This document shows positions 1 to 64,000 of a DNA stretch of 64,000 bases, one piece after another (position 1 is the first letter of the stretch; the number at the start of each line of letters is the position of its first letter). The position numbers and the translations under genes were made by a program. The notes under the pieces are model-generated. The model was not told the DNA's origin. It was given only the letters and a program-made list of their open reading frames with translations, and searched no databases. Source of the DNA: a virus; IMG/VR virus record IMGVR_UViG_3300019487_000019, positions 1 through 64,000 of that record; one strand, 5' to 3'.

Positions 1-2
1 AG

Positions 3-233
3 AAGATCATCAAGCAGGTTCTCGACGTCGACAAGACGTACGACAACGCCGACCAAGCTCCGCTGGTTGCGCAAGCAGTCGGCGACGAAGCATGGAAGCT
101 CGGCTGCGAGATTCCCGACGTTCCGGAATTCCTGGCACGTTGCGAATTGCGTATCCAGGCATTCATCGCGAATCCAGGAACGCTTTCGTGTTCGCGAAGC
201 CAGACGTCAAGCCCACTGCTCCGACGGAGCTGA
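3..233 (+). CDS. Partial protein of unknown function, 3' end only
   Basis: An open frame enters from the left edge and ends at TGA 231-233, giving 76 visible residues (KIIKQVLDVDKTYDNADQAP at the left end). Codon use up to about position 185 fits the neighbours, but the last 15 codons (LSCSRSQTSS...) look out of frame. A -1 shift near 183-186 would join it to the next gene. Either the two genes overlap by 46 nt or one gene is split by a frameshift. No family is recognised. Confidence 0.5.
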   Translation, partial: KIIKQVLDVDKTYDNADQAPLVAQAVGDEAWKLGCEIPDVPEFLARCELRIQAFIANPGTLSCSRSQTSSPLLRRS

Positions 234-526
234 AGCAGGTCGCCGCGTCGGTCGATGTCCAGGTTGCCGTCAAGACCGATGGCTCGATCAAGAAGGGTGG
301 CAAGGAAACGCTCACGCAGGCCCTGTACAGGAAGCACTGCCTCGAGGCAACGACGTCGCTGACGCAGCAGGAATTCATCGCTCTCGTGATCAAAGAAGTC
401 GGGCTGAGCAAACCGTGTGCTACCACGTACACGTACAACTGCAAGACGAAGCTCGGTGAACCTGTCGGTGGTCTGCCGAAGTCGAACAAGGGTCGGAAGG
501 CTGCTCCGAAGACCGACGCGGAGTAA
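188..526 (+). CDS. Hypothetical protein, GTG start
   Basis: Reads FAKPDVKPTAPTELKQVAAS after a GTG at 188, which has AGGAA eight bases upstream (176-180); 112 residues to TAA 524-526. The frame stays open upstream to an ATG at 92, but codons there look like noise while the preceding gene's frame looks real. The C-terminus is basic (KSNKGRKAAPKTDAE). It resembles a small DNA-binding protein (KEVGLSKPCATTYTYNCKTK could be a helix-turn-helix), but that is only a guess. It may be the 3' part of the preceding gene if there is a frameshift. Confidence 0.55.
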   Translation: MFAKPDVKPTAPTELKQVAASVDVQVAVKTDGSIKKGGKETLTQALYRKHCLEATTSLTQQEFIALVIKEVGLSKPCATTYTYNCKTKLGEPVGGLPKSNKGRKAAPKTDAE

Positions 527-549
527 TTCCTAGTAAACATAGAGGCGCT

Positions 550-645
550 ATGTGGTGGCTAGTTCTCATCGTTGCAATCTGGCTGCTGTTGAGTGGGCGA
601 GGTGGGGCAGCTGTCCTGCTGTTCATCGCCTGGTTCTTCGGTTGA
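550..645 (+). CDS. Very small hydrophobic membrane protein
   Basis: 31 residues, starting MWWLVLIVAIWLLLSG and ending AWFFG: two short hydrophobic stretches around a Gly-Arg turn. An AGAGG ribosome site lies just upstream. It should insert in the inner membrane. The size and all-hydrophobic make-up resemble many phage orphan membrane peptides; its function is unknown. Its stop overlaps the -35 box of the next promoter. Confidence 0.55.
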   Translation: MWWLVLIVAIWLLLSGRGGAAVLLFIAWFFG

Positions 646-670
646 TCGGTTTCCCAAACCGAGGGAGAAT
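642..670 (+). promoter_or_regulatory. Sigma70-like promoter, start site at or near the next ATG
   Basis: TTGATC (642-647), a 17-bp spacer, then GAGAAT (665-670). Transcription should begin near 677, which is the ATG of the next gene, so the mRNA would be leaderless or nearly so. GAGAAT at -10 recurs in the promoters at 1705 and 2256. Confidence 0.45.
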
Positions 671-676
671 GTCTCC

Positions 677-1034
677 ATGACAAAACGAGCCCTTCTGCGC
701 GTGGTGAACGCGCACTTCGATCAACACTACCGGTGACATCGTCACCGAGTCCAGCCGCGAGCGCATCTCGAACTTCGGTGCCGTCGACTGGAAGGGTGGG
801 CCACAAGACGTGCTCGAACAGGTCAATGCTTGCCTTCGTGAGGCCAAAGCCGGCATGGAATTCCGTGGCTACGGCGACGACCAATACTATTTTCTCACCG
901 ATCGAGGTCAAGCACAAATGAATGCAAAGGAACTCCGCATGAGAAGGAAAGAAGTGGGCGAGACAGTCCTGGAGATGCAACGTCTCCTTAATCGCCTTCA
1001 CGCCGAAGTGTTCAATCCAGACTCGAAGCCGTGA
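677..1034 (+). pseudogene. Hypothetical gene broken by a +1 frameshift
   Basis: ATG 677 reads MTKRALLRVVNAHFDQHYR and stops at 736, but the +1 frame continues sensibly (INTTGDIVTESSRERISNFG ...) through a GTG at 810 to TGA 1032-1034. Joining the frames near 718-722 gives one protein of about 118 residues. It could be a true disruption, a programmed shift or a base-calling error; the first kilobase holds two such shifts. No family is recognised. The GTG at 810 could start a shorter product of 74 residues. Confidence 0.45.
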
Positions 1035-1127
1035 GGTGGACAAGGCGCGGATAAAGCTGCTCCGCCAGCTCGTTCAGATCATGTGAACAGGTGGCACCTT
1101 CAACGGTGAACACCTGAGAAGTCAACG

Positions 1128-1156
1128 TTGTACGATTTGGGTAAATGTGAGATAGT
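1128..1156 (+). promoter_or_regulatory. Sigma70-like promoter
   Basis: TTGTAC (1128-1133), 17 bp, GATAGT (1151-1156). The spacer begins with GATTTGG, shared (as ATTTGG or GTTTGG) with the promoters at 2800, 3819 and 5773. It would give a leader of about 22 nt for the gene at 1185. Confidence 0.5.
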
Positions 1157-1184
1157 GTTCCTGTCGTTCAACGAAGGAGCTGAA

Positions 1185-1697
1185 ATGCCCATCTGCAACA
1201 CGCAAGCCGAGTTCATCGACTTCCTCAAAGGTCTGAACGCAGCAGGCGACATCATGCTGACCGCGAAGACGCCGGTGATCATGCGCAAGAAAGGCAATCC
1301 GTACAAAGGTGCAGTCAAGGTACAAGCCGTCAAGGTGGCCATCAACGAAGACTACCAAGGCCAAGTGAATCACCGTCGTTTCATGGAAGACAAGGCCGTC
1401 GACTTCGTGGCGGAAGGTCTGAAGTGGGGTACGTGCGACGACAACATTATCGTCGAGCACAAGGGCAAGACGTACGTGAAGACGATCCTGCTCACACCTG
1501 ACCGTGAAGCATTGTACATGGTCGACAACCGCATCATCACGTACGATGACCTCAAGCCTTTCCTTCGTGTGCCCACCGCTTCCAAGAAGCAACGACTCGA
1601 TCAAGAAGTCAAGGTGCGGACGTTCACGGTCGACAACGTGGTCGCGGCGACCATCGGCGATCTGATCCTCTACTCCAATCCGAACGCCGAGCTGTAG
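1185..1697 (+). CDS. Conserved-looking phage hypothetical protein, 170 aa
   Basis: The start is ATG 1185 behind GAAGGAG. The frame is open back to 1128 but that part lies in the promoter. The sequence (MPICNTQAEFIDFLKGLNAA) is a globular mix with a central basic patch (MRKKGNPYKG) and shows no catalytic motif. Pairs of small phage proteins with a short N-terminal helix followed by 'M(R)KKxNPY' are common in phage early regions, but no function can be given. It stands alone between two promoters. Confidence 0.7.
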   Translation: MPICNTQAEFIDFLKGLNAAGDIMLTAKTPVIMRKKGNPYKGAVKVQAVKVAINEDYQGQVNHRRFMEDKAVDFVAEGLKWGTCDDNIIVEHKGKTYVKTILLTPDREALYMVDNRIITYDDLKPFLRVPTASKKQRLDQEVKVRTFTVDNVVAATIGDLILYSNPNAEL

Positions 1698-1704
1698 ACA
1701 ACAG

Positions 1705-1733
1705 TTGGCATTCTCCCAGATATCTGGGAGAAT
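1705..1733 (+). promoter_or_regulatory. Promoter built into a perfect 30-bp palindrome
   Basis: TTGGCA (1705-1710), 17 bp, GAGAAT (1728-1733). The interval 1707-1736 is a perfect palindrome centred on AGATATCT, so both core elements lie on one inverted repeat. A near-copy lies at 2256-2289. This suggests a bound regulator or a cruciform-forming operator. Confidence 0.5.
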
Positions 1734-1760
1734 GCCTCCATTGCAACCAAGGGCTTAGCC

Positions 1761-1901
1761 ATGACCAAGAAAGTGACGCTTTCCAAGCAAGAACTCGAAG
1801 TGGCACGGGCCGCGCTCGAGATGTTTCACGCTGCGACGCTTGACGCTCTGAAAGAGGATCTCACGGCGAAAGAACGCAAAAGAGATGAACGCACAAGTTG
1901 A
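1761..1901 (+). CDS. Small charged helical protein
   Basis: 46 residues from ATG 1761 (MTKKVTLSKQELEVARAALE), predicted to be one long charged helix ending in a Lys/Arg/Glu tail (TAKERKRDERTS). It overlaps the next gene by 17 nt, so translation is probably coupled. Its upstream region is the palindromic promoter at 1705-1733. No family is recognised. Confidence 0.5.
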   Translation: MTKKVTLSKQELEVARAALEMFHAATLDALKEDLTAKERKRDERTS

Positions 1902-2250
1902 CGCTTGTGAGACGTTGAACAAGCCCCACATGAACGAAGTTCTCGAGAAGTTCATCGACCAAGAAGACCTGCATCGCAACGAAGGCGCCAAAGGCGTCCA
2001 GAACCTGTGCCAGCTCGTCCGCGCGATGGGCTACAAGGACCCGATGTACTTCGGGCAGTTCACCCCGACGGCTTCGTTGGGCGACCTGATCTGCTTTCTC
2101 GAAGACAACCCCGGCGCCATCACCGCGATTCACGACTTCATCAGCACGGAGATGACCGACGAGTGGGAACAGTCGCTCCGTGATGAGCTGCACGTCGAGG
2201 TCGGCCTGGGCGAAGACGAAGAAGACGACTTTTTCGAGGTGCAGTACTAA
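1885..2250 (+). CDS. Conserved-looking phage hypothetical protein, acidic tail
   Basis: 121 residues. The core MGYKDPMYFGQFTPTASLGD followed by LICFLEDNPGAITAI resembles a family of phage early proteins known only as hypotheticals (from memory, not checked). The C-terminus is strongly acidic (GEDEEDDFFEVQY). It follows and overlaps the small helical gene. Confidence 0.7.
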   Translation: MNAQVDACETLNKPHMNEVLEKFIDQEDLHRNEGAKGVQNLCQLVRAMGYKDPMYFGQFTPTASLGDLICFLEDNPGAITAIHDFISTEMTDEWEQSLRDELHVEVGLGEDEEDDFFEVQY

Positions 2251-2255
2251 AAGGG

Positions 2256-2284
2256 TTGGCATTTTCCCAGATCTATGGGAGAAT
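2256..2284 (+). promoter_or_regulatory. Second palindromic promoter
   Basis: TTGGCA (2256-2261), 17 bp, GAGAAT (2279-2284), embedded in an imperfect palindrome 2256-2289 (TTGGCATT ... AATGCCAA). The -10 ends 9 bp before the ATG at 2294, so the leader would be only 2-3 nt. Almost the same sequence as at 1705-1736. Confidence 0.5.
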
Positions 2285-2293
2285 GCCAACATC

Positions 2294-2797
2294 ATGAAGG
2301 AGATCTTTCGCAACGAGCAGGTTCTCGACGCGGTCCAGTTCCGGATGGAGCGAATCGCGTTGATCGAGGAGCGGCAGTGGGGCCGTCCGAGTTTTCCCTC
2401 ACCGGGCTGGTCGGGCGGTGAGCTGACGCCACAAGAGCTCGACGAGGTCGCTCGGCTCAACCAACAGATCGTGTATCTGGCGGGTGTGCTGTCGAACGAC
2501 GACGGCAAGGGTCCTCATCCACGGATTGTGTGCGCATGGCACATCAAGGTGCTCATTCACCTGCTTCAGGCCAATAAAGTCGGTGCAATCAAGGAAGTCC
2601 GTATGCAAGTTAACCTAGGCCTCAAAGAGGCGAAAGATGTCATCGACGTCTTTGTCAATCGCTTGCTCGATGCCGGCGCAACGCTGTCGGATGGCAAACG
2701 GACACTCGAGCGCTACCTTCCAGAGCCGGAGTTCTACGTCAACGCTTCAGTTGAGGAGGACACCTTAGCCGCATTGATGCTCGCTGCTGGGCTGTAG
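2294..2797 (+). CDS. Protein with ribosomal L7/L12 C-terminal-like motif
   Basis: 167 residues from ATG 2294. Residues about 95-125 read KVGAIKEVRMQVNLGLKEAK, close to the bL12 C-terminal domain signature (K-xx-IK-x-VR-xx-x-x-LGLKEAKD) that contacts translation factors. The rest (helical N-terminus about 1-60, C-terminal tail) is not recognised, and the bL12 dimerisation domain is absent. Phage bL12-like proteins are known; whether this one touches the ribosome is inference. It may simply use the same fold. Confidence 0.6.
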   Translation: MKEIFRNEQVLDAVQFRMERIALIEERQWGRPSFPSPGWSGGELTPQELDEVARLNQQIVYLAGVLSNDDGKGPHPRIVCAWHIKVLIHLLQANKVGAIKEVRMQVNLGLKEAKDVIDVFVNRLLDAGATLSDGKRTLERYLPEPEFYVNASVEEDTLAALMLAAGL

Positions 2798-2799
2798 TG

Positions 2800-2828
2800 T
2801 TGTCGATTTGGGGAATTCCGCGTATTAT
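2800..2828 (+). promoter_or_regulatory. Sigma70-like promoter, leaderless arrangement
   Basis: TTGTCG (2800-2805), 17 bp starting ATTTGG, TATTAT (2823-2828). The next ATG is 2835, six bases after the -10, which is where transcription should start. The sequence TATTATACCCTCAT is repeated exactly at 5796-5809. Confidence 0.55.
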
Positions 2829-2834
2829 ACCCTC

Positions 2835-3080
2835 ATGTTAAAGACAGCCAAACAGATCGGCGAGCTCGCCAAGCAGATGGGCCTGCCGGTCATCTCGACC
2901 GCCGAACCCAACGACCAGACCGATGGTGAGGTACTCATTACCGACAAGGTGCACCTCCAAGTCGGGTTCGACTACCTGATCTGCGTCGTAAGTGATCGCC
3001 GAGGAAGCCAGCGCTACGGCACCACACGACCGATGCAGCAAGCTATCAACGTTATCGCCGAAGCAAAGAGCGCCCTGTGA
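2835..3080 (+). CDS. Hypothetical protein, 81 aa
   Basis: The start ATG 2835 sits at the predicted transcription start, and no ribosome site precedes it. The protein (MLKTAKQIGELAKQMGLPVI) has a helical N-terminus then alternating strands. It ends in a GTGA overlap with the next gene, so the three genes to 3822 form one small operon. No family is recognised. Confidence 0.65.
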   Translation: MLKTAKQIGELAKQMGLPVISTAEPNDQTDGEVLITDKVHLQVGFDYLICVVSDRRGSQRYGTTRPMQQAINVIAEAKSAL

Positions 3081-3517
3081 ACGAAGCAGCTGCCGTATTG
3101 TTCGCCGCTGCAATTCAGTTCGGTGGCTACACCGACCACTGCAAGCAGAACGAATGCAAGCCCCCCGCTAGAATACTAGTAGACGCTCATGTGGCACAGC
3201 AAGTGGCGCCGGGCAAGAATGGTTGGTACAACCAGGGCAATGCTTATGTCCGTGAGCGGAGCCCTCAAGGGATGGAGTTCACAACGTTCCACGAGTACAT
3301 CCATCATCTCCAGTCGCTCTCGAACCGGTACCAACAATACCGCGGTGTCTGCAACAAGTGGTTGGCCGAGAAAGAAGCCTACGAAGCCACGAACGCGTAT
3401 GCTCAGACTAAGGGCTACCAGGTTCGCTACGAGCACGCACTGGCGCCCTATGAGCAGAAGTGCAAAGCGGCCGTCGCAGCTGGGCTAGTTAAAGATCCCG
3501 CGACGTACACGAAATGA
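3077..3517 (+). CDS. HEXXH-motif protein, possible zinc metallopeptidase
   Basis: 146 residues, GTG start overlapping the previous stop. Residues 72-76 are HEYIH in a helix (FTTFHEYIHHLQ), the classic zinc-binding signature. A candidate third ligand is the Glu in WLAEKEAYEATNAYA (about 95-104), typical of gluzincins. The N-terminus is mildly hydrophobic with no clear signal peptide. Small phage metallopeptidases can be anti-repressor or wall-linked; the substrate here cannot be told. Confidence 0.55.
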   Translation: MNEAAAVLFAAAIQFGGYTDHCKQNECKPPARILVDAHVAQQVAPGKNGWYNQGNAYVRERSPQGMEFTTFHEYIHHLQSLSNRYQQYRGVCNKWLAEKEAYEATNAYAQTKGYQVRYEHALAPYEQKCKAAVAAGLVKDPATYTK

Positions 3518-3822
3518 AAGCAAGGTTCGGTGTCCTGCACTATGACGATGACCTGATGGTCATTGAGGACCTTCAGGCAGGCTACCGTGAGTCGCTGGAC
3601 GACCAAACTCGACGGCTCCTCAACCCGTCGCTCATCACTAATGATGCGGCCGCCGTGGTGAACCACATCGTGCTTCACCATCACCTAGGCAAGCGTCGGC
3701 TGTTCTACGTGGACACAGAAGGCGACATCGATGAGCTTGAGGTCAAAGACGGCAAGTTTCATCGCTTCGGCGTGTTCAGGATGCGCAGCCTCGAGGAAGT
3801 GATTGCCGAAGTCAAGGGTTGA
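3514..3822 (+). CDS. Hypothetical protein, 102 aa
   Basis: ATG 3514 overlaps the previous stop (ATGA). The sequence MKARFGVLHYDDDLMVIEDL has no recognised domain; the C-terminal half (KRRLFYVDTEGDIDELEVKD) looks like a small beta fold. Last gene of the 2835-3822 operon; its stop overlaps the next promoter's -35 box. Confidence 0.65.
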   Translation: MKARFGVLHYDDDLMVIEDLQAGYRESLDDQTRRLLNPSLITNDAAAVVNHIVLHHHLGKRRLFYVDTEGDIDELEVKDGKFHRFGVFRMRSLEEVIAEVKG

Positions 3823-3847
3823 CTCGTTTGGCAATATGACGTATGAT
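3819..3847 (+). promoter_or_regulatory. Strong sigma70-like promoter
   Basis: TTGACT (3819-3824), 17 bp (CGTTTGG...), TATGAT (3842-3847). It gives a leader of about 17 nt carrying GGAG before ATG 3871, unlike its leaderless neighbours. It should drive 3871-5514, a run of overlapping small genes. Confidence 0.6.
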
Positions 3848-3870
3848 GCTTCCATCATAGAGTGGAGAGC

Positions 3871-4242
3871 ATGAAAATGGCAATGCTGACTCGTGAAGAC
3901 CTGCAACTGCTGATCGACGGTTCGTTCGGTCCTGCAGGCGAAGTCACGAACAAGACACGCTTGGTTATCGGCCGGGCCCTCGTCGTTCTGTTCAAGAACC
4001 AGACCGCCACCGAGAAGCAAGTGAACACCACGCAGGAGCATAACAACATCGGCTTCACCGGGGCAGATGCCTGGGGTGGAAGCCTGACCGCGAAGTACTT
4101 CATCAAGCACGGGACCTTGCTTGACTGGCAGGTGCTCCGGTGGACGAAGAACTGCAAGAACGGCCAGTCTCGGCTTACCAAGTACTGGAAGCAACTCAAC
4201 GAAGCTGCCAAAGCGAAAGCACGGGCAGAACTCGAGGTGTGA
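3871..4242 (+). CDS. Conserved-looking phage protein with N-x-x-GFTGADA motif
   Basis: 123 residues from ATG 3871 (GGAGAG five bases upstream). GRALVVLFKNQTATEKQVN, then HNNIGFTGADA, then WTKNCKNGQSRLTKYWKQLN match the pattern of a phage family in which a short GFTG-x-DA core precedes a basic C-terminal helix. The family has no assigned function that I know of; a nucleic-acid-binding role is only a guess. Confidence 0.7.
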   Translation: MKMAMLTREDLQLLIDGSFGPAGEVTNKTRLVIGRALVVLFKNQTATEKQVNTTQEHNNIGFTGADAWGGSLTAKYFIKHGTLLDWQVLRWTKNCKNGQSRLTKYWKQLNEAAKAKARAELEV

Positions 4243-4245
4243 ACC

Positions 4246-4560
4246 ATGGGTATCGTCTACACGAAGCTGCCCAAGGGCGCGTACAAGCAACCGAAGCGGG
4301 ACACCTCGTTCCGCCCGTACAAGCCCGACGTCAACCCCCTCCTCGCCGCTCACCAGGCTCAGATGGCTACGATGCCTAGCAAAGACAATGGTGGCGTCGC
4401 GTTGGTCGCCCAGCCGAAGTCGTACGAAGACCCGGAGCTCGCCAAGCGCGAACTCGAAGCACGCACCCGAGTTCATACTGTTGCTCCCATCTGCAATAAG
4501 GGAGGCTATCAGCTGATCACCGCTGAAGAAGACCTGAAGACAGTGGGGCGCAAGGTATGA
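4246..4560 (+). CDS. Hypothetical protein, Pro/Lys-rich N-terminus
   Basis: 104 residues starting MGIVYTKLPKGAYKQPKRDT. Low-complexity, basic and proline-rich at the N-terminus, helical in the middle (YEDPELAKRELEARTRVH). It begins 3 nt after the preceding stop and ends in an ATGA overlap with a small membrane protein. No family is recognised. Confidence 0.65.
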   Translation: MGIVYTKLPKGAYKQPKRDTSFRPYKPDVNPLLAAHQAQMATMPSKDNGGVALVAQPKSYEDPELAKRELEARTRVHTVAPICNKGGYQLITAEEDLKTVGRKV

Positions 4561-4646
4561 AGGCATGGGTTTGGGTCTACGCGCTGGCGCTCGCGATCGC
4601 AATCGTGTTGATCCGAGTGCTTGAAAGCGGTATGGTCTTACCTTAG
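4557..4646 (+). CDS. Single-pass membrane peptide
   Basis: 29 residues, MKAWVWVYALALAIAIVLIR then VLESGMVLP: one transmembrane helix with a short tail. The ATG overlaps the preceding stop (ATGA). Its function is unknown; it is one of at least seven tiny membrane proteins in the + strand half. Confidence 0.55.
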   Translation: MKAWVWVYALALAIAIVLIRVLESGMVLP

Positions 4647-4683
4647 CCGAACGCAGTACAACCCAGCAGAGGAGTATTATCCG

Positions 4684-4857
4684 ATGAAGCTGAATGGTCT
4701 CAGAAAGCAACTCCGCCAGAAGGAAGCTGCCGAGCGCAACGCACGGTGGGCCGCCCTCACTCCGCAACAGCAGCTCGCCCATCTCGACACGTACGGACTG
4801 ATAGCCGCTCGCCAACGTGCGAAGATCCAGGCGCGGATCGCGAAGGAAGCCAAATGA
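4684..4857 (+). CDS. Small basic helical protein
   Basis: 57 residues from ATG 4684, which has GAGGAG about ten bases upstream. ALTPQQQLAHLDTYGLIAAR followed by QRAKIQARI resembles the short Q-rich 'QLxxLDxRxGxxxGAxKQRxKI' proteins common in phage early regions. Overlaps the next gene (ATGA). Confidence 0.6.
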   Translation: MKLNGLRKQLRQKEAAERNARWAALTPQQQLAHLDTYGLIAARQRAKIQARIAKEAK

Positions 4858-5030
4858 GCAAGATGACAATGCAGATCGTCGATCTGGCTCTCGCGTTCGG
4901 TGGCCTGTTTGTCCTGGTCGAAGCGGGCTGCAACGCCTACGTGGCCGCTGGTGTCATCGTCGTCATTTCGCTGTGGAACTACTACTACGGCGGTGAACGC
5001 GTCGTTCAGATCCTTCACGGTAGGCCGTAG
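4854..5030 (+). CDS. Small membrane protein, two helices
   Basis: 58 residues. Hydrophobic stretches at about 8-22 and 28-43 around a Cys-Asn turn (EAGCNAY), then a YYYGGERVVQ tail. The start ATG overlaps the preceding stop. Likely an inner-membrane protein; role unknown. Confidence 0.6.
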   Translation: MSKMTMQIVDLALAFGGLFVLVEAGCNAYVAAGVIVVISLWNYYYGGERVVQILHGRP

Positions 5031-5035
5031 GGTTC

Positions 5036-5317
5036 ATGGCAATCATTTCCAAACACCAACTCAAGCGTGAGCACCGCGACCTGGTCGCAGCTGCCGCCGC
5101 ACACAACTTCGACGCCGCAGCCCAGAAGGTGTGGGCTGCGACCGACCTCGACACGAAGAAGCGCTTGGTGAACGAGCTGATGCTCGAGCACTTCAAGTAC
5201 AAGGACAAGGTCGATGCGTTCAAGCTGAAGCTCCAAGGGCTGCAGAAGCTTCAGCAGGTCGACAAGATGGCTGCGGACATCGTGCTGTACCAAAGCGGCA
5301 ACATGGTGCTCCGATGA
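5036..5317 (+). CDS. Hypothetical helical protein, 93 aa
   Basis: Starts MAIISKHQLKREHRDLVAAA; almost all helix, with a likely coiled coil at about 45-80 (YKDKVDAFKLKLQGLQKLQ). Overlaps the next gene by ATGA. No family is recognised. Confidence 0.65.
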   Translation: MAIISKHQLKREHRDLVAAAAAHNFDAAAQKVWAATDLDTKKRLVNELMLEHFKYKDKVDAFKLKLQGLQKLQQVDKMAADIVLYQSGNMVLR

Positions 5318-5514
5318 GCGAACTCGAACACGAACAAGAGCGCGAAGACGGTATCCAGGCGATCATCGCCCTACAAGCAGTCGTTGGCATCGAGGAGACG
5401 TACTCCGTGGCTGCCAGCAACTGGGACAGATTTACCCCGGAGGAGAAACGCAGCACGATGGCTTGGGCGAAGTTCTTGCACTCCAAGGAGCAAGGTGCCA
5501 ACGTTCTAGGTTGA
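5314..5514 (+). CDS. Hypothetical protein, 66 aa
   Basis: ATG 5314 overlaps the preceding stop. Acidic N-terminus (MSELEHEQEREDGIQAIIAL) and a helix with an aromatic core (NWDRFTPEEKRSTMAWAKFL). Last gene of the transcript from the 3819 promoter. Unknown function. Confidence 0.6.
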   Translation: MSELEHEQEREDGIQAIIALQAVVGIEETYSVAASNWDRFTPEEKRSTMAWAKFLHSKEQGANVLG

Positions 5515-5539
5515 CCCTATTGCCAAACCAGTATAATAT
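5511..5539 (+). promoter_or_regulatory. Sigma70-like promoter, leaderless arrangement
   Basis: TTGACC (5511-5516). The -10 is either TATAAT (5532-5537, 15-bp spacer) or TAATAT (5534-5539, 17-bp spacer). The next ATG is 5546, so the transcript would begin at or one base before it. Confidence 0.5.
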
Positions 5540-5545
5540 GGCAAT

Positions 5546-5776
5546 ATGGACCAAATCGCGAAGCCAACTCTCGACGATGCAGTCGCCTACCTGAGACGCG
5601 TCGCTCCTCAGTTCACCTGGTTCCACAAAGACCACATGATCTGGGATCAGGAAGGCGACAACCATCCGGCGGTCTTTGCTCACGAAGAAGACCTGCACTG
5701 GTGCAAGCGAGACAAGAAGGGCCTTCCGGTCGTCGGAGCTCGCGGCACACCACTCTGGATCTTTCCAGGGCGTTGA
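5546..5776 (+). CDS. Hypothetical protein, 76 aa
   Basis: MDQIAKPTLDDAVAYLRRVA, then a Trp/His-rich core (FTWFHKDHMIWDQEGDNHPA). No ribosome site precedes the ATG, in line with the promoter placement. Single-gene transcript between two promoters. No family is recognised. Confidence 0.6.
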   Translation: MDQIAKPTLDDAVAYLRRVAPQFTWFHKDHMIWDQEGDNHPAVFAHEEDLHWCKRDKKGLPVVGARGTPLWIFPGR

Positions 5777-5801
5777 CCATTTGGCTAAATGAGGGTATTA
5801 T
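5773..5801 (+). promoter_or_regulatory. Sigma70-like promoter with operator-like palindrome over the -10
   Basis: TTGACC (5773-5778), 17 bp starting ATTTGG, TATTAT (5796-5801). The -10 is the centre of a perfect palindrome 5791-5807 (GAGGGTAT / ATACCCTC arms), a likely operator. Half of it recurs at 2823-2836. Confidence 0.55.
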
Positions 5802-5828
5802 ACCCTCATCGTGATTGATGGAGCTGAC

Positions 5829-6107
5829 ATGAGCTACGTGATCTACAACAAAGCGACGACGGTCCTCCTGACCAAGAACCACTACGAAACCGAGCGCGCT
5901 GCGAAGGCTGGCCTGACTCGCGAGGCGAAGAAGCAGGCGATCCTGACCAGCGACTACGACATCGCCGACTCGAAGACGTTCTACGACACGATCGAGCTGA
6001 AGGAGACCCGTCACGGGATCGCCGGCTCGACGGGCAAGGAATTCGAAGTCGGAGTGAACACTCCCTGGACGAGCGGTCCGTGGAGCGAAACATACTGGAG
6101 CAGCTGA
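5829..6107 (+). CDS. Conserved-looking phage hypothetical protein
   Basis: 92 residues from ATG 5829 (TGGAG upstream); a GTG at 5811 is a weaker start. MSYVIYNKATTVLLTKNHYE and the following ERAAKAGLTREAKK match a pattern I associate with short phage proteins that begin 'SYVIYNKxTT' and carry an 'AAKAxLTR' helix; they have no known function. First gene of a run of four to 7053. Confidence 0.7.
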   Translation: MSYVIYNKATTVLLTKNHYETERAAKAGLTREAKKQAILTSDYDIADSKTFYDTIELKETRHGIAGSTGKEFEVGVNTPWTSGPWSETYWSS

Positions 6108-6108
6108 G

Positions 6109-6351
6109 ATGGGAGCGAAACGCATACTGTACTTCGTGTCGTACTTCGGGATCGACCCGGTCGAAGTCCTCGACGAGAAGTCCCCGGAGGTGCTGATCCG
6201 ATTCGAAGACGGCCAGGAGGTGTGGGAGCTCACGAGCTGCCTGTTCACCGACAAGGCTGCCGCCGAAGCGGACCACAAGGAGCAGGTGCGCCGCGTGGGG
6301 AAGATGGGCGCGTCGTCGACGTGCAACTCAATGGTGAAGGCTCCGGAATGA
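6109..6351 (+). CDS. Hypothetical protein, 80 aa
   Basis: Starts MGAKRILYFVSYFGIDPVEV one base after the preceding stop; a small beta-rich protein with a Lys-rich C-terminus. Ends in an ATGA overlap. Third-position GC is very high, like the next two genes. Unknown. Confidence 0.65.
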   Translation: MGAKRILYFVSYFGIDPVEVLDEKSPEVLIRFEDGQEVWELTSCLFTDKAAAEADHKEQVRRVGKMGASSTCNSMVKAPE

Positions 6352-6611
6352 AGGGCGTCGCCATCCAGCACATCATGATGACGGAGTTCCCGGGCATCAA
6401 GAGCTCGTTCTGCACCGCCACGATGGAAGATGGGTCATCTCTCACCGTGCACGAGAACGATGTCGACGCGGTGATGAAGGGCGAGTACGAGCCCTCAAAG
6501 CCGAAGAAGGTGAAGGCGGCGAAGGGCAAGAAGAAGGCACGGAAGGAAAGCAAAGATGAAGCTGATAGTCCTCAACGCGAAGATGTCGAGCCAGGTGGCT
6601 CCACAGACTGA
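6348..6611 (+). CDS. Hypothetical protein with Lys-rich C-terminus
   Basis: 87 residues: MKGVAIQHIMMTEFPGIKSS, a short beta domain, then a Lys/Ala-rich stretch (KPKKVKAAKGKKKARKESK) and an acidic tail. The basic stretch suggests nucleic-acid contact. Overlaps the next gene by 56 nt in another frame, an unusually long overlap here. Confidence 0.6.
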   Translation: MKGVAIQHIMMTEFPGIKSSFCTATMEDGSSLTVHENDVDAVMKGEYEPSKPKKVKAAKGKKKARKESKDEADSPQREDVEPGGSTD

Positions 6612-7053
6612 AGGTCTGGGGCGCACCGTCGCCCTCCGCGTCACGAGCTACCCGGCACACATCGCCCACAAGTACCGGGAGCAGTTCGCCTCGGTGCTTG
6701 AGCTGCGCTTCTGCGACGTCGAGCGGACCGACTCGAACCATGCCGAGATAGGGATCAATGAGGGGCACGCAAAGGAGATTGTCTCCTGGGTGCGTGCGAA
6801 TGCCGACGCGGACACGATGATCATCAACTGTGATGCTGGCTTCAGTCGGAGCCCCGCGATGGCACTTGCCGTAGCGGACATCCTCGGGCTCCCCGACGAG
6901 GGGCGGAAGCTCCGGGAGCTCGCAGCCCGGGGCGTCTATGCTCCCAACCGGACCGTGTACGACTACCTAGTCGACGCAGCGGGGCTCCGGGCGCAGCGGC
7001 AGGCGGACCTCGAGGAGGTCTTTAGCATCCCGTCGCGCCGGGGGTTCATATAG
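6556..7053 (+). CDS. Tyrosine/dual-specificity phosphatase-like protein
   Basis: 165 residues. Residues 92-98 form a CX5R P-loop (CDAGFSR) followed by SPAMALAVADILG, the layout of dual-specificity and predicted bacterial tyrosine phosphatases (IxHCxAGxSRS), with Asn instead of His before the Cys. The general acid is probably the Asp in RFCDVERTD (54 or 59). It could dephosphorylate a host protein or a nucleotide; the substrate is unknown. Confidence 0.65.
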   Translation: MKLIVLNAKMSSQVAPQTEGLGRTVALRVTSYPAHIAHKYREQFASVLELRFCDVERTDSNHAEIGINEGHAKEIVSWVRANADADTMIINCDAGFSRSPAMALAVADILGLPDEGRKLRELAARGVYAPNRTVYDYLVDAAGLRAQRQADLEEVFSIPSRRGFI

Positions 7054-7400
7054 GCCGGTTGCAGATTCCGGAATGCGCCCGCGGTGCCCCCGGTAAGCAT
7101 AATCTATATAACGCGCATGGGGGGCCCCTGAGGGATACGAGGGGGTGTTTTTATATACCGGTCTTGAGATTTTTCAAGCCAGTTTCACAGTTAAGCCCGG
7201 TTTCCTAAAACAACAAATTTTTTCTAGATTTTCCAAGCCAGGTTTCAAGTCAGAAAGCGATTTTCCTAAAACAACAAATTTTTTTTCTAGAAAAAATTCT
7301 GCGGGGTAAAAACCGCCCGTGTGGGATTTGGCCTTGTATCATTCAAGGGACAAGTTGATGTATACTGATAGTTAATCTCACCTTTTAGGGGCAATTTTCC
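7054..7400 (+). repeat. AT-rich intergenic spacer with imperfect tandem repeat
   Basis: A 347-bp non-coding stretch. At about 7170-7230 and 7231-7297 two imperfect copies share CAAGCCAGxTTxCA near the start and TTTTCCTAAAACAACAAAT before a poly-T run and CTAGA. A G-rich/C-rich block (7121-7150) precedes them. It divides GC-rich genes (left) from lower-GC genes (right). It could be a replication or recombination site or a transcription end; nothing decides between them. Confidence 0.5.
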
Positions 7401-7955
7401 ATGAAACGATTTGAAGCAAAACGGTTGGCCAAACTCGCCAAGTACATGAAGACTATCAAGGACAATCGGTTCTATATTGGTGCATGGCTTGATGGTCAGA
7501 AACCGATCAAGCGCGATGTGATTGAAGCCGCTGGTCTTGCAGAGAAGAACAGCCTGGTCACACCTGAGAAGATCAATGAATGCGGCACAACTGCATGCCT
7601 TCTTGGCCATGCAGCAACTATGCCTGAATTCCGCAGGCGAGGTCTTAGGATGACGGTGCTTAATCTGTATGATGATTTCGACATTCATGGAAGAGCAAAT
7701 GGACGGGCTAATATCGGGACTAATCTTTGCCTCTACGATGAACACACGGGTCAACGGATTACAGACGACCCGTTTAAGGCTGGAGCAAAGTTCTTTGGTT
7801 TGAGCAGGACAGAGGTTTTGCGTCTATTTGATGGTCATTACTATGATGAGGTCGGTATTCGTGGGTATTCGAACGTCAAGCCGCACCACACTGTCAAGAT
7901 GATCAAACGTATTCTCAAGCAGAATGGTTATCACGACCTTGCTAAGGAGATTTAA
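7401..7955 (+). CDS. Phage hypothetical protein with CGTTACLLGHA motif
   Basis: 184 residues from ATG 7401. The Cys-containing motif ECGTTACLLGHAATMPEFRR resembles a phage family with 'CGTxACxxGHA' (recalled, not checked). The C-terminal half is helical (FGLSRTEVLRLFDGHYYDE). No catalytic residues can be assigned. First gene after the composition change. Confidence 0.7.
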   Translation: MKRFEAKRLAKLAKYMKTIKDNRFYIGAWLDGQKPIKRDVIEAAGLAEKNSLVTPEKINECGTTACLLGHAATMPEFRRRGLRMTVLNLYDDFDIHGRANGRANIGTNLCLYDEHTGQRITDDPFKAGAKFFGLSRTEVLRLFDGHYYDEVGIRGYSNVKPHHTVKMIKRILKQNGYHDLAKEI

Positions 7956-7956
7956 T

Positions 7957-8085
7957 GTGAAACAAGCTATCGCTATGATTATTGTTGTATTTCTTGCAGG
8001 TTGCAACACTATGTCCGGGCTTGGTAAGGACATTGAAACTCTTGGAAACAAGCTGAACCGGAAAGCAGAAGAGGTCAAGAAATGA
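7957..8085 (+). CDS. Entericidin-like lipoprotein
   Basis: 42 residues from GTG 7957, one base after the preceding stop. It has a lipoprotein signal (MKQAIAMIIVVFLAGC, lipobox FLAGC, lipidated Cys16) and then NTMSGLGKDIETLGNKLNRK, very close to bacterial entericidin A/B (C-NT-xxGxGKDIxxxG). Entericidins are small membrane lipoproteins, EcnB being linked to lysis and EcnA acting as its antidote. A role in phage lysis or envelope change is inference. Its stop overlaps the next ATG. Confidence 0.7.
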   Translation: MKQAIAMIIVVFLAGCNTMSGLGKDIETLGNKLNRKAEEVKK

Positions 8086-8282
8086 CTGATCTTTCAAACG
8101 ACGAGCAAGTATTGTTTGAGCTGTACAAGACAGCGCTTGCAGGATTAATGTCTAATGCTAGCCATGCAGGAAATATGGACGGATGGTTTGTGGAACGGGC
8201 ACGGACATTAGCTCAGATGTCATTTCGCATTTTGACTGGCAGGAGCTTTGTCCCAAGTCGGTACTTTCGTAACGTTGAATAG
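8082..8282 (+). CDS. Hypothetical protein, 66 aa
   Basis: MTDLSNDEQVLFELYKTALA, helical, cytoplasmic; ATGA overlap with the entericidin-like gene suggests coupled translation. Not recognised. Confidence 0.6.
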   Translation: MTDLSNDEQVLFELYKTALAGLMSNASHAGNMDGWFVERARTLAQMSFRILTGRSFVPSRYFRNVE

Positions 8283-8295
8283 GGGAGAGTTTGAA

Positions 8296-8538
8296 ATGCT
8301 TGAAATTCTTGTGGTTTTTGCGTTGTCGAATCCTTCGATTGATCCTTGGGATGTTCCGTATCACAAACAGAAGCCGGACTTTCGGGTTGTTGCGATTGGG
8401 CAGAAGTTTCGTGCGGTTGACAGTCTCGAATGTCAGAAGTATGCGCTTGAATACAAGCCTGGGCTTCGTGTGAAAGCCCAAGACGGTGTTGTTGCTGGCG
8501 CTTGGTGCATTGTGGCGCTTCCTGAGAAGAAAAAGTAA
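8296..8538 (+). CDS. Hypothetical protein, 80 aa
   Basis: ATG 8296 has GGGGAGAG upstream; the frame is open further back but without a better start. MLEILVVFALSNPSIDPWDV could be a short hydrophobic N-terminus; the rest is beta-rich. Unknown. Confidence 0.6.
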   Translation: MLEILVVFALSNPSIDPWDVPYHKQKPDFRVVAIGQKFRAVDSLECQKYALEYKPGLRVKAQDGVVAGAWCIVALPEKKK

Positions 8539-8547
8539 TCGGGTGAA

Positions 8548-8901
8548 TTGGGTACCTATAGGGTCAAAACTGCGGAAAAACTTTTACGAAGGGGAGTGTG
8601 TGAGTACGATAAACTGATCGAAAGCTTCAAACAAGGATTTCTTGGGATCGAGCCTCTCGCTGAGAGAGCTGAGCAGCCAGACCAGCAAGATCCAATCGTC
8701 TGGGCTCAACATGCCAATGTTGACGAGTCGAACATTTGGCTTGGATTTGATCCAGAGACTGATGAGCTGCTCGCGATCATTGAGGAGAGCCACCTCGCCA
8801 ACACAGTCGTATATCAGCTCCAGGTGAACAATGAGTATATTGCGGCATATCGAACCGTCGAGGCAGCTATGACACGAGCAGTGAACGAACTGTTCGACTA
8901 A
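8548..8901 (+). CDS. Hypothetical protein, TTG or GTG start
   Basis: The open frame begins at TTG 8548 (117 residues); GTG 8596, directly behind GAAGGGGA, is too close to that site to be convincing. There is no ATG near the start. PIVWAQHANVDESNIWLGFD and a helical C-terminus (YRTVEAAMTRAVNELFD) are the visible features. Unknown. Confidence 0.55.
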   Translation: MGTYRVKTAEKLLRRGVCEYDKLIESFKQGFLGIEPLAERAEQPDQQDPIVWAQHANVDESNIWLGFDPETDELLAIIEESHLANTVVYQLQVNNEYIAAYRTVEAAMTRAVNELFD

Positions 8902-8912
8902 AGGAATCTCAC

Positions 8913-9299
8913 ATGAAAACCGAAGACGAAATTGTTGATCAGGTGTTGTCGATCCTTACCAAATCTGTTTATACGAACGGAGTCGGTGCAACGATTGTCA
9001 ACCCGGAAGCGGAGATTGACGACATCAATTTTGCTCTGCACGTACAGCAAGCTTTGATTGATGTGTGTGGCCGAGGGGTTAATGTTGTGATTCATCCTGG
9101 AAAAGGCACGTTGCAGATTCGTGTTGAGAACGGTGATGTCATTCGGGAATACTATGTTGATTCATTCAAAGACTTCGACGAACACGTTCGCAACATTCAT
9201 CAACCGCTTGAGCAAGCGAATCCAAACTCGAAGAATCCGCACTACTTGTTTGGTGTCGCCGTTGAGCAAGCACTGAATCGGTTTTACTTAAAAGTATGA
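8913..9299 (+). CDS. Hypothetical protein, 128 aa
   Basis: MKTEDEIVDQVLSILTKSVY; alpha/beta, no known motif. Overlaps the first member of the small-paralogue triplet by ATGA (9296-9299). Unknown. Confidence 0.65.
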   Translation: MKTEDEIVDQVLSILTKSVYTNGVGATIVNPEAEIDDINFALHVQQALIDVCGRGVNVVIHPGKGTLQIRVENGDVIREYYVDSFKDFDEHVRNIHQPLEQANPNSKNPHYLFGVAVEQALNRFYLKV

Positions 9300-9472
9300 C
9301 CAAGCCGACCGTGCTCTGGGCAAGGTTCTTTAAGATCTTCAACGCCACTCAGTGGCTGACTGAGCTGCCGAACGGTGTCGTATTCTTCCGGAACTCATAC
9401 ATCGACCATCGTACGGTGGTTGCTCTTGCACATCAGCTCGCCGCTCTGGCACCTGGGTGGGTAAGCTTATGA
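9296..9472 (+). CDS. Small paralogue 1 of a tandem triplet
   Basis: 58 residues. The core ARFFKIFNATQWLTELPNGV is shared with the next two genes (consensus RYFQIFSATQWL-xxQ-x-NGVIV). Its stop overlaps the next start. A compact strand-helix-strand protein of unknown role; more diverged than the other two. Confidence 0.65.
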   Translation: MTKPTVLWARFFKIFNATQWLTELPNGVVFFRNSYIDHRTVVALAHQLAALAPGWVSL

Positions 9473-9636
9473 TCTTGTGGCCCAACAGGTACTTCCAGAT
9501 CTTCTCTGCCACCCAGTGGCTGGTGCAACAGCCGAACGGCGTCATAGTCGTTCGTATGCGCAAGGAGAGGCCCCTCAGTCCCAACATCTGGCAGCTGATG
9601 CAGGCGGAGCTCGACAGGTTGCATCCAGGATGGTAG
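9469..9636 (+). CDS. Small paralogue 2 of a tandem triplet
   Basis: 55 residues: MILWPNRYFQIFSATQWLVQ then QPNGVIVVRM. Nearly identical core to the third copy, also at the DNA level, so the duplication is fairly recent. Starts within the end of copy 1 and overlaps copy 3. Confidence 0.65.
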   Translation: MILWPNRYFQIFSATQWLVQQPNGVIVVRMRKERPLSPNIWQLMQAELDRLHPGW

Positions 9637-9833
9637 GCAGTGACTATAGGTACTTCCAAATCTTCTCGGCCACCCAATGGCTGGCACAGCAATCGAATGG
9701 AGTGATTGTCATGTGCCATGCACCTACAGGTGCACCGGGCGATATGCACCGGCGCCTACTCAAGCCGTTGCTCGAGAAGAAGTACCCCGCGTGGGCTTCT
9801 TCGGGAACAATATGGTATCCTACTAACCTATGA
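9630..9833 (+). CDS. Small paralogue 3 of a tandem triplet
   Basis: 67 residues from ATG 9630, which lies inside the end of copy 2. Core RYFQIFSATQWLAQQSNGVI with a longer C-terminus (LLKPLLEKKYPAWASSGTIW). Role unknown. Overlaps the following membrane-protein gene. Confidence 0.65.
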   Translation: MVGSDYRYFQIFSATQWLAQQSNGVIVMCHAPTGAPGDMHRRLLKPLLEKKYPAWASSGTIWYPTNL

Positions 9834-9985
9834 AGAAAGTAATCATACTAATTGCACTGGGGTTTGGCCTTGGTGTGTTTGGCTCCTCGCTTGCAAAAGC
9901 GTGGGTGATCATGCCGTTATCGGGCTTGTTGCTTGCTGGTGTGATTATGATTGTCGCATTCTGGCTAATTTGGAAATTGCTGTAG
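9830..9985 (+). CDS. Two-helix membrane protein
   Basis: 51 residues, MKKVIILIALGFGLGVFGSS ... MIVAFWLIWKLL. Two hydrophobic helices with a short periplasmic loop; no lipobox. Size and shape would fit a small holin, but no lysin lies beside it, so no role is assigned. Confidence 0.55.
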   Translation: MKKVIILIALGFGLGVFGSSLAKAWVIMPLSGLLLAGVIMIVAFWLIWKLL

Positions 9986-10013
9986 TTGCACATACCCCGA
10001 AAAGCGATATACT
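9986..10013 (+). promoter_or_regulatory. Sigma70-like promoter
   Basis: TTGCAC (9986-9991), 16 bp, TATACT (10008-10013). Starts directly after the preceding stop and should drive 10035-12231, a run of overlapping genes. Confidence 0.5.
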
Positions 10014-10034
10014 GTTATAGTGGGGGAAGAAGAG

Positions 10035-10106
10035 ATGAGAACCGTCCAAATCCATTTTTCGATCAGAACTGATACTGGCAAGGGGAGTACCAATGAAACT
10101 AAGTGA
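10035..10106 (+). CDS. Possible leader peptide
   Basis: A 23-codon frame (MRTVQIHFSIRTDTGKGSTN ...) starts at ATG 10035 behind GGGGGAAGAAGAG, an excellent ribosome site, and overlaps the start of the next gene at 10093 by 14 nt. It may be a translated leader or a true peptide. There is no sequence evidence beyond start signal and placement. Confidence 0.3.
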   Translation: MRTVQIHFSIRTDTGKGSTNETK

Positions 10107-10308
10107 GCGTTGTCGCGCAGGCCAACATCCACTGAGAACGATTTACTCGATTGGATCGAGCTACGAAACCGAAGATGTCGTTCGGTGGTGCCCTGATTGT
10201 GGTGCCGTCGTTGTCGACAAGGATGTTGATAGTCGAGTCAATCCTGGCTATCTCCGCAAGATGGAACTTCCCGCTCTTGCCAAAGAAGCAAAGAACGAAG
10301 ATGTTTAA
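10093..10308 (+). CDS. Zinc-ribbon-like small protein
   Basis: 71 residues from ATG 10093 (AAGGGGAG upstream). C8 and H12 (CRAGQH) with C-P-D-C at about 37-40 (RWCPDCGAVVV) make a plausible zinc knuckle. The tail is Lys/Glu-rich. Possibly nucleic-acid or protein binding. Overlaps the next gene. Confidence 0.6.
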   Translation: MKLSERCRAGQHPLRTIYSIGSSYETEDVVRWCPDCGAVVVDKDVDSRVNPGYLRKMELPALAKEAKNEDV

Positions 10309-10501
10309 GTGCATCGATAAGTTCAACACTTGGGTCGACAACCTCGATGAGGTGTGGAACGCTCTTCTGATGATTGTTGTTGGTTGTGCAATTGGATTGC
10401 TTGTCACCTGGCCAGAAACCCGACATATTGGCTGGGTGATTATTGGAATACTTGCCGTCTTTGTCGTTCGCAAACATTGGCCCTGGAGGAAGAAATCATG
10501 A
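10301..10501 (+). CDS. Two-helix membrane protein
   Basis: 66 residues from ATG 10301. An amphipathic N-terminus (MFKCIDKFNTWVDNLDEVWN), then helices at about 21-36 and 43-56 and a basic end (KHWPWRKKS). Overlaps both neighbours. Unknown function. Confidence 0.55.
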   Translation: MFKCIDKFNTWVDNLDEVWNALLMIVVGCAIGLLVTWPETRHIGWVIIGILAVFVVRKHWPWRKKS

Positions 10502-11136
10502 AAATACTTGCCATCATTGCTGCTATGTTTATCTCGTTTACGTGCTCTGCTCAGTGGCCCGAACAAAGCCCTGAATTGTTTCATGCTATCAACATTGATA
10601 GCTACTCTGGTGTCAAGCTTCGCCTTGATCAGGGCGACAATCCAAATGCTGCCGACAAAGATGGATATACAGTACTGATGTATGCTGCTCGTGATGGACA
10701 GCAAGAGATCGTCCGGCTACTACTCGACCGCGGCGCAAGCGTCAACGCGGAAAATAATTTCCAAGAAACAGCCCTGCTTCTTGCTGCGTTCTTTGGTCAT
10801 CTCGAAACTGTTCAGACGTTGCTCAATAATGGTGCTGTAATCAATCGCTCCGGAAAATGGAACCCTCTCCACTATGCAGCATGGGGTGGTTGGACAACGA
10901 TTGTTCAGTATCTACTTGACCGCGGCGCAGAAGTCAATGCTCTTGCTCCGAACCAAGCAACGCCACTGATGATGGCCACACACGAGCGCAAAGGTAATGT
11001 GATTAAACAACTTGTCGCTGCTGGTGCCAACGTCAACATCAAGAATGATGCCGATGCAACTGCCCTTTCGTGGGCAAAGAAAGCGGACTATCCAGAGATT
11101 GTTGATCTGTTGGTTCAATCAGGTGCAATGGAGTGA
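10498..11136 (+). CDS. Exported ankyrin-repeat protein
   Basis: 212 residues. A Sec signal (MKILAIIAAMFISFTCSA, cleavage near residue 18) is followed by about five ankyrin repeats, such as DGYTVLMYAARDGQQEIVRL with LLDRGASVNAE and WNPLHYAAWGGWTTIVQYLL with DRGAEVN. Ankyrin repeats bind proteins, so this should act in the periplasm against an envelope target. Bacterial relatives include AnkB-type proteins near catalases and immunity proteins; a superinfection or anti-toxin role is inference. Confidence 0.85.
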   Translation: MKILAIIAAMFISFTCSAQWPEQSPELFHAINIDSYSGVKLRLDQGDNPNAADKDGYTVLMYAARDGQQEIVRLLLDRGASVNAENNFQETALLLAAFFGHLETVQTLLNNGAVINRSGKWNPLHYAAWGGWTTIVQYLLDRGAEVNALAPNQATPLMMATHERKGNVIKQLVAAGANVNIKNDADATALSWAKKADYPEIVDLLVQSGAME

Positions 11137-11321
11137 TCAGATACACCGTACTGTACTTGATCTGCCTAGCCACTTCGCTTGGATTAACCGTTATATTATT
11201 CACTGCGGAGGCAAAGGCTTGGATGCTATTCGCCGCTGTGTTTCTAGGTCTCTCGGGTACACACTTCTACATGCGGTCGACATTAATTCCCAAATCGTCG
11301 TTGACCCAAAGCGATTTGTAA
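11133..11321 (+). CDS. Two-helix membrane protein
   Basis: 62 residues, GTG start overlapping the ankyrin gene stop (GTGA). Hydrophobic stretches MIRYTVLYLICLATSLGLTV and AWMLFAAVFLGLSGTHFYM. It could anchor or partner the ankyrin protein in the membrane, going by coupling only. Confidence 0.55.
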   Translation: MIRYTVLYLICLATSLGLTVILFTAEAKAWMLFAAVFLGLSGTHFYMRSTLIPKSSLTQSDL

Positions 11322-11347
11322 CGTATGGTGAAGTCATGGAGGGTGTT

Positions 11348-11455
11348 ATGTTTGATCCTAGAAAGATTGTTGACACGGTAATGACAGGATTCAAGTGGTT
11401 GATTGCTGGCGCGATCGTACTTGCACTTGCTCTACTTATTTCACTTGCTGTCTAA
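11348..11455 (+). CDS. Single-pass membrane peptide
   Basis: 35 residues from ATG 11348 (GGAGG five bases upstream): MFDPRKIVDTVMTGFKWLIA, then GAIVLALALLISLAV. One transmembrane helix near the C-terminus. Its stop overlaps the next ATG by one base. Confidence 0.55.
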   Translation: MFDPRKIVDTVMTGFKWLIAGAIVLALALLISLAV

Positions 11456-12231
11456 TGCTACCTCGCTCACGCTCAACGTATTGGGGCAATAGCCGTTTGG
11501 CAAAGTGGCTCCAAAACAAGGTAGGAGTTGTTAAGCCTGTCGCTCTCGAGCTACATCGATGGAAAGAGTGGAACAAGGCCTACGAAACAAATCATCCGTT
11601 TGTAGCTTGGCTAACGGAAGATGTTTTCGACATGCTACAAAATATTGTCATGTATCCCGCTGATGTTGTTCACGCCGCTCGATACTATATCAAGAATCGT
11701 TTTTTCGACAAGATCCACTACCTGCCGACCAGGCTCGAGCCTGGTCGGCACTACGATGTTGACACTCGTTTGCTGCACGGACTTTTCGAAACCTTGATTG
11801 ATTTTGTTGAGGTTGAAAAAGCGCACATGCACTTGTGGCTCGAAGAAAAACCACAACCTCTTCGCTATCGGTTTCCTCTGCTGCGCTGGACATCGATTCG
11901 TTCTCGAGAACTTGGGATGAAATATCTTGCTTGGGAAACTACCCTCGACAAACCCGACCTTGAACCTGAGCAGCGCTGTGATGGTCAAGCAGAAGTTGCC
12001 CGGGAAATCATTGCCCTGTATACCTGGTGGAAAGATGTCCGGCCGCTTCGCAAGGATCCATATGACTTGTCGGGCTGGAGTGAATATTGTGCCACTCATG
12101 AATTTGGTGAGCACGACGAAACTGCACTTCCAATCGTGATGCATTCGCGTGAGATTGAAAACCAGCAAGATGCAGAAGACGAAGCAATGATGATTCGCCT
12201 TCTCAAAATTCGCAAGAGTCTGTGGACATGA
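11455..12231 (+). CDS. Conserved-looking phage protein, YDVDTRxLH family
   Basis: 258 residues from ATG 11455. The segment MYPADVVHAARYYIKNRFFD, then YLPTRLEPGRHYDVDTRLLH and FETLIDFVEVEKA, fits a pattern I recall in large environmental T4-like phages (ending 'DxDxRxLHxxFxxLVDFVEVE') whose function is unknown. The gene contains a perfect 28-bp palindrome (11723-11750). Last gene before the late promoter at 12237. Confidence 0.7.
   Translation: MLPRSRSTYWGNSRLAKWLQNKVGVVKPVALELHRWKEWNKAYETNHPFVAWLTEDVFDMLQNIVMYPADVVHAARYYIKNRFFDKIHYLPTRLEPGRHYDVDTRLLHGLFETLIDFVEVEKAHMHLWLEEKPQPLRYRFPLLRWTSIRSRELGMKYLAWETTLDKPDLEPEQRCDGQAEVAREIIALYTWWKDVRPLRKDPYDLSGWSEYCATHEFGEHDETALPIVMHSREIENQQDAEDEAMMIRLLKIRKSLWT
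11723..11750. repeat. Perfect 28-bp palindrome inside a coding region
   Basis: Two 14-base arms (TGCCGACCAGGCTC and its complement) meet with no spacer at CTCGAG. It encodes the stretch LPTRLEPGRH of the surrounding gene. It is far too long to be chance and has no T-run on either side, so it is not a classic terminator. Confidence 0.8.
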
Positions 12232-12236
12232 GACGC

Positions 12237-12265
12237 TATAAATAACTCTAAACAAGGGGTTATTT
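12237..12265 (+). promoter_or_regulatory. T4-type late promoter overlapping an RBS-masking hairpin
   Basis: TATAAATA at 12237-12244. Arms AAATAACTC (12240-12248) and GGGTTATTT (12257-12265) pair with one G-T, and the ribosome site AAGGGG (12254-12259) partly lies in the 3' arm. A late transcript should start near 12250 and lack the 5' arm; a read-through transcript would hide the ribosome site. Confidence 0.6.
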
Positions 12266-12267
12266 GT

Positions 12268-13434
12268 ATGCGTTTGAACGAAGTCGAACACGTCGATAAA
12301 CAAACTATGGCCCGTGCCATTGACGAAGAACTCACCGAAGTTTCACGAAAGCTAAAATTCCTTCGGCGACGCCGACTGTATTTTGTCCGCGATGCAATGG
12401 TTCTTGCGGACCAAGCCAGCCAAGCAAAAGTTGAACTTGTTCGACACTCAATGAAACAAAGAACGTGGACAGCAACCGATCGAATGAAATATGTTCGCGA
12501 CAATGTTGTACGGATCAATCTTCCTTATATCCATACACGTACTGAAGGCCATCCCGAGGAGTCTCGAATCAGTTGGGGAGCGTATGATATTCCAACAAAT
12601 GATAAAGAAATGCTCGATACAGCGCAACATCTTCGTGATGAAGTTAACCGAACAGACATACGGATTGCCAAGTGGGAGAATGAACAGAGTCGACTGATGT
12701 CAATTCAACGGATCCACTTTAAGGAAGCAATCGACCTAACACCAACGAGAATGCGGCGCGCTCCACAAGACGAAATTGAAGATGCTCTCAGTTCGAAATT
12801 CAAACAGCTCGGTAAAAGCGGAGCGTACGGTAGTGCATATCGAATTCCTGGTCCTATCCAAACAGCACTGAAGGTCGGTCAGACCGACACGTCAGAGTTC
12901 CTTACCGATCCTCACGATGATGGATATCTTCAATGGATCAAACGCTCGTATGGAAAGCACAATCCATACTTACCACAAGTGTATAAGGCAAAAGTATTTC
13001 ACGCTCCTGACGACGATAGATTCACATATCAAGTCAGGATGGAAGAGTTGGTTCCTGGAAGCAAAATTTCTGAACATGAAGCATATGACTTGTTCAGTCG
13101 ATATTTCAACTATCACTTCACAGAAGACGACATGCTACATCTGCAGAAAGAGGCCTCTACAATGCACACGTCGATGAGACATGAATATTTGCGTTGGGTC
13201 GGACGAATCCTTCAGGAATTGACGCTTGGCCGCACGCCTAGAGGTGTTGAGATTACAGATCAAAATTTCCAAGAAGCTATTGGTATGTTGCGGCAAATGT
13301 ATAAGGAAGGCTATATCGCTGATCTCAAAGGAGATAATATTGCCTTTCGTCGAACACCGTATGGTTTGCAATTAGTTATCCTAGATCCTTTCAACGAACG
13401 CCGGCCATCCGGCCACAGGGCTGCTCAAGACTAA
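12268..13434 (+). CDS. Large late protein of unknown function, kinase-like hints
   Basis: 388 residues behind a late promoter. The N-terminal 170 residues are mainly coiled-coil helix. The C-terminal part has a patchy protein-kinase-like look: LGKSGAYGSAYRIPGPIQTA could be a glycine-rich loop with TALKVGQ after it, and YIADLKGDNIAFRRTPYGLQ then LVILDPF match the H/Y-x-D-L-K-x-x-N catalytic loop and the D-P-F metal motif. So a phage kinase-like fold is likely, with the substrate unknown. Confidence 0.6.
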   Translation: MRLNEVEHVDKQTMARAIDEELTEVSRKLKFLRRRRLYFVRDAMVLADQASQAKVELVRHSMKQRTWTATDRMKYVRDNVVRINLPYIHTRTEGHPEESRISWGAYDIPTNDKEMLDTAQHLRDEVNRTDIRIAKWENEQSRLMSIQRIHFKEAIDLTPTRMRRAPQDEIEDALSSKFKQLGKSGAYGSAYRIPGPIQTALKVGQTDTSEFLTDPHDDGYLQWIKRSYGKHNPYLPQVYKAKVFHAPDDDRFTYQVRMEELVPGSKISEHEAYDLFSRYFNYHFTEDDMLHLQKEASTMHTSMRHEYLRWVGRILQELTLGRTPRGVEITDQNFQEAIGMLRQMYKEGYIADLKGDNIAFRRTPYGLQLVILDPFNERRPSGHRAAQD

Positions 13435-13456
13435 CCCTATTTTACCATAAATAGGG
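13435..13456 (+). promoter_or_regulatory. Late promoter box within a hairpin, leaderless arrangement
   Basis: CATAAATA (13446-13453) ends five bases before ATG 13459, so transcription should start at about the ATG. CCCTATTT (13435-13442) pairs perfectly with AAATAGGG (13449-13456). Identical box-to-ATG spacing is seen at 16344 and, on the - strand, 26638. Confidence 0.5.
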
Positions 13457-13458
13457 GC

Positions 13459-13710
13459 ATGGTCTATGACGAGTACATCGTAACTGCACGGGACGTCGTA
13501 GCTGATCTTCGAGCAGAAGGCTACGTGGTAAACTATCGTATTCGTAAGACCAAAAAGGGAAAGCAGCGCGTAGTTCTCTACGTTCGGGGCGACGAAAAGC
13601 ACGACCTTAAACGGGCAGAACAAATGATCAAATACGGCCTACCCGACATGATTTCATCTATCCACCCAACGAAGTCATTTCACTGGGCGTTTACAGAACC
13701 AAATAAATAA
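13459..13710 (+). CDS. Hypothetical late protein, 83 aa
   Basis: MVYDEYIVTARDVVADLRAE and a basic stretch (YRIRKTKKGKQRVVLYVRGD). A small alpha/beta protein, possibly nucleic-acid binding. It follows the kinase-like gene and has its own late box. Unknown. Confidence 0.65.
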   Translation: MVYDEYIVTARDVVADLRAEGYVVNYRIRKTKKGKQRVVLYVRGDEKHDLKRAEQMIKYGLPDMISSIHPTKSFHWAFTEPNK

Positions 13711-13733
13711 CTCGATCACCTTGTGGAGTTATT
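13702..13733 (+). promoter_or_regulatory. Late promoter overlapping an RBS-masking hairpin
   Basis: Box AATAAATA (13702-13709). Perfect 8-bp arms AATAACTC (13706-13713) and GAGTTATT (13726-13733); the 3' arm contains the GGAG ribosome site (13725-13728) of the gene starting at 13737. The late start (about 13715) lies between the arms. Confidence 0.65.
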
Positions 13734-13736
13734 CCA

Positions 13737-14210
13737 TTGAAAATCTTAGAAGTCCTCGACGATAAAACCAAGCGTTCGCTCGAACACAGCTATCGTGAAT
13801 CACTTACAAATGAGGCGGACTCTTCACACACACTTCCTGACAATCCTAACCGCACGCCAAAACAAAAATGGCGACTTATCAGTCTTATCCAAAAAGCGGA
13901 AGAACAACTCATTACATTAAAACAAAGGATGGAAGATCTTCGAGAACGGCATTCTTTTATCACCAAGAGCTGGTATCATTACAACGATCGAGTAGAAGAT
14001 TTAGCTACCTTACATAAAATCACTGGGAAGCGTACACATCGAAAGAATCAGAAACGCTTGGAGAATATTCTACGGCACGTCGGTGGACAGAAAGTTCATC
14101 TCGACGATCAAATTGAACGCGTTCGTGAAGACATTCTTTACCTTGAACACAAAATCCTGTCTTACAAAGTAGAACTACACAGTGTTGTTGAACCTAGGAT
14201 TTACACGTAA
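13737..14210 (+). CDS. Late coiled-coil protein, TTG start
   Basis: 157 residues. The start is TTG 13737 with GGAG nine bases upstream; there is no in-frame ATG close by. Highly charged helix throughout, with heptad-like runs (LIQKAEEQLITLKQRMEDLR; HLDDQIERVREDILYLEHKI). Probably a scaffold or structural accessory, judging from late expression only. Confidence 0.65.
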   Translation: MKILEVLDDKTKRSLEHSYRESLTNEADSSHTLPDNPNRTPKQKWRLISLIQKAEEQLITLKQRMEDLRERHSFITKSWYHYNDRVEDLATLHKITGKRTHRKNQKRLENILRHVGGQKVHLDDQIERVREDILYLEHKILSYKVELHSVVEPRIYT

Positions 14211-14238
14211 GCTCCTAACAAACTATAGGAGATTCACT

Positions 14239-14460
14239 ATGAAACAACTAGCCCTTATTCTTGCTTTTGTACCCGTTGTTGCTTTTGCTGCGCGTCCCGG
14301 CGGCGAAGTTATTGAACCAGGTCGTACAACCGACAAAGCGGTTTGGTTGAAATGTGGCGAACGTAAGGTTTACACAAACGTTGTTGACAAAGACGGCAAC
14401 TACCCGAAAGGTTGTGTTGTTGTTCGCACTCACGAACCAAAGCTTGAAATCAAAAAATGA
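14239..14460 (+). CDS. Small exported protein
   Basis: 73 residues from ATG 14239 (AGGAG upstream). Sec signal MKQLALILAFVPVVAFA with cleavage before ARPGG. The mature part has two cysteines (LKCGERKVYT; YPKGCVVV), which could form a disulfide in the periplasm. Ends in an ATGA overlap. Unknown role. Confidence 0.65.
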   Translation: MKQLALILAFVPVVAFAARPGGEVIEPGRTTDKAVWLKCGERKVYTNVVDKDGNYPKGCVVVRTHEPKLEIKK

Positions 14461-14738
14461 ACGTTTACGGTCTCATGCAGCATATGAAGGAGCGGGAGCG
14501 CGGCGGAGAAATCTATCCTTCGTCTCTACTGCACAAGGATGCTTATCTAACTCGGGATCAAGCCTTTGCTGTTGCAACACAACTTGCTGAACGTGTCATT
14601 GCCGAGCTTGAACAACTTAATCGAGTTGGATTTTATCTGCTAACCGAGCATGATGGTGTGCACGTTGTCGACCCCAACGATTATAGTTTCGACTTCTTTG
14701 AAGTGAGAACGATTCACATCAATACAGACAAGGTTTAA
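14457..14738 (+). CDS. Hypothetical protein, 93 aa
   Basis: MNVYGLMQHMKERERGGEIY; a helix (DQAFAVATQLAERVIAELEQ) and a beta end with HDGVHVVDPNDYSFDFFE. ATG overlaps the stop of the exported protein gene. Not recognised. Confidence 0.6.
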   Translation: MNVYGLMQHMKERERGGEIYPSSLLHKDAYLTRDQAFAVATQLAERVIAELEQLNRVGFYLLTEHDGVHVVDPNDYSFDFFEVRTIHINTDKV

Positions 14739-14762
14739 ACGCTGTCTGTTTGTCCCATACTC

Positions 14763-14770
14763 CATAAATA
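14763..14770 (+). promoter_or_regulatory. Late promoter box
   Basis: CATAAATA, about 22 bases before ATG 14793. Downstream, TGTTC (14775-14779) and GAACA (14786-14790) can pair, leaving the ribosome site AGGAG in the loop and stem edge. Drives 14793-15856. Confidence 0.55.
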
Positions 14771-14792
14771 CCCGTGTTCACAGGAGAACATC

Positions 14793-15077
14793 ATGGGTAT
14801 CCTCAAGGAATTGCTAGAGATTGCGGAAAAAGAGGGTCAACCTCTTACAGAGGCGCGTCGTCCTAAGAAACAACAAGGTGCTAAGGTCAAAGGCATGAAA
14901 CCGCCTAAGCGTGCAAAGACGCCAGGTAAACCTCATGACAAACACAGCGACGGCACGAATAAACAGTTCAAAAAGGATCGCCCATACACGAAGGATCCAA
15001 AGTATCCGCAATATATTCCTGGCAATATGTGGTTCAATATGACAAAGTCAGGTTCTCGAGCTGGAGAACTCGAATAA
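14793..15077 (+). CDS. Basic, Lys/Pro-rich late protein
   Basis: 94 residues. A short helix (MGILKELLEIAEKEGQPLTE), then a Lys/Arg/Pro-rich middle (PKKQQGAKVKGMKPPKRAKT) and a C-terminus with YPQYIPGNMWFNMTKSG. Probably an unstructured DNA- or head-associated late protein; this is inferred from composition. Stop overlaps the next ATG. Confidence 0.6.
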   Translation: MGILKELLEIAEKEGQPLTEARRPKKQQGAKVKGMKPPKRAKTPGKPHDKHSDGTNKQFKKDRPYTKDPKYPQYIPGNMWFNMTKSGSRAGELE

Positions 15078-15298
15078 TGCGATACGAACTTCTCCGCGAA
15101 ACGGAGATGCTTCTCGAAAAGAAACGTAAGAAGCATAAACGTCCGTCCGTTCTCAAATATGCTGCTCGCCGAAAGCATTCTCGTCAAGGACCATTCTATG
15201 GTGGTTGGGGCGGTGGCTGGGGCGCCTATTGGAATAATTCCGGTGGCGACGGCGGTGGTGATGGTGGTGGGGGCGACGGAGGTGGAGGCGGTGAGTGA
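15077..15298 (+). CDS. Small late protein with Gly/Asp tail
   Basis: 73 residues: a basic helical N-terminus (MRYELLRETEMLLEKKRKKH) and a tail of Gly, Trp and Asp (GGWGGGWGAYWNNSGGDGGG onward) encoded by near-repeat GGTGG units. The tail is low complexity and may be surface exposed on a virion. Ends in a GTGA overlap. Confidence 0.6.
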   Translation: MRYELLRETEMLLEKKRKKHKRPSVLKYAARRKHSRQGPFYGGWGGGWGAYWNNSGGDGGGDGGGGDGGGGGE

Positions 15299-15711
15299 AA
15301 CTTTCCGACCTCGTTCTCTCACAACTGCATTCGTTGTTGCTTCGTATTGAACACGCCGTCCGGAACTTAGACGCTTCGCTAGTTCATAGCGAAGAGCTCT
15401 TCGCAAAAGATCCTGACAAGCGCTCTTTTCCCAGACGTCACGTTGAATACTTTTACACGAACAACGTTGGAAATATTTGGATGCATCCTATGAGTTCACA
15501 AGCCGAACTCGATCAAGCAAAGAACGCTGCTCGTAGATTGGGAAAAGCTATTACTCACCTTTTTAACTTCTCTCGAAAATACGACGTTGCGTTGCCGAGT
15601 ATAGCGTGGAGGCACTATACTATCGGGAAAGACCCAGAAGTCGATAAAGAGATTGACGAACTATTTGCCAACTACGGAGAGTCATATGGCATCGAAGCGC
15701 GAAAAAGTTAG
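15295..15711 (+). CDS. Hypothetical late protein, 138 aa
   Basis: GTG start overlapping the previous stop. [20 protein letters not shown]; mainly helical with a [20 protein letters not shown] turn. Overlaps the bL33 gene by 26 nt at its 3' end. Not recognised. Confidence 0.6.
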
Positions 15712-15856
15712 AATGCAGAGCACAGAGTCGCATCACTACTTCACAACAACTAAGAACAAACGAACGACTCCCGACAAACTCGAATTCAAGCGATATGACC
15801 CTGTCGTTCGCAGACACGTTCTTTACAAAGAAGCGAAATTAGCCAAAGCTAGTTGA
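15686..15856 (+). CDS. rpmG: Ribosomal protein bL33
   Basis: 56 residues from ATG 15686 (CGGAGAG upstream). The chain [56 protein letters not shown] aligns along its whole length with bacterial bL33 ([10 protein letters not shown]-xPxKLExKKFDPVVRxHVxYKEAK). It is the zinc-free type, with no CXXC pairs. bL33 sits at the E site of the large subunit. A phage copy may replace the host protein in ribosomes during infection; several phages are known to carry ribosomal proteins. Confidence 0.93.
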
Positions 15857-15881
15857 CCCTCGTACACATATACTGTATGGT
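15853..15881 (+). promoter_or_regulatory. Sigma70-like promoter
   Basis: TTGACC (15853-15858), 17 bp, TATGGT (15876-15881), starting in the bL33 stop codon. A leader of about 17 nt holds AAGGAG before ATG 15905. Confidence 0.6.
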
Positions 15882-15904
15882 GTGTGGATTATTAAGGAGT
15901 CAAT

Positions 15905-16348
15905 ATGCGCTTCTACGGATTTTGCCACTACTACTTGTCGTCGATTCAGCAAGCAATTCAAGCGAAGCATTGCGGCGACGATATGTTCGTCAAATATCGT
16001 CTCCCTGATAGCTTTAATCTAGCGTCCGACCGACTATGGGACTGGGCGGCGAATCACAAAACGTTGATTCTGCTCAATGGCGGCAACTGTGAACAGCTGA
16101 ACGCAACGTACGATCTGTTTCGGACAATCGGCCCGGAACTGGAACTGCCGTATGGTCTGTTTCACGAAGACGCGGCATCGCTCAACAATGCACTGACTTG
16201 TGTCGGTATCGTTGTTCCGGAAAAGATTTACGCTGCGGCGGAACAACTGCGTAGTCCATCATCACTTTTTGTGCCGAGTTATGACTTCCTTTCGCCGGCG
16301 GAACGAGAACTTGCCATGCTGTTGTCAGCACATGGGCTGGCTCGATAA
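15905..16348 (+). CDS. PTH2-like (peptidyl-tRNA hydrolase fold) protein
   Basis: 147 residues. [20 protein letters not shown] recalls the start of PTH2 proteins (LSxGxxAAQAxHA). [20 protein letters not shown] and [20 protein letters not shown] (then IVV) recall the PTH2 pattern of a K-xx-L strand, a residue-counting helix, then 'DA...T..A.G'. Some phage homologues are annotated as aminoacyl-tRNA hydrolases. The fold call is moderate; activity is not shown by any clear catalytic residue. Confidence 0.5.
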
Positions 16349-16351
16349 ATA
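16344..16351 (+). promoter_or_regulatory. Late promoter box, leaderless arrangement
   Basis: GATAAATA ends five bases before ATG 16357, and no ribosome site precedes that ATG. The expected late start is at the ATG itself. Confidence 0.5.
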
Positions 16352-16356
16352 CAGAC

Positions 16357-16689
16357 ATGGAAAACATTATCAATTTTACTGATCGCGCCGTTGTCAAAAT
16401 CAAAGAGGTCATCACCGAAGAAAATGATCCTTCATTGATGCTTCGAGTGTTTGTTCAAGGTGGTGGTTGTTCTGGTTTTCAGTACGGCTTTTCTCTTGAA
16501 AACTCTCCCGCGGAGGACGATTCGATTTCCGAACGTGATGGGGTAAGGGTTGTTGTTGATCCCATGAGCTATCAATATCTTGTCGGGGCTAATATCGATT
16601 ACGTTGACGATTTGTCAGGGGCTCGTTTCGTACTTGAAAACCCAAACGCCAAGTCGTCCTGTGGTTGCGGATCTTCGTTTAGTACTTAA
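16357..16689 (+). CDS. erpA: A-type iron-sulfur carrier, ErpA/IscA family
   Basis: 110 residues, full length. [14 protein letters not shown] and SSCGCGSSF supply the three conserved cysteines C38, C102 and C104 that hold the cluster. The pattern (GMSYQYLVG-like [17 protein letters not shown]) fits ErpA better than IscA. ErpA passes [4Fe-4S] clusters to apo-enzymes. With eight radical SAM genes in the same window it may help load them, but this is inference. Phage HesB/IscA-like genes are known in marine phages. Confidence 0.92.
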
Positions 16690-16838
16690 CCGCGTGGTGT
16701 CAATACAATTGCAGAACGCTTTGCTACATCGTAATGCTTAGCTGTGGTGATTCGTTTTGCCCGTAAATGTGTACTAACATTTTCTGAGCAATTACGTTGC
16801 TTGACCCGAGTGTGAACAGTGCAGGTATGTTTTAGCAC
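16690..16838. other. Intergenic region, nothing clear
   Basis: Part of a 214-bp gap between the Fe-S carrier and the QueD-like gene; its right end holds the promoter at 16839. No frame of note, no tRNA and no strong hairpin seen. Confidence 0.5.
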
Positions 16839-16867
16839 TTGTCGGTCCTCTTGTTAGATACTACAAT
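16839..16867 (+). promoter_or_regulatory. Sigma70-like promoter
   Basis: TTGTCG (16839-16844), 17 bp, TACAAT (16862-16867). A leader of about 30 nt has AGGAGAGG before ATG 16904. Confidence 0.6.
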
Positions 16868-16903
16868 GTATATTTATCACATTGTTGAGAACAGGAGAGG
16901 AAC

Positions 16904-17245
16904 ATGGCTAACACCTTGACTACAGTGTATTGTAAAGTTTTGTTTGAAGGGATTCATTGTTGGCCGGACTGTCCTTTTGACGAAGTGAAATACCTTCGAG
17001 ACCCTCATCGTCACATTTTCCACATTACAGCACACAAACAAGTTTTTCATAATGATCGTGATGTTGAATTCATTATGTTAAAACACCGTATTGAGGAATA
17101 TTTATTTGAACAATACCCACAGGGCTATCTTGGAGCAACTTCATGTGAAATGCTCGGGCACGAACTAATGGGAGCGTTCGACTTACTAAAGGTCGAAGTT
17201 AGTGAAGATAACGAAAATGGCGCAATTGTCTCGCGAGTTGATTGA
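16904..17245 (+). CDS. QueD/PTPS-fold-like protein
   Basis: 113 residues. The order of motifs matches 6-pyruvoyl-tetrahydropterin/6-carboxytetrahydropterin synthases: FEGIHCWPD (first zinc His), PHRHIFH (second and third, as in HGHxF), DRDVEFIMLKHRIEEYL (as in VxDFxxLK), TSCEMLGHEL (as in TSExLA) and VEVSEDNENG (as in VxVxET). The catalytic Cys may be the one in WPDCPF. A relaxed relative rather than a standard QueD. With FolE2 in the window it could belong to a deazaguanine route; not proven. Confidence 0.6.
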   Translation: MANTLTTVYCKVLFEGIHCWPDCPFDEVKYLRDPHRHIFHITAHKQVFHNDRDVEFIMLKHRIEEYLFEQYPQGYLGATSCEMLGHELMGAFDLLKVEVSEDNENGAIVSRVD

Positions 17246-17292
17246 AGCCGACCGTACAATCTAACAGTAGCTCCTGCGGGAAGAGGAAGAGT

Positions 17293-17634
17293 ATGGACGA
17301 GCGTAAATACGAATATAGCATTGGAGATGGTTGGAAGTCGTTCGTTGATCCGCTGATTGTGGAGGTAGAACGTCTTGGTGGACGAATTGCTCAAATCAAA
17401 GAAAAATTTGGAGAGCTTCGTTTCTACTTTGATTTGCCTCAAGCAAAAACTCTTGAAGAAGAGTTAGCGCACAAGCGACTGGACTATCTTGTCAGTGATG
17501 CAGAAAACAGAAGTGCTGAAACATGTGAATTCTGTGGAAAGCCAGGTGAGCTGCGGTCTGGAAATTGGCTTCAAACATTATGCGAAGGGCATCACCAAGA
17601 GCGCGAGCTTCGAAAACTAGACGCTGAGGAATAA
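17293..17634 (+). CDS. Zinc-finger-type hypothetical protein
   Basis: 113 residues from ATG 17293 (AGAGGAAGAG upstream). RIAQIKEKFGELRFYFDLPQ then AETCEFCGKPGELRSGNWLQ and TLCEGHH: a C-x2-C ... C-x2-H site following an 'IKEKFGxLRFY' segment. The same arrangement occurs in uncharacterised bacterial and phage proteins. It joins directly to the macro-domain gene. Confidence 0.7.
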   Translation: MDERKYEYSIGDGWKSFVDPLIVEVERLGGRIAQIKEKFGELRFYFDLPQAKTLEEELAHKRLDYLVSDAENRSAETCEFCGKPGELRSGNWLQTLCEGHHQERELRKLDAEE

Positions 17635-18117
17635 ATGCTTACATTTCTAAAACAAGATCTAACAACCGTTGAGCGAGGCGTGATCGCTCACGGCGTCAAT
17701 TGTCAGGGTGTCATGGGTTCAGGTGTTGCACTCGCTCTTCGAAATAAATGGCCTGCTGTCTATACAAACTACCGAACAATGGTTGATGCCTCCTCAGATG
17801 AGAAGGAAAAATTACTCGGTACGTGTTCGATTGTTGCTGTTGAACGCACAAACCATTTGTATGTTGCTAATGTTTTCTCACAGGTGAACTATGGGCGCCA
17901 ACGTTATCGCTATGCCAATCCGGAGGCAATTCGGTCCGGCCTCAACTTCGTCTTTAGTTTCGCAACCGGTATCGGACTACCTGTCTACATGCCAAAGCTC
18001 GGTTGCGGCTTGGGCGGTCTCTCTTGGTATTCTGATGTGGAGCCTGTGGTGGCAGAGCTACTTGACAAACATCCAAACTTGGAAAACGTTTTCCTCTGCG
18101 AGATCTCCAATGGATAG
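17635..18117 (+). CDS. Macro-domain protein (ADP-ribose binding/processing)
   Basis: 160 residues, a single macro domain. HGVNCQGVMGSGVALALRNK and YMPKLGCGLGGLSW are the two ADP-ribose-contacting loops (NxxGxMGxGxA and GxGxGGL). Small macro proteins remove ADP-ribose, or hydrolyse ADP-ribose-1-phosphate made in tRNA splicing. Here it could undo host ADP-ribosylation aimed at the phage (inference). It starts right after the zinc-finger gene and overlaps the next. Confidence 0.88.
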   Translation: MLTFLKQDLTTVERGVIAHGVNCQGVMGSGVALALRNKWPAVYTNYRTMVDASSDEKEKLLGTCSIVAVERTNHLYVANVFSQVNYGRQRYRYANPEAIRSGLNFVFSFATGIGLPVYMPKLGCGLGGLSWYSDVEPVVAELLDKHPNLENVFLCEISNG

Positions 18118-18415
18118 CTGGGATGGTGTTTTTGAAAATCCAATTCGCGTCGATCCTTTCGATTTTCAGTCGGCGTTTCAGCCAAAGAAGCGTTTGATTG
18201 TGGCATACGAAGGTGCTCATATTAAATCTGTTCCGTACTGGCGTGAACACGCGAACGAATTTGATGGTGATTTGATCTTTCGCATTCGTTCCCTGTCGTG
18301 GGAGATGCGTCATATTGATGTTCTCGTCCACACACTCGTCAATGAGAAGGATGTTGCCCTTAAAGCATTAATGTTGTACCATAATTGGCAAATTATGACC
18401 TTGAATGACGAATGA
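18110..18415 (+). CDS. Hypothetical protein, 101 aa
   Basis: ATG 18110 overlaps the macro-domain stop. MDSWDGVFENPIRVDPFDFQ, a middle with SVPYWREHANEFDGDLIFRI and a helical end. Unknown; may work with the macro protein since the pair is coupled. Confidence 0.6.
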   Translation: MDSWDGVFENPIRVDPFDFQSAFQPKKRLIVAYEGAHIKSVPYWREHANEFDGDLIFRIRSLSWEMRHIDVLVHTLVNEKDVALKALMLYHNWQIMTLNDE

Positions 18416-18503
18416 GCTAGGCTTTTCCTCTGGCAAGTAAATAGTTAGGAAAATGGATAAAATCCTTATAAATGTGTTGCTGGTTTGATAAAGTTAGAAT
18501 AAT

Positions 18504-18576
18504 GGGGGTGTAGCACAATTGGGGGTGCAACTGCCTTGCACGCAGTAGGTTGCAGGTTCGAGCCCTGTCACCTCCA
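18504..18576 (+). tRNA. tRNA-Ala (TGC)
   Basis: Acceptor GGGGGTG (18504-18510) pairs with CACCTCC (18569-18575, one G-T). D stem GCAC/GTGC, anticodon stem ACTGC/GCAGT around loop CTTGCAC with anticodon TGC, T arm GCAGG-TTCGAGC-CCTGT, discriminator A. CCA is not encoded (CGG follows), so it needs a CCA-adding enzyme. Confidence 0.93.
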
Positions 18577-18583
18577 CGGTTTA

Positions 18584-18688
18584 CGGAGATTAGCGCAGCC
18601 TGGTAGCGCATCTGCTTTGGTAAATGCCTTCGTAAGAGGACATTTTCCGAGCAGAGGGTCGCAGGTTCGAATCCTGCATCTCCGACCA
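18584..18688 (+). tRNA. tRNA-Pro (TGG) with a 28-nt insert in the anticodon loop
   Basis: Acceptor CGGAGAT (18584-18590) pairs with ATCTCCG (18678-18684), then ACCA. D arm GCGC/GCGC, anticodon stem TCTGC/GCAGA, T arm GCAGG-TTCGAAT-CCTGC. Without 18621-18648 the anticodon loop would be TTTGGGA, the standard tRNA-Pro loop. The insert falls just after the anticodon and can fold into its own hairpin (AAATG with CATTT, CCT with AGG). It is far too short for a group I intron. Confidence 0.85.
18621..18648 (+). other. Intron-like hairpin insert in tRNA-Pro
   Basis: 28 nt between positions 36 and 37 of the tRNA. AAATGCCT (18622-18629) pairs with AGG-A-CATTT (18637-18645) with one bulge, and flanking GG/CC could extend the stem. 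The placement resembles archaeal and eukaryotic tRNA introns rather than any bacterial type. Confidence 0.6.
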
Positions 18689-18702
18689 ATCTAGGAGTTG
18701 TT

Positions 18703-18882
18703 ATGCTCATTCCAAAAGTTCGTGTTAAAGCAGCGTTCGACAACGGCACAGAAATCGATCGAGTAATGCCTTCAGACGAGGCCGATGCTTATCTTCGCAC
18801 CCTTGCAACAGACAAGACGTGTTCACATTTTGAAGCGCGTGGCTTGTGGAATCAAGACCGTAAAGCCTACGATGAATGCTGA
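18703..18882 (+). CDS. Hypothetical protein, 59 aa
   Basis: ATG 18703 behind TAGGAG. MLIPKVRVKAAFDNGTEIDR, then MPSDEADAYLRTLATDKTCS; small, mixed charge. Overlaps the next gene by 11 nt. Unknown. Confidence 0.6.
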   Translation: MLIPKVRVKAAFDNGTEIDRVMPSDEADAYLRTLATDKTCSHFEARGLWNQDRKAYDEC

Positions 18883-19129
18883 TCACCTGAAATCAATTCG
18901 GCAAACTATTGCCTGGACGTTGTTTGCCGTTTGGCTTACCTTAATCGCCCCTTTGGGATTCTTTGTCGGTGTGTTGTCTTTTCTTGTCTTCCGGTGGAAA
19001 GGTCCGTTGAATTTTTGGTTTGATCAATTCTGCTGGTTCAATCGCGTGTTTGATTGGGCTGTGCAAGCTCACGGTGCAACACCGAAACAATGGCAACGAT
19101 ATATTGAATTCCCAATTCCATTCGAATGA
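18872..19129 (+). CDS. Membrane protein, 85 aa
   Basis: From ATG 18872. A long hydrophobic segment (TIAWTLFAVWLTLIAPLGFF then VGVLSFLVF, about 11-40) followed by a Trp-rich amphipathic tail. Overlaps the preceding and following genes. Unknown. Confidence 0.6.
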   Translation: MNADHLKSIRQTIAWTLFAVWLTLIAPLGFFVGVLSFLVFRWKGPLNFWFDQFCWFNRVFDWAVQAHGATPKQWQRYIEFPIPFE

Positions 19130-19461
19130 AATCCGACGAACAGATCAAGAAAGAGCTGGCGGAGCTTCGCAAGCAACGCCTGAAAGCTCTTGACGAAGAG
19201 TACCTCCAATCAAAATGGATTGATTTTTATCTCGGGATCGTTTTACTTATTGGCCTTATTGTTGCAGTCTGTCTTATCAAGCCTATTGAATCGACCTGTG
19301 AGTCGAAACGGCAAGTTATGCAAGATCTTTACGATCAAGGATATTGGTATGAAGAAACTTCTACACGGTCAATAACTTTCTACCATACAGATCATCCACA
19401 ACTCGTTGCTATGTATCGTGAAGTGGATGGTGAGGAGGTGCTTTGCTATGTTCAACGTTGA
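19126..19461 (+). CDS. Membrane protein with cytoplasmic coiled coil
   Basis: 111 residues. Charged helix 1-30 (MKSDEQIKKELAELRKQRLK), one transmembrane helix at about 35-53 (FYLGIVLLIGLIVAVCLIK), then an exported-looking C-terminal domain. The layout resembles an inner-membrane spanin-like subunit but no partner is obvious. Overlaps both neighbours. Confidence 0.55.
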   Translation: MKSDEQIKKELAELRKQRLKALDEEYLQSKWIDFYLGIVLLIGLIVAVCLIKPIESTCESKRQVMQDLYDQGYWYEETSTRSITFYHTDHPQLVAMYREVDGEEVLCYVQR

Positions 19462-19585
19462 AGAATTGATTACGGTTGTAAAAGCAAACACAGCTGTGTT
19501 GCGACAATTGCTTGCTCTCATTGCTGATCTCAATGACAATGTTAAGAAGCTAAACGAATCAACGAAAAAGACCGACGATGCGTAG
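19448..19585 (+). CDS. Small helical protein, possible amber read-through to a membrane tail
   Basis: 45 residues from ATG 19448 (MFNVEELITVVKANTAVLRQ ...) to TAG 19583-19585. The same frame stays open after the TAG to TAA 19670-19672 and encodes LFKPAVIIPTIVSLICVLIT then TFVVLRV, a convincing transmembrane helix. Either the TAG is suppressed some of the time, giving a membrane-anchored form, or the gene is recently truncated. Confidence 0.5.
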   Translation: MFNVEELITVVKANTAVLRQLLALIADLNDNVKKLNESTKKTDDA

Positions 19586-19710
19586 ACTCTTTTCAAACCA
19601 GCAGTAATAATTCCCACAATTGTTTCCCTTATTTGCGTACTCATAACGACGTTTGTTGTCCTTCGTGTTTAACCCTGGTAAGATATTGCTCTTAATCAAG
19701 GAGAAAACTC

Positions 19711-20286
19711 ATGGAATTTACCCTCCGTGCTGCGCACAAGCTTGTTGAGAAGATCAACGGCCACCTCAAGACAATCGAAGTTGAACCGATTGTCAACGTC
19801 AACGCGTTTGAAGTTGCCGACGCACAGAAGCTATTTTCGGAACGTCTCGCTCGCTTTAATGCCAATAGGGAGCGTGCTCTGAATCTAATCGAAATTCGTG
19901 CGGTCCTTCGCAACGAGATTGGCGAACAAAACGCTAAGGAAATCGATGGTCTGATCGGCCACCGCAAGGCTGCCATCGAGCGTCTCACCCTGTTCAATCG
20001 CATCCTGCAATCCGCAAAACAGGAAGGCGAGATTTCATCTCCGGCGGCCCTCGAGAAGAAGGTCAAGGCACAGACAGACTCGAAAACACAGACGCTATAT
20101 GGACGTGAGATGATCTCGTTCAACGTTGTCAGTAAAGAAGTTCGCGACAATCTCGAGAGCGAGGTTGCTGTGATGAAACGCTTGATCGAGAGAACCGAAG
20201 ATCAACTCCTCCATGAGAATATCCAGCGCAAGATTGTTCTTGACGCCGCTCGTGTTGGAGTTCTTCGTCAAGAACTGTTGGTCTGA
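19711..20286 (+). CDS. Coiled-coil protein, 191 aa
   Basis: RBS AAGGAG upstream. MEFTLRAAHKLVEKINGHLK; nearly all helix with repeated heptads (RTEDQLLHENIQRKIVLDAA). A TTTAAC...TTAATC stretch before it is only a weak promoter. No domain recognised. Confidence 0.65.
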   Translation: MEFTLRAAHKLVEKINGHLKTIEVEPIVNVNAFEVADAQKLFSERLARFNANRERALNLIEIRAVLRNEIGEQNAKEIDGLIGHRKAAIERLTLFNRILQSAKQEGEISSPAALEKKVKAQTDSKTQTLYGREMISFNVVSKEVRDNLESEVAVMKRLIERTEDQLLHENIQRKIVLDAARVGVLRQELLV

Positions 20287-20544
20287 GGAGGCAGAGCGGG
20301 AGGAAAGACAGAGCCACCTGGAATATACCTACGGGCGTATCCAGGCCGTGGCATATTGCCACATCTACAGGACAGGTCCATTGTTTGTGAGCAATTACTA
20401 TTACCCATCTTGTTGGTTGTTGGTTGTAGCTCACGAAAAGACCACTAATTGTCGATTGTTGGGCGCATGCGCCGACTGTTTGATTGTCATGGCTTCTGTT
20501 GATCTTTCCACTCTCCTCCACTATTATTTGGCATGGAGGTCTCC
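20287..20544 (+). other. Intergenic stretch with paired hairpins
   Basis: 258 bp without a convincing gene. CCTGG (20317) pairs with CCAGG (20345) enclosing an ATA/TAT stem, followed at once by a perfect hairpin GTGGCA-TAT-TGCCAC (20348-20362); a GGCGCATGCGCC palindrome lies near 20462. A structured leader of the next gene or a small RNA is possible. The one open frame across it has no start signal. Confidence 0.4.
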
Positions 20545-21441
20545 ATGTCGCTCGTAGATACAATGTTAGATGAAATCCGCAAACGCATAAAAGCCGCCCC
20601 AGCCGGCACGCCAGCGGGTGTGCCGGGAGGGAAATTAGTTGCTCGGTCTGCCCGAGCGCTTGCTGATCACTTCGCCGGTTCTGAGGAGCCAGAAGTTGAC
20701 GACAATCCCCCGTTTCATGAATTTGACTTAGAAACTCTTCTTGCTGATCTTCATCCAGACAAACCCGAACTTGCTCAAAAGATTCAGTCCGTTTTGTCGC
20801 GCTTAGAACTCTATACGGGTCTCTCGTTTTCCCTAACAAATGGACCTTATCTTGCTGGTGGTGCTTTGCGGCAAGCTATTGAAGGTGAATTCTGCAAAAC
20901 TGACTACGATATTTTCTTTAACAGTTATGCTCAGTACGAAGCGTTTTCACAAAAACTAATGTACTTCGAACCGCAAGATCAGACGTTTGTTTCAAAACAC
21001 CCCGACCTAACCGTCGAAACCCAGACAATGTTTACAGAGAACTATAAAATGGGTGAGGAGGGAACCGATCTTATTCAATTGATTCGCGATCGATGGTATC
21101 ACAAGAACGCAAAAAGTCTAATTTCAGAATTCGATTTTACATGCTGCCAGCTTGCTACGGATGGCACAACGATCGTCGTTGGTGCACACGCAATTAATGA
21201 TATTTGCGATCGACGGCTTGTGTTTAATGCGTTTCATTCTCCCGTGAATTCAGTTGTTCGAGTGGGGAAATATAACCGATATGGGTATGTTCTAACACAC
21301 GAAGAGTCAAAGAAATTCCTCCAAAATGTTGTAGAGAATCCTGACACATTGGAGAATAGTGGATACGTTGTTGATGGAATGAGTGCAGCCGTTTCTTCGG
21401 TAAGCGCACACTTCGGCGCAGTTAAGTGTGCCAGCCTCTGA
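20545..21441 (+). CDS. Nucleotidyltransferase-fold protein
   Basis: 298 residues from ATG 20545 (GGAGG five bases upstream). Residues from about 105 read YLAGGALRQAIEGEFCKTDY then DIFF: the GG ... DxD signature of the DNA polymerase beta-type nucleotidyltransferase fold, as in CCA-adding enzymes. Later, EFDFTCCQLATDG and DRRLVFNAFHSPVNSVVRVG then KYNRYGY fit phage members of the fold, in which a basic segment follows. It could act on tRNA ends (the tRNA-Ala here lacks CCA), but the standard CCA-enzyme C-terminal motifs are not evident. Confidence 0.7.
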   Translation: MSLVDTMLDEIRKRIKAAPAGTPAGVPGGKLVARSARALADHFAGSEEPEVDDNPPFHEFDLETLLADLHPDKPELAQKIQSVLSRLELYTGLSFSLTNGPYLAGGALRQAIEGEFCKTDYDIFFNSYAQYEAFSQKLMYFEPQDQTFVSKHPDLTVETQTMFTENYKMGEEGTDLIQLIRDRWYHKNAKSLISEFDFTCCQLATDGTTIVVGAHAINDICDRRLVFNAFHSPVNSVVRVGKYNRYGYVLTHEESKKFLQNVVENPDTLENSGYVVDGMSAAVSSVSAHFGAVKCASL

Positions 21442-21464
21442 GCATTTAAGTGTACCACACTCTG
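21422..21464 (+). repeat. Short tandem repeat at a gene end
   Basis: TTAAGTGTGCCA-x2-CTCTG (from 21422) and TTAAGTGTACCA-x2-CTCTG (from 21446), period 24 bp, spanning the nucleotidyltransferase stop codon. Possibly a local duplication; no function seen. Confidence 0.5.
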
Positions 21465-21489
21465 CCCTTCATAGGCGAATAAAAGGATC

Positions 21490-21822
21490 ATGAGAAAAAT
21501 GGAAGATAATGCAAATACACGTCAGATCGCAGGCACACATTACGTAAAGTACGGCAATTTTCAAATCTGGGATGCTTGGTGGCATTGGAATCTCGACCCA
21601 TTTCAAGCAAACGTTATCAAGTACGTCGTTCGTGGTAAGGAAGGTGGCTTGAAGAAGAAACTAGAAGATCTCGACAAGGCGGTTCATTACATCGAGAAGT
21701 ATAAAGAACTGCTAATTGCAGAGGAAGAACAACGCAAAGCAAAAGAAGAGGCAGCGCAAGTTCAGATCGCTCGAGCAACACCTAGCGAAGCAGAACTCGC
21801 TCAACTGAAGCGATCAAGATGA
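21490..21822 (+). CDS. DUF3310-like protein
   Basis: 110 residues, AAAGGATC before ATG 21490. GTHYVKYGNFQIWDAWWHWN, LDPFQANVIKYVVRGKEGG and LEDLDKAVHYIEKYKEL match the phage DUF3310 family (HYxxxxxQxxDxxxxxxLxFxxGNxIKYxxRxxxKxxxxEDLxKAxxYxxxL). The family is common in phages, often near nucleotide-metabolism genes, with no settled function. A Glu/Lys-rich tail follows. Overlaps the next gene. Confidence 0.85.
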   Translation: MRKMEDNANTRQIAGTHYVKYGNFQIWDAWWHWNLDPFQANVIKYVVRGKEGGLKKKLEDLDKAVHYIEKYKELLIAEEEQRKAKEEAAQVQIARATPSEAELAQLKRSR

Positions 21823-21989
21823 TACAACGAAAAATCGACAGCGAACAGGAACTAGCCGAACTCATTGAAGAGCTGGTACCAGGCGAAAACATAGAGGTTT
21901 CTAAAGAAGCCTGGGAACAACTAATCAAGAAGGGGATATTAATTCCTGTGGACGACGATGAACAAGAACAAACGGATGACAAAGAATGA
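21819..21989 (+). CDS. Small acidic protein
   Basis: 56 residues from ATG 21819 (ATGA overlap), ending in an ATGA overlap with folE2. MIQRKIDSEQELAELIEELV and a very acidic tail (VDDDEQEQTDDKE). Unknown; translationally coupled to FolE2. Confidence 0.6.
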   Translation: MIQRKIDSEQELAELIEELVPGENIEVSKEAWEQLIKKGILIPVDDDEQEQTDDKE

Positions 21990-23032
21990 CAAAATTTCGA
22001 CACAACGATTACAGCTCACACATAGATGAAGACTTTGTTTACGATAGTGAATTCTATCCCGACGACAAAGATCTTCCAGATCCACAAATCAATCCAATTA
22101 TACCCGGAGCACAGATTGGATTAGACAAGGTTGGTGTAACGGGCGTTGATCTTCCGATGAAGTTTCTTCGACGGGACGGATCGACACAAGAACTTCACGT
22201 CAAGGCTTCATTGTATGGTTCATTGGATGATCCAAAAGCTAAGGGGTTGAACCTATCACGGTTTCCTGTGATTATGCACGAGGAGATCGCAAACCATATG
22301 TCGATCGACGGGTTGCGAAATTGCCTTGTCCGTCTTCAAAAGAAACAAGGATCAAAGCATGTATATTGCAAGCTTCGTTTCAAGTATCCGTGGGTTCAAG
22401 AAGCTCTTCGGACACGAAAAGAGCTTCCCGAAGATGCGCCAGATAAAGACGTGTTTAAGGTCGTTGAAGGCGTAAAGTTGAGCCATGAGAAAATGCTTGG
22501 ATACATTTTCTATGACTGCATTCTTGAAGGACAGCTGCATATTGACGAAATAACCAATGAGTGGAATAACCAGGTTCTCCGAGTCCCAACCTTCAAGTTC
22601 TTCCTTACGGTTGAATACATCTACTCTTCAACTTGTCCGTGTAGTTATGAGCTAGCTCAAGATGCAAAGCGTCGTCGTGGCAAGGCAGCGAATGGGCATT
22701 CACAACGATCAATTGGTCGAATTACAGTTCAGTTCAATCCGTCTGAACATATTGTGTGGGTTGAAGATATCGTTGAAATGGCTCGGCAACAAGTGCCAAC
22801 AGAAGTTGTTGTTATTTGTAAGCGACGAGACGAACAAGCGTTTGCTGAACTCAATGGTTCGAATCTATTGTTCACAGAAGATGCTTCGAGACTATTGTTT
22901 GAGGGATTGGATCAAATGTTCAAGGACGGAAAGGTTCTCGATTTCTCGATCGTCACAGAACATTTGGAATCGTTGCATCCGTGGTCCGCAACCGCGGTCG
23001 TCGCCAAGGGTATTCCGGGTGGTCTCCGATAA
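21986..23032 (+). CDS. folE2: GTP cyclohydrolase IB (FolE2/MptA family)
   Basis: 348 residues, full length. STCPCSYELAQD with the active-site Cys and Glu, GHSQRSIG, then EMARQQVPTEVVVICKRRDE and QAFAELNGSNLLFTEDASRL are FolE2 signatures, and KGLNLSRF stands for KGTHMSRF. The enzyme turns GTP into dihydroneopterin triphosphate, first step of folate and of queuosine/7-deazaguanine synthesis. Phages use the latter to modify DNA. A QueD-like gene lies 5 kb upstream, but no QueC or QueE-type is certain here. Confidence 0.9.
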   Translation: MTKFRHNDYSSHIDEDFVYDSEFYPDDKDLPDPQINPIIPGAQIGLDKVGVTGVDLPMKFLRRDGSTQELHVKASLYGSLDDPKAKGLNLSRFPVIMHEEIANHMSIDGLRNCLVRLQKKQGSKHVYCKLRFKYPWVQEALRTRKELPEDAPDKDVFKVVEGVKLSHEKMLGYIFYDCILEGQLHIDEITNEWNNQVLRVPTFKFFLTVEYIYSSTCPCSYELAQDAKRRRGKAANGHSQRSIGRITVQFNPSEHIVWVEDIVEMARQQVPTEVVVICKRRDEQAFAELNGSNLLFTEDASRLLFEGLDQMFKDGKVLDFSIVTEHLESLHPWSATAVVAKGIPGGLR

Positions 23033-23672
23033 TTGGCTCGATGTACTTGACTATTTCAAATCGGACGACTACGTTGCTATTGTTAAAAAGATAGCTGCTC
23101 GCCGTGCGAAGGGGATTATTGTTCTTCCAGAAAAGCAAAACATTTTTCGAGCGTTACAACTAACACTGTTTGATGAAGTAAAAGTTGTCATTCTTGGACA
23201 AGATCCTTATCCGACACCCAGTCATGCAATTGGTCTTGCTTTCTCGGTTCCATCACACACATATCCAACACCAAAGTCGCTTCAAAATATATTCACTGAA
23301 CTCGAAACCGATCTTGGAATAGTGCGAACGAATTGTGATTTGACGGACTGGGCCAAACAAGGCGTATTGTTGCTAAACACAACACTGACCGTTGAGCAAG
23401 GCAATCCCGGTTCCCACAAAGCATATGGTTGGACAACGCTAACGAACGAGATTATTACAAAGCTAAGCGAATACCACGACAATCTCGTGTTTATTCTTTG
23501 GGGGAGCCACGCCCAAGAGAAAATCTCACTAATTGACTCTGAAAAACACCTTATAATCAAGTCGTCGCACCCATCACCACTTGGGGCCTACCGTGGTTTC
23601 TTCGGTAGTAAACCCTTCTCACAAACCAATCAATATTTGACGAGCAAAAATCTCCCTATAATCAACTGGTGA
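23019..23672 (+). CDS. ung: Uracil-DNA glycosylase, family 1
   Basis: 217 residues from GTG 23019, overlapping the folE2 stop. VVILGQDPYPTPSHAIGLAF holds the catalytic Asp and Tyr (GQDPYH in most, Pro replaces His here), LLLNTTLTVEQGNPGSHKAY the uracil-binding Asn region, and SSHPSPLGAYRGFFGSKPF the DNA minor-groove loop (HPSPLSA). The enzyme removes uracil from DNA. A phage Ung implies the genome itself is not uracil-substituted. Confidence 0.93.
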   Translation: MVSDNWLDVLDYFKSDDYVAIVKKIAARRAKGIIVLPEKQNIFRALQLTLFDEVKVVILGQDPYPTPSHAIGLAFSVPSHTYPTPKSLQNIFTELETDLGIVRTNCDLTDWAKQGVLLLNTTLTVEQGNPGSHKAYGWTTLTNEIITKLSEYHDNLVFILWGSHAQEKISLIDSEKHLIIKSSHPSPLGAYRGFFGSKPFSQTNQYLTSKNLPIINW

Positions 23673-23695
23673 ATAAATACTCCCACTAAAGGAGT
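23672..23695 (+). promoter_or_regulatory. Late promoter overlapping an RBS-masking hairpin
   Basis: Box AATAAATA (23672-23679) directly after the ung stop. ACTCC (23679-23683) pairs with GGAGT (23691-23695), the ribosome site. The late start near 23685 lies between the arms. Confidence 0.55.
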
Positions 23696-23699
23696 GCGT

Positions 23700-24197
23700 A
23701 TGAGCTTTAATTTTATCCGTCGCTTTCTCGGCGAACAAGACCCCAACCAGCAACAGCCCGATATTGGTCATTTGCTCGGTGGAGCTCAAGATCAGCCACA
23801 AACACAGCCACAGCAAGATCCACAACAACAGCCAGCTGACGATATGGGCAGCCTTCTAGGCGACCAGAACCCGGGAAGTGGCGATGTTCAGGACGATCAA
23901 GGTCTGGATAACCTCCTCCAAACGGCTGCTGAACAGGACCCTGATAAACAAGGATTGATTCGTACCGTAGATAAGGCGCATTTGGTGTTTAAGCGCCAGA
24001 CGGAAGAAGGCACGTACGAAGAACTATGGATTTACAATGTTGGTAAACTACAAGACGAGCTAGAAATTCGTAAGGCTATTTTGGCAGGAACCGATATTGC
24101 CCCAAGTCAAAAACGTTCGCCTGACGGGGATCAATCGTACGATATTTGGTCGGCTGGTAATGCAGAACTGTTGCATATCAAGGGTTTGCCGAACTAA
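23700..24197 (+). CDS. Late protein with Gln/Pro/Asp-rich linker
   Basis: 165 residues from ATG 23700. A low-complexity region of Q, D and P (about 12-80, such as QDQPQTQPQQDPQQQPADD) followed by a folded domain with YEELWIYNVGKLQDELEIRK. Late promoter upstream. Possibly a virion or scaffold-associated protein; not recognised. Confidence 0.65.
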   Translation: MSFNFIRRFLGEQDPNQQQPDIGHLLGGAQDQPQTQPQQDPQQQPADDMGSLLGDQNPGSGDVQDDQGLDNLLQTAAEQDPDKQGLIRTVDKAHLVFKRQTEEGTYEELWIYNVGKLQDELEIRKAILAGTDIAPSQKRSPDGDQSYDIWSAGNAELLHIKGLPN

Positions 24198-24210
24198 TTG
24201 TAAATTCCTG

Positions 24211-24238
24211 TTGACACTTTACCTTCAAAGATTGTAAT
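24211..24238 (+). promoter_or_regulatory. Sigma70-like promoter with consensus -35
   Basis: TTGACA (24211-24216), 16 bp, TGTAAT (24233-24238). A leader of about 20 nt has AAGGGGA before ATG 24265. The best -35 match in the window. Confidence 0.6.
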
Positions 24239-24264
24239 ATCTCCCTATAAACAAAGGGGAACTT

Positions 24265-24612
24265 ATGGACACCGTTGAGGTCAAACCCGAAACAAACATT
24301 GACTTGTCGCAAGCCAAGACGATTTCGCTTGCGGAGCTCAAAGAGGCTCGCCGTCAGTACATGAAGACAGCAATCCAGCAAGAATTGCAGAATCTGATTG
24401 CACTTGCCGCTCAATACCGCAAGAACATTGATACTGCAAAAACCGACTACAAGAAAAAATACTACCAGAAGAAGATGACGAAGCTCAACGAAGATGTACG
24501 TCGCATGGTTGTTGCTTTACAACGCCTGCAAACACCAGAACTAGAAATAGAAGAACCGGAGGCGAAAAATGATATCGACCCAAGCGAGTCCCCAGAGCAA
24601 GCTACTACCTGA
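24265..24612 (+). CDS. Helical protein, 115 aa
   Basis: MDTVEVKPETNIDLSQAKTI; a long charged helix (KTDYKKKYYQKKMTKLNEDV) and an acidic, disordered tail. Overlaps the next gene by 44 nt in another frame. Unknown. Confidence 0.65.
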   Translation: MDTVEVKPETNIDLSQAKTISLAELKEARRQYMKTAIQQELQNLIALAAQYRKNIDTAKTDYKKKYYQKKMTKLNEDVRRMVVALQRLQTPELEIEEPEAKNDIDPSESPEQATT

Positions 24613-25000
24613 GTTTTTCACACCTAAGGAAGGTGAACAATTTCACAACGTAGAAATTCTCACCACTAGAGCTGATTACGCAGAGCAATTATTCAATCAT
24701 CTCACAGCTCAAATTGAACTCACCTTTCAATCCACTCCAAATACTGAAGCACAAGTTCGACAAGCATTACGGAAGATTCACGATGACGGTATAGTTCGTG
24801 TATGTGAGTCTGTGGAAATATATCGCGGTCGAATAAAGATTGTTGTGAATGCCGCTGAAGTTGACGATCAGGCCGTTGCAAAGGCACTTCGATATCTTGC
24901 TAAGACGGTTGAAGAGTCTCGTGGTGAAGATACGTATCGAGTTTTCTCACCGACCTTTGCACACGAAGCACATGAACTGTTTTGGTTGTTTACGCAATAG
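24569..25000 (+). CDS. Hypothetical protein, 143 aa
   Basis: From ATG 24569 (a site inside the previous gene, with CGGAGG upstream). MISTQASPQSKLLPEFFTPK, a core with EIYRGRIKIVVNAAEVDDQA and a helical end. Last gene of the + strand block; converges on and overlaps the next - strand gene by 11 bp with no terminator visible. Confidence 0.65.
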   Translation: MISTQASPQSKLLPEFFTPKEGEQFHNVEILTTRADYAEQLFNHLTAQIELTFQSTPNTEAQVRQALRKIHDDGIVRVCESVEIYRGRIKIVVNAAEVDDQAVAKALRYLAKTVEESRGEDTYRVFSPTFAHEAHELFWLFTQ

Positions 25001-25760
25001 TTCGAACGACTTCAAGATTCATTTCAAGATACCACAACACTTCATGAATGTTTGAAACGATTCGTTTTCTCTCTTCGCCATAATAAGGTGTTGAGAGTGC
25101 ATCAATAATCTCTTTGATCTTACCTGACTGCATTGGATCAAACCAGAATAGTTTCATCACAGTAAACTTCTCTCGTTCCCACCGATCCTTTAGAGCCGAA
25201 ACACCACCGTCTTCTGTTCCAAACGTAAACACGTTTCCGGCGGGAGCGTCTGCTTCACGAATCACGTAAAACACTTTTCGCTTGACAGCTTCCTGTTGTG
25301 CTTCAACCTTTTCTACTGGCTTATTACCTAACCAATGATTCCAGCTGCGCCAACGATCATAGACAAGGTCAGGGCGAGCGGGAATGTCTTTTGGAAGGTC
25401 CTCTTTATTGTCCCTACACCAATCCATCCACTGCTTCGATGTAGCAAATTTCTTCTTGTGCGCCCAGACAATTGCCTCATCCAAAGGACGCCACTTCTTT
25501 CCTGTTTCCTGAAACTTGTTGTTAGTGCCAAGAAAATCATTCCATGTTGTCCATTCTTTGTAGACGCGGTACGGAAAGCGAGGAAGGGCTTTCGGCTTAT
25601 TGCGATCCCACCACTCAATGTATTTTCCTCGCGAAGGAATCATTTCCTCACGAATGAATTGCTTTGCTTCCTCGTACGGAAGGAAGTCGAGGTTAGGCTT
25701 TCTTCCTCTCTTCTTTCCCTTCGGAGTCGCTTCCTGTTCGTCCTGCTGTAAATCGTCCAT
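24990..25760 (-). CDS. Phage-integrase-repeat (INT_rpt)-like protein
   Basis: 256 residues if started at ATG 25760 (GGGA upstream); TTG 25778 and ATG 25769 are alternatives. After a basic AT-hook-like KGKKRGRKP come two units of the form 'EAxxWxxxxxxxSxxxWxxxxxxxxxxLPxxPxxxYxxWxxWxxxLG' (YIEWWDRNKPKALPRFPYRV ... TTWNDFLGT and QWMDWCRDNKEDLPKDIPAR ... RSWNHWLGN), the repeat found beside phage integrases. The C-terminal 100 residues hold another domain. DNA binding is likely; no integrase catalytic domain is present. Confidence 0.7.
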   Translation of the reverse strand: MDDLQQDEQEATPKGKKRGRKPNLDFLPYEEAKQFIREEMIPSRGKYIEWWDRNKPKALPRFPYRVYKEWTTWNDFLGTNNKFQETGKKWRPLDEAIVWAHKKKFATSKQWMDWCRDNKEDLPKDIPARPDLVYDRWRSWNHWLGNKPVEKVEAQQEAVKRKVFYVIREADAPAGNVFTFGTEDGGVSALKDRWEREKFTVMKLFWFDPMQSGKIKEIIDALSTPYYGEERKRIVSNIHEVLWYLEMNLEVVRTIA

Positions 25761-26322
25761 TGACAACATCCCAATCAATAATGTTCCAGATAGCTCTCAA
25801 GTATTTTTCTCGATCATTCTTATACGTAAGATAGTAGCTGTGTTCCCACAAATCAACGACCAACAAAAGCTGTCCAGAAGGCCGGTCGGCATTCGACGTT
25901 GTGATGATTTCAAGCTTATTGCTCTTCCATACAAGCCATGCCCAACCACTACCAAACTGCTTCATTGCTTCTTCATTGAATTCTTCCTCGAACGCTCCCC
26001 ACGCATCAAACTGTGAAAGCACTTGTTCGGTGAACGCATCTAGTGCACCTCGGAAATCCTTCTTTGGTGAACATAGTTGTTCCCACCAGAACTGATGGTT
26101 CCATGCTTGCATTGCTTGATTATACAGAACAGTACCCTTATCAAGCTTCGGTAGGAGTTCGTCGAGCGACTCCACTTTTGCAAAACGAGTTCCTTTGATT
26201 AGCTCGTTCGTCTTATCAAAGTAACCTTTCGTGTGCTTCCCGTAATGAACCTTGACAGTTTCCTCACTCATGTAAGGCTCGAGCTCATCATGAGCAAACT
26301 TTAGCTTTGGCACCTCACACAT
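25693..26322 (-). CDS. sodB: Iron/manganese superoxide dismutase
   Basis: 209 residues. All four metal ligands are present: H26 (VKVHYGKHTKGY), H76 (AWNHQFWW), D157 and H161 (VVDLWEHSYYL); GSGWAWLV is also conserved. Loop details look more like Fe-SOD, but metal choice is uncertain. It turns superoxide into peroxide and oxygen. The Lys/Glu tail (EGKEERKKA) overlaps the next gene. SODs are rare in phages; protection of the many Fe-S enzymes encoded nearby is a reasonable idea, not a proof. Confidence 0.93.
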   Translation of the reverse strand: MCEVPKLKFAHDELEPYMSEETVKVHYGKHTKGYFDKTNELIKGTRFAKVESLDELLPKLDKGTVLYNQAMQAWNHQFWWEQLCSPKKDFRGALDAFTEQVLSQFDAWGAFEEEFNEEAMKQFGSGWAWLVWKSNKLEIITTSNADRPSGQLLLVVDLWEHSYYLTYKNDREKYLRAIWNIIDWDVVNGRFTAGRTGSDSEGKEERKKA

Positions 26323-26632
26323 CGTCGTTGTAGCCTCCTTCGTACGTCCATAGCCGCCACAGCTTGTATGGTGGACGCTTGGTCGTGTAAATCAAATCGC
26401 CATCTATTACTTCTGGTGCCCTCTCGATGTCCTGTCGATATTCGACTTTGAGTTGAACAGCGGTATTATCTCGACATGCTTCTGGCAATCCCTCCCCCTC
26501 AACAACGAAACGAAGGCGCCGTCCTGTGATATCCGATAGGTTTTGAACCGCAACAATCCGAATGTCGGCGTCATGCAAACGCAACAAAGCTTCCACTGCT
26601 TCGGTCGTCATGTCTAACCAGGCTCTTTTCAT
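26315..26632 (-). CDS. Hypothetical protein upstream of the SOD gene
   Basis: 105 residues from ATG 26632, or 98 from ATG 26611. MTTEAVEALLRLHDADIRIV, then GRRLRFVVEGEGLPEAC and a Tyr/Trp-rich end. Its 3' end overlaps sodB by 8 nt, so the pair is coupled. A late box sits five bases before ATG 26632. Not recognised. Confidence 0.6.
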   Translation of the reverse strand: MKRAWLDMTTEAVEALLRLHDADIRIVAVQNLSDITGRRLRFVVEGEGLPEACRDNTAVQLKVEYRQDIERAPEVIDGDLIYTTKRPPYKLWRLWTYEGGYNDDV

Positions 26633-26637
26633 ACCCG

Positions 26638-26645
26638 TATTTACT
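26638..26645 (-). promoter_or_regulatory. Late promoter box, leaderless arrangement
   Basis: On the - strand AGTAAATA, five bases before ATG 26632, the same spacing as at 13446 and 16344. One base from the TATAAATA consensus at each of two sites, so weaker. It would drive the sodB operon. Confidence 0.4.
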
Positions 26646-26699
26646 ACCACTTTTTTCAGGGAATTATACCCTACTAAATAGGGCCACTTGGAGAGAAAG

Positions 26700-27194
26700 A
26701 TGGCGACAAAGAAGAAGTTATCCGTAGTTCCTACATCAAAGAAGGGTCCTGTTCCTCTAATCATTGAAGCACATCCAAAAGATTACAAAGGCTATCCTTT
26801 CATTACGGTGATCGTTTATCGTAAACAGCCAATGTTAGCAATCGTCGACAATGCAGATGACGAAACAATTAAAGCATTTGTTCTTGATTACTGTGGTGCT
26901 GAAGGTGTGAATGAGGAGCAATTAATTCTAACGGCGGCGGAATGGTATCAAACTAATCGTGCTGCATTTCCAGTCTCAATTGAGTTCTCTCGCCGAGGTC
27001 TTGTTCAAGAAACATCGAAAATCTATCGTTCGTTAAGTATGGAATTCATCTCGAGAGTAATTGGCCCTGTTCCAAAGTTTCCGATGGGTTCGATCAAACA
27101 AATCAAACGGCGTCGCCGCAAGCCGATTCCAGCAGGAGTTGAAGTGCGCATTGAAACAAACGTATTACCGTTTGATCAATTTTTTAAGAGCTAG
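26700..27194 (+). CDS. Hypothetical protein, 164 aa
   Basis: From ATG 26700 with GGAGAG upstream, the only + strand gene in this part. A basic N-terminus (MATKKKLSVVPTSKKGPVPL), an alpha/beta core and a basic loop (IKQIKRRRRKPIPAGVEVRI). ACTAAATAGGG about 25 bases upstream may be a late box, within a CCCTA/TAGGG hairpin. Converges with and overlaps the next gene by 30 bp. Confidence 0.65.
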   Translation: MATKKKLSVVPTSKKGPVPLIIEAHPKDYKGYPFITVIVYRKQPMLAIVDNADDETIKAFVLDYCGAEGVNEEQLILTAAEWYQTNRAAFPVSIEFSRRGLVQETSKIYRSLSMEFISRVIGPVPKFPMGSIKQIKRRRRKPIPAGVEVRIETNVLPFDQFFKS

Positions 27195-27731
27195 TCGATC
27201 GGTTTTTGATCGGACCTTCTTGAATTCCAGCAACGTTTTCAATGTTTTGAATCGTTGGTAATTATCACTCTGCAATTGAGGCAACGGTGGCATTCCGCCG
27301 CCCATATCACCACCAGGCGGTGGTGGGAGACCGCCAAGTTCGCCGCCGGGAGGCGGAGGCGCACCAGGTGGACCGCCGGGTGGTGGCAGTGGTGCACCAC
27401 TCATGTCTGTTGGAGCAGGACTTGCTGCTTTGTCTTCTTCGGGTTTGCCCATCTCGTCAGTATGTGCCAATTGTTCACCATCAGGTGTCAATTGTCCGCC
27501 TGGATCGAGAAGTGCTTCGTCCTGCATGATTTGTTTCCCCTGATCCGTAACACTTGCACCTCCATTGTCGAGGCTCAACAGATTCAGACGAACAAGCAAA
27601 TCACGAGCAGCTAGAAAACCTTGTTTTGTGCTGATTTCCTCTAGGCCAACCTTTGGTGTTGGTGCCGCAATTACTTTTGCAAGTACTCGTTTTTGGTTGT
27701 CTGTCAGACGGATATCAGGCAGGGTTCGCAT
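27165..27731 (-). CDS. Winged-helix-like protein with Pro/Gly tail
   Basis: 188 residues from ATG 27731, just below a late promoter; an earlier frame start at 27776 lies inside it. N-terminal 70 residues (LTDNQKRVLAKVIAAPTPKV ... ARDLLVRLNLLSLDNGGASVT) look like a MarR-type winged helix. A Pro/Gly-rich linker (about 105-150, PPPGGPPGAPPPPGG) leads to a basic C-terminal helix. Late expression and the linker suggest a virion or morphogenesis role. Confidence 0.65.
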   Translation of the reverse strand: MRTLPDIRLTDNQKRVLAKVIAAPTPKVGLEEISTKQGFLAARDLLVRLNLLSLDNGGASVTDQGKQIMQDEALLDPGGQLTPDGEQLAHTDEMGKPEEDKAASPAPTDMSGAPLPPPGGPPGAPPPPGGELGGLPPPPGGDMGGGMPPLPQLQSDNYQRFKTLKTLLEFKKVRSKTDRLALKKLIKR

Positions 27732-27735
27732 AAAA

Positions 27736-27756
27736 GCTCCTTTGAGCCTATTTATA
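27736..27756 (-). promoter_or_regulatory. Late promoter next to a short RBS-masking hairpin
   Basis: TATAAATA read 27756 to 27749. GCTC (27747-27744) can pair with GAGC (27739-27736), which overlaps the GGAG ribosome site. Only four base pairs, so the pairing is the weakest of the set, but the box itself is perfect. Confidence 0.55.
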
Positions 27757-28264
27757 GCATGTTTTGCTTTGCCCATTCTGCTAATAGCAAAATCTCCTGC
27801 AAAAGGGCATCACTTTTATGAGTATTGGCTCGATAACTAATCACGTGTACGTTGCCCGGAACATACCCTCGTCGTGGATCGATCCGATCCAAAGATGGTG
27901 AATTTGGGCTACCATAACCTCTGTTCGATATTTCAAGAGGTAGTCCGTAAATCGGACAACGTTCAGGAATTTCGAACTCGTCAAGGTCTATCGAAAACTC
28001 AATATTGTATTTTTCGGCACGGCGTTTTGCATTATTGTACATTGCTTGTTTGTAATTCTTTCGATACCAAGCTCTAGAGGTTGCTCGAATCTTTTCGCAC
28101 TTTCTTTCATCTTTGCGATATTCACTCATGTAGGTTTTCATGTATCGCTTTGCGTATTCAGGATTGGCTTCTCGCCAACGACGCGCATGTTCTCGATTTG
28201 TTTGCTTGAGTTTCTCAAAACCTTCGGGGTCTGTCTCACACATCCGCTGATAGTGTGTCGCCAT
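27752..28264 (-). CDS. HNH-type endonuclease, probably free-standing homing enzyme
   Basis: 170 residues from ATG 28264. N-terminal basic NUMOD-like helices (NREHARRWREANPEYAKRYM). The C-terminus has CPIYGLPLE, SPSLDRIDPRRGYVPGNVHV and ISYRANTHKSDA, the pattern of HNH/endonuclease VII-like homing enzymes (SLDRIDNxxGYxxGNVxxxxxxxNxxK); the usual second Cys of C-P-x-C is Tyr, so zinc binding may be lost. It sits between a DnaE-like gene and the late 27.2-kb gene. Confidence 0.8.
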   Translation of the reverse strand: MATHYQRMCETDPEGFEKLKQTNREHARRWREANPEYAKRYMKTYMSEYRKDERKCEKIRATSRAWYRKNYKQAMYNNAKRRAEKYNIEFSIDLDEFEIPERCPIYGLPLEISNRGYGSPNSPSLDRIDPRRGYVPGNVHVISYRANTHKSDALLQEILLLAEWAKQNML

Positions 28265-28267
28265 GTT

Positions 28268-28305
28268 GTAATTCCTTATCAAAGCAATTATTTATAAGGA
28301 ATTAC
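28268..28305 (-). promoter_or_regulatory. Late promoter inside a 12-bp RBS-masking hairpin
   Basis: Perfect arms GTAATTCCTTAT (28305-28294 on the - strand) and ATAAGGAATTAC (28279-28268). TATAAATA (28296-28289) overlaps the 5' arm, with the start expected near 28283, between the arms. The 3' arm contains the AAGGA ribosome site of the HNH gene. This is the layout known for T4 I-TevI. Confidence 0.75.
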
Positions 28306-28874
28306 AATTTTCCTTGCTCGATTAGGTGTAATTGGAGAACGATAGTAAGTGCATAGGCTACGCTGTGGCTCTTCTTGAACGTATAGCCATCTTCCGTCTT
28401 TGAGTACAACTCCTGCCGAGTATCGTTCTTGTTAGCCAAATACTGCTGCAAAAGATATTTCTTTGATGGTCGAATCAGGGCTAAACAATCTGCCAACTCT
28501 TCCACTGTTTGCGGTTTGACTTGCCTGAGCAACCACCCGTGTTTGCTGACGTGGAACAATTTAACAACGTGTTGATCATCTAGCAATAGGGTCCATTGGG
28601 GTGATTTCGTTGTGAGTGAACGAATCTCTTCTTTTGAGGTAAAGTTGTCAAGTACAGACAAGTGCAGAAAGTCAATCTTGAAATAGCCTAGAACTTCCGC
28701 TTCTTCATAGGGTATTGCAGCGAGATCTGTGAACTTGTCAACTGGAATCGACTGAAAGTAAACTCCACAGGGGTGTTTCACAAGCTCGTCATCCTTGACC
28801 ATAGACGCAAGAATAGCCTTGTCAAAAATCTTCTTTGGGTCGAAGTCAGTTTTCAGATCGATATCAATGTCCAT
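28302..28874 (-). CDS. DnaE-like fragment (DNA polymerase III alpha, later motifs)
   Basis: 190 residues from ATG 28874. VLGYFKIDFLHLSVLDNFTS matches the bacterial replicase motif KxDFLGLxxL; GWLLRQVKPQTVEELADCLA then LIRPSKKYLL matches 'LKPxxxEDLxAxxALxRPG'; GYTFKKSHSVAYALTIVLQL matches 'GYxFNKSHxAAYA'. It is far too short for a polymerase. Similar small proteins occur in T4-like phages with their own polymerase. A second DnaE-like fragment is at 61.5-62.1 kb. Confidence 0.75.
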   Translation of the reverse strand: MDIDIDLKTDFDPKKIFDKAILASMVKDDELVKHPCGVYFQSIPVDKFTDLAAIPYEEAEVLGYFKIDFLHLSVLDNFTSKEEIRSLTTKSPQWTLLLDDQHVVKLFHVSKHGWLLRQVKPQTVEELADCLALIRPSKKYLLQQYLANKNDTRQELYSKTEDGYTFKKSHSVAYALTIVLQLHLIEQGKL

Positions 28875-28881
28875 TAGGACA

Positions 28882-29568
28882 TTATATGATAACCTGCTGA
28901 ATAAGGACAATACCCGTCCAACTTACAAGGTTTGTTGAACCACCCTTGAATTCAATTTTCACCGAACCATTTGTTGTATCAGCACTGAGTTGAACGTTGG
29001 GAGCTCCTGTCATATCCTCTTTTGAGAAATCTGATACGGACGTGCCTACTTGATTAACCGAAGCCGCCAGTATATTACGGTGGAAAGCACCCTTTTCAAT
29101 AAAGCCTGCTCCTGTGTCTTCTGCTGTTACAGGACGTGCTGCTGCAAAAAGTGTCACGAGTGTTGTCGAATTGTTTGGTAACACCAAGCGACTTCCGGTG
29201 CCGATAAAGCCTGTGCCAAAGCCAGCCGCTTCATTAGTTGTGATTGAACCGTTTGTTACGTAAATTGTCGTGTAACCTGCCGAGAAGGTTGCGTCAGCAA
29301 CAGTTGTGAATGTACCATCATTGCCTGTTGACCCCGATACGAAGAATGATACGCCGGAAGGGAAGGTGGATGTATAGTTGCCCGTGATTTTGAATTGATC
29401 AGGACTGGTCGTATTATCCGCCTGATAGATTGCAAATGACGCACCATCAAGAAATACTTCTTGAAACGCATTTGTTTTCGTTTGTGCAACTATTTGAAAC
29501 GTACGCTGAGGTGCCTCGTCAGGCTTTGTCAAATCAAGCTGAGCGGTTGTAATTTTTGGTTGTGCCAT
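28882..29568 (-). CDS. Structural protein sharing modules with the tail fibres
   Basis: 228 residues. SGVSFFVSGSTGNDGTFTTV with ADATFSAGYTTIYVTNGSIT is the 'GNDGTYxVxxAxFxxGxTTIxVTxGSI' unit repeated in the 37.5- and 39.7-kb fibre genes; the C-terminal half ends in ADTTNGSVKIEFKGG, as in the fibre C-termini. Probably a short tail-fibre or receptor-binding accessory. Last of the fibre operon. Confidence 0.7.
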   Translation of the reverse strand: MAQPKITTAQLDLTKPDEAPQRTFQIVAQTKTNAFQEVFLDGASFAIYQADNTTSPDQFKITGNYTSTFPSGVSFFVSGSTGNDGTFTTVADATFSAGYTTIYVTNGSITTNEAAGFGTGFIGTGSRLVLPNNSTTLVTLFAAARPVTAEDTGAGFIEKGAFHRNILAASVNQVGTSVSDFSKEDMTGAPNVQLSADTTNGSVKIEFKGGSTNLVSWTGIVLIQQVII

Positions 29569-29586
29569 TTGTTCAGTCCCTCGTTA

Positions 29587-31533
29587 TCAGCTCAGTGGTA
29601 GGATTCGAATTCTTGCCAACCAATCAACAGTATTTCCCGTATCGCCCGTAACTTCAATTTGAAGCGCTTCGTTTGTGTCGTCGGCGGTGACATTCACGTC
29701 GTAGTTTGTATTGTCTTCAAACAAAACCGTCTTCGTAGGGCTTGCTGAGAGGGTGGTGTTGTTCGCTGCATCACGGCGAAGCACTCCACCCGTAAACGTA
29801 TATGCAGTCACTCCAAATACGTCTGAGCGCCGTGCAACTACATCAATCTCAAAGAGCCAGACCGTTGAGGCGGGAATGACAAGGCTACCGGCAATTGCGG
29901 TAGTAAGATTGACGGGCGTAGCGTCTGTGGTGTTTTCTTGCATCATTACTTCGAAAGACCGCTGGCCGCGTGTGAAGCCGCCGACGCTGACGGTGTGCCC
30001 CCACAGGAATGAACCAGGTTGCGCATTGGTGAGGTCACTGCCAATAGTGCTCGAGTAGAAGCCTGAAGTCACCGCGCCGGTTCCAACGGCGACGCTGCTA
30101 GCACCGGAAACAGAGGCAACCCCACCGATCGCGACTCCGTTTACACCGGATCCACTTGTGGACGCCGCCACGCCAAGAACGACGCTGGCGATTGTGGCAG
30201 CACTGGCCGCATCACCCATAGCAATCGCATTAGTAGAACTGGCTGTTGTGTCCGAACCTATCGCAATTGACGATGTTCCCGACGCGTTGGTGCCCTCACC
30301 AACTGCAACTGCATCAGTTCCGCTTGCGGTTGAACCATTTCCAACAGCAACGGCGTTTGTGGCGGAGGTTGTTGCAGAAAAACCAACCGAGACGCCACCT
30401 GATGCTGTCGTCGAAGACGCTGCTCCACCAACCACAACACATGGACCTACCGATGCGGTTGCACCTGCACCAACTAGAACTGGTGCGCTGCCGGTACCGC
30501 TGTAGATGGCCGATGCGCCGATGATGACCGCCGAGGAACCTGAACCGCTGTTGGCAGCCAAACGACCGATAGCGATAGTTTCTGAGTTGTTCGCGTTAGA
30601 ATCTGTTCCGATGGCAATGTTAGCGAAACCAGAGGATCCACTTGACGCAGCATCTCCAATGGCAATTGAACCGACACGTTGGCTCAATGCAGCGTCGCCA
30701 ATAGCGATTCCAGGTCCTACACCACTTGCATTCGCACCAAAACCAATAGCAACTGAACGAACAGTTGCAGCAGCAACTTGAGCACCGTCGCCGATTGCAA
30801 TGGATGCTGTTGCTGTTGAAATCGTGTTTGCATCAGAACCAATGGCGATAGATTGGGCCGCAGCCGCGATCGTCCCCTCACCAAGCGCAACTGCATCTGT
30901 TCCACTAGTTGTAGCAACCGCTCCAATTGCAATACCGTTAGCAGCTGAAACAGTCGCTGTTTGACCAACTGCAACTGCTCCTGTGGCAGCAACAGCTGTA
31001 ATGTCGACGGATCCAACTCCAACGGCATCCATTGCATTTACACTTCCCGTACCAATAGAGATTGCTCTATCTTGATCTGCGGAGGCTGTATTACCGATGG
31101 CAATTGTACTAAATCCTAGAGCATCAGCACTCCTTCCCAACGCTGTACTGCTTTGACCGGGAGCTGTTGTGCCTGAGCCGATCGCTATAGCTTCACTGTT
31201 GTTTGCGTTTGCTGTTGAACCAATGGCTACTGCATTTACTCCCGATGCACCAACAGTTGCTCCTGTTCCCATAACCATAGCATTCGTCGCCGCCACGTTA
31301 GAGGTGGCTCCTGAACCAATAACAACGCTATTAGTACCGCCCGCAACTGGTGGTGTTTCTGCTACTGGATTTGAATCATACAAATCAGGATTACCACCAC
31401 CCAGTTGTGTTTCAACGCCCGCATCATCTTTACTATACAAGAAACCATCGGTCTTTGCATATAGGCGAACATTGCCGCTAGCCGGAGTAGCTGGGGCTGG
31501 AATTTCGTTTACTTGAATTACACCTCTTGGCAT
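29587..31533 (-). CDS. Tail fibre with YadA-head-type repeats
   Basis: 648 residues from ATG 31533 (GGAG upstream). N-terminal linker with VRLYAKTDGFLYSKDDAGVE. Then about 30 units of roughly 14 residues (AIAIGSGTTAPGQSSTALG, AVAVGEGTNASGTSSIAIGS), the left-handed beta-roll of trimeric autotransporter heads. The C-terminal 125 residues (SFEVMMQENTTDATPVNLTT onward) are shared with the 37.5-kb fibre. Likely a trimeric receptor-binding fibre. Confidence 0.85.
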   Translation of the reverse strand: MPRGVIQVNEIPAPATPASGNVRLYAKTDGFLYSKDDAGVETQLGGGNPDLYDSNPVAETPPVAGGTNSVVIGSGATSNVAATNAMVMGTGATVGASGVNAVAIGSTANANNSEAIAIGSGTTAPGQSSTALGRSADALGFSTIAIGNTASADQDRAISIGTGSVNAMDAVGVGSVDITAVAATGAVAVGQTATVSAANGIAIGAVATTSGTDAVALGEGTIAAAAQSIAIGSDANTISTATASIAIGDGAQVAAATVRSVAIGFGANASGVGPGIAIGDAALSQRVGSIAIGDAASSGSSGFANIAIGTDSNANNSETIAIGRLAANSGSGSSAVIIGASAIYSGTGSAPVLVGAGATASVGPCVVVGGAASSTTASGGVSVGFSATTSATNAVAVGNGSTASGTDAVAVGEGTNASGTSSIAIGSDTTASSTNAIAMGDAASAATIASVVLGVAASTSGSGVNGVAIGGVASVSGASSVAVGTGAVTSGFYSSTIGSDLTNAQPGSFLWGHTVSVGGFTRGQRSFEVMMQENTTDATPVNLTTAIAGSLVIPASTVWLFEIDVVARRSDVFGVTAYTFTGGVLRRDAANNTTLSASPTKTVLFEDNTNYDVNVTADDTNEALQIEVTGDTGNTVDWLARIRILPLS

Positions 31534-31546
31534 TTGTTGTTCTCCA

Positions 31547-33775
31547 TTATGTCCAAGTTGCACCGTCTGTTATCCAGGCGCCACCACTGTAAACATACAT
31601 CACTTTGTTGGTAGTATCAAAGACAAAAGGAACTAGTCCCGATATTGTTGCGGGTGTACCTGTAGGTGTTCCTGCTGACGTTGGAATGTACATCATGTCA
31701 CCATTACGAGTCGTTGACGTTGTTCCTCTACCGATGGCAACGTTGCCCACATCGCCAGAGGTAACGTTTCCACCTTGAATACTAACCGCTCCACCGTTGC
31801 CTGATGTTGAACCACCAGCACCACCCGTCACTGTCACTGTTCCAGCTGTTCCAGTTGCACCACCAGAACCAGCTGTCAATGTTGCTGCACCACCCGTACC
31901 TGTACCTGTACCATTACCAGATACAATTGCTGCTAGGCCTCCCGTTCTGTTTGTTCCTGTTGCATTACGTCCACGAAGAGTTGCTGCCCCACCATTACCA
32001 TCGGTTGCAGATCCACCCCGAAGTTCAACAGCACCTCCAGCACCTGATGTTGAACCACCAGATCCACCGGTCAGTGTGATCGTTCCAGCTGTTCCTGCTG
32101 TTCCACCTTGACCAGCAGTTACTGAGAAATCACCTCCAATAGCTGTTCCACTTGCAGTGCCAAGTGTAATTGAGAAACTACCACCATCAGTTTCGGGTGC
32201 ACCAGCGTGGCCGTTGCCCGTTGTAATCGATATGTCTCCCCCACCACCCGAGCCACCTGTAGCATCTGATTGGGTAAGGAAGGTCATACCGTATGGGCCG
32301 AGGTCAATACGTGCTCCCCCAGCCGGTGAGGCATTGTTACCAATCCACAGAGCTGCAATAGATGAGTTATATCCGAGGCCCCAACCTGTTGCTGCTCCAG
32401 ATCCCGCTAGAACTCTGTGAACATATCCAACATCTGTTTCTGGAAAGCGATATTGTGCTGTACCAACTGTGTTTATACCATTACCATCAACCCGTGCTCG
32501 TTGTGTTCCGATTGTTGAAATTGATATGGTTCCTTGAGTTCCTGTTCCTGTGGCCGCACCTGTATCGAGAGATAAGTTGCCACCGTCGCGGTTAGTACCT
32601 ACGGCGGTCGTGCCGGTGAGCGTGACCCCACCGCCGTTGCCGTTCGTGGAGGTACCACCTGTGAGGAATACCGTGCCGCCGCTACCTGAAGTGGTACCCC
32701 CCGCTCCACCTGTGAGCGTGACAGAACCGCCTGCTGCGGTCGTTCCGCCGGGACCGCCTCGAACCACAATCGTATTGCCTGGAACCGTTGCGGTATTCGG
32801 AGCGAGCGACGACCCTTCGATGAGGATTGCTTCAGTGTGCTGCGTCGCGAAGAAGTTGCGCCCGGCACGCACGGTGACCGAGCCGCCGCGTCCGCCGCCC
32901 GTACCTCCCGTACCCCCCGAAAGATTCAAGTCGCCAGCAAACCCCGTTCCCCCAGAGCCTCCGTTACCGCTGGAGATAGAGGTGGTGCCGCCAGAGTTGG
33001 TCCCCGTCCCCACGCCCGCGATCAGCGTGATACCGCCACCGCTTCGGTTGGTTCCTGTCCCAGCGCCGCCTGAGATGTTGACCGCACCGCCGGGGGAGTC
33101 GGTACCGCCACCTCCTCCCGTGATGCTGACCGCACCGCCGGGTTGAGTGCCCGCAAGCCCCTTCGCACCACCCGTGATGTGAACGAATCCGCCGGGGAAG
33201 TCTTGCGTGGTGGAACCAGCGCCGCCAGTAACGGATGCCGTGCCTGCCGCACCGGAACCGGTCGGCACGCCGCCCGTGATTGTGATGACGCCGCCCGCGT
33301 TGTTACCTGCGCCGGCCGCATTGCGCCCGAAGATAGAAACATTGCCGCCGGCACCGTCAGTTGGAAGACCACCTTGAATGACAACGTTACCACCAGCTCC
33401 AGATGTGGAACCACCAGCTCCTGCTACTACTGATGCATTGCCACCCGTGCCTACACCAGTTGCACCTCCCGCAAACACAGCGACGTCACCTGGCGTCGCG
33501 CTACTTACACTTCCTGAAGAGCCAGACGTTGTGTTGACCCATAGCTGTCCTGTTGATGCTACGTAAGTGAAGTCGGCATCACTATCAACACCTGCACCAG
33601 TTCCATAAACAACTTGGTTGGCTGGTTCTGCAACGCTACTGCCGCCAAGCTGTGTTTCAACGCCCGCATCGTCTTTGCTATACAAGAAACCGTCAGTTTT
33701 TGCATACAAGGCAACTTTGCCCGTCACCGGTGTTGCACCCGCTGTGCTTTCAGGAAGATCAATCTTCATAGTCAT
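31547..33775 (-). CDS. Tail fibre with glycine-rich solenoid repeats
   Basis: 742 residues; the ATG at 33775 overlaps the preceding TAA by one base. Same N-terminal linker (VALYAKTDGFLYSKDDAGVE), then dozens of units like VTITGGAGGTTSGSGGTVFL with GG at fixed spacing, a pattern suiting a polyglycine-II bundle or beta-solenoid. The C-terminus (VPFVFDTTNKVMYVYSGGAW) looks like the common phage 'YDSTTNKxxxYxGGxW' tip. Base composition is high in GC in the middle. Confidence 0.82.
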   Translation of the reverse strand: MTMKIDLPESTAGATPVTGKVALYAKTDGFLYSKDDAGVETQLGGSSVAEPANQVVYGTGAGVDSDADFTYVASTGQLWVNTTSGSSGSVSSATPGDVAVFAGGATGVGTGGNASVVAGAGGSTSGAGGNVVIQGGLPTDGAGGNVSIFGRNAAGAGNNAGGVITITGGVPTGSGAAGTASVTGGAGSTTQDFPGGFVHITGGAKGLAGTQPGGAVSITGGGGGTDSPGGAVNISGGAGTGTNRSGGGITLIAGVGTGTNSGGTTSISSGNGGSGGTGFAGDLNLSGGTGGTGGGRGGSVTVRAGRNFFATQHTEAILIEGSSLAPNTATVPGNTIVVRGGPGGTTAAGGSVTLTGGAGGTTSGSGGTVFLTGGTSTNGNGGGVTLTGTTAVGTNRDGGNLSLDTGAATGTGTQGTISISTIGTQRARVDGNGINTVGTAQYRFPETDVGYVHRVLAGSGAATGWGLGYNSSIAALWIGNNASPAGGARIDLGPYGMTFLTQSDATGGSGGGGDISITTGNGHAGAPETDGGSFSITLGTASGTAIGGDFSVTAGQGGTAGTAGTITLTGGSGGSTSGAGGAVELRGGSATDGNGGAATLRGRNATGTNRTGGLAAIVSGNGTGTGTGGAATLTAGSGGATGTAGTVTVTGGAGGSTSGNGGAVSIQGGNVTSGDVGNVAIGRGTTSTTRNGDMMYIPTSAGTPTGTPATISGLVPFVFDTTNKVMYVYSGGAWITDGATWT

Positions 33776-36700
33776 TATCCGGTTACCTCCACCGTTCTTA
33801 CAAATGCAACCCAGCTAATATCTTTTCCAATCTCGCCGGTTACTGTAATAATCAACGCACCGTTGGTTGTATCAGCACTTACAGCCACAACCCATGCTCC
33901 AGCATTGTCATCTGCAAGCGTTGTATCTGTTGTTGTTCCGATCAGAGCTGTTGTTGCTGCACCTACATTTCGATCAATAGCCCCTTCGCTCTTCAACGCA
34001 AGGCCTTCATTGTTCGCATCAGTTCTACGAGCAACAACTTTGATTTCAAAATGCCACGTTGTATCATCTTGAAGAACCATTCTTTGAGTCATTAACGGAA
34101 AGTTTAAGAACAGTTCTGTTGGTGTGTTATCGGTTGTTATTGCCGCTAGTGTGTAAGCGCTTGTTTGTGCATCGCCTGTTGTATTAACGTATACCGAACT
34201 GTAAGCAAACTGTCCATAGGAAGTTGGAAGACCCGCGCCAATTGCAACCGAATGAGATGCACTTGCATTAGCATTATCACCGATAGCAATTGCGCTTCCA
34301 CCTGAAGCATTTGCGCCTATACCCAAAGCAACTGCACTCGTGGTGGCAACAGCACCACTACCAACAGCTGTTGAACCATCCCCAGCGGCATTTGCGGTTG
34401 CGCCAATAGCCACTGTATCATCGTTATCGGCAGATGCACCCGGACCGATTGCTATACAATCTTGTCCAGTTGTGTTTGCCAAAGCATTAAGACCAATAGC
34501 GATCGAATTAGTACGTGTTGCCGTGGCACCATGACCAATAGCAATAATATCAATCTGGTCTATACTATTACCCGCTACAGCACCACGCCCGACCGCAATC
34601 GAATCCACCGCAAACGCCGTGACTAAAGAGGTATATCCAAGAGCAATACCATATGTAGCGTCCGTTCCTACACCTGCAGTTCGTCCAAGAGCAATTGCTC
34701 TGTCAACAGTGCTGGTTGTTGCAGATCGTCCGATTGCTATACTTTCACCTACTGCTCCAGTTCCTGCACCTGTACCGGCAGTATTTCCAATTGCAATACC
34801 ACTGTTTCCCTGAACATTTGCAAGACGACCGACAGCGACCCCTGCCAGTCCCGCTGCTGTGACCGATGTACTATCACAGCCGATTGCAATTGCATTACCG
34901 GCTGCTGCTGATGCACCTGTCGTACCTGCACCAATAGCAACTGCGCTCGCAACAGCCGTTGCTCCTGTACCAGTGTTTCCACCAATTGCCACACCACTAG
35001 CGCCCGCACTGGTATTGAAACCGATCGCAACACCACGAGCACCACTGGCTGTTGCTGTATTTCCAATTGCGACAGCGTTTGCAGCAGCCGAAGCAGCGTC
35101 ACCAAAGAATAGGGACGTTGTACTTAGGCGACCCGTTTGTGATCCGTTGTTATAAAAATCAATATTGCCAGAGACTGTTTGTAAGTTGATGGCTGTTCCG
35201 CCTGCTAGTGTTAGATTGATACTTGCTCCGACTTCTAACGTATCAGCATTGGCTCCTGTTAAACGAAGTACGCCGCCGTCAAATTCGAAGGTACCACCAT
35301 CACCATTTGTAATTGTTCCAACATCACCAACACCACCAACCATCATTGTGTCTGTTGTTGGATCCCATGTAAAATCTGCTTCGCTATCAATGCCAGTACC
35401 TGTTCCGTACACGATTTGATTTAATGGTTCAATCGGTGGAGCGAATTGAGAGAATACCAATACCGTCGTACCAAGTGTTATTGGATTATTCGTTGCAAGC
35501 CACCAAGCTGTATCTGCAAATGTTGTTCCTTCTTCAGCAACAGTTGCCATTCCCGCAGTTACTTTAGCATCGGTGTCAGCATCTGTCGAACGTGTAAGAA
35601 TGAACGGTGCAGCACCACTTCCTACTTGTGTTACCTCATAGATGCCATTCTCAATCGTTTCGTCCTTGATAAGAACGCGATCGCCGACGACAAGAGGTGA
35701 AGTTGGTGGATCAATACCGCCGTCTGTGTTGATATCGACGTTAACGTTGGACGTGATCGTTGCGCCAACGCCACTAGCACCATTATTATACGTGTAAGCA
35801 GTTGTGAGAGCTGCTGTTGTGGTTACTCGAACAGACCCCTTCCAGTCCAGATTAAACACATCATCCGCGTATGCAAGTTCATGCCATTCTGTCATCGCAT
35901 ATAGACGGCCATCTGAAAGAGGACCCCCCACAAAGAACGGAAGACCACAATTTGCTGGTGTATCAAGGCATGCTTCCGATGGAATGATTGATTCTACATT
36001 TACAAACGGTGGTGCTGACGAAGGTGCAGAACTAATTGTAATGTCTGTATAAGGTGGATTGAAAGTTGATGTCAACACTTCATAAACAGTTGTTGGTTGA
36101 TATGTTGGAAAGAGAATATTTGCTTTGTCAATGCCTGTATTTCCAAATACAGCAAACTTCAATCCAATTGTAAAGACCGACGTAACATCTCCATGACTGC
36201 TATTAAGACGCCATGTATTTGTTGTGAGGTCAACAAAAGCAATGTCATAAACAGTTGATGTAAACAGGAATAGCGATGATGAGCCTTGATTAAACCACAA
36301 CTGACCCTGCATTGGTGCAACGGGTGGTGTGACGTTATTGAAATTTTCCAACATGCGAACAGAATTCTGTACAATCGCTGGACCCCACTCTGGCGTTCCT
36401 TGGCCTGGTAGCAGCAGTGAGGTATTGATGCCCGACGGAGTTGCAGTTGCGGGGACTGTGTATTGAATATGTCCAAGCGGAATATTACCAATCAGGATTG
36501 CACCTGTTGCTGTTGATGTGACGGGAACGATGCCTGTTACCGTAATGTTTGTGTTAGGACCTGCATTTACTGCCCCGCCAACGGCAACAGTGTAGGTTCC
36601 ATCACCGCCACCCGTGTTCCCGGCAACTGTGAATGATGCTCCATCAGGGAAACGATGTGCTTCATTGCCTGTGATTGTCCACGTGCCACCAGCACCTGTG

Positions 36701-37506
36701 ACAACACCAATAATGTCATACGCCTGAACTGACCACAAACCGTCGCCGGTCGCGCCAGCCGGAATAGTTTCCGCAACAACAATATCGGTTGCAAAACTTT
36801 GAACGAATCCAGTACCAAGTCCTGGTGCTTCAGTGACGGATACAGAGCCTGGTGTTACAGGAATCGTTGTTCGTCCGAGTGCAAACGACGCGCCTGGGGC
36901 AACAACAACATACGAACCGTTATTGCCTGCCGAACCGACAACTGTGAATGTTTGACCGACCTGAAAGAATGCTGCATGATTGCCTAATACTTCAAATGTG
37001 TCAAGTGTATTATCGGCTGCATCAATTGCAAGTTGTGGATTTGTTGCGGAAACAACCGTGTATACACCGCTTCCTGTTCCACTATTGTTTGAAACAGCAA
37101 CGATTGTATCAACACCAAATTCACTCGCATGATCTCCACGAACACGCCATGTTTTGGAACCAATCGTTACGCGTGTAATTGTGAAAAAGCCCCGTGGAAT
37201 AACTTCGGCAACAACGATTTGTGTTGATGTACCCGCGTAGCTTGAACTGACAACAGTGTATGTGCCTGCATTAATCGTAACAGGCGAAATCAGCGGGTCG
37301 ATAATGATAACATCAAACTGGAATCCAGCAACAAAACGATACGTAAGATCATCCCCAAGTTCGAAATAATTCGAGCCTGCTCCACCGGACAAAACAGCAT
37401 TTAGCACCTGTCGTGGAACGGACAGATTTCCCGGCCCATCACGCTCGAGTGCATACACTCCGAACGACGTCAGGTCAGTTTTTAGAACGTCATATGATGT
37501 TGTCAT
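33775..37506 (-). CDS. Large modular tail fibre, 1243 aa
   Basis: Three parts. 1-330: several 'F-xVxGNxxxxFxxGxxFxVxGSxGNDGxYTV' beta modules. About 360-420: LLPGQGTPEWGPAIVQNSVR, MLENFNNVTPPVAPMQGQLW, the attachment-type module found at the N-terminus of the 39.7- and 55.3-kb fibres. 780-1110: YadA-head repeats (VAIGNTATASGARGVAIGFN). The last 130 residues are the shared C-terminal domain. Probably a distal fibre built by module exchange. Confidence 0.82.
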   Translation of the reverse strand: MTTSYDVLKTDLTSFGVYALERDGPGNLSVPRQVLNAVLSGGAGSNYFELGDDLTYRFVAGFQFDVIIIDPLISPVTINAGTYTVVSSSYAGTSTQIVVAEVIPRGFFTITRVTIGSKTWRVRGDHASEFGVDTIVAVSNNSGTGSGVYTVVSATNPQLAIDAADNTLDTFEVLGNHAAFFQVGQTFTVVGSAGNNGSYVVVAPGASFALGRTTIPVTPGSVSVTEAPGLGTGFVQSFATDIVVAETIPAGATGDGLWSVQAYDIIGVVTGAGGTWTITGNEAHRFPDGASFTVAGNTGGGDGTYTVAVGGAVNAGPNTNITVTGIVPVTSTATGAILIGNIPLGHIQYTVPATATPSGINTSLLLPGQGTPEWGPAIVQNSVRMLENFNNVTPPVAPMQGQLWFNQGSSSLFLFTSTVYDIAFVDLTTNTWRLNSSHGDVTSVFTIGLKFAVFGNTGIDKANILFPTYQPTTVYEVLTSTFNPPYTDITISSAPSSAPPFVNVESIIPSEACLDTPANCGLPFFVGGPLSDGRLYAMTEWHELAYADDVFNLDWKGSVRVTTTAALTTAYTYNNGASGVGATITSNVNVDINTDGGIDPPTSPLVVGDRVLIKDETIENGIYEVTQVGSGAAPFILTRSTDADTDAKVTAGMATVAEEGTTFADTAWWLATNNPITLGTTVLVFSQFAPPIEPLNQIVYGTGTGIDSEADFTWDPTTDTMMVGGVGDVGTITNGDGGTFEFDGGVLRLTGANADTLEVGASINLTLAGGTAINLQTVSGNIDFYNNGSQTGRLSTTSLFFGDAASAAANAVAIGNTATASGARGVAIGFNTSAGASGVAIGGNTGTGATAVASAVAIGAGTTGASAAAGNAIAIGCDSTSVTAAGLAGVAVGRLANVQGNSGIAIGNTAGTGAGTGAVGESIAIGRSATTSTVDRAIALGRTAGVGTDATYGIALGYTSLVTAFAVDSIAVGRGAVAGNSIDQIDIIAIGHGATATRTNSIAIGLNALANTTGQDCIAIGPGASADNDDTVAIGATANAAGDGSTAVGSGAVATTSAVALGIGANASGGSAIAIGDNANASASHSVAIGAGLPTSYGQFAYSSVYVNTTGDAQTSAYTLAAITTDNTPTELFLNFPLMTQRMVLQDDTTWHFEIKVVARRTDANNEGLALKSEGAIDRNVGAATTALIGTTTDTTLADDNAGAWVVAVSADTTNGALIITVTGEIGKDISWVAFVRTVEVTG

Positions 37507-37519
37507 TATTCTCTATTCC

Positions 37520-39730
37520 TTATCGCATCAATGAGATCTCGGCAATATCACCAACCATAAGTGGATCTGTTAGTTCGATCGTGGTGCCGAGATCATAGGC
37601 CCGTCCTGGTTCGGCATATCCAAGCTCACGGGAAACGGCTGGATTGTTGTCAAATACAATAGTTGTCGCAATCGGTAGATTTGCATTCATCGTTGTTAGT
37701 AGGTCAGTATCCGTCAAAAGAATCTGTGATCCCGTTCCTGTTGTATCGCTAAAGAATGCCAACACACTATCGTCAAACCGACAAACAGCATCTGTAACTT
37801 GAGAATTGATATCATCAACCAGATCTTGGAATGTGTACTGATGTTGTGTTACCAGTGTTGGTGGTTCGAGGCCCGTAAAGTCTAACGAGCCTGATGCATT
37901 GGCAGAAGCATCAATTGTTTCATTTGGATGAACTTGGATAACAGTATTACCACCACTTAATGTTGCTTCAAAGATTGTATACGTGACAGGAACACCGAGG
38001 CCTGTATTACCAAACACAAGCATAGTTCGATTCGTAACACTGGTGAACAAGCTAACAAAATTTCCTGTAATGGTCCAAGTGCCGCCGACGCCGGTCGTGA
38101 CAGCTGTAATCGTGTACGGCAGCGCTGGAACAACGATACTGATGGGCTGTGCTACTCCTCCATCAACAGCCACTGAGAAATCCCACGTACCTGGAGGAAG
38201 GCCTGACCAATCCGCGATATTGACGTTTGGTCCGTCTTCCGTATATGGGGCAACCGGTGGAGTGACGATTTCAATAATCGCATCTCCATAACCTCGCTCA
38301 TTCGCGTAATATTTCACACCGTTGTTGAACACCATTAGTTTATTCTTTTCAATACGATATTCAAGCTGCAAATCATATGTTAGCAAATAGATGTCGCCTG
38401 TTCCTGTGCCTGCACCTTCGTTGACAGAAATCGATCCGTCTGTAACATAGATAGTCGTGAATCCCGCCGCAAATGTTGCATTAGCCACGCAAATATATGT
38501 GCCATCGTTGCCCGCACTCCCAATCACCTCAAAGGCGTAACCCGTAAAGAACAATTCCGTGAAATCGCCGGCAATCGTAAATTCATCAGGGCTTACAGTG
38601 TTGTCAGCGCTGTCAATTGCGTATGAAACACCATCAATGATGAATCGCTGGTTGCGGTATCGTAACTGGTACAAATCTTCATCGATTGCATTGATGACAG
38701 TTTGCAAATCATTTTCAGCAAACGTTGAAGTTGGATAGAGAACTTCGCGAATACGACTATCATCAGATACGGGATTTGTGTTGACAAAAACCTGATCAGC
38801 CAGATGGGTATGTGAAAAAGAAACGAATTCAAGAGCAGCTTCATCAGCTCGAACCCGTACGAATAATCCAGCTTGACCAACATAAGAAGTTGGCACGTCA
38901 GTCAAATCTGTAAACGCAAGCGATACGGGCGCGGTCGAAAACTCTAGACCCGTTTCACCAGCATTAACTCGAACAGTAAAGCCTCCAAATCCTGCATACG
39001 ACGCTGGTGTGTCAGTCAGACTCAAGAACGTGTTTACAGCTGCTGTTGCATTAATCCAGTTTACACCGTTGTAGGAAAGATAATCATTGATAGCTGGTGC
39101 AGTAATAATCACATCCGAAAGATTGTCTAGCGTTCGGGTGTCAACGTAATTCTTGTTGACACCATGTGTACCAAGCGTTGGTGCGTTCGGGAGTGTAATC
39201 TGACCTGCACCTGTTAGGACGATATTGCCACCGCTAATTGTAAGCGCTGTCGTCGTCAGCGCGCCGGTCATTATGTCGCCTGTAATGTTGACATACCGAG
39301 TGTCAGCAAAGCCAAGATTTAGAGCATCGCCGGCTGCTGTTGGATTTCCAAGGTTGATAATCTTGAAACCACCCATGTCAAGATCACCAACGATTGGGAA
39401 GCTACCGATCACAATCGGTTGCCAAGTTGCTCCATCGTAAACAGACAATGCAAATGGCGGTCCATTGTCAAACCATAGTTGGCCTTGAATTGGATATGCC
39501 GGTGCGGTTGGACCGGCAAAGTTTTCCAACATATGAACAAACGATTCAGCAACACGCTCACCATACTGAAACATGCCCTGGCCAAGTAGCACGATGGAAG
39601 TATTGGCTGTAACAGCTTGCGAATCAAGTGGGACGGCTGCTGCTGGACTTGCAGGTCCATTCGTAGTCATCGGCTTGATGATGAACGAACCGTTCAGAGG
39701 GTCCGTTCTATTGATAATATAGTCCGCCAT
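37520..39730 (-). CDS. Tail fibre with N-terminal attachment module
   Basis: 736 residues. MADYIINRTDPLNGSFIIKP, then LLGQGMFQYGERVAESFVHM and LENFAGPTAPAYPIQGQLWF, a module typical of T4-like environmental phage fibres bound to the baseplate. DMGGFKIINLGNPTAAGDAL is a fibre-shaft hinge motif (MxxxKIxNLxxPxxxxDAxN). Beta modules of the GNDGTY type follow. Late box and inverted repeats lie just upstream. Confidence 0.82.
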   Translation of the reverse strand: MADYIINRTDPLNGSFIIKPMTTNGPASPAAAVPLDSQAVTANTSIVLLGQGMFQYGERVAESFVHMLENFAGPTAPAYPIQGQLWFDNGPPFALSVYDGATWQPIVIGSFPIVGDLDMGGFKIINLGNPTAAGDALNLGFADTRYVNITGDIMTGALTTTALTISGGNIVLTGAGQITLPNAPTLGTHGVNKNYVDTRTLDNLSDVIITAPAINDYLSYNGVNWINATAAVNTFLSLTDTPASYAGFGGFTVRVNAGETGLEFSTAPVSLAFTDLTDVPTSYVGQAGLFVRVRADEAALEFVSFSHTHLADQVFVNTNPVSDDSRIREVLYPTSTFAENDLQTVINAIDEDLYQLRYRNQRFIIDGVSYAIDSADNTVSPDEFTIAGDFTELFFTGYAFEVIGSAGNDGTYICVANATFAAGFTTIYVTDGSISVNEGAGTGTGDIYLLTYDLQLEYRIEKNKLMVFNNGVKYYANERGYGDAIIEIVTPPVAPYTEDGPNVNIADWSGLPPGTWDFSVAVDGGVAQPISIVVPALPYTITAVTTGVGGTWTITGNFVSLFTSVTNRTMLVFGNTGLGVPVTYTIFEATLSGGNTVIQVHPNETIDASANASGSLDFTGLEPPTLVTQHQYTFQDLVDDINSQVTDAVCRFDDSVLAFFSDTTGTGSQILLTDTDLLTTMNANLPIATTIVFDNNPAVSRELGYAEPGRAYDLGTTIELTDPLMVGDIAEISLMR

Positions 39731-39783
39731 CAGGAGGTTCCCATAAAATACATTTTGGTGTATTTATGAGGGTTTACCTCCTG
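39731..39783 (-). promoter_or_regulatory. Late promoter within nested inverted repeats
   Basis: CATAAATA on the - strand (39768-39761). It lies in an imperfect repeat (CATAAATACA / TGTATTTTATG). Outside this, CAGGAGGT (39783-39776) pairs with ACCTCCTG (39738-39731), directly before ATG 39730. The outer repeat could end read-through from the radical SAM operon or shape translation; no clear ribosome site is seen before the ATG. Confidence 0.55.
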
Positions 39784-39785
39784 TT

Positions 39786-40250
39786 TTAGACCAGCAGAAA
39801 TTCCTTTTTAAAGTAGGTGACTGTTGCTTGAACCTGTGAAAGAGGGTTATCCTCAAAATCCCAGAGCTCGTGGGCGGTCAGAGTATCAATAAGCGACTGA
39901 TAGCACCCGCGGGCTTCGGAAAGGCGCCGGAAGAAGGGATCGCCCAACAATAGGTTGGGTGTGTCTAGTGTCACGTAAAAATCTTCACCAAAATACTTCT
40001 CAAGCAGCTTTGCGTAGACCAAAGCCACTGCAAACGACTTTTGCGGTTGGTGAATCCACTCATTCCAGCTAACTGTGAAATATGAGATGATTTCAGCTTC
40101 AAAGTCAGCGTCATCCAACGCTCGGCCCACGTTGTCGACCGTAACACTTTGCCCTTCCAGAGCAGCCAGTTTCTCATCTGTGAAAAACAGATCCCCAGGA
40201 TCAGGATTCTGACTATAGTAATACTGTTGTCTTATTTGCCATTCTTTCAT
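39786..40250 (-). CDS. Hypothetical protein at the end of the radical SAM operon
   Basis: 154 residues from ATG 40250 (or 165 from 40283); it begins inside the preceding radical SAM gene. MKEWQIRQQYYYSQNPDPGD; helical C-terminal half with FFRRLSEARGCYQSLIDTLT. Not recognised. Its coupling suggests it belongs to the radical SAM system, though it could equally be a fibre-region gene. Confidence 0.6.
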   Translation of the reverse strand: MKEWQIRQQYYYSQNPDPGDLFFTDEKLAALEGQSVTVDNVGRALDDADFEAEIISYFTVSWNEWIHQPQKSFAVALVYAKLLEKYFGEDFYVTLDTPNLLLGDPFFRRLSEARGCYQSLIDTLTAHELWDFEDNPLSQVQATVTYFKKEFLLV

Positions 40251-41154
40251 CTTTGTACCAGTCCAATAAATGTCGAAAGCCATTGCACGAGTGTTCCAAC
40301 GTTTTCACTTCACGCAAATGTTCGCTTAAACAGTGTCCAAGATATGGACACGTTGCGCAAAAACCATTCATGAAGACACGCTTACGTTCCTTCTGTGTCC
40401 ACGCATAGTAATCAAGCAAAGTATCTAGTTGTTCAAAATATTCATTGTCGTTGGCATCGAATTCCAACACAGCAAACTTCCCATGAGGCGTGATATACAC
40501 ATGATCATCACTGAAAGAGTTCGCCTTTCCAGCAAGGCTATTTTCAATCAATTGTTGATTGATGAACTTAAAGCGCTTTTCGATCGGGCTGACGAGCCAC
40601 TTCTTGACAAATTCCTCATAATTCCGGAAGGAAACACCATGAGCGTTATGTTGATTCGTTGAATACGGCTTGATTTCAACCGTTTTGACATTTGCAACTG
40701 CATTGAGAACGCGAATCATTTCATCAACATCTTTCTCAATTAAGCAACGTCCTGCCAACATTAGCACATGAAGATCACCACCGTATTTCATCATGTTGTC
40801 AAACACCTGTTCGTGTTGTTGTCGACAGTCAAAGTCGTAGCTAACGCTAAGAATTGCACGTCGCCTCAAAAACGTTGGATGAATTCGAGAAAGATTTGTG
40901 ATGATACTGACTTGGCCTGGGTAGTATCGCTCTATGACATCGAATAGTTCTTCCAGATAGCGTTCTGGTAGAATCGCGACTTCCCCACCATACAGATCGA
41001 TGTATTCGATCGGTTCAAATACACTAATCTCAGCCAGCATCGCATCAAGACGTTCAAGCATCAACAAACGCCTATTCGACAATTGGTCGACACCAAGGTA
41101 GCAAAACTCGCAACGAAAGTTGCAGAAGTATGATGGATTGATCGAAATCTTCAT
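40213..41154 (-). CDS. Radical SAM enzyme 1 of 8
   Basis: 313 residues from ATG 41154. CX3CX2C at C11-C15-C18 (SYFCNFRCEFCYLG) binds the SAM cluster, and YIDLYGGEVAIL is the GGE motif. The C-terminus has FCATCPYLGHCLSEHL, a reduced Cys cluster that could hold an auxiliary Fe-S or zinc. Radical SAM enzymes split SAM to make a 5'-deoxyadenosyl radical. The start overlaps the 2OG oxygenase-like stop. Confidence 0.85.
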   Translation of the reverse strand: MKISINPSYFCNFRCEFCYLGVDQLSNRRLLMLERLDAMLAEISVFEPIEYIDLYGGEVAILPERYLEELFDVIERYYPGQVSIITNLSRIHPTFLRRRAILSVSYDFDCRQQHEQVFDNMMKYGGDLHVLMLAGRCLIEKDVDEMIRVLNAVANVKTVEIKPYSTNQHNAHGVSFRNYEEFVKKWLVSPIEKRFKFINQQLIENSLAGKANSFSDDHVYITPHGKFAVLEFDANDNEYFEQLDTLLDYYAWTQKERKRVFMNGFCATCPYLGHCLSEHLREVKTLEHSCNGFRHLLDWYKDERMANKTTVLL

Positions 41155-41606
41155 AGTCGTATATTCGTAGCAATCGACAAACGCATTCCTGTATACGGAG
41201 TTACACGATGATCCCACGATCCGGGAAACAACAGCAAGCTTCCTTGCTCTGGATGGAATGATGTCATCTCTCCATCGGGATGGTACACGATAATATCTCC
41301 TTCGCCGACAGGGTTATCATTTATGACGTAGTAATTTGCAACAATATCAGCGTGCTTTGTATGATTGTGTTTTAATAAATGGGTATTTGAATTGATCGTT
41401 GTTACACACCAACCATCAAACTTACAGGGAGTTCGTCCCGTCATTGTTTCGACTGATTCAATAATGAACATTCGCAGCCCCCTAAGCTCCGGCCACTGCT
41501 CACTCCAAATATTTTGCGGATCATCATAGTTGTACATCATCGGATAGTTCAAGATGCCTTTGACAATATCATTGAATACCGCATCAGCTTGATAGATTTT
41601 AATCAT
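41151..41606 (-). CDS. 2OG-Fe(II) oxygenase-like protein
   Basis: 151 residues from ATG 41606 (ATGA overlap). LLKHNHTKHADIVANYYVIN, EGDIIVYHPDGEMTSFHPEQ, GSLLLFPGSWDHRVTPYTGM then RLSIATNI. The layout (His-rich strand, acidic turn, GxLLxFPxxxxHxVxPxxGxRxSI) is that of 2-oxoglutarate/Fe(II) dioxygenases with the distal His and the 2OG-binding Arg. It may add hydroxyl groups to the same substrate the radical SAM enzymes act on (inference). Confidence 0.65.
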   Translation of the reverse strand: MIKIYQADAVFNDIVKGILNYPMMYNYDDPQNIWSEQWPELRGLRMFIIESVETMTGRTPCKFDGWCVTTINSNTHLLKHNHTKHADIVANYYVINDNPVGEGDIIVYHPDGEMTSFHPEQGSLLLFPGSWDHRVTPYTGMRLSIATNIRL

Positions 41607-42343
41607 CGTAGACGAAGGTGTTGCAATAATGGATTGCATTCACGATACATTTGATACACCTGACACATCCATGTTGTGTTTACGGCTTGGCGAAACGAAA
41701 GCTCTCCATACACACAACCAAAATGGCGATCCACGTCACGATAAATTAGTTCAGCAATTCGATTGTGCTCAAGCATCGTCCAAATCTCTGTCATATCATC
41801 TTGGATGTTCCAGATTGTGAAGAATCGCTCCCACGTCTTAATGATTTCTCGAATGTCGTAGTTCTCCAGCACATATTCGTAGTTGTCTTCTGTAAACATC
41901 GAGTCAAACATCCACGAAAGTCTGGGATCGGTCTTTGCGTATGACAACTGCGCGAGATAATCCGAGCGATCTACTTTCAGATCAGGAAATAAAGTTTCGA
42001 GATCTGGCAATGCACGAATAATGTGTTGCTTTAATGATAGCATCTCTTCGATGAACAATCGATGCGAAGTGTTTTTGACCACTGCCAGTGTCGCTGTTGC
42101 GTATCGAGATTCGGGATTAGCCAAGAAATCCCCTAACAGATGATCAAGTCGTAGAACTGGTATGTATCGTCCCGGCTGAATAACATCATATGCGGAAGTA
42201 AAGTTTGCATATGGTGCAGGCATATACTGATTTGTTTTGCCCGTCACATAATCGTGAAACAGAGTTGCTTTGTAAAGGTCATACATGACCTTGCAGTGTG
42301 GTTCTGCAAATAGTTGCTTGTGTGTAGCGATAAACTCGTTCAC
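41603..42343 (-). CDS. Radical SAM operon protein, GCVYG family member 1
   Basis: 246 residues, GTG start overlapping the preceding stop. N-terminus MNEFIATHKQLFAEPHCKVM; the C-terminus IYRDVDRHFGCVYGELSFRQ then CQVYQMYRECN is shared with the 50.2-51.3-kb protein (ERDVARGLGCVYGAGRYRLR ... CQVF). No known domain. It could be a substrate-binding chaperone, or a modified protein, as the family has an invariant Cys. Confidence 0.6.
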   Translation of the reverse strand: MNEFIATHKQLFAEPHCKVMYDLYKATLFHDYVTGKTNQYMPAPYANFTSAYDVIQPGRYIPVLRLDHLLGDFLANPESRYATATLAVVKNTSHRLFIEEMLSLKQHIIRALPDLETLFPDLKVDRSDYLAQLSYAKTDPRLSWMFDSMFTEDNYEYVLENYDIREIIKTWERFFTIWNIQDDMTEIWTMLEHNRIAELIYRDVDRHFGCVYGELSFRQAVNTTWMCQVYQMYRECNPLLQHLRLR

Positions 42344-43395
42344 GCTGCCTCCTTGACACCACCAAAATTGATCTCGAGAATTTCTGTTGCAATCGACTTC
42401 ATAATCTTGCAGTGAGGCTCCACAAGATTATGTTCTTTCAGGTCCTTGACAGTCTTACGGCAGCCGTTGCAAATCTTAAACATCGGGCACGTCAAGCATT
42501 CTTCTTTCATGCTTATTAAGGAAGGATCACTTTGCAGTGGGGTAAAGAATTCTTTCCCGTAAATTTCACGGAAGAATGTAATTGGATGCGTTCGATCATC
42601 CGCAATTGCACCACACGAATAGTAATCACCGCTCGGGTTTAACGCTCGAATGTTTTCATCACACTGACGGTGTTGGGGGCACATTGTGTGAAGCCCTTTC
42701 AATCGCTGAACCATTTGTTTTGTATTGAATTCCCACGGCGTCAATCCTTGCCGATACACTTCAATATATGTTCGATAGATTTTTGACAACAAATAAGGCT
42801 TACTTTGAACACCTGATGCGTTTGCATAATTGAGTTTGCATTCAACGTTCATTCGCTTTGCCAAACGAACGTTATCCAATGCTGTGTCCTCATTTTCATC
42901 ACTAATCACTGAAATGAAATCTGGCCGATAACCAATTCGTTCAAGGAACAAATTACTGACCTGCCAGAAGATGTCTTCTGTGAACACTTGCTTCTCTGTA
43001 ATCCGGCGCGTATCACCGTAATTGAAAGATGTTGTAATGCCAACACGTGGATGTTTGAATAACTCTTCCCACATCTGTGGCTTTTTGAAGAACGCCCATA
43101 AATTTGTCGTCAGACTTACCGTCGCTTTGTACTTTCGTTGGTCAAGGAATTCTATGATTTGCCAATAATAGTCGGGCTTTACCATTAGCGGATCCCCACC
43201 ATTGACAATAATTGTCGAAGTGTTAGGAAAGCGATCAAGAAAGTCGTAGATATATTGATGATCGAGTACGGCTGCTTTGTCATCCGTAATATTGGTCGAT
43301 GAACAGAACGTGCACTTGAAGTTGCAAGCCTCTGTTGGCTTGATAATTAACTCCATTGCACGTGGGTCTGTGCTGTCAATCAATTTATGCAACAT
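42340..43395 (-). CDS. Radical SAM/SPASM-like enzyme 2 of 8
   Basis: 351 residues from ATG 43395; the frame also has ATG 43440 inside the upstream gene. CX3CX2C C24-C28-C31 (TEACNFKCTFCSST), IIVNGGDPLM (GGE-type motif), and a SPASM-type C-terminus CLTCPMFKICNGCRKTVKDL ... EPHCKIM that can bind auxiliary clusters. SPASM proteins often modify ribosomally made peptides. Another Cys pair (MCPQHRQCDENIRA, SCGAIADD) lies between. Confidence 0.85.
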   Translation of the reverse strand: MLHKLIDSTDPRAMELIIKPTEACNFKCTFCSSTNITDDKAAVLDHQYIYDFLDRFPNTSTIIVNGGDPLMVKPDYYWQIIEFLDQRKYKATVSLTTNLWAFFKKPQMWEELFKHPRVGITTSFNYGDTRRITEKQVFTEDIFWQVSNLFLERIGYRPDFISVISDENEDTALDNVRLAKRMNVECKLNYANASGVQSKPYLLSKIYRTYIEVYRQGLTPWEFNTKQMVQRLKGLHTMCPQHRQCDENIRALNPSGDYYSCGAIADDRTHPITFFREIYGKEFFTPLQSDPSLISMKEECLTCPMFKICNGCRKTVKDLKEHNLVEPHCKIMKSIATEILEINFGGVKEAA

Positions 43396-43963
43396 CGAAA
43401 ACTCGTCTTTCGAAAATTGTTGGAGCGATGGGCTTCCCATAGGCTTCCATTAGAGCGCCGCGACGTGAGGCTATTTTGAGAGCCGCCTGACAATCAAACC
43501 GACAAGGAAAGAAGCTGATTGTGCGATTGTGAAGATCAGGTGTCATATACTTGCTGAATTGTTCGCCAGGAATCGACTCCGATAGAGCCGAACTTAGGTA
43601 ATTATACTTGTGCATTACATGCTTCACCGATATGGCAAAAGCTTTGATGCAACATATGGGATAGTCATAATAATATCCAAGATTGCCGTGATCATCTTGA
43701 TATTCGGCTTGAATTAGCTCCTGCACGACCATGACGTCGGCCGCAACATATATCTCGTAGTCGTCGTTGTGAAAATATGTGGGGTCGCTTCCACCATACA
43801 CATCAATATCCTGTCGTTCTGTAGGAACGATACCAAACTGAAGTCTCCTCGCGTGAATCAAGTCGATAGCATTCGCCAAATGTTCTTTACGAACTGATAT
43901 GCGGCAAGCAGCGCGGCGCTTTTCACTGACATCAATCAGATCGAGAAAATCACACGACGACAT
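43385..43963 (-). CDS. Cys-rich DUF483-like protein
   Basis: 192 residues from ATG 43963, inside the end of radical SAM 3. NLGYYYDYPICCIKAFAISV and ISFFPCRFDCQAALKIASRR: a 'GYPxCCxxAF ... F-PCxxDCxxxxxxA' arrangement as in DUF483-like and related small cysteine proteins that probably bind Fe-S or zinc. It could be an electron or cluster partner of the radical SAM enzymes. Confidence 0.6.
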   Translation of the reverse strand: MSSCDFLDLIDVSEKRRAACRISVRKEHLANAIDLIHARRLQFGIVPTERQDIDVYGGSDPTYFHNDDYEIYVAADVMVVQELIQAEYQDDHGNLGYYYDYPICCIKAFAISVKHVMHKYNYLSSALSESIPGEQFSKYMTPDLHNRTISFFPCRFDCQAALKIASRRGALMEAYGKPIAPTIFERRVFDVA

Positions 43964-45011
43964 TGTACTGGGTAGCATTTTTCGGATCCAATATAGTGTT
44001 AAAGAATTCTTTGTATAGGCAAGTTGCCATCTCTTCGCGGTTTGTCCAGTCAGCCTGAACGAAGCAACGGAACGAACATCGATCAAAGTGCTCACAACTT
44101 AAGCAACCATATTTGTCGAGGTGGGCTTGAATGATATTAGCATTGCTCTTATAGTCAATTTCCGTGTTGAAGTCGTCTTGATCATACTTCAGGTAGCGAC
44201 ATTTTACTTCACGACCATCCGGTAGTAGTGTTAGTTTATTCAACGAGTAGCATGTCATCGTGTTGAATCGATGATGTACCCAATCACTTACAGGAGCGAC
44301 ATTTGGATAATGTTCCGCTAGGAACAGAAACACTTCAAGGTGCTCGCGATCACTCGGTATCATGTGTTGTGAAAGTCGTTCTGGCACATAATAGTCAAAG
44401 TACAAGGGGTATCGAGTGTAGAGATACTCAAATTCCTCGTCTTTTTCGGTCATGATTCGCTTAATTGCTTGCTTTGTTAGCACAAAGCCAATCGTGTAGA
44501 TTTGACTGCCAAACCGTTCCAAGTTCTGATGGAACAAGTCCTTTTTGGCAACGTTTAGAGGGCGTCCTGCGAAGTCATAACTGGTCGAAATGTTCGATTT
44601 GATGCCAAGCAGGTGCAATGTATCGAGCAGTTTTTGGACCCTCGTCCACTTCGTGAACACGAGGTTCGTGACCCAATTGAAAACACACGTTTTTCCAGCC
44701 TGATTTGCGTGGGCATCAACATCGAGGGCAAAGTTGAGGTAATCGATGAATAGATCGTCTGAAACCGCATCATTAAACAGTTCACCACCCATCATGTTGA
44801 TGATGAATTTGTCCATCCGGCTATTGCGAATAAACTCGTTCACACGATCGACCTTATTCATCACCGTATTCATTCCTACTTTCGAGTTGTGATCTTGCCC
44901 ACAAAAGGCACACGCAAGATTACAAAACTCAAAGAAGTGCAGTTCAATTTCTGCTGCTTCATTGACTTTGTTTTTCAGGACCTGATTGAGTAGGTCTTCA
45001 TGTGTATTCAT
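43950..45011 (-). CDS. Radical SAM/SPASM-like enzyme 3 of 8
   Basis: 353 residues. CX3CX2C C30-C34-C37 (FEFCNLACAFCGQD), FIINMMGGELFND, and a C-terminal cluster CLSCEHFDRCSFRCFVQADW ... MATCLYKEFF. A central CRYLKYDQDD follows LPDGREVKC, a typical lead-in to SPASM domains. ATG overlaps the stop of the 45.4-kb gene. Confidence 0.87.
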   Translation of the reverse strand: MNTHEDLLNQVLKNKVNEAAEIELHFFEFCNLACAFCGQDHNSKVGMNTVMNKVDRVNEFIRNSRMDKFIINMMGGELFNDAVSDDLFIDYLNFALDVDAHANQAGKTCVFNWVTNLVFTKWTRVQKLLDTLHLLGIKSNISTSYDFAGRPLNVAKKDLFHQNLERFGSQIYTIGFVLTKQAIKRIMTEKDEEFEYLYTRYPLYFDYYVPERLSQHMIPSDREHLEVFLFLAEHYPNVAPVSDWVHHRFNTMTCYSLNKLTLLPDGREVKCRYLKYDQDDFNTEIDYKSNANIIQAHLDKYGCLSCEHFDRCSFRCFVQADWTNREEMATCLYKEFFNTILDPKNATQYNVVV

Positions 45012-45412
45012 TCGTGCATATCCGTTCGAAATTCAGGCTCGATTATAAATTTAGGGAGCGCTTGACACCATCTGGGTTTATTGCGTGGGTGATACACCAA
45101 CGCCTGGATATTTACGTCAAATCCCTCTTCCTTTTCATATGAACTCAATAGTATTCGGCGAAGCAATCCAAAGGATCCAACATGATACTCTTCGATTAGG
45201 AAGAGGATGTTGTTCTCGATATATCGAAACTCAAGGGCAAGAGGGTAGTACAAGGCATCCTGATGCCGGAAGAATACGATGTACTCAGACGGCTGTTTGG
45301 ACTGTCGAAAGTTCTCATTACTTACAACAACATCATGGCGATCAACTCCAATGAAGGTTGGTGTTGTGAAAATTGGTTCGGTTCGAATCAGGCTAGGAAA
45401 TTTTGTTGACAT
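45008..45412 (-). CDS. Hypothetical protein in the radical SAM operon
   Basis: 134 residues. MSTKFPSLIRTEPIFTTPTF, a beta-rich core (IENNILFLIEEYHVGSFGLL) and a basic tail. Overlaps neighbours at both ends, by 20 bp upstream and 4 bp downstream. Could be a small peptide-recognition partner; no RRE helix-strand pattern is certain. Confidence 0.6.
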   Translation of the reverse strand: MSTKFPSLIRTEPIFTTPTFIGVDRHDVVVSNENFRQSKQPSEYIVFFRHQDALYYPLALEFRYIENNILFLIEEYHVGSFGLLRRILLSSYEKEEGFDVNIQALVYHPRNKPRWCQALPKFIIEPEFRTDMHE

Positions 45413-46151
45413 TACTCACTCCCATCGGCTTTGCGAATCGAATAGGCTGATTTCGAATCTGCCCCGCAAACACTAATGCGGTCAATTCCGTCCAGTCTTC
45501 GAATGTACTGGCCTTGCTCAAAAATCCATAGCCGGCGCGGTCGAATCGAAGGTGTGCTAGAATCTCACTGCGCTGAAATAAAGCACTGATGTTCTCTGGT
45601 TTGAAAATCTTTTCGATATATCGTTGTGCTGTTGCCCACGGCACGTGTAGGGTAAGTGTCGTATCGTCGAGAACAGCATCATAACCGACAAGAACCGTAT
45701 CGTCCTCGAAGCGAATGTGTGATCCCATCATCATATAGGTCGTGTTGCACGACAGCTCGGTAATCGGCGTCTGCAAATCAACTGTGGCGAGTGCAAAGTG
45801 TCGAGGAAGTGTAAATCGATCGTAAGCATTATTCGCAAGTCGAAGCGCGAGAGTCTTATCTTCTCTCGATTGATTACGGCCCGATAATTGTTCCATTGTG
45901 TGTTTGTGAATATCAAATTGTCTCATCAACCATTGTTCGCGCGTCCATTGTTTCTGATGATACTCTTGTTGAACCCAAGCCTGAACCAATTGCTGATACG
46001 TCAAATTATCGTGCGGATATGGAAGTGTTCCTAACGAATAACGATACAGACCAGGAAAATAATCAGCACTCGACAAAATCGTCTGAAACAACTCTTCGTC
46101 GTTTATCGACGCAAGTTCACGTAAATCAATTTTTGATATTGTTGGCGACAT
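45393..46151 (-). CDS. Hypothetical protein in the radical SAM operon
   Basis: 252 residues from ATG 46151, inside the end of radical SAM 4. MSPTISKIDLRELASINDEE; helical first half with an Arg/Trp-rich segment (WTREQWLMRQFDIHKHTMEQ), beta-rich second half (MMMGSHIRFEDDTVLVGYDA). Not recognised. Confidence 0.6.
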   Translation of the reverse strand: MSPTISKIDLRELASINDEELFQTILSSADYFPGLYRYSLGTLPYPHDNLTYQQLVQAWVQQEYHQKQWTREQWLMRQFDIHKHTMEQLSGRNQSREDKTLALRLANNAYDRFTLPRHFALATVDLQTPITELSCNTTYMMMGSHIRFEDDTVLVGYDAVLDDTTLTLHVPWATAQRYIEKIFKPENISALFQRSEILAHLRFDRAGYGFLSKASTFEDWTELTALVFAGQIRNQPIRFAKPMGVSNVNKIS

Positions 46152-47202
46152 TCATTGCTCTCTTTGCAAGAATGCAGTCTTTTATTTGATAACGGTCCAT
46201 CATGTGGAGGATTCCCCGATCAGCACACGACCCCAGATATTGACACGTTCCACATTCTTTCTCGTTGGATTTCCTGTATTCATTTAACAGGAGATTATCC
46301 TCGAATTTCTCGATTTCTTCAATTGACCATTGAGCAAGAGGGATTCGATAATGCGGGTCAAACGAGACATATCGCTCGTAAAACATTGGTGAATAGTACA
46401 GTTCCCCATTACGAAAATTGTATTGTTTTTCAACCAAGCTATCGGTCAAGCGTCCCACACTGAACCGAACGAATTGCACTGTTTCAGGGTCTACATTGTC
46501 GTTAAACAGAACCTTAATTTGTTGTGCTGCTCGTTCAAATTCTTCGCGCGAAAGGTTCGTTTTTCGACCAATACTGAAATTGAAGTCAATGTCTGTGTTG
46601 TACATTTGCTCAATCAGGTTATGAAGGTAGACATAGTCATGGAGCAGTTCGCTAATTCGCGTCTGGGAATAATCAAACACGTTGAACAAGGCATGACTTG
46701 TGGGCGGCTGACGAAACCTCTTGAGAATTTGATGACGGGTTGCCTTCACGTGTTCAAGATAACTAGTGTTGTGTATTTGTCGAAGATCAAAAGTGATATT
46801 AATCTCGATCGGTTTGTCCGAATAGTGTTCGTTGAAAACATCAATAACATCGGTGGTGCTTGGAGTTTCTGCTAGAAAGGCACTTGCAAAGCTGATTTTT
46901 TCAAAGCGTTTTAAGAGATCAATTGTTCGCCAATCAGCAAGAACAGAAGCAGTATTGCTCGAGGAAAACAAGTCTGTTGGTCCAACCGTTGCAATGAATG
47001 GCTGATAATTTTTCCGGATTGCTGTTTCTAGCAGAACGGTTAAGTTCTGATAATCTTGTTGAAGAAAGCCTGTTTGCGCTGTCTTATCGACGAAACACCC
47101 CTCACACTTCCACTGACAGCCATACAGAACATCAAAATTTAGGTCGAGGTACAGTGTATGTGCTTCGGCGTAGCTGACACCAATTTTGTCTCTATCGCTC
47201 AT
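46126..47202 (-). CDS. Radical SAM enzyme 4 of 8, PTD subfamily
   Basis: 358 residues. CX3CX2C C29-C33-C36 (LYGCQWKCEGCFVDK). Where GGE is expected, ATVGPTDLFSSSNTA appears instead, also in enzymes 5 and 7. C-terminus CGTCQYLGSCADRGILHMMD ... CILAKRAM, three or four Cys in a fixed pattern. Close paralogue of enzyme 5 (SVGRLTDSLVEKQYNFRNGE in both, nearly). Probably a duplicated pair acting in sequence or on related sites. Confidence 0.85.
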   Translation of the reverse strand: MSDRDKIGVSYAEAHTLYLDLNFDVLYGCQWKCEGCFVDKTAQTGFLQQDYQNLTVLLETAIRKNYQPFIATVGPTDLFSSSNTASVLADWRTIDLLKRFEKISFASAFLAETPSTTDVIDVFNEHYSDKPIEINITFDLRQIHNTSYLEHVKATRHQILKRFRQPPTSHALFNVFDYSQTRISELLHDYVYLHNLIEQMYNTDIDFNFSIGRKTNLSREEFERAAQQIKVLFNDNVDPETVQFVRFSVGRLTDSLVEKQYNFRNGELYYSPMFYERYVSFDPHYRIPLAQWSIEEIEKFEDNLLLNEYRKSNEKECGTCQYLGSCADRGILHMMDRYQIKDCILAKRAMNVANNIKN

Positions 47203-48310
47203 TACTTTCTACCTTGGTCAACTTAAAGTTGATTGCATCGAGAGCATCTTTGGCGATGACACAGCGCCTGATGCCAAACGCATCCATTAATGTCAGGACG
47301 CCTCTATCGATACACGAACCTAGGTAATGGCAGGAACCACATTCTTCTTTGTTGCCGATGTTCGCATACTGAGTGACTTGTGCAGTATGCTCCCACTGCT
47401 CGAACTCTCGAGCTGTCCATTCTTTGATTGGGATCTCGAATTCAGAACGGAAACTGACAAATCGTTCATACAGCAATGGGCTAGCATAGAACCTTCCGTT
47501 GCGATAGTTGTACTGCTTCTCAATAAGACTATCGGTTAACTTGCCAAACGAAAAACGTAGAAATTTGACTTTCTCGCCAGAGATTGCATCATCAAACAAC
47601 TCCGAGATCTGCAACACAGTCTTCTCAAATTCTTCTCCTGGCAGATCATCCTTTCGTCCAAGGCTAAAGTTGTAGTCGATCGTTGTTTCGAACAAGTGAT
47701 TAATCTTGTGGTGTAAGAAGTCGTAATTCTGTAGAGTCTCGGCAATCTTTGTCGCACTATAATCAAACACATTGAAGATGCCAAAGGTGCGGATTTCCGA
47801 AAAGGCCGTCAGGCGGGCTTGGAGACTATCTTTATTGCGTGCTAGCAATTCAAGGTATTTCTGATTGAGAATTTGGGCGGGCTCAATAATGATATTAATC
47901 TCCAACTCCATATCTTTATAGAGTGTGTTTAAAACCTTCACGATGTCATCCACACGAGGCGCATCCACATCGAGGTATGTTGTTTGGAGGCTTAGTCGTC
48001 GAAAGCGATTCAAGATTGCAACAGTGGCAGGATCACGAAGGAAAGCAGCAGTGTTATTTGCAGCAAGGAAGTCGGTTGGAGCAATGAAGGCGATAAACGG
48101 CTTGTAGCTACTACGCTCAAAATCATCAAGAAGCTTCACAAACTGCGTTGTGTAGCCCCCAATGCCATCTTGGATCTCTTTATTAACATGGCACCCACGA
48201 CAAGACCACTGGCAGCCGTTTAGAACCTCAAAATTGATATTGAGGTAAAACGTATTTGCATCTTTAAGGTGTCGTGAAGCGAGATACTGTTGGTCAATGT
48301 AGCTGTCCAT
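47192..48310 (-). CDS. Radical SAM enzyme 5 of 8, PTD subfamily
   Basis: 372 residues. CX3CX2C C33-C37-C40 (LNGCQWSCRGCHVNK), AFIAPTDFLAANNTA in the GGE position, FGKLTDSLIEKQYNYRNGRF and C-terminal CGSCHYLGSCIDRGVLTLMD ... CVIAKDAL. The ATG overlaps the preceding TAA by one base. Paralogue of enzyme 4. Confidence 0.86.
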   Translation of the reverse strand: MDSYIDQQYLASRHLKDANTFYLNINFEVLNGCQWSCRGCHVNKEIQDGIGGYTTQFVKLLDDFERSSYKPFIAFIAPTDFLAANNTAAFLRDPATVAILNRFRRLSLQTTYLDVDAPRVDDIVKVLNTLYKDMELEINIIIEPAQILNQKYLELLARNKDSLQARLTAFSEIRTFGIFNVFDYSATKIAETLQNYDFLHHKINHLFETTIDYNFSLGRKDDLPGEEFEKTVLQISELFDDAISGEKVKFLRFSFGKLTDSLIEKQYNYRNGRFYASPLLYERFVSFRSEFEIPIKEWTAREFEQWEHTAQVTQYANIGNKEECGSCHYLGSCIDRGVLTLMDAFGIRRCVIAKDALDAINFKLTKVESNER

Positions 48311-49128
48311 TATGTTCCCTGAAGTGCCTCAATCATTTTTTCAACAGTTGTCTGCTTAGTACACAAAGCGACCAAGAAACTGAAGAATGAATTCTCAGGA
48401 ACATCGAAGTAGTGGATCAGACGCTTTCCTTTGAACATATACTCAGTAAACTGTTGCTTGAAGTATTTACCTGGTGTCGGGGCTGGAATAGAAAAATATA
48501 GTTCCAGGAACAGCGGAATGCGGAAAAGATTGACAACATTACTTCCAATATACAGCGGATCGTCAATCTTTTCATATTTGTCAAAGAATCCCGGAAACGC
48601 TGTTTCGAACGCTGGGATAGCTACCTGTGATCCATCATCGGTTGTTTCAACAAGCTGCACCGAATACATTGCAAACAACATCATAGAGTCAAGGAACGTA
48701 TACCAGCGCTCCATCAGAGCTGGATTCTTCGCAGCAAAGGCTTTCATTTCGTCAAGCGATAACGGAACAAATGGTACAATGTCTCGTTCAATGTTCACGC
48801 CCTTGTTGTGTAGGAGAACAGCAGCTGTTAGAAGCGTGAGTCCTTTTGTTTCGTTGATGTTTCGCGACTCCATAAAGTCCTTGAGAAGCTCCATCCGTTC
48901 TTCAACGGACGTGTCAGCGAAGTCAACTTCTGCGGGAAGATCAAGGTTCGAAATATAGGTGAGGAACACCTTTCCCTTGACAGAACTCTTGGCGTAATCT
49001 ATTACGAACAATAGATTCTTATTGATAAAGAATTCTTTGATTTGGTCCATCGTCAGTGGTGCAACCACTCGGCGAATTTCCCTCTCAACCGGTTCGATTT
49101 CTTCAACCTGTTCAATTTCTTCTGCCAT
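48310..49128 (-). CDS. Hypothetical protein in the radical SAM operon
   Basis: 272 residues, AGGAG before the ATG. Acidic N-terminus (MAEEIEQVEEIEPVEREIRR), helical body with IDYAKSSVKGKVFLTYISNL, and a long run of aromatic residues near the end. Cytoplasmic. Not recognised; placed between enzymes 5 and 6. Confidence 0.6.
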   Translation of the reverse strand: MAEEIEQVEEIEPVEREIRRVVAPLTMDQIKEFFINKNLLFVIDYAKSSVKGKVFLTYISNLDLPAEVDFADTSVEERMELLKDFMESRNINETKGLTLLTAAVLLHNKGVNIERDIVPFVPLSLDEMKAFAAKNPALMERWYTFLDSMMLFAMYSVQLVETTDDGSQVAIPAFETAFPGFFDKYEKIDDPLYIGSNVVNLFRIPLFLELYFSIPAPTPGKYFKQQFTEYMFKGKRLIHYFDVPENSFFSFLVALCTKQTTVEKMIEALQGT

Positions 49129-49137
49129 TATCGTCTC

Positions 49138-50226
49138 CTAACCTTTGTGCAACTCAATCAAGTTGTCCTGAGCAATTCGATACTTACGAGCAAACTGTGG
49201 TAAGTTCTCTTGTTGAAAGCGAATGACGGCTTTACTCAATGGACATTCGTCTTCATCAGGCCAAAACAAATCTACTTCACAGTTGCCGCCACACACTTCA
49301 AAAAATTCACACTTGTAGCACACATCTGCCATCTTCTCATCTTTACGACGGACGATTTCATCCAGAGCTTTTGTTGCGAATGCATCCCAGTTTGAATACA
49401 TTTCATCAACATCACTGATCGGCTCATAATAGGTCTTGTCAGGACACAATCCAACAGACCCCCACGGGTTCATCGTGAATGTCCGCTGAGCACAACAATT
49501 ACACTTACAGTCGAGCGTATGCCCCTCTTGAAGACTTTTTGTGAACATATCAACCTGAGGCATTGACCACGATACATCATTTTCCACATAATACTCAACG
49601 AGTTTTTGCAGCCATGCTGCCCAAGGTACGTTTCGGACTTTAAAATTACGGGTCTTTTGGTCGAAGGTGGTTAACAGTTCGAAGTCAATCGACTTCACCC
49701 CCGCAAACCTTTTTGCTAACTCTATGGGGTCCAACTCAAGTAGATGTTTTTGGGTTGTAATGGCAATCGCAATATTGACCTTTTCGTCGAGGAGTATCTG
49801 GAGATTCTTCCAGAAAAGAGCCTCTTGATTAGCGGTTGTAAAGCGAATTTTATAGTCCCAACTCACACCAATCTCGTTATCACAGCGCGTACGAAGGAAG
49901 TCAAGAAACTCGTCTGTAATGTTGTACATCAGATTTGTTTGTGGAACAATGATTCGCGTGGTTTCGTCGAAGATTGTGTCGATTTGATCACACACTTCGT
50001 GCATGTATGGAATTGGCGCTAGAAAGGTTTCCCCACCATGCAAATAGAACGTTGCTTTCTTTGGATTGACGTTCTGACGAATCGCCTTAAAGTATTTCTC
50101 AGTCGTGCTAAGTTCAGCAACTTTAATTGGATCGCGATTTCCTGCCGTAAAGCAGTGCGTACAATTTAGATTGCAGCCTTGAACGATTCGAGTGTAGATG
50201 ACATTGAAGTCAGTGTTGAAGAACAT
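49138..50226 (-). CDS. Radical SAM/SPASM enzyme 6 of 8
   Basis: 362 residues. CX3CX2C C18-C22-C25 (VQGCNLNCTHCFTAG), FYLHGGETFLAPIPYM, then a middle Cys motif CKCNCCAQRTFTMNPWGSVG with LCPDK and a SPASM end CYKCEFFEVCGGNCEVDLFW ... ECPLSK. This is the layout of SPASM peptide maturases such as anaerobic sulfatase maturases and sactipeptide-type enzymes. Related to enzyme 8. Confidence 0.9.
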   Translation of the reverse strand: MFFNTDFNVIYTRIVQGCNLNCTHCFTAGNRDPIKVAELSTTEKYFKAIRQNVNPKKATFYLHGGETFLAPIPYMHEVCDQIDTIFDETTRIIVPQTNLMYNITDEFLDFLRTRCDNEIGVSWDYKIRFTTANQEALFWKNLQILLDEKVNIAIAITTQKHLLELDPIELAKRFAGVKSIDFELLTTFDQKTRNFKVRNVPWAAWLQKLVEYYVENDVSWSMPQVDMFTKSLQEGHTLDCKCNCCAQRTFTMNPWGSVGLCPDKTYYEPISDVDEMYSNWDAFATKALDEIVRRKDEKMADVCYKCEFFEVCGGNCEVDLFWPDEDECPLSKAVIRFQQENLPQFARKYRIAQDNLIELHKG

Positions 50227-50229
50227 GGC

Positions 50230-51300
50230 TTATGCCAATTCGTATGTTCCCAAAACACTTGTCGTACCTTCACGCTTCATGCGATAGGCCCAAGTTAGAA
50301 ACACCTGACACATACGGAGACGATAACGGCCAGCACCATACACACAACCTAGGCCACGTGCCACATCGCGTTCGAGTAGTTGTTCGTACTTGTGATCATA
50401 GATTAGATCAATCAATTCAGACATATCTTCATATGGAGCGCCCCACGCCTCGAGAACTCGTGCATAGAGCTGCTTGAAGATTTTACGATCGTAGGTGGCT
50501 TCAACGTATTTTGGATTTTGATATGAAACTTTTGAGTCAACCATCCAACGAAGATATTCGTTGGAGCCAAACGAAGTAAACAACAAATGATCGAGGTCAG
50601 ACAGATTGATTTGTGCATCTGGCGGAAGCACAGTATTGATGTCGCCAATCCCGTTAATCAGATCAGCTTTCAGAACTTCAAGTTCTTGAACCCAGTTGGC
50701 CCAAGTAAACCGTTCCACTTTTTCTAGGACAACCTGGCGCATGGGACTCTTGACTGGATCACGCAAATAGTCAGCAAGCTGGTACTCAAAACTTACCAGA
50801 TGCTTTGGCAGTTTTTGTAGGAACAATGCAACAGGTGTCTCTTGATAAAGTTTATCAAAGGTTTCGCGCGACATAATTGTCAATTCACGTGCTGCAACAC
50901 GTCCTTGCTCATTGCTATCTTCATCATATAAGAATGACTTGAACCAACGATCTTGTGTAAACATTTTGTGCAATTCGTACACGCTGTCGACCGTTGGATT
51001 CTTGAGAATGCTTTTCCAATATTGTATCTGTAGTGCTTGATACAGGTTGGGCTCTACGTACAAAACGTTTCGTGTATCACCGAGTTTCGTTCCATTGAGA
51101 TAACTCCAGATTTTTGTCTTGTCGCCACCAAGAAATTGTTTCGCAAAGTCATCAAATGATGCATGCACTTGAACGAACCGAAGGCCTGGATCAAGAAGAT
51201 CTATTTTGGACCAACGACTGCTGATAGCAAGATTGCTATAGCGAATTGTTGTCAATGCGGCATCAATATCAAGGTAGACATCACCAAATACATGAAACAT
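50230..51300 (-). CDS. Radical SAM operon protein, GCVYG family member 2
   Basis: 357 residues from ATG 51300 (GGAG upstream, six bases after the precursor-like stop). C-terminus LLERDVARGLGCVYGAGRYR, LRMCQVFLTWAYRMKREG shared with the 41.6-42.3-kb protein. Otherwise helical with no known domain. It lies directly after the precursor-like gene, a common place for a substrate-handling partner. Confidence 0.6.
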   Translation of the reverse strand: MFHVFGDVYLDIDAALTTIRYSNLAISSRWSKIDLLDPGLRFVQVHASFDDFAKQFLGGDKTKIWSYLNGTKLGDTRNVLYVEPNLYQALQIQYWKSILKNPTVDSVYELHKMFTQDRWFKSFLYDEDSNEQGRVAARELTIMSRETFDKLYQETPVALFLQKLPKHLVSFEYQLADYLRDPVKSPMRQVVLEKVERFTWANWVQELEVLKADLINGIGDINTVLPPDAQINLSDLDHLLFTSFGSNEYLRWMVDSKVSYQNPKYVEATYDRKIFKQLYARVLEAWGAPYEDMSELIDLIYDHKYEQLLERDVARGLGCVYGAGRYRLRMCQVFLTWAYRMKREGTTSVLGTYELA

Positions 51301-51305
51301 TTTCT

Positions 51306-51830
51306 TTATCTCCGTCCACGAGCACCATGACACGACGAGTGGCATGATGAATGACATGCAAGTAATTGAACAGTCGATGCTTCAGTTGCTGCTCGATTGG
51401 TATTCAAAGCTGTAATATACGTTGAAAGAGCTGTGCCGCTTGCGTCGGTACTGGCAACAGGAGCACCAGGAGGATTAACAAGTGCCTGGTATGCAGAATT
51501 CAAAATCGTTTTCCCCGAACCAAGAAACGTACAGCCGATACAATTAAACCAAAATTGCGTGTCTCGAATGCGAGAAGAAGCCAGAGCAAAGTTATATAAA
51601 GCACTCGCCAATCCTGAAGCAACAAGATCAGAAGCCGTAATGTCGCCGGCGGTAATATCTTGAGCTGGTGTATTACTCAAATAAGCCGCAGCATAAGCAG
51701 GATAGCCCGCATACGTAAAAGGATTACCTGACAGATTGTAGACAGTGCCAGCGTTTGCGGCAGCAATAACCGTCGTATTAAATTCGCTGACTACACTTGC
51801 TTTCGTTGCATCAGTTCCTGCGGTCGGCAT
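51306..51830 (-). CDS. Candidate RiPP-like precursor or modified protein with CHSS repeats
   Basis: 174 residues from ATG 51830 (GAGGAG upstream, start inside the end of radical SAM 7). A mild, Ala/Thr/Ser-rich body (leader-like, 1-155) ends in ACHSSCHSSCHGARGRR, with Cys at 159, 163 and 167. Two more Cys (FWFNCIGCTF, 97 and 100) lie in the middle. A Cys-His-Ser-Ser repeat at the very C-terminus of a protein in a radical SAM operon is what a substrate would look like. The long body could also be a virion protein whose tail is modified. Confidence 0.6.
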   Translation of the reverse strand: MPTAGTDATKASVVSEFNTTVIAAANAGTVYNLSGNPFTYAGYPAYAAAYLSNTPAQDITAGDITASDLVASGLASALYNFALASSRIRDTQFWFNCIGCTFLGSGKTILNSAYQALVNPPGAPVASTDASGTALSTYITALNTNRAATEASTVQLLACHSSCHSSCHGARGRR

Positions 51831-52812
51831 TCATATTCTCCTCAAGATAGCATGGAAGGCCCATCTCGCGAGCAAGAGCAAAAAACCCTTTCCCGTGGCA
51901 TGTTGACAGATTCGGACAACTATCGCATGCATCAATAATAGGGTGATTATCCGCCTCCATTATCGAATAAGCTGACAAGAAACCGTCAAAAGATGCCTGT
52001 TCTAACGCATATTTATGGAGGAAAACGTATTCATCGAACGGCATAATCGGCGATACGTAAATCTTTCCATCCTTGAACGTAAACGCTGGTTTTCGCAGCA
52101 TCGTTCTGCTATTGAACCTTGGATCACCATCTTTTACGTATAAGTCCGAAAACTCACGCAAAAGCTTATAGCTCTCCAGCATCATTTTTTGCCTCTTTGT
52201 CGGGCCAATCAATGAATTGTAGAGGAAAGTAAAGTTAACCTCAACAATTTTGTCGGCCGAAAGGCGGTCAACGAGTTCATGCAGCCGTACAATCTCTTCA
52301 GGTGAAAACTTCACCCCAACGTTCACGGCAAGATTGATAACGGTTGATGGATATACCTGAACGATCTGCTGGATCTTTTCCCTTAACATTGTTTCGTACG
52401 TTGTTTCAAACAGATGATTGAGAACAATGTTAACTTGAAGCTCTACTTTAGACCCATTACGTTCGATTAGGTCGAAAACATCTTTGTCCCATTCACCAAT
52501 CAGCGTTGAAGCAATGCCAACATATCGAAAGCGCCTTGCAAGTTCGGCAAACTCTTCGCTTCGAAACAGATCTTTGTTCGATTCGTTCTCAAAGATATCG
52601 GTAGGGAGGAGGTAGCAAGTCTCGAGACTGTAGCCGTGTTGCTGAAGTTCCTGACTCAATGTAAGAGCTGGTTCATACGTTCCGAAAGTATTTCCGTCTC
52701 GTTTGTAGAAACACCCACGACACCCCATGTTGCAGAGATTGAGAAGAAACATTCGAAACTCAACAAGTCGATAAGGATCAGTATATTTCCCATACAGGTT
52801 TTGTAGTGGCAT
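51811..52812 (-). CDS. Radical SAM enzyme 7 of 8, PTD subfamily
   Basis: 333 residues. CX3CX2C C27-C31-C34 (LLNLCNMGCRGCFYKRDG), CYLLPTDIFENESNKD in the GGE position, C-terminus CDSCPNLSTCHGKGFFALAR ... LPCYLEE, same layout as enzymes 4 and 5. Its last codons overlap the candidate precursor by 20 bp, the closest coupling in the operon, so this is the best bet for acting on it. Confidence 0.87.
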   Translation of the reverse strand: MPLQNLYGKYTDPYRLVEFRMFLLNLCNMGCRGCFYKRDGNTFGTYEPALTLSQELQQHGYSLETCYLLPTDIFENESNKDLFRSEEFAELARRFRYVGIASTLIGEWDKDVFDLIERNGSKVELQVNIVLNHLFETTYETMLREKIQQIVQVYPSTVINLAVNVGVKFSPEEIVRLHELVDRLSADKIVEVNFTFLYNSLIGPTKRQKMMLESYKLLREFSDLYVKDGDPRFNSRTMLRKPAFTFKDGKIYVSPIMPFDEYVFLHKYALEQASFDGFLSAYSIMEADNHPIIDACDSCPNLSTCHGKGFFALAREMGLPCYLEENMNADRRN

Positions 52813-53942
52813 TATTCCTGTCCCATGAACTCGCCGAGCACCTCACGGTATAGTTGTGTGTTGCGTTCTTGTTTGAAATGTTTCATCAACGATTTCGGTG
52901 AGGCGCAAATATCACCTTCCCAAGCAAGCTGATGACAATCACCATTGCAGACATCAAATACTTCACAAGAGTAGCAGAGAGGATTCCGTGCACTTTCGCA
53001 TGCAATATTATTCAAACGACCTGGTGAGGTTAGCAACTCAACAATATTGTCGTCGATCGAACCGAACGTGTTCTCAACGGCAGAATTTGGGCATCCACCA
53101 ATTTCGCCAGTTGCATTGATAGTGAAAATCTTTTGCTCACAAGAGCGGCAACGACATCCTGAATGCGTTGTAAAAACAAAGCTTGACAAAATTGAATTGA
53201 AGAACAAATTCTCAAAGTGTTTATGCATTCCGTGCTGAACTGTTTGCTGCCACATCTTGACAAACCACGCATCAAGTTCTTTATTCGTCGGGAAAATATG
53301 TGGATTCAAATTCGCATTTCCGTTTGGTGTGATCCGTTCGAGGTGCAAGTAGCGAACGCCGAGATCAGCGACAAACTCGAGGAGTTCAATTGGCTCACGT
53401 TCAACAACAGACTTACTCAATGATACCATTAACGTCACGTCCATCCCCTCTTGTCGAAGGACACGAACATTATCTCGCCACAAGTCTTCTTGTTTCTGAT
53501 TCGAGAAACGAATCCCTTTGTCCCACGAAGTAGCAAGACCATTTGTGAATGCTTGTTTCATGAAGTCCAATTTCTCGTTATCGAGTTTGTAGACAAGGTT
53601 CGTCGTTGTTGACCACCAAAGATTTGGCCAAAGGTCTTTACATTCTGCCCAAACAGTTCGCATATCACTGACAGGTGCAAGGAAGGGTTCTCCGCCGTGG
53701 AATGCAACGTGTGCGTTTGTAAGGATGGGGGCAACTTCTTTCAAGCGGTAGAACCAACTAATCGTTTTCGGAACGTTGAAGTAGATCTTTTTACCATTAA
53801 TTCCATTTGTAAAGCAATGTGCACAATTCAACTGACACGTTTCAGTCGTTTTCAGATAGACCATCAATTCCTTCAGATGGACGTATGGAGCAGGGGCAAT
53901 TGCCTTTTTGGCTCGATGAAACGTAATTGTCGACAGGGTCAT
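52812..53942 (-). CDS. Radical SAM/SPASM enzyme 8 of 8
   Basis: 376 residues. CX3CX2C C36-C40-C43 (TTETCQLNCAHCFTNG), HVAFHGGEPFLAPVSDM, middle motif CRCRSCEQKIFTINATGEIG with GCPNS, and SPASM CYSCEVFDVCNGDCHQLAWE. Paralogue of enzyme 6. First gene of the operon, 53 bp after the tail fibre stop with only a weak promoter-like stretch between, so probably transcribed from the fibre's late promoter. Confidence 0.9.
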   Translation of the reverse strand: MTLSTITFHRAKKAIAPAPYVHLKELMVYLKTTETCQLNCAHCFTNGINGKKIYFNVPKTISWFYRLKEVAPILTNAHVAFHGGEPFLAPVSDMRTVWAECKDLWPNLWWSTTTNLVYKLDNEKLDFMKQAFTNGLATSWDKGIRFSNQKQEDLWRDNVRVLRQEGMDVTLMVSLSKSVVEREPIELLEFVADLGVRYLHLERITPNGNANLNPHIFPTNKELDAWFVKMWQQTVQHGMHKHFENLFFNSILSSFVFTTHSGCRCRSCEQKIFTINATGEIGGCPNSAVENTFGSIDDNIVELLTSPGRLNNIACESARNPLCYSCEVFDVCNGDCHQLAWEGDICASPKSLMKHFKQERNTQLYREVLGEFMGQE

Positions 53943-53995
53943 GTAATTATTCCTTGCTCCACAAGTCTACCACCTTTAGCAAGTCCCATCAACAA

Positions 53996-55261
53996 TTATG
54001 CCCACTGTGCTGGGAAGAACTGTTTCCAATTGACGTCAGAACCACTTGAACCAAAGAAAGTTGGAAAACTTACTGCTGTTGTCATTGCAACCCAAGCATG
54101 GCTCGTCGCTGGGTTAACATAAATGTCGCCCGGTTTATGAGAGACTGCAGCACCACTAACATAAGCATTTGCGAATCCCGTTGAACCACTTGATGGAGTA
54201 CCAACCAGAGCGCCAAGACCATTGACATAAGCAATTGATGCAGCATTGTTTGAAGGAGCAGCAGGATACACTTGAACATCTAGACCCGTAATAGGGTTCG
54301 CATCCATTGCAAGACTTCCCGTCATATTCGGCGGTGTGTTGAGCGCCGTGCCTGCGAGACGAACATACGTGCTATTCAAAACTGCAGTTGAGGCCAAGCT
54401 ATCAGTATACGATTTGGTTGCAGCATCTTGTGCGCCAACTGGGTTTGCCAGGTTGGTGATCCTAAAGCCGCCCATATCAAAGTTATTTGGACCAACCCAT
54501 CCTTGTGTTCCACTCGACAGAATGATACCCACCCAAGATGTGCCGTCCCAAATATTCAGTTGTTCGGAATCTGTTTCCCACCAGAAAGCACCTATTGCTG
54601 GATCCGGTGGAGGATTTGTCGAAAGTGAAACGTACGAGATTGGAAGTGGAGTCCAGTCTTGTTCGAATTCATCGTACATCAACACGTTTCGTTCTGGATA
54701 GTCCGTACCGTTGACAGGTGGCGTTGTGCTCTCCGCATGTGTGCGCTCAACCCATCCTGCTGGAACTTGCTGGAACATACTGTAATAACCATACAGTGTG
54801 TTTGCTTTGATTGCTTGACCGAAAGCGTCGGTTGCTGGTACGAAAGGACCTGCTCCTGTATACCAATATGCACCGATCGAAGCTGCTGGCGCGGTATTTG
54901 ACGTAGCGGAGCCAGCACCACCGTTCACAAGAAAGTCAGTTGGAGCTGTTTGCCACACGGCTGGATTGTCTGGATCAAGACGATACCAATAAACAATCGG
55001 ACCATTCGTATCACGACGATAAAACTTTGTTCGAAGCCACAACTGACCACCAACGCCAAACGGTGGTGGCGTTGCACCATTCAGGTTTTCTGCAATGCGC
55101 AGCAAGTCTTCATCAACAGCCTCGCCCCATTCAAGGGCACCCCGACCATACAAACGAAGGTTTGATGCAGATGACGTTCCGCCAGGTCCATTAAATCCAC
55201 CAGGATTGATAGTGAACCCACCTCGGAGCGGATCGCTGAAATTGATTGAGTACGAAGACAT
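53996..55261 (-). CDS. Tail fibre protein, 421 aa
   Basis: MSSYSINFSDPLRGGFTINP, LYGRGALEWGEAVDEDLLRI, AENLNGATPPPFGVGGQLWL: the attachment-type N-terminal module seen in the 39.7-kb fibre. NNFDMGGFRITNLANPVGAQ is a shaft motif. WDGTSWVGIILSSGTQ and PGDIYVNPATSHAWVAMTTA near the end are tip-like. Late promoter and ribosome-masking hairpin upstream. Confidence 0.82.
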   Translation of the reverse strand: MSSYSINFSDPLRGGFTINPGGFNGPGGTSSASNLRLYGRGALEWGEAVDEDLLRIAENLNGATPPPFGVGGQLWLRTKFYRRDTNGPIVYWYRLDPDNPAVWQTAPTDFLVNGGAGSATSNTAPAASIGAYWYTGAGPFVPATDAFGQAIKANTLYGYYSMFQQVPAGWVERTHAESTTPPVNGTDYPERNVLMYDEFEQDWTPLPISYVSLSTNPPPDPAIGAFWWETDSEQLNIWDGTSWVGIILSSGTQGWVGPNNFDMGGFRITNLANPVGAQDAATKSYTDSLASTAVLNSTYVRLAGTALNTPPNMTGSLAMDANPITGLDVQVYPAAPSNNAASIAYVNGLGALVGTPSSGSTGFANAYVSGAAVSHKPGDIYVNPATSHAWVAMTTAVSFPTFFGSSGSDVNWKQFFPAQWA

Positions 55262-55269
55262 GTAAATTT

Positions 55270-55303
55270 CCCCTCAAATAAGGCTTGTTGAGGGGTATTT
55301 ATA
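55270..55303 (-). promoter_or_regulatory. Late promoter overlapping an RBS-masking hairpin
   Basis: TATAAATA on the - strand (55303-55296). Perfect 8-bp arms CCCCTCAA (55295-55288) and TTGAGGGG (55277-55270); the 3' arm is the ribosome site (GAGGGG) for ATG 55261. The late start, near 55290, removes most of the 5' arm. Probably also drives the radical SAM operon. Confidence 0.7.
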
Positions 55304-55982
55304 CAGATAGCTCCGCTACATATTGCTTTATGACTGCCAGTTCATTCGGGTGCTTTTCTAGCTGTTCCACCCAGTAATCCGGTCTGATGATCGTTTCAAC
55401 GATGATTTTTTGTTCAGGTGTTGCTCGATCACGCAAAACTTGCTTGAATTTACGGCTGCATAGTAGTAGCCACGGTGAAAGTTGGCGACGGCGCACTAGC
55501 TGAACGACATCATTCAAAGGAATGTGGTCGAAAATCTCACTAACGTCGACATTTCGCTTATCAGCTAGATCGAGAAGTGTTTGTACAGATAGTTTCGCTT
55601 GATCTAACGGTTGAGATGTTCGATCTAAATGCTCGATGTACATCGAATATACCTCATCGTTGGTCCAAATCGTTGGTTGTATATCTTTTTCGCGCATTAG
55701 CCAGATGAATTTCGCTGGAAATGGCAGGCCAACAGCCTTGACGTGCTGTGTAAAATTGATAAATGTTCGATAATACTTCGAAGCAAGGAATGACTTTGCT
55801 GGTGGTGGCATTCGTCTTTGGACCTTCATCCATTCTTGATAGTAATTCCACGCAGCTTGCCCCTCTGGCGTTTGAAATTCTTCAAGTCGCTTCATCTCCT
55901 TGCACTTGTGCTGCAAGTATCGGTGTTCTAGGCTGAACACCTTATGACAATATTTGCACGTATACCGTGCTTCTGCGTTCAT
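55299..55982 (-). CDS. Phage zinc-finger protein of unknown function
   Basis: 227 residues from ATG 55982 (ATGA overlap). RYTCKYCHKVFSLEHRYLQH then KCKE: a C2H2/C-type finger. AKSFLASKYYRTFINFTQHV and IQPTIWTNDEVYSMYIEHLD fit a conserved phage family in which such a finger precedes an 'SxFxxSxYYxxFxxF' segment (recalled). Its place with clamp-loader genes suggests a replication or late-transcription role. Confidence 0.7.
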   Translation of the reverse strand: MNAEARYTCKYCHKVFSLEHRYLQHKCKEMKRLEEFQTPEGQAAWNYYQEWMKVQRRMPPPAKSFLASKYYRTFINFTQHVKAVGLPFPAKFIWLMREKDIQPTIWTNDEVYSMYIEHLDRTSQPLDQAKLSVQTLLDLADKRNVDVSEIFDHIPLNDVVQLVRRRQLSPWLLLCSRKFKQVLRDRATPEQKIIVETIIRPDYWVEQLEKHPNELAVIKQYVAELSV

Positions 55983-56443
55983 TTGTCTGCCAATTCCTTT
56001 TTGAGCTTGGCTATTTCGTCCTTCTGCCAACCAAGCTCACCAGCATAGGCCATGATTTCATCATTTGTCAATAGCTTAGCCGCATCTACGGCGTGTCGAT
56101 GCCCGTAATTGAAGTATTTTGCGACAACTGTCGTCGCAAGAGTTCCTCGTCCTCTTGATTTGGGGGCTTTAATCCAATGATAGCGTTGTGAATTGCCAGT
56201 TGTACAAACTGTTAGCAGATAATACAGCAGTTCCTTGTGTTGTCCTAATGTAAAAATCACGGGATTGGCGATCGCGTTCAAGAAATACAACTGACGCTTC
56301 GACGAAGTTCCAGACAGCCATCGCATAATCACGAATGGTTGAAATTCTTTGACTTCTGTTTCGGACAGCGTTCGAAAGTAATCAGTGTCTTTGACGCTAA
56401 TTCGATCGAGCAACTTAAAGAGGTCTAGTTTTCTTTCAACCAT
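55979..56443 (-). CDS. Clamp-loader small subunit-like protein (T4 gp62-like)
   Basis: 154 residues. FQPFVIMRWLSGTSSKRQLY then FLNAIANPVIF is the gp62 pattern 'PFxxxRWLSxxxxxxxxxxxxN'. ELLYYLLTVCTTGNSQRYHW and the helical end (LLTNDEIMAYAGELGWQKDE) match the variants of environmental T4-like phages. It would pair with the gp44-like ATPase at 58.5 kb to load the sliding clamp. Confidence 0.7.
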   Translation of the reverse strand: MVERKLDLFKLLDRISVKDTDYFRTLSETEVKEFQPFVIMRWLSGTSSKRQLYFLNAIANPVIFTLGQHKELLYYLLTVCTTGNSQRYHWIKAPKSRGRGTLATTVVAKYFNYGHRHAVDAAKLLTNDEIMAYAGELGWQKDEIAKLKKELADK

Positions 56444-57369
56444 TTGGCGTCATGACTCAAGTTGGTGTCGTAAACACTGAACTCTTTGTGTGGTTTTCCA
56501 ACATAAAATACCGTTAGGTCGCTGTGTTCGGATGCAACGGCTCGCGTTAGTATTTCTGTCCACGATTCAAACGCTTCCTGATGAAGCAGTTCAGTGCGAT
56601 AGGTGATAATCAGTGTTTCTGTTCCGTCGTCGTGGCGTTTTGAGATGTCCTGAGACAGCTTAGCGCTGTTCTTTTCAACTAATGCACGCAAATGTCGGTA
56701 CGTTTCTGGAATGTTGCGAAAGCGAACAGGGATGTGAGCTTCAAAATAACAGTTCTCAGGCATCTTGGTGTCGTATGATTTTGGCGACGCCGGATGCCAG
56801 GGGACCGTCTCAATCTTTACACGTACAATTTGGTAAGATTTTTCAAGTGCCTTTTTCAATCGCATGGCCTCTTCGTATGCAGATCGGTTCGTTCCGTAGT
56901 GTTTAGACGCAGTCAGAACGTCCATTGCCACACCATCACGGAGATGATTCTCGATGAATACGGGCTTAACACCAAGCTCATAACACAAACCTGCAAACGT
57001 TTCATGATCTGATTCAGTCAGCTTCACGGTAATGTGAATCTCAAACGGAATCGGATATTTCATGTCGCGTTCGCCCGCTTGTAGCCTTGCCCACTTTTCT
57101 GCTTTGCGAGCAAACATTTGCTCAATCTCTTCGTCGGTACAATCGAGATCATATGCAACAGAGATTCCCGTCAAAACAACATCAACGGCTTCTTCAAGAA
57201 TTGCTTCTCTATCAACGAAGCGATGATTTGTAGCAAAGGCATTGTCAAAGGGAAGGACAACCTTTGCCATCTCGCCCACCTCTTCGGCGGTTTTTAACGC
57301 CTTTTGCGACAGTGTTTTCGTATCTTGCTTAGACAGATGACGTACATAGTTCCAAAAGTGTTGGTTCAC
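56425..57369 (-). CDS. MazG-like pyrophosphohydrolase fused to an unknown domain
   Basis: 314 residues, GTG start. About 20-100 is MazG-type: KTAEEVGEMAKVV, EAILEEAVDVVLTGISVAYD (EExxE and ExxD metal sites). The C-terminal 210 residues hold an unassigned domain with FEIHITVKLTESDHETFAGL, MDVLTASKHYGTNRSAYEEA and VKIETVPWHP, also seen alone or fused in T4-like phages (recalled). MazG breaks down dNTPs or alarmone; the second domain may pick the substrate. Confidence 0.75.
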   Translation of the reverse strand: MNQHFWNYVRHLSKQDTKTLSQKALKTAEEVGEMAKVVLPFDNAFATNHRFVDREAILEEAVDVVLTGISVAYDLDCTDEEIEQMFARKAEKWARLQAGERDMKYPIPFEIHITVKLTESDHETFAGLCYELGVKPVFIENHLRDGVAMDVLTASKHYGTNRSAYEEAMRLKKALEKSYQIVRVKIETVPWHPASPKSYDTKMPENCYFEAHIPVRFRNIPETYRHLRALVEKNSAKLSQDISKRHDDGTETLIITYRTELLHQEAFESWTEILTRAVASEHSDLTVFYVGKPHKEFSVYDTNLSHDAKWLKEN

Positions 57370-57536
57370 AAGAGCCCCTCGATTAATCTATTCCCCTTCG
57401 AGCTATTCTCTGATTTTGTAATCAAGTAGCGGGCGTGATGAAGCGCGCGTCCCCTGTCTGCATTGGCTTGATACCACCTCCTAGCGTGTTCACGTTGTTT
57501 GAGAAGTCGTTCCTCATCGGTCAACTTGCGCCTCAT
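57366..57536 (-). CDS. Small protein resembling the N-terminus of the HNH enzyme
   Basis: 56 residues from ATG 57536 (GAGGG upstream). MRRKLTDEERLLKQREHARR then WYQANADRGRALHHARYL resembles NREHARRWREANPEYAKRYM of the HNH gene at 27.8-28.3 kb. There is no catalytic part. Probably a remnant of a homing endonuclease, or a small DNA-binding peptide. Stop overlaps the MazG GTG start. Confidence 0.5.
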   Translation of the reverse strand: MRRKLTDEERLLKQREHARRWYQANADRGRALHHARYLITKSENSSKGNRLIEGLL

Positions 57537-57554
57537 CACACACCCTCTAATTGT

Positions 57555-57788
57555 TTATTCACTGGCAGCCTCGGGTCGGACGACAGGTACTTCTCTATTC
57601 AATGCGGTTGGAATGTAAAACCATTCACCCGCAATGTGAGGAAGAACGGCAACTTCGACACGTTCGTCTTCGTATGAAACCTGTACGCTGTAATCATGTA
57701 TCATACCATGTTGCATCATCTGTTCCAACACCTCAGCGATTGAAGCATTAACCAGATTCAAGAGATCGCCTTGATATTTTTGTTCCAT
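57555..57788 (-). CDS. Hypothetical protein, 77 aa
   Basis: MEQKYQGDLLNLVNASIAEV; helix then beta (VSYEDERVEVAVLPHIAGEW). Sits one base after the next upstream stop. Not recognised. Confidence 0.6.
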   Translation of the reverse strand: MEQKYQGDLLNLVNASIAEVLEQMMQHGMIHDYSVQVSYEDERVEVAVLPHIAGEWFYIPTALNREVPVVRPEAASE

Positions 57789-57789
57789 G

Positions 57790-58125
57790 TTATCCCTCAG
57801 CTACTCGAAACGTATGGTTGCAGAACTTGCACTGAACCGTGCCATCCGGCTTGAGAACAAGTTGCTCATACGGATGAACACATTCCCGAACCATTCGTTG
57901 TCGTAGAGCTTGGACTTCGTCAATCAAAGGCATTTTATCGGCCTGAAGTTTAATGATTTTGTCTTCGATCGGTTTCAGTCTGGTAAGTAGTCCCACCATG
58001 TTATCCATCATGCGGTTCCACGAAACTTTCTCGCTTCGCGTTGCATGGTTGGAGATACTTTCAAGCGTTCGTCGAGTCGTTGCTTGATCGGTTGTTTCGC
58101 CTTCTGGCTTTTTTCTTCGTGCCAT
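57790..58125 (-). CDS. Coiled-coil protein with C-terminal zinc-finger-like motif
   Basis: 111 residues from ATG 58125 (GAGGAT upstream). Coiled coil about 45-85 (LTRLKPIEDKIIKLQADKMP), then C-x-HP and TVQCKFCNHTF, a CHCC-like finger. Overlaps the next upstream gene by one base. Unknown. Confidence 0.6.
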   Translation of the reverse strand: MARRKKPEGETTDQATTRRTLESISNHATRSEKVSWNRMMDNMVGLLTRLKPIEDKIIKLQADKMPLIDEVQALRQRMVRECVHPYEQLVLKPDGTVQCKFCNHTFRVAEG

Positions 58126-58406
58126 TATATCCTCCACTCTTCGTTACCAGGGAAATAAAATCGAACTGCCTGCCAAAATAATTTTGCGGCTTCAGATGGT
58201 CGCATTCCCTCAAATTCTACTCTACCGTCAAAATAGATCTTAATCGTTTTTTGATTTCCCTCTGCATCAGTTGGACTACAAATTGAAAAATGGTCTGGCC
58301 GAGGGGCCGCGGCGATCGTCCACTCCGTTGTTTGTTCGTTAAAAGTCAAAATATCACCTGGGTTGCCGCTGGCTGGCAACACGTCAGCAATGACAACATC
58401 ATCCAT
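58125..58406 (-). CDS. Hypothetical protein, 93 aa
   Basis: AAGGAGGAAAG before ATG 58406, the strongest ribosome site in this block. MDDVVIADVLPASGNPGDIL resembles a short fibre-tip linker (PGDILTF), then a helix. Role unknown; it lies beside clamp-loader genes. Confidence 0.6.
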   Translation of the reverse strand: MDDVVIADVLPASGNPGDILTFNEQTTEWTIAAAPRPDHFSICSPTDAEGNQKTIKIYFDGRVEFEGMRPSEAAKLFWQAVRFYFPGNEEWRI

Positions 58407-58470
58407 ATCTTTCCTCCTTCAAGTACTCAGGCCCAGCCATAATAGAATTGAACCTGCATTCCCATTCCCA

Positions 58471-59400
58471 TTATAATTGCCCCAGTGAAATGAACATCGC
58501 CGCCGCGTTAATTTCCGGCTCATCAACAAGTCCATGATCTCGAAGATGTTTGGAAATCGTGACGATTCCCTCTTCCCACTTGTTGTGGTCAGCAAATTTT
58601 GGTGAACTTTTCAAGTTGCGGTACAAGAAGCGATAGACCTCTACCCATTCTTCACCATCAACATTTCCACAAACTAATTTTCGTGCATCAACCCACTTGT
58701 CTCGCTCGATCAAATCAAGCAAATCAAACTTCCAGTCGCCAATTGTTCCTTCTGTGTGTGGCTCTTGTAATGAACCATCGATCGCATTTTGCTGGAGCGA
58801 ATTAACAATCTTCCGAATGTCCGGATAACCAAACGCAATGTACTTGTCGAGTGTCGTCAAACTGAATTGAATGTGTTCCGCAGCAAGAATATTGATACAA
58901 TATTCTGCAATGTCGTTCTTATCGACTGCTTTGAACTTAAATTCCTGACACCGAGACTTGATTGCAGGAATGATCTTATGATCATAGTTGCATGTCAGAA
59001 TGAATCGAGCATGCTCAGAGTAATCTTCCATCAATTTCCGCATAACAGCCTGACCGTTTGGTGTGATAAAGTCTGCCTCTTCCAAACAAACGATTTTGAA
59101 TGGACCCAGTGCAAATGAGACAACGAAACTGTAGATTTGATCTCGCATGTCATCAACGCTATTGTTCAGCGACGCATTGATTACGAGAACATCACTATCA
59201 TCAAGACCCATTGCACCAATGAGAATTTGTGCAATCGTCGTCTTGCCTGACCCCTGGACCCCCGCTAAAAGCAAGTGAGGAACCGTTTTGTCATTGATCA
59301 TACGAACAAACGAGGCACGCTGTTGGGGGTTGTGAAAAATGTAGTCGTCGATTGAGGTCGGCCGAAATTTTTCCACCCAGAGACGATGTTTATCAGACAT
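58471..59400 (-). CDS. Clamp-loader ATPase (T4 gp44-like)
   Basis: 309 residues from ATG 59400 (GGAG upstream; ATG 59412 in the same frame is possible). AAA+ protein: Walker A GVQGSGKT (47-54), Walker B FKIVCLEEAD, sensor 1 RFILTCNYDHKI, the SRC motif KSRCQEFKF with the arginine finger. N-terminus WVEKFRPTSIDDYIF matches replication-factor-C-type loaders. Loads the gp45-type clamp with the gp62-like subunit. Confidence 0.93.
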   Translation of the reverse strand: MSDKHRLWVEKFRPTSIDDYIFHNPQQRASFVRMINDKTVPHLLLAGVQGSGKTTIAQILIGAMGLDDSDVLVINASLNNSVDDMRDQIYSFVVSFALGPFKIVCLEEADFITPNGQAVMRKLMEDYSEHARFILTCNYDHKIIPAIKSRCQEFKFKAVDKNDIAEYCINILAAEHIQFSLTTLDKYIAFGYPDIRKIVNSLQQNAIDGSLQEPHTEGTIGDWKFDLLDLIERDKWVDARKLVCGNVDGEEWVEVYRFLYRNLKSSPKFADHNKWEEGIVTISKHLRDHGLVDEPEINAAAMFISLGQL

Positions 59401-59423
59401 ATTATTCTCCATGCTGCCTGTCT

Positions 59424-59451
59424 ATTATACCAGGCACAACGGAGAAATCAA
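59424..59451 (-). promoter_or_regulatory. Sigma70-like promoter for the clamp loader
   Basis: On the - strand TTGATT (59451-59446), 16 bp, TATAAT (59429-59424). It starts at the stop of the preceding gene and leads into ATG 59400. Confidence 0.6.
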
Positions 59452-59452
59452 C

Positions 59453-60625
59453 CTAGTCGTCGAGGTAAATCAGAAGTCCGCGCTCTCGCAGGACATTTTC
59501 AATTGCACGTTTGTCAATGAGTTCTTGCCCCGTTAACTGAGGCTTTGTTTTTAACAACCGATAGTAGTTAATCAATTCATTGAGGGCATTCTTGCTGTTT
59601 GTTTGCCATCTGGTGGTTGCGAGGATGTGAGATAATTGTTTACTCACGCGATTCGGCACTTGTTCCGTCGGTTGTTCTGCTACGGGTTCGTCGATAAGTT
59701 CAAATTTGAGTGGCTTTGCTTCTTCAACTGGAGGTTCAATCGGTAGTTCAGCAGGAGATTCCATAAAATAATCAGGAACCGTTGACGGAGGATTGTATAC
59801 TTCCTGTACTTGAGGCACAACAGGTAATTCCTGCTCAACCACTGGTTTTTCCGGGACTTTTCCGGCTTCTTTTGCTTGCATTCTCTGTAACAATAACATG
59901 TTTAGACCAAGCGTAAGAGCAACAGCCATTGGGTCGAAGGCAAAGATGATCAATAGCGTTAGCCATTTGGTGGCCGTGTCGGTGCTTTCATTGAATGCTT
60001 TTGCAATATAGGTGATTGGACCGATATGAGCTTCTGTCTTAATGATCTCTTGACGGAGAACCAACATTTGTTGATCAAGTTCACCAAGACGTTTCGTCAC
60101 GTCTTGTTGCTCTACTCGATACTGTCGTAGCAAACTTTCACGATTACGCTGTGCTTGTTGCAGTGCTCGAAGAGCATTAGGATCAACACCCTGCTGCCGC
60201 TCGAGATTTTGAACAGTTGGTGCAGCAGCCATCAAATTGTCGATCTGTTTCTTACGTTCAACAATACGTCCACGCTCTTCTTCAAGAACTTTAATTTGTG
60301 CTTCTTTTTGCTTTAGAGGGAGAACATCTGCCTGATAACCTGACGATAGATAGCCAAAGATACCAGCAGACGTAAGAAACATCAAAGCAAGGACACCAGC
60401 AGCCATGTAGTATTTGAGTAGGCGCATGCCAATGCTGGTCATGCTTGTCCAACTTCGATACAGGAATGACGCACCAACGAGCTTAGCCGCTTCGAGAGAA
60501 GCGCCCATGACGATCACCGACCAAAACACACCACTATAGGTGTTGGCAAGACCATAGACACTAAAAAATGCCGCAGATCCTGCAACTGCCAGTGTTGTGG
60601 CAATCATCAAGAGAATGAACAACAT
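59453..60625 (-). CDS. Membrane protein with coiled coil
   Basis: 390 residues. Three or four N-terminal transmembrane helices (MLFILLMIATTLAVAGSAAF; VFWSVIVMGASLEAAKLVGA; YYMAAGVLALMFLTSAGIF), a coiled coil (about 105-200), another hydrophobic stretch (WLTLLIIFAFDPMAVALTLG), then a Pro/Glu-rich cytoplasmic tail. I recall similar proteins in environmental T4-like phages, without a function. Confidence 0.7.
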   Translation of the reverse strand: MLFILLMIATTLAVAGSAAFFSVYGLANTYSGVFWSVIVMGASLEAAKLVGASFLYRSWTSMTSIGMRLLKYYMAAGVLALMFLTSAGIFGYLSSGYQADVLPLKQKEAQIKVLEEERGRIVERKKQIDNLMAAAPTVQNLERQQGVDPNALRALQQAQRNRESLLRQYRVEQQDVTKRLGELDQQMLVLRQEIIKTEAHIGPITYIAKAFNESTDTATKWLTLLIIFAFDPMAVALTLGLNMLLLQRMQAKEAGKVPEKPVVEQELPVVPQVQEVYNPPSTVPDYFMESPAELPIEPPVEEAKPLKFELIDEPVAEQPTEQVPNRVSKQLSHILATTRWQTNSKNALNELINYYRLLKTKPQLTGQELIDKRAIENVLRERGLLIYLDD

Positions 60626-60628
60626 CCC

Positions 60629-61216
60629 TTACTCCTTTGCAACGTATGCGAGAATTTCAAGCTCGTCCAAATAACAGAACTTTTTCGATCTGTACTCGAA
60701 ATAACCAAAGAAGTTATTTTCTAGAAAATAGATGGTGGCGCCTTTTGGCACTTCATATACATCTGGCCCAATATCAACGACTTGTCCGAAGGCTGTATCG
60801 TCATTTAATCTACCAACGATTTCGATTCCGCCCACTGAGCTTTTCTGCTTATCCGTACGCAAGAAAACGACACTTTTGTTCATTGCCCGAAAGTTATGGA
60901 TCTTTTTGTCTTCGTAATCTGAAACCGTGTCAACAGCAATTAGTTGGGTTTCATCTGTACGCCACAGTTGCTCACCATCGAAGTTGAAACGGATCGACCA
61001 CTTCAGAGGCTTGACCAGAACTTGATCGCCAGGTTTGATGAGTTCGCAATCTGGGCCAACAGCAACTACGGTGACCCACCGGGGAGCCTTCGCACTATCG
61101 TCGCCGCTCCCCCGAATTTCTAAGCCCCAACTTGTTTTCTTCTCGAAAAATCCCTTACTGTCTACTGCTTCATTGAACTTGAATACTATATGTTTTTTTA
61201 TGGGTTTGAGTTTCAT
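60629..61216 (-). CDS. Tandem GroES-like co-chaperonin
   Basis: 195 residues, two GroES folds. First: MKLKPIKKHIVFKF, TSWGLEI, APRWVTVVAVGPDCELIKPG, DQVLVKP. Second: MNKSVVFLRTDK, GGIEIVG, AFGQVVDIGPDVYEVPKGAT. Each repeat has the 'xxGxVxxVGPxx-xxxxGDxVxxx' core, as in GroES and T4 gp31. It may cap host GroEL for folding the phage capsid protein. The tandem form is unusual: a seven-membered GroES ring would need fewer chains. Confidence 0.75.
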   Translation of the reverse strand: MKLKPIKKHIVFKFNEAVDSKGFFEKKTSWGLEIRGSGDDSAKAPRWVTVVAVGPDCELIKPGDQVLVKPLKWSIRFNFDGEQLWRTDETQLIAVDTVSDYEDKKIHNFRAMNKSVVFLRTDKQKSSVGGIEIVGRLNDDTAFGQVVDIGPDVYEVPKGATIYFLENNFFGYFEYRSKKFCYLDELEILAYVAKE

Positions 61217-61464
61217 GCTGTCTCCTTAGTTTCCTCCACGGCTTCAACATCTGCTTCTGGAAGATTTGGTTCAACGTTTACACCAGCTACTTTTTGAACA
61301 GCAGCTTGTTGAGCACGTTTCAAACGACGCTTGAACTTCTGGTCGATGAAATTTTCACGTGCACGAACTTCTGTCGTCTTTGGTGCCGATGCGAGTTGTT
61401 GTTTGATCTTGAGCTTGTCAAAATCAACCTTTTCACCACGTGCGCTTCGAACAATGTTTGGCAT
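61213..61464 (-). CDS. Small basic/acidic protein, conserved-looking
   Basis: 83 residues. MPNIVRSARGEKVDFDKLKI, KQQLASAPKTTEVRARENFI, DQKFKRRLKR, then an acidic tail. The N-terminal part resembles a small phage protein often found next to UvsW-type genes (recalled). Stop overlaps the GroES-like start. Unknown. Confidence 0.65.
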   Translation of the reverse strand: MPNIVRSARGEKVDFDKLKIKQQLASAPKTTEVRARENFIDQKFKRRLKRAQQAAVQKVAGVNVEPNLPEADVEAVEETKETA

Positions 61465-61474
61465 AACTCATCTC

Positions 61475-62065
61475 CTAATCGTGTAGAAAGTCGACGATAT
61501 CCAACTCATACGCAAAGCTGTCAACATCATGCACACCTATTGCGTAGAGAACATACGACGACACACTACTGCCTCGTCCAACACCCCATACGGTGTTAGT
61601 CTCTGCCAAGGTATTTATGATATAGACAATTGTGCGGAGCACATCGAAAAGGCCACGGTTTTCGTATTCGCGAAGCTCATTCGCTAGCCGATATTCCCGT
61701 GCTAAAAGCTCATTAGAACGCTTATCACGCATTAAAACAGTATGTCGATCAGCAATGTATGCAACAACATCCAGACTTTTGTACGGTTCTGGAACTGTTG
61801 ATTCGATTAGAAGCGACTGATTTGCTATTTTGACCTTTATTTCTTCTGCTTTCGAAACCTGCTGATTGTATTGTTCAACGAGAGGAGACAATTGCTCGAC
61901 GTAATCGTACTTGATAAGCGACTCAATATCGTTCGAACGAGCTGCCGAACAACCATCAGCCCACAGAGTCCGGTCTTTCAGGACCGTTTTAAGTGAAGGA
62001 ACTGTTATACTTTTTGCCACCGGAGGTATCGATGTTCGGTGTTTTGGCTGGTCTGTTATCGTCAT
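61475..62065 (-). CDS. DnaE-like fragment (DNA polymerase III alpha, GRGSS motif)
   Basis: 196 residues from ATG 62065; start uncertain since it overlaps the upstream gene by 77 bp (GTG 62020 is an option). TNTVWGVGRGSSVSSYVLYA, IGVHDVDSFAYELDIVDFLH equals the replicase motif 'GxGRGSxxxSLVxYxLGIxxxDPxxYxLxFERFL'. With the fragment at 28.3-28.9 kb (KIDFLHL...) the two pieces cover consecutive parts of DnaE. Confidence 0.75.
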   Translation of the reverse strand: MTITDQPKHRTSIPPVAKSITVPSLKTVLKDRTLWADGCSAARSNDIESLIKYDYVEQLSPLVEQYNQQVSKAEEIKVKIANQSLLIESTVPEPYKSLDVVAYIADRHTVLMRDKRSNELLAREYRLANELREYENRGLFDVLRTIVYIINTLAETNTVWGVGRGSSVSSYVLYAIGVHDVDSFAYELDIVDFLHD

Positions 62066-62390
62066 TCAAGAATGGTCTTCCTGGCGGTGGTGTTGGTGGT
62101 GTTGGAAAGTCAGCTGGGTTAATGTTCATCGCTTCGAGTGGATTTCCTGATGGTGCTATCGGAATAGCCATCATACCAGGACCGGCGGTCATAGGTCTAC
62201 CGCCCGGAATCGGAATTTCCGTAAACATTGCAGCTGTCGGTGCGACAGCGTCTTCATCCAACATGCGAATTTTCTCTCGAATTCGCTTCCATTGAACCTC
62301 ATTAGGACACCAGTCAGCGTCTTGCATCTCCTCGACGCCCTCGAGCCACATCTTAAATTCTTTAACAGTGAGCTTTTTCTTGTCAGCCAT
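61989..62390 (-). CDS. Hypothetical protein with Pro/Gly-rich linker
   Basis: 133 residues. MADKKKLTVKEFKMWLEGVE, EMQDADWCPNEVQWKRIREK at the N-terminus fits a helical domain conserved beside UvsW in T4-like phages (recalled). The rest is a Pro/Gly/Met-rich, disordered linker. Unknown. Confidence 0.65.
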   Translation of the reverse strand: MADKKKLTVKEFKMWLEGVEEMQDADWCPNEVQWKRIREKIRMLDEDAVAPTAAMFTEIPIPGGRPMTAGPGMMAIPIAPSGNPLEAMNINPADFPTPPTPPPGRPFLNDDNRPAKTPNIDTSGGKKYNSSFT

Positions 62391-62391
62391 T

Positions 62392-62883
62392 TCAATATCC
62401 CATTAAATCTCCAACCAATCGATCTTTCAAGTATTTATTGTACGAATCACTGGGGGATACGTTAACCCACTCATCGGGTCCAATTGGATGACACAACATT
62501 TGATGCTTGTTTAGAGAGGGGGCAACGTGTCGAAGTTCTGGGTAATAGTTTACGACCGTGATTATTGCCGGTTCAAAACGCATTTTCTTTGGGCCATAGA
62601 CAAATGAGCTGAATTGCCGTCCGGCCGTTTCCGCTAGCTCCACCACATCAAGCTGCATGGTTTCTTTGTCGTACACCAAAATGTTCCATCCCGAGGGAAG
62701 TGGAAACGTAAAGCCTTTTATTTGCACAATATGCGCAGCGCAAACGAATTCTTCAAAAACCAACAATGGCGTGAGGGTGAAGTCCAACATTGTTAGGTCA
62801 AGAACCCACATATGATCGGTCGGGGTTGGGGTGTGAACGCTATCGATTAGTACAGGTTTATTGTCAGCGTCAAAGATTAGCAT
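62392..62883 (-). CDS. Conserved-looking phage protein, 163 aa
   Basis: From ATG 62883 (GGAG upstream). MLIFDADNKPVLIDSVHTPT; the end LCHPIGPDEWVNVSPSDSYN, KYLKDRLVGDLMGY matches a phage family I recall from T4-like genomes. Beta-rich; no function. The -10/-35 upstream is not clear. Confidence 0.7.
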   Translation of the reverse strand: MLIFDADNKPVLIDSVHTPTPTDHMWVLDLTMLDFTLTPLLVFEEFVCAAHIVQIKGFTFPLPSGWNILVYDKETMQLDVVELAETAGRQFSSFVYGPKKMRFEPAIITVVNYYPELRHVAPSLNKHQMLCHPIGPDEWVNVSPSDSYNKYLKDRLVGDLMGY

Positions 62884-62914
62884 GCAGGCTCCTTCCAGCT
62901 CGACTATAGTAATA

Positions 62915-64000
62915 CTACTCGGTGACTTTGTCAAGCTCTTTATACTTGATTTTATGGAGCTTGTGTGGATATTTGGCTTCGTTGTAATACTTTATACGTT
63001 CTCTAACATGTTTTCGTCCCCAATGAAAATCGCAGCCGATATCAGTAATGTGAACCTTATCTTTGTCATTAGACCTGCGGAGCCCTCGGCCGATGGCTTG
63101 AATAACCCGAATAAATGATTTCCCCAAGTCAACCATCATTAGGTTGAAAATTCGGTGAATGTTTAGACCTGTTCCTGCAACGTGCACGGTTGCAATTACA
63201 ACAAGGTCGTCATGTGTCGCAAACAGATCGTAGATTTTCTTTCGATCAGCAGGATTGCGAATATCACGACCATTAACAAAATGTGATCCTTTTACTTTCG
63301 CCGCGAGTTTTCGTCCAAACGGAATACTATCAACATAACATAGAACGTTGCCCTTCTTTGCGTCGCGCTTTGCCTCAATATAACTTGCAATCCACTCGAT
63401 GCGTTCTCGGTCATGTTGCAAATATGATTTCTCGGCATTAAAGTCTGGGAAATATTCGTCCTTGAAATCTTCATAAGATGGTCTCGCTCCAGGAATATTG
63501 ATTGCTTCCATCCCACGAATAAAGTCATCATATTCTTGGTGTAGATTTTCCTGAAGTTGGAGTACATCAATGTGAAGATTGGCAAGAATGCCAGCATCAA
63601 TTAGATTCTTTGCATCCACTTGATATCGAACAAGGCCAACAGCAACATGAACTGCCCAAGCATCGCTTTTATCTTTTGGCAACGTTCCCGTCACGCCAAA
63701 TCTATACGGCATTTTCCCTGCATGATCCGTCACAATTTTTGATAGAACGTTTCCTTTGAGGCCATGACACTCATCAACAATTACCAAATCGAACATAGCA
63801 ACAATCTTTGGATTATTCTTCAGTGCCTGCCACGTCGAAACAACGTGTTGGTGTGTAGGAGTCTTTACTAAACCACTGTATTCGCCCGTATCGAGCTTGT
63901 AGTGAATGTATGTTTGCTTCGTTTGGCTGATAAGATCGCGGTTTGGTACAATCGTAAGCGTCTTAATTCCATGCTGCCCATACTGATGAGCGATCGCAGC
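62915..64000 (-). CDS. uvsW: UvsW-type DNA helicase, partial
   Basis: 362 residues, open at the right edge. Superfamily 2 motifs: TLTIVPNRDLISQTKQTYI (Ia), DLVIVDECHG (II, DECH box), RFGVTGTLPKD (III), VIATVHVAGTGLNIH (V), VIQAIGRGLRRS (VI). T4 UvsW unwinds branched and R-loop DNA and shifts replication from origins to recombination. The N-terminus and motif I lie outside the window. Confidence 0.9.
   Translation of the reverse strand, partial: AAIAHQYGQHGIKTLTIVPNRDLISQTKQTYIHYKLDTGEYSGLVKTPTHQHVVSTWQALKNNPKIVAMFDLVIVDECHGLKGNVLSKIVTDHAGKMPYRFGVTGTLPKDKSDAWAVHVAVGLVRYQVDAKNLIDAGILANLHIDVLQLQENLHQEYDDFIRGMEAINIPGARPSYEDFKDEYFPDFNAEKSYLQHDRERIEWIASYIEAKRDAKKGNVLCYVDSIPFGRKLAAKVKGSHFVNGRDIRNPADRKKIYDLFATHDDLVVIATVHVAGTGLNIHRIFNLMMVDLGKSFIRVIQAIGRGLRRSNDKDKVHITDIGCDFHWGRKHVRERIKYYNEAKYPHKLHKIKYKELDKVTE

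Follow-up and report, generated by a model that had tools for sequence, protein, structure and literature searches.

A minus-strand operon with eight radical SAM genes between tail-fibre genes of a large phage, and its putative substrate with a conserved Cys/His/Ser/Arg tail

The anaerobic sulfatase maturase (anSME) and QhpD are radical SAM (rSAM)/SPASM enzymes whose protein substrates remain folded after modification, and SPASM-like Cys sets are typical of peptide maturases. In the Hxs system (HxsA, the rSAM pair HxsB/HxsC, and HxsD; TIGR03976-TIGR03979), as in the locus described here, a short His/Ser-rich protein segment is encoded near several rSAMs. In the jumbo Aeromonas phage 332-Vera, reported in 2025, eight rSAM genes lie inside the structural gene cluster, which the available part of the report describes without a substrate, partner or function (PMC12390700). 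The mosaic adhesive trimer (MAT) fibres of Bdellovibrio are phage-fibre-like S74 proteins engaged in predator-prey contact, and the paper describing them does not mention radical SAM enzymes (PMC10769870).

Layout of the cassette and its enzymes

The window analysed here comprises 64,000 nucleotides (positions 1 to 64,000 of IMG/VR record IMGVR_UViG_3300019487_000019), on a 183-kb fragment of a large phage, and carries a minus-strand operon with eight rSAM genes, flanked by tail-fibre genes. The contig is phage, since genes for a terminase, a baseplate wedge and a DNA polymerase are located elsewhere on it. A prior inspection limited to the letters of the DNA (the sequence-only reading) had proposed a single operon amid tail-fibre genes; we verified that the cassette ORFs, all on the minus strand, are chained via start/stop overlaps, and both flanks match PHROG tail or tail-fibre families. 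Promoter consensus sites are as frequent as in shuffled sequence, which speaks neither for nor against the missing strong promoter supposed by the sequence-only reading; the late expression that it suggested is likewise conjecture.

37520..39730, - strand: tail protein, downstream of the cassette (PHROG 11660 tail protein, 1.6e-24)
39786..40283, - strand: U39786, small conserved partner (PHROG 20737; in 10/13 long loci)
40213..41217, - strand: R8, rSAM with one auxiliary Cys set, core gene (PF04055, 3.5e-8)
41151..41639, - strand: 2OG-Fe(II) oxygenase (PF13759, 4.4e-6; PHROG 81)
41603..42343, - strand: P2, shorter P1 relative (PHROG 36207, E 7e-5)
42340..43440, - strand: R7, SPASM-type rSAM, core gene (PF04055, 2.1e-8; 3+9 conserved Cys)
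43385..44095, - strand: DUF483 Cys-rich protein (PF04467, 1.1e-6, above cut-off)
43950..45011, - strand: R6, rSAM with SPASM-like C-terminus, core gene (PHROG 1802, 2.4e-37; 3+7 conserved Cys)
45008..45412, - strand: accessory protein
45393..46151, - strand: accessory protein, common to phage loci L001-L003 and bacterial L154/L156
46126..47202, - strand: R5, divergent rSAM homologue, R4 paralogue (conserved triad; R4-R5 profile match)
47192..48310, - strand: R4, divergent rSAM homologue (PF04055, E 0.025; conserved triad + 4 Cys)
48310..49128, - strand: U48310, core partner, 272 aa (PHROG 20767)
49138..50226, - strand: R3, SPASM-type rSAM, R1 paralogue (PF04055, 4.3e-7)
50230..51357, - strand: P1, conserved partner (PHROG 36207; in 11/13 long phage loci)
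51306..51830, - strand: PRE, putative substrate, 174 aa (N-terminal alpha/beta domain + C-terminal CHSSCHSSCHGARGRR)
51309..51356, - strand: codons of the 16-residue C-terminal tail, the putative core (11/16 positions invariant)
51811..52812, - strand: R2, divergent rSAM homologue (3+4 conserved Cys; PTD replaces GGE)
52812..53942, - strand: R1, SPASM-type rSAM, adjoining PRE in most loci (NCBIfam DynA-like, 1.7e-13; PHROG 1802)
53996..55261, - strand: tail-fibre gene, upstream of the cassette (PHROG tail fibre matches)

The starts of P1 and of the DUF483 gene are probably near 51300 and 43963, respectively, and ATG 41154 is a better start for R8 than the annotated 41217.

Each of the eight proposed rSAM ORFs contains one CX3CX2C site near its N-terminus, and within every one of the eight families 90% or more of the relatives keep this triad. 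The assignment held in full for five, R8 (40213), R7 (42340), R6 (43950), R3 (49138) and R1 (52812), which are clear rSAMs with a GGE/GGD motif; R2, R4 and R5 turned out to be only divergent rSAM homologues. In profile searches with PF04055, R3, R7 and R8 scored above the curated cut-off, R1, R6 and R4 scored below it, and R2 and R5 gave no match; the rSAM identity of R1 and R6 comes from NCBIfam or PHROG rSAM models. R2, R4 and R5 have PTD where the other rSAMs have GGE, match these only marginally in profile comparison, and may not be active rSAMs. R1 and R3 match each other profile to profile (E 7e-158), and R4 and R5 are 41-44% identical. Beyond the triad, R1 has 8 further conserved Cys; R1, R3, R6 and R7 have 7-9, including the C-terminal 7-Cys auxiliary set of SPASM proteins, whereas R2, R4, R5 and R8 have only 4. 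The TIGR04085 scores of R1, R3 and R7 are slightly under the cut-off.

Among the NCBIfam models, R8 scores best with prokaryotic viperin (2.5e-10), as might be expected if the rSAMs performed nucleotide or defence chemistry with no peptide involved. We deem this highly improbable, given that R8 reaches 40 of 180 bits on NF038283, far under the cut-off and the score on which we rejected the viperin label, that four of the enzymes have SPASM-like Cys sets, and that linkage to PRE is strict.

Among the partners, U48310 is modelled with an AF2 pLDDT of 93 and has no match in a fold search against the PDB. Genes first noted as "oxygenase-like" and "Cys-rich" encode a 2OG-Fe(II) oxygenase (PF13759) and a DUF483 protein (PF04467), the latter found beyond the window in bacterial locus L179 only. 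JmjC/cupin and 2OG oxygenases usually accompany the core genes, and the cupin homologue of locus L003 matches JmjC_2.

The putative substrate and its C-terminal tail

The sequence-only reading had recorded PRE as a Cys-repeat protein but missed its role as putative substrate. PRE ends in CHSSCHSSCHGARGRR, and in some 130 viral loci a protein encoded next to these rSAM genes has the motif CHxSCHxSCHxSRGRR immediately before its stop codon. In an alignment of 62 homologues, 11 of the last 16 positions are invariant, while mean column identity over the whole protein is 25%. Since only the tail is conserved and full-length searches recovered no isolated phage, relatives were located with a DNA pattern for the tail motif. 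Although this pattern did not include the stop codon, the motif runs right up to a stop in 167/177 sites, and positions left free in the pattern likewise hardly vary (S at -5 in 134/142, G at -3 in 129/142). Synonymous codons in the tail vary and its Ser codons come from both families; therefore, selection acts on the protein. The 183-kb record contains one matching site only, and PHROG 35144, of unassigned function, matches the last 26 residues of PRE. Variants of the tail, HSSHSSHSS and CHGNFPPPCH, also occur, and a PRE-like megaphage protein, L191, has CHxS repeats and lacks the RxRR end.

The AF2 model of PRE has a mean pLDDT of 84 with a low-confidence tail, and the N-terminal part of PRE proteins, 100-300 residues long, has a fold predicted with confidence. 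This fold had no match in the PDB and resembled only other PREs and unnamed phage proteins in the fold search. PDB sequence searches with PRE, U48310 and R1 returned nothing useful, and a literature search for the string CHSSCH gave chance matches only among the papers listed. No known leader-binding (PqqD-like) domain was recognised. Precursor copies occur in tandem in 29 loci, whose partner X367 had no match in isolated phages. PRE is strongly indicated as the substrate, and its tail as the modified part.

Recurrence in phages and bacterial chromosomes

The cassette and the same protein tail are found in more than 100 phages, including relatives among Agrobacterium, Sinorhizobium, Burkholderia and Pseudomonas jumbo phages, with fibre-like genes upstream of the cassette. 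Its core consists of the rSAM genes R1, R6, R7 and R8, PRE and U48310; the four rSAM genes and U48310 are each present in 13/13 long loci. In 68 of 76 loci an rSAM gene (R1 or R2) has its end no more than 250 nt upstream of PRE, and U48310 lies downstream of PRE in 93/106.

For phage Atu_ph07, the available part of the published mass spectrometry places the virion cluster at CDS 170-215 (Attai et al. 2018), that is, from the PRE homologue gp170 to the capsid protein gp215. On this one published cluster boundary, PRE is a putative virion protein. The earlier proposal that the rSAM cluster modifies a peptide and has a virion-linked target gains support from the substrate candidate with its C-terminus invariant in every relative, the synteny in more than 100 phage loci and the published virion cluster that the PRE homologue borders.

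The cluster is not confined to phages: related cassettes are present in Bdellovibrionota-type (predatory-type) chromosomes, where PRE and the rSAM set are kept together outside any phage genome. The L185 protein, for instance, ends in CHSSHSSHSSHSSRGRR. Proteins combining N_methyl and Peptidase_S74 domains (pilin-S74 fibres) often adjoin the bacterial cassettes; whether these loci are prophages was decided by flanking genes, a tail-sheath search having given no decision. By sequence comparison, the window version is closest to the Bdellovibrionota-type versions, a bacterial locus being the best match for 12 of the 17 cluster proteins. Such matches could also arise if a bacterial stretch had been misjoined to a phage contig, which we regard as extremely improbable: tail-fibre genes lie on both sides of the cassette and phage genes fill the rest of the record. 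We rejected misassembly because complete isolate genomes, like long viral contigs, carry the same arrangement among virion genes.

Proposed maturation and comparison with known systems

Alongside the observed gene content, tail motif, conservation, synteny and chromosomal versions, we propose that the operon probably matures a structural protein in a RiPP-like manner, yielding a modified tip for cell contact on phage particles and on predators. PRE would be synthesised as a folded N-terminal domain that leaves the C-terminal tail, CHSSCHSSCHGARGRR, exposed. The core enzymes R1, R6, R7 and R8, joined here by R3 and the divergent R2, R4 and R5, would install several covalent changes on its Cys, His, Ser and Arg residues, most likely crosslinks, the bond types being a guess. 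The non-catalytic partners U48310, P1 and U39786 may guide the rSAMs, and the 2OG oxygenase, with JmjC/cupin proteins in most relatives, may hydroxylate residues. Since no protease or transporter was recognised in the window cassette (profile matches checked), the N-terminal domain probably stays attached, anchoring the modified tail to the particle close to the tail fibres. The virion would leave at lysis with a chemically built tip touching the envelope of the next cell, a role that is likewise a guess, and in predatory-type bacteria this product would serve on appendages resembling fibres or pili.

Some RiPP clusters likewise have no protease or transporter genes, and PRE might instead be a classical RiPP precursor whose tail is modified, cleaved off and set free to diffuse, whether as an antibacterial, a signal or a superinfection factor, its fibre-gene neighbourhood being incidental. 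The relation of the SPASM rSAMs to darobactin, dynobactin and ranthipeptide maturases, the short conserved C-terminal core and the tandem copies would suit such a product. A ribosomal precursor with a conserved core beside R1 or R2, as in those 68 of 76 loci, is a trait of RiPP pathways in general. We find the released product unlikely, since the window cassette has no recognised genes for leader removal or export, the N-terminal fold is unlike a short leader, and the virion boundary, in the part of the source available, takes in a PRE homologue. Somewhat more doubtful is an unmodified Cys/His metal-binding fibre or spike tip (PAAR- or gpV-like), while the rSAMs act elsewhere, for instance on the fibres, on a host molecule or on a small metabolite. 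The CH repeats could bind metal, the HSSHSSHSS and CHGNFPPPCH variants equally suit metal ligands, and the cluster sits among fibre genes; however, an rSAM gene directly adjoins PRE in 68 of the 76 loci, and bacterial chromosomes retain PRE and the rSAM set outside a phage genome.

If the maturation of a structural protein is confirmed, RiPP-type chemistry would reach beyond small secreted products to a structural protein of the virion. It would explain PHROG families 1802, 20767, 36207, 35144, 20737 and 31457, largely without known function, and provide a directly testable candidate substrate for the multi-rSAM clusters previously remarked in jumbo phages. The 16-residue tail, fixed across many N-terminal domains, could double as a tag by which enzymes recognise their substrate. 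The S74 fibre/pilin genes next to the chromosomal versions point to a common solution for Gram-negative contact in phages and predatory bacteria; more tentatively, unrelated phage lineages and predatory-type bacteria might share an enzyme-built surface part, a multicyclic CHxS/SRGRR tip made by as many as eight rSAMs together with oxygenases and carried on tail fibres or pili, gripping or breaching the Gram-negative envelope. In that event it would be the first structural component of a virus particle matured by multiple rSAMs.

The suggestion that the system is undescribed stands insofar as it has no earlier description as a system, but an eight-rSAM cluster among structural genes had already been remarked once, in 332-Vera (PMC12390700). 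Compared here by its published description, as far as available, 332-Vera has among its closest genomes DT01, which carries this cassette. The CHxS units of PRE contain HxS triads, as the Hxs name would suggest, whereas a fixed SRGRR end closes the C-terminal tail here and the cassette has further rSAMs, oxygenases and virion or fibre neighbours. In the NCBIfam search, which covered rSAMs, precursors and a few partners, the HxsA model TIGR03979 did not match the window PRE and gave L185 16 of 121.65 bits; HxsC gave R7 33.6 of 267.9 bits and HxsB gave the L185 R1 23.6 of 370 bits, all far under cut-off, so the Hxs label was rejected. The darobactin and dynobactin maturases DarE and DynA rank near the top in NCBIfam for R1-, R3- and R7-type enzymes, but at about one tenth of the cut-off bits; PRE is unlike either precursor, and no transporter was recognised. 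Like the MAT fibres (PMC10769870), the pilin-S74 proteins adjoining the chromosomal cassettes are S74 proteins, but they bear a pilin N-terminus. Weak anSME matches were also found among the cassette rSAMs (NCBIfam); anSME and QhpD involve one enzyme and an enzyme substrate, whereas the cassette has 4-8 enzymes and a putative phage particle protein.

The radical SAM operon and its phage setting

All eight genes that the sequence-only reading had reported as radical SAM genes were found on the minus strand where it had placed them, and every product carries a single CX3CX2C motif close to its N-terminus. The single operon it had described holds as one chain from 53942 to 39786, in which the overlaps are short.

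Radical SAM genes and putative substrate gene of the operon
52812, minus strand: R1, matches an NCBIfam radical SAM or the PHROG 1802 radical SAM model
51811, minus strand: R2, divergent group
51306-51830, minus strand: PRE, putative substrate
49138, minus strand: R3, PF04055 above cut-off
47192, minus strand: R4, divergent group
46126, minus strand: R5, divergent group
43950, minus strand: R6, matches an NCBIfam radical SAM or the PHROG 1802 radical SAM model
42340, minus strand: R7, PF04055 above cut-off
40213, minus strand: R8, PF04055 above cut-off

Five of the products are clear radical SAM enzymes (R1, R3, R6, R7, and R8), whereas R2, R4, and R5 are divergent and barely visible to PF04055. 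In these three, the triad is kept in at least 90% of relatives together with four more conserved cysteines; R4 and R5 match R3 with a profile probability of 78-87%, and R2 is linked to R4 and R5 with one of 99.6%. The five clear enzymes carry a GGE or GGD motif, and R2, R4, and R5 have PTD at the same place in the sequence. R1, R3, R6, and R7 each have 7-9 extra conserved cysteines, the number to be expected of SPASM-type auxiliary clusters. A rival to modification of PRE by these enzymes is viperin-like chemistry. Two gene starts probably differ from the mechanical ones: that of R8 at 41154, where the ATG and the stop codon of the oxygenase gene share an ATGA, and that of the partner gene P1 (50230) at about 51300, which matches the N-terminus of its family.

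Neighbors on both sides match PHROG tail or tail-fibre families, which bears out the placement between tail fibres. The window is part of an IMG/VR record of 183,277 bases whose other genes include those for a DNA polymerase, a large terminase, and a baseplate wedge protein with 47-48% identity to those of the jumbo phages XacN1, CM1, and RAS14; judged from this gene content, it is a fragment of a large phage. Family matches of the DNA polymerase (1265 aa, L162:896-4690) and the terminase (870 aa, L158:7791-10400) of this record are broken up into segments, a pattern suggestive of inteins or insertions. A gene for a MazG-like pyrophosphatase protein (PHROG 1247; 56425-57369) is located upstream of the fibre genes. 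The stretch 18504-18685 contains tRNA-Ala and, after it, another tRNA-like gene (18584-18685, 102 nt), scoring 57 bits in Rfam with no ARAGORN call; about 26-28 extra bases within its anticodon loop are possibly a small intron or insertion. Positions 1-7500 have 54-58% GC versus about 45% elsewhere and contain small plus-strand ORFs with imperfect 38-nt repeats between them (e.g., GTTGGCATTCTCCCAGATATCTGGGAGAATGCC), for which an Rfam search gave no match.

The PRE tail and the spread of the cassette

The cassette of radical SAM, PRE, and partner genes is conserved, and so is the tail of its candidate substrate. PRE, the "Cys-repeat protein" of the sequence-only reading, ends in CHSSCHSSCHGARGRR, and every related locus first fetched had a PRE-like ending on the gene directly downstream of a radical SAM gene. 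A DNA pattern for the tail, devised without the stop codon and run over IMG/VR and bacterial and archaeal genomes, matched at least 120 stretches in the former and 19 in the latter. Across all loci among the matches listed, a stop codon comes right after the final Arg at 167 of 177 sites, and tail positions left free by the pattern are kept in the distinct sequences (Ser at -5 in 134 of 142, Gly at -3 in 129 of 142). The invariant columns of 62 aligned PRE homologues are exactly the tail residues, at a mean column identity of 25%. Codons of both Ser families are used for the tail serines, so it is the protein that is under selection. Since 12 of the 15 sites from a stricter second scan were already known, the first scan seems to have caught most of the collection. 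The AlphaFold2 model of PRE is confident in the N-terminal domain and of low confidence in the tail; a fold search with it found no similar solved structure, and the viral models resembling it include the Atu_ph07 homologue and unnamed phage proteins. A 240-kb phage contig (L127, 7832-8512) encodes a precursor with an expanded CHSSCHSN array ahead of a final CHSARGRR, and a related protein on a 504-kb contig (L191, near 1079) ends in CHTNCHSSCHSSCHSSCHGSSGGW, with the repeats retained and the RxRR end lost.

Among the matches listed, 133 loci have a genuine tail, with one PRE copy in 104 and two in tandem in 29. Of the 76 single-copy loci with enough sequence, 68 have the end of a radical SAM gene no more than 250 nt upstream of PRE (62 R1, 6 R2), and the partner U48310 lies downstream of PRE in 93 of 106 loci. 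R1, R6, R7, R8, and U48310 are present in all 13 of the longest loci, accompanied by a cupin-type protein (12, absent from the window), P1 (11), the partner U39786 (10), and a 2OG oxygenase (9). One cupin homologue matches JmjC_2, a family that includes His and Arg hydroxylases, which fits the His/Arg-rich tail. The isolated phages carrying the cassette (Sinorhizobium Phosso, Agrobacterium Atu_ph07, Burkholderia S13, FLC6, FLC8, and Pseudomonas DT01) span T4-like and phiKZ-like groups, and the tail sequence was read in all of them except FLC8. The tandem loci (L012, L023, L058, L072, and others) represent a second cassette type, with an expanded set of R4-type enzymes, the partner X367, and a pair of short precursors of ~127 aa; relatives of this type were not found in isolated phages.

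Probable virion link and chromosomal versions

The published work on Atu_ph07 places most virion proteins detected by ESI-MS/MS in CDS 31-76, 170-215, and 284-329 (Attai et al. 2018, PMC6102473), a numbering that agrees with the GenBank record, because gp215 is the major capsid protein. The PRE homologue is gp170; the 170-215 cluster leaves out gp169, the homologue of U48310, and two radical SAM genes, gp165 and gp168. Drawn at the level of the cluster, the link of the PRE homologue to the virion is strong, though indirect. Cassettes of other phages are often preceded by a gene for a large fibre-like protein.

We strongly infer that the cassette enzymes act on the PRE tail, and the modified product is likely to remain part of the particle. 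Radical SAM enzymes and oxygenases would thus modify the tail, and the product would be kept as a tip in contact with the cell envelope; this role is a guess, as are the bonds (Cys/His/Ser crosslinks, His/Arg hydroxylation). PRE might alternatively give a diffusible RiPP; Pfam and PHROG profile searches recognised no protease or transporter genes in the window cassette. In a further rival explanation, the tip would bind metal and the radical SAM enzymes would act elsewhere. A modified tail retained in the particle is the reading that we prefer.

Some of the genome matches are chromosomal. U48310 occurs in 15 of 291 genomes from the phylum of a Bdellovibrionaceae MAG, nearly always with radical SAM sets and PRE-type proteins. 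Four such loci (L181-L184) have respiratory cytochrome neighbors in common, and one lies within a 4.15-Mb contig, which argues against prophages. Bacterial tails vary (CHGNFPPPCHGSRGRR, CHSNHCSHSNHGSRGRR, CHSSHSSHSSHSSRGRR, CHSNCYTPPPKSRSRR), which leaves the R-x-R-R end as their most constant part. Several bacterial cassettes adjoin a protein, in some cases recognised by sequence, that combines a pilin N-methylation motif with a Peptidase_S74 domain at its C-terminus; S74 fibres of Bdellovibrio are known prey-contact adhesins (PMC10769870). The chromosomal cassettes L153, L155, L180-L184, and L188 have two possible export and assembly partners nearby, a protein of ~100-130 aa whose N-terminus is twin-arginine-like and one of ~190 aa that resembles a tail fibre. 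The window U48310 groups with these bacterial sequences in the tree (nearest L178, support 99/88), and of the 17 cassette proteins in the window, 12 match bacterial loci better than the other phage loci compared. Bdellovibrionota-type bacteria carrying the cassette may therefore be hosts of the phage or its partners in gene exchange.

Relation to known systems

The sequence-only reading had put the cluster forward as its main candidate for an undescribed system. Eight radical SAM genes among structural genes were, however, reported in 2025 from Aeromonas phage 332-Vera, where they were termed highly unusual, and the accessible text of that report gives neither substrate nor function for them (PMC12390700). 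Some of the cassette genes also appear in papers on phages of Burkholderia and Ralstonia. No prior account of the tail, the partner set, or the bacterial versions turned up in the literature searched, which lay mostly outside subscription papers and preprints. By motif, the His-Xaa-Ser (Hxs) system is nearest, yet the radical SAM enzymes, precursors, and few partners compared fail the Hxs models, and the Hxs label was rejected on that ground. Among known kinds of system, the maturation of RiPPs or proteins by SPASM radical SAM enzymes comes closest.

Follow-up and report, generated by a model that had tools for sequence, protein, structure and literature searches.

Gene content and order of the locus

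The window analyzed here is a stretch of 64,000 nucleotides (positions 1 to 64,000 of IMG/VR record IMGVR_UViG_3300019487_000019) and forms part of a 183,277-base virus record. From 53942 down to 40213, all on the minus strand, it carries a cassette with eight radical SAM genes (at 52812, 51811, 49138, 47192, 46126, 43950, 42340, and 40213), each of which has the cluster motif CX3CX2C. The rest of the cassette consists of two phrog_36207-type genes, one phrog_20767 gene, a 2OG-Fe(II) oxygenase, a DUF483 protein, and two orphans. Embedded in it, at 51306-51830, is an open reading frame of 174 residues (P0001). The protein, whose sequence ends LLACHSSCHSSCHGARGRR, has a folded body and closes with the 16-residue tail CHSSCHSSCHGARGRR (51309-51356): three Cys-His-x-Ser/Ala units, then RGRR. 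We call this gene, and its relatives elsewhere, the tagged gene.

The operon is headed by SPASM-A (52812-53942), a radical SAM enzyme of the phrog_1802 type (E 1.4e-60) and the constant companion of the tail. Its CX3CX2C motif reads CQLNCAHC in the window, with cysteines invariant across 28 alignment rows. It also displays the SPASM cysteine pattern CX9-15GX4C...CX2CX5CX3C...C, with C268, G279, C284, C323, C326, C332, C336, and C346 invariant; TIGR04085 scores 25.5 bits, slightly below its 27-bit cut-off. Between SPASM-A and the tagged gene lies one extra radical SAM gene (51811-52812, motif CNMGCRGC), as in L027, L095, and L129. The tagged gene starts 20 nt within its 3' end, an overlap already noted in a sequence-only reading of this DNA, where the extra gene was called enzyme 7. 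Its type occurs in only 7 other loci, and the consistent partner of the tail is SPASM-A.

Across loci, SPASM-A usually comes first, followed by the tagged gene, phrog_20767, phrog_36207, and then radical SAM genes of the CNLxCxFC, CNFKCTFC, and CNFRCxFC types, sometimes with a 2OG oxygenase between the first and second of these; gene ends overlap or stand a few bases apart. In the window, the tagged gene is followed by a phrog_36207 partner (50230-51357; E 9e-19; 74 loci) whose start lies within the tail codons, a second SPASM-type radical SAM enzyme that is phrog_1802-like (49138-50226; E 1.2e-33; 202 bits to the SPASM-A profile), and the phrog_20767 partner (48310-49128; E 5.4e-62). The last of these is near-universal in the operon (110 loci), and its AlphaFold2 model is confident (pLDDT 92). 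Then come a phrog_31457 radical SAM protein with the motif CQWSCRGC (47192-48310; E 1.6e-81), a radical SAM protein recognized by its CX3CX2C motif and by clustering (46126-47202, CQWKCEGC), and two genes with no family match (45393-46151 and 45008-45412). The CNLxCxFC-type enzyme (43950-45011; 59 loci) is followed by the DUF483 gene (43385-44095; PF04467 29.1 bits, above cut-off) and the CNFKCTFC-type enzyme (42340-43440; 35 loci). A second, shorter phrog_36207-like partner (41603-42343) is tied to the family at 50230 by shared matches and alignment. The cassette closes with the 2OG-Fe(II) oxygenase (41151-41639; phrog_81 E 2.4e-12; PF13759 27.4 bits; relatives in 34 loci) and the CNFRCxFC-type enzyme (40213-41217; 29 loci). 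The Burkholderia phages SURPRISE13 (L142) and FLC6 (L146) have a cassette with two 'dihydrofolate reductase' genes, two 2OG oxygenases, and a cupin/JmjC_2-like protein, which suggests further tailoring steps.

Elsewhere in the window, an A-type Fe-S carrier of the IscA/ErpA type (16357-16689, plus strand; PF01521 70.4 bits) could plausibly supply clusters to the radical SAM enzymes. Among 23 other long records that bear the tail, 7 also encode such a carrier (8 of 24 with the window), and three of the carrier-encoding records have two copies. The window further encodes a phage iron/manganese superoxide dismutase (25693-26322, minus strand), which possibly protects Fe-S enzymes, a macro-domain protein (17635-18117, plus strand), and a FolE2-type GTP cyclohydrolase I (21986-23032, plus strand; PF02649) overlapped by a uracil-DNA glycosylase reading frame (22662-23672). 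Positions 1-8000 have a GC content of 54-58% against about 45% across most of the window, and may mark a separate module or the seam of a chimera.

A conserved C-terminal tail

The Cys-His repeat tail that the sequence-only reading had picked out is real, and the CHxS tail is beyond chance: the DNA pattern CHxxCHxxCHxxRxRR-stop is found in at least 120 IMG/VR stretches, and the permuted pattern HCxxHCxxHCxxRxRR-stop has no match in IMG/VR. Among the matches listed (122 loci), all encode a reading frame with the tail at its end except L001, a copy of the window that ends inside the tagged gene. The 144 tail-ending reading frames among these matches are mostly 125-300 residues long. Positions that the pattern leaves free are kept as well in these frames: Ser at -13 (133/144), Ser at -5 (131/144), Gly at -3 (131/144), and, likewise conserved, Ser at -9. 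A total of 171 distinct tail DNAs encode 86 peptides, with the codons for Cys, His, Ser, and Arg all in free use. Since codons are free and residues fixed, selection acts on the peptide and conservation is at the protein level; a DNA-level element was set aside as an explanation of the repeat for the same reason. A role of the tail as a degron was also considered and set aside.

The general form of the tail is CH-x-[S/N], repeated, with SRGRR as the usual closure. The number of units runs from two (L181) to five (L234, CHCSCHSSCHSSCHSSCHSSRARR); the tagged protein of L033 has four CHxx units and adjoins seven consecutive radical SAM genes. CHx[S/N] repeats are C-terminal in 312 cases versus 2 flagged as internal, one of which is the five-unit tail itself. 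Variation is informative. One group of loci lacks RxRR and ends CHSNCHGSCHGS[I/L]; in all, RxRR is lost and the CHx[S/N] units are kept in 22-23 loci. Loci L229-L231 end CHSSCHSSHSSRNRR or CHSACHSSHSSRNRR: the third Cys is lost, and His-Ser-Ser is kept; the latter type is seen in five contigs. A search with phrog_20767 brought in the variant tails of L181 (CHSNCHINRSRR) and L200 (CHYSCFTSSCHFSRGRR), the latter with Phe in place of His in the second unit. A scan of IMG/VR turned up no case of His-to-Phe/Tyr exchange at the second His, which means that exchange among aromatic residues is not general. The residue two positions after His is Ser, next Asn, and rarely Ala, Gln, Lys, Arg, or Val. In most tails, Cys and His are conserved to the same degree.

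The stretch CHSSCH includes C-x3-C-H, as expected if the pattern bound a c-type heme. We regard heme binding as highly improbable: it leaves the conservation of Ser/Asn and the pairing with radical SAM genes unexplained, and no cytochrome c maturation gene was recognized among the tested cassette proteins.

The tail pattern also occurs in 19 contigs of bacterial and archaeal genomes. Sixteen are metagenome-bin contigs with an in-frame tail, and 15 of these 16 have a radical SAM gene within 8 kb of it. The matches in Frankia, Pseudoalteromonas, and Bordetella isolates were set aside as chance, having neither a useful in-frame reading frame nor a radical SAM gene. Several viral loci (L003, L026, L035, L044, L086, and others) are paired, with a second tagged gene in tandem at a distance of about 380-420 nt from the first; they often continue with a radical SAM gene of the CxxGCLGC type.

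One tail on many bodies

BLAST sorts the bodies of the tagged proteins into two families, one with 91 members and one with 51 (the tandem pairs), and leaves the others as singletons. The bodies differ, and the same type of tail is found on both families and on the singletons. In the window's family, mean column identity of the body is 29% versus 53% for SPASM-A. The match of P0001 to phrog_35144 covers the tail only (residues 149-174 against positions 161-186 of a 186-position profile). Pfam and NCBIfam hold no family covering the tagged protein; a search for related loci with the window protein recovered only its own near-identical contig; and tblastn of INPHARED with the whole protein, the 26-residue tail, or a paired-type protein gave zero matches.

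AlphaFold2 predicts a folded alpha/beta body for the window's family (pLDDT 83) and a tail of low confidence (pLDDT 54-60), so the model lends no structural support to a cross-link. Neither a profile search of PDB sequences nor a comparison with PDB folds found a relative of the body or of phrog_20767, which leaves both folds without a functional clue and is not evidence for a new fold. The only fold matches of the body in BFVD are gp170 of Agrobacterium phage Atu_ph07 and uncharacterized phage proteins.

On this model, the body is a folded domain and not a classical short leader. The sequence-only reading had noted a Ser/Thr/Ala-rich body and offered a RiPP precursor with a long leader, or a virion protein with a crosslinked tail; the predicted fold speaks against the first, and the second is favored by the genomic setting described below. 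A secreted RiPP, with the modified tail cut from the body to act as a small antimicrobial, a signal, or a superinfection-exclusion factor, would account for the conserved, repeated core at the very C-terminus and for the SPASM enzymes encoded next to it. We consider it unlikely, given a body predicted to be a folded conserved domain, a gene located in virion gene clusters, and no peptidase or transporter recognized among the tested cassette proteins.

A single tail type on unrelated bodies is also what one would see if the tail served only to dock the enzymes, with the body as the site of modification. The body residues are poorly conserved, however, and a unit number that varies from two to five (L181, L234) together with a dispensable RxRR suits a substrate core better; docking as the sole role appears quite improbable to us.

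Pairing of the tail with SPASM-A

The sequence-only reading had suggested a search for C-terminal CH repeats beside radical SAM genes. Among the 122 tailed loci listed, a radical SAM gene lies in the flank of 115 and elsewhere in the same record in the other 7; homologs devoid of such a gene, which would have spoken against the reading, are absent from these 122 records.

Because the tail had served as bait in this first search, the search was repeated with partner genes instead. The phrog_20767 alignment alone retrieved 80 IMG/VR loci, of which 77 have the strict tail, 2 a variant, and 1 none nearby. The tail is thus borne by 79 of the 80; the exception, L148, lies on a contig with a tail elsewhere (L305). 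The SPASM-A alignment alone likewise retrieved 80 IMG/VR loci: 47 with the strict tail, 26 with a variant, and 7 ending at a contig edge. The repeat is present in 73 of 73 complete SPASM-A loci, a count that leaves out the 7 where the contig ends before the downstream gene is complete. A lack of conservation, the other outcome that would have counted against the reading, is not what these tail-free searches returned.

Cultured phages show the same association. In INPHARED, where members were reached only via partner gene and enzyme profiles, 7 records match SPASM-A, the same ones match phrog_20767, and a tagged gene with the tail was verified in each of six phages, which have the operon as well: the Chiangmaivirus jumbo phages FLC6, FLC8, and SURPRISE13, Pseudomonas phage pPa_SNUABM_DT01, Agrobacterium phage Atu_ph07, and Sinorhizobium phage Phosso. 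The hosts of these jumbo phages are Burkholderia, Pseudomonas, Agrobacterium, and Sinorhizobium, and the tagged gene is annotated in the phages merely as 'hypothetical protein'. In FLC6, gp71 is SPASM-A and gp72 the tagged protein. Among records with atypical or paired tagged genes, SPASM-A is found in 20 of 26 (weakest E 9.6e-133); the remaining 6 are fragments of 5.6-38.7 kb.

The retention of SPASM-A in complete, cultured, and atypical records makes it the common denominator. The tail is paired exclusively with SPASM-A, with the reservation that the contigs are mutually related and locus counts are not counts of independent events. Enzyme and tail stay together while the bodies that carry this one tail are unrelated, and from this we infer that the tail is modified by SPASM-A. 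Judged from these sequence comparisons, the tail is very likely the substrate of a radical SAM enzyme and would itself be the modified site. Its invariable pairing, in near-invariant form, with one such enzyme implies that it is probably cross-linked chemically before use, most likely on the virus particle.

Genomic setting and virion location

The cassette of the window is flanked by tail-fiber-like genes: directly upstream a tail-fiber-like protein (53996-55261, minus strand; phrog_1640 and phrog_2710, tail/tail fiber, E ~1e-9) and downstream a tail protein (37520-39730, minus strand; phrog_11660, E 1.6e-24). Adjoining the cassette, the region 28882-37506 (minus strand) encodes very long repetitive, probably fibrous proteins, with AVAIG-type repeats reminiscent of YadA heads and a Gly/Thr-rich repeat protein at 31547-33775. 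In sampled loci, the genes upstream of the operon include tail-fiber and virion structural proteins, and in FLC6, SURPRISE13, and DT01, the cassette comes after virion structural, baseplate, or spike genes.

For Atu_ph07, PMC6102473 reports a virion proteome derived mostly from CDS 31-76, 170-215, and 284-329. The tagged protein is gp170, the first CDS of the second cluster, and the numbering agrees with the phage record (portal gp198, prohead core gp204, baseplate gp181). The position suggests that the tagged protein is in the virion; each of the three clusters comprises exactly 46 CDS, however, and the borders may have been set arbitrarily rather than by the data. Together, the tail-fiber and baseplate setting and the Atu_ph07 cluster favor a virion protein with a cross-linked tail over a small released RiPP, and the interpretation given in the sequence-only reading is thereby supported in part. 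Virion location thus appears likely, on weaker evidence than the pairing.

The same setting raises the possibility of a metal-binding tip, in which Cys and His of several subunits hold Fe, Zn, or Cu at an oligomeric fiber end while the enzymes act elsewhere. Phage spike and fiber tips are known to coordinate metals via His, and here Cys-His-rich repeats end a protein encoded beside tail-fiber genes. A metal tip would explain neither the presence of SPASM-A in every complete tail locus nor the conservation of Ser/Asn at the last unit position, and we hold it to be an improbable account of the tail.

Relation to known systems

Two hallmarks of RiPP precursors are present at these loci: a neighboring gene of the peptide-modifying radical SAM/SPASM kind, and a repeated conserved C-terminal core, here of two to five CHx[S/N] units. 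The comparison suggests a system that is RiPP-like in operation, with the tagged protein as a RiPP-like candidate substrate. A close analogy is with the triceptides, whose SPASM enzymes XncB, OscB, MscB, HaaB, and YhhB form three-residue cyclophanes (PMC11002830). As in triceptides, a SPASM enzyme gene adjoins that of a candidate substrate with a repeated aromatic-x-X motif. The triceptide motif, an aromatic residue followed at i+2 by an X3 residue with a free beta-carbon, is matched by His-x-[S/N/A/Q/K/R], a likeness of motif and not of bond. Proven triceptide targets include His-x-Ala, His-x-Arg, and Phe-x-Ser (PMC11002830), comparable to the phage His-x-Ser/Asn. There are differences as well: triceptides derive from small bacterial precursors with a leader, usually with exporters, whereas the candidate phage substrate is a folded protein, and the phage unit has an extra invariant Cys. 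Unlike triceptide enzymes, SPASM-A is far below the models of YhhB (27.2 bits; cut-off 445), FxsB (23.4 bits; cut-off 370), and related cyclophane maturases. Against the named RiPP-maturase models in general, it falls far below all cut-offs, the best being DynA, anaerobic sulfatase maturase, and DarE.

The Hxs systems (HxsA/B/C/D) resemble the phage operon in placing His-x-Ser repeat proteins beside radical SAM enzymes. P0001 has no Hxs family match in the NCBIfam search, and the only Hxs match seen is a partial one of the window enzyme at 42340-43440 to HxsC (33.6 bits; cut-off 267.9).

Radical SAM arrays have been described in phages before. In a 183-kb T4-like marine genome, an A-type carrier accompanies 12 radical SAM genes (PMC5332604), and pelagimyophage radical SAM cassettes sit in the hypervariable host recognition cluster (PMC7029224). 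These arrays in the hypervariable tail-fiber island of T4-like phages are probably the same genomic phenomenon. The available portions of both papers treat the genes as cassettes or as Fe-S-related or auxiliary and give no substrate. In the open-licence literature searched, these genes likewise figure as cassettes or auxiliary genes and nothing more, and no substrate is named; a prior description may exist elsewhere.

Proposed mechanism and chemistry

We propose that these phages encode a radical SAM maturation operon with the tagged reading frame as its substrate protein. SPASM-A (52812-53942) would act on the C-terminal tail, with its two to five units of Cys-His-x-Ser/Asn and, in most cases, a closing SRGRR, and the accessory genes (phrog_20767, phrog_36207, more radical SAM enzymes, and 2OG-Fe(II) oxygenases or cupins) may guide or extend the modification. 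The modified tail would stay on the body as the rigid tip of a virion protein associated with the tail or host recognition. The A-type carrier (16357-16689) may help to load the many Fe-S enzymes. Taken as a whole, from tagged substrate through SPASM-A to a product on a virion protein, we judge this proposal to be rather likely.

The chemistry is its least certain part. The preferred candidate is a set of three-residue cyclophanes, in which C-C cross-links would join each His to the beta-carbon of the Ser or Asn at i+2. They are preferred because His-x-Ser survives the loss of Cys or of RxRR, and because the choice of residue at the third position fits; bonds of this spacing made by SPASM enzymes are on record between His and Ala or Arg and between Phe and Ser (PMC11002830). 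The near-invariance of Cys is left unexplained by a pure His-x-Ser chemistry, so Cys would need a second role: a thioether, a disulfide, a metal, or another step.

The main rival starts from that residue. SPASM-A may modify the tail via Cys, through thioethers of the sactipeptide or ranthipeptide kind or through Cys-His links, with His and Ser secondary; thioethers on Cys were among the options named in the sequence-only reading. Cys is invariant in nearly all units, and Cys-x3 repeats are known SPASM targets; TIGR04115, the CXXX-repeat family, does match SPASM-A, weakly, at 16.4 bits against a cut-off of 350. Yet L229-L231, of the five-contig variant, drop the third Cys and keep His-x-Ser, and we see Cys linkage as possible, with the balance leaning against it.

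Returning to the cyclophanes, a broader and tentative extension, to which we give somewhat less than an even chance, is that a large share of the aquatic and jumbo tailed phages equip a virion protein, either of the tail or for host recognition, with a polycyclic cross-linked tip installed by radical SAM enzymes and built of His-x-Ser cyclophanes, possibly with Cys chemistry and oxygenase steps.

Implications

Ocean and jumbo phages repeatedly carry radical SAM genes, for which the usual interpretation is auxiliary metabolism. One conserved enzyme family is now paired with one conserved candidate peptide substrate across very diverse phages, and this pairing makes the function of phage radical SAM genes directly testable in cultured phages. 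If the particle carries the tail in cross-linked form, tail and enzyme would provide a compact new tag-plus-enzyme pair for protein engineering. If the proposal is true, a part of the virion would be built by radical SAM chemistry, RiPP-type chemistry would have a structural use in viruses, and many radical SAM genes at present classed as auxiliary metabolic genes would gain a function.
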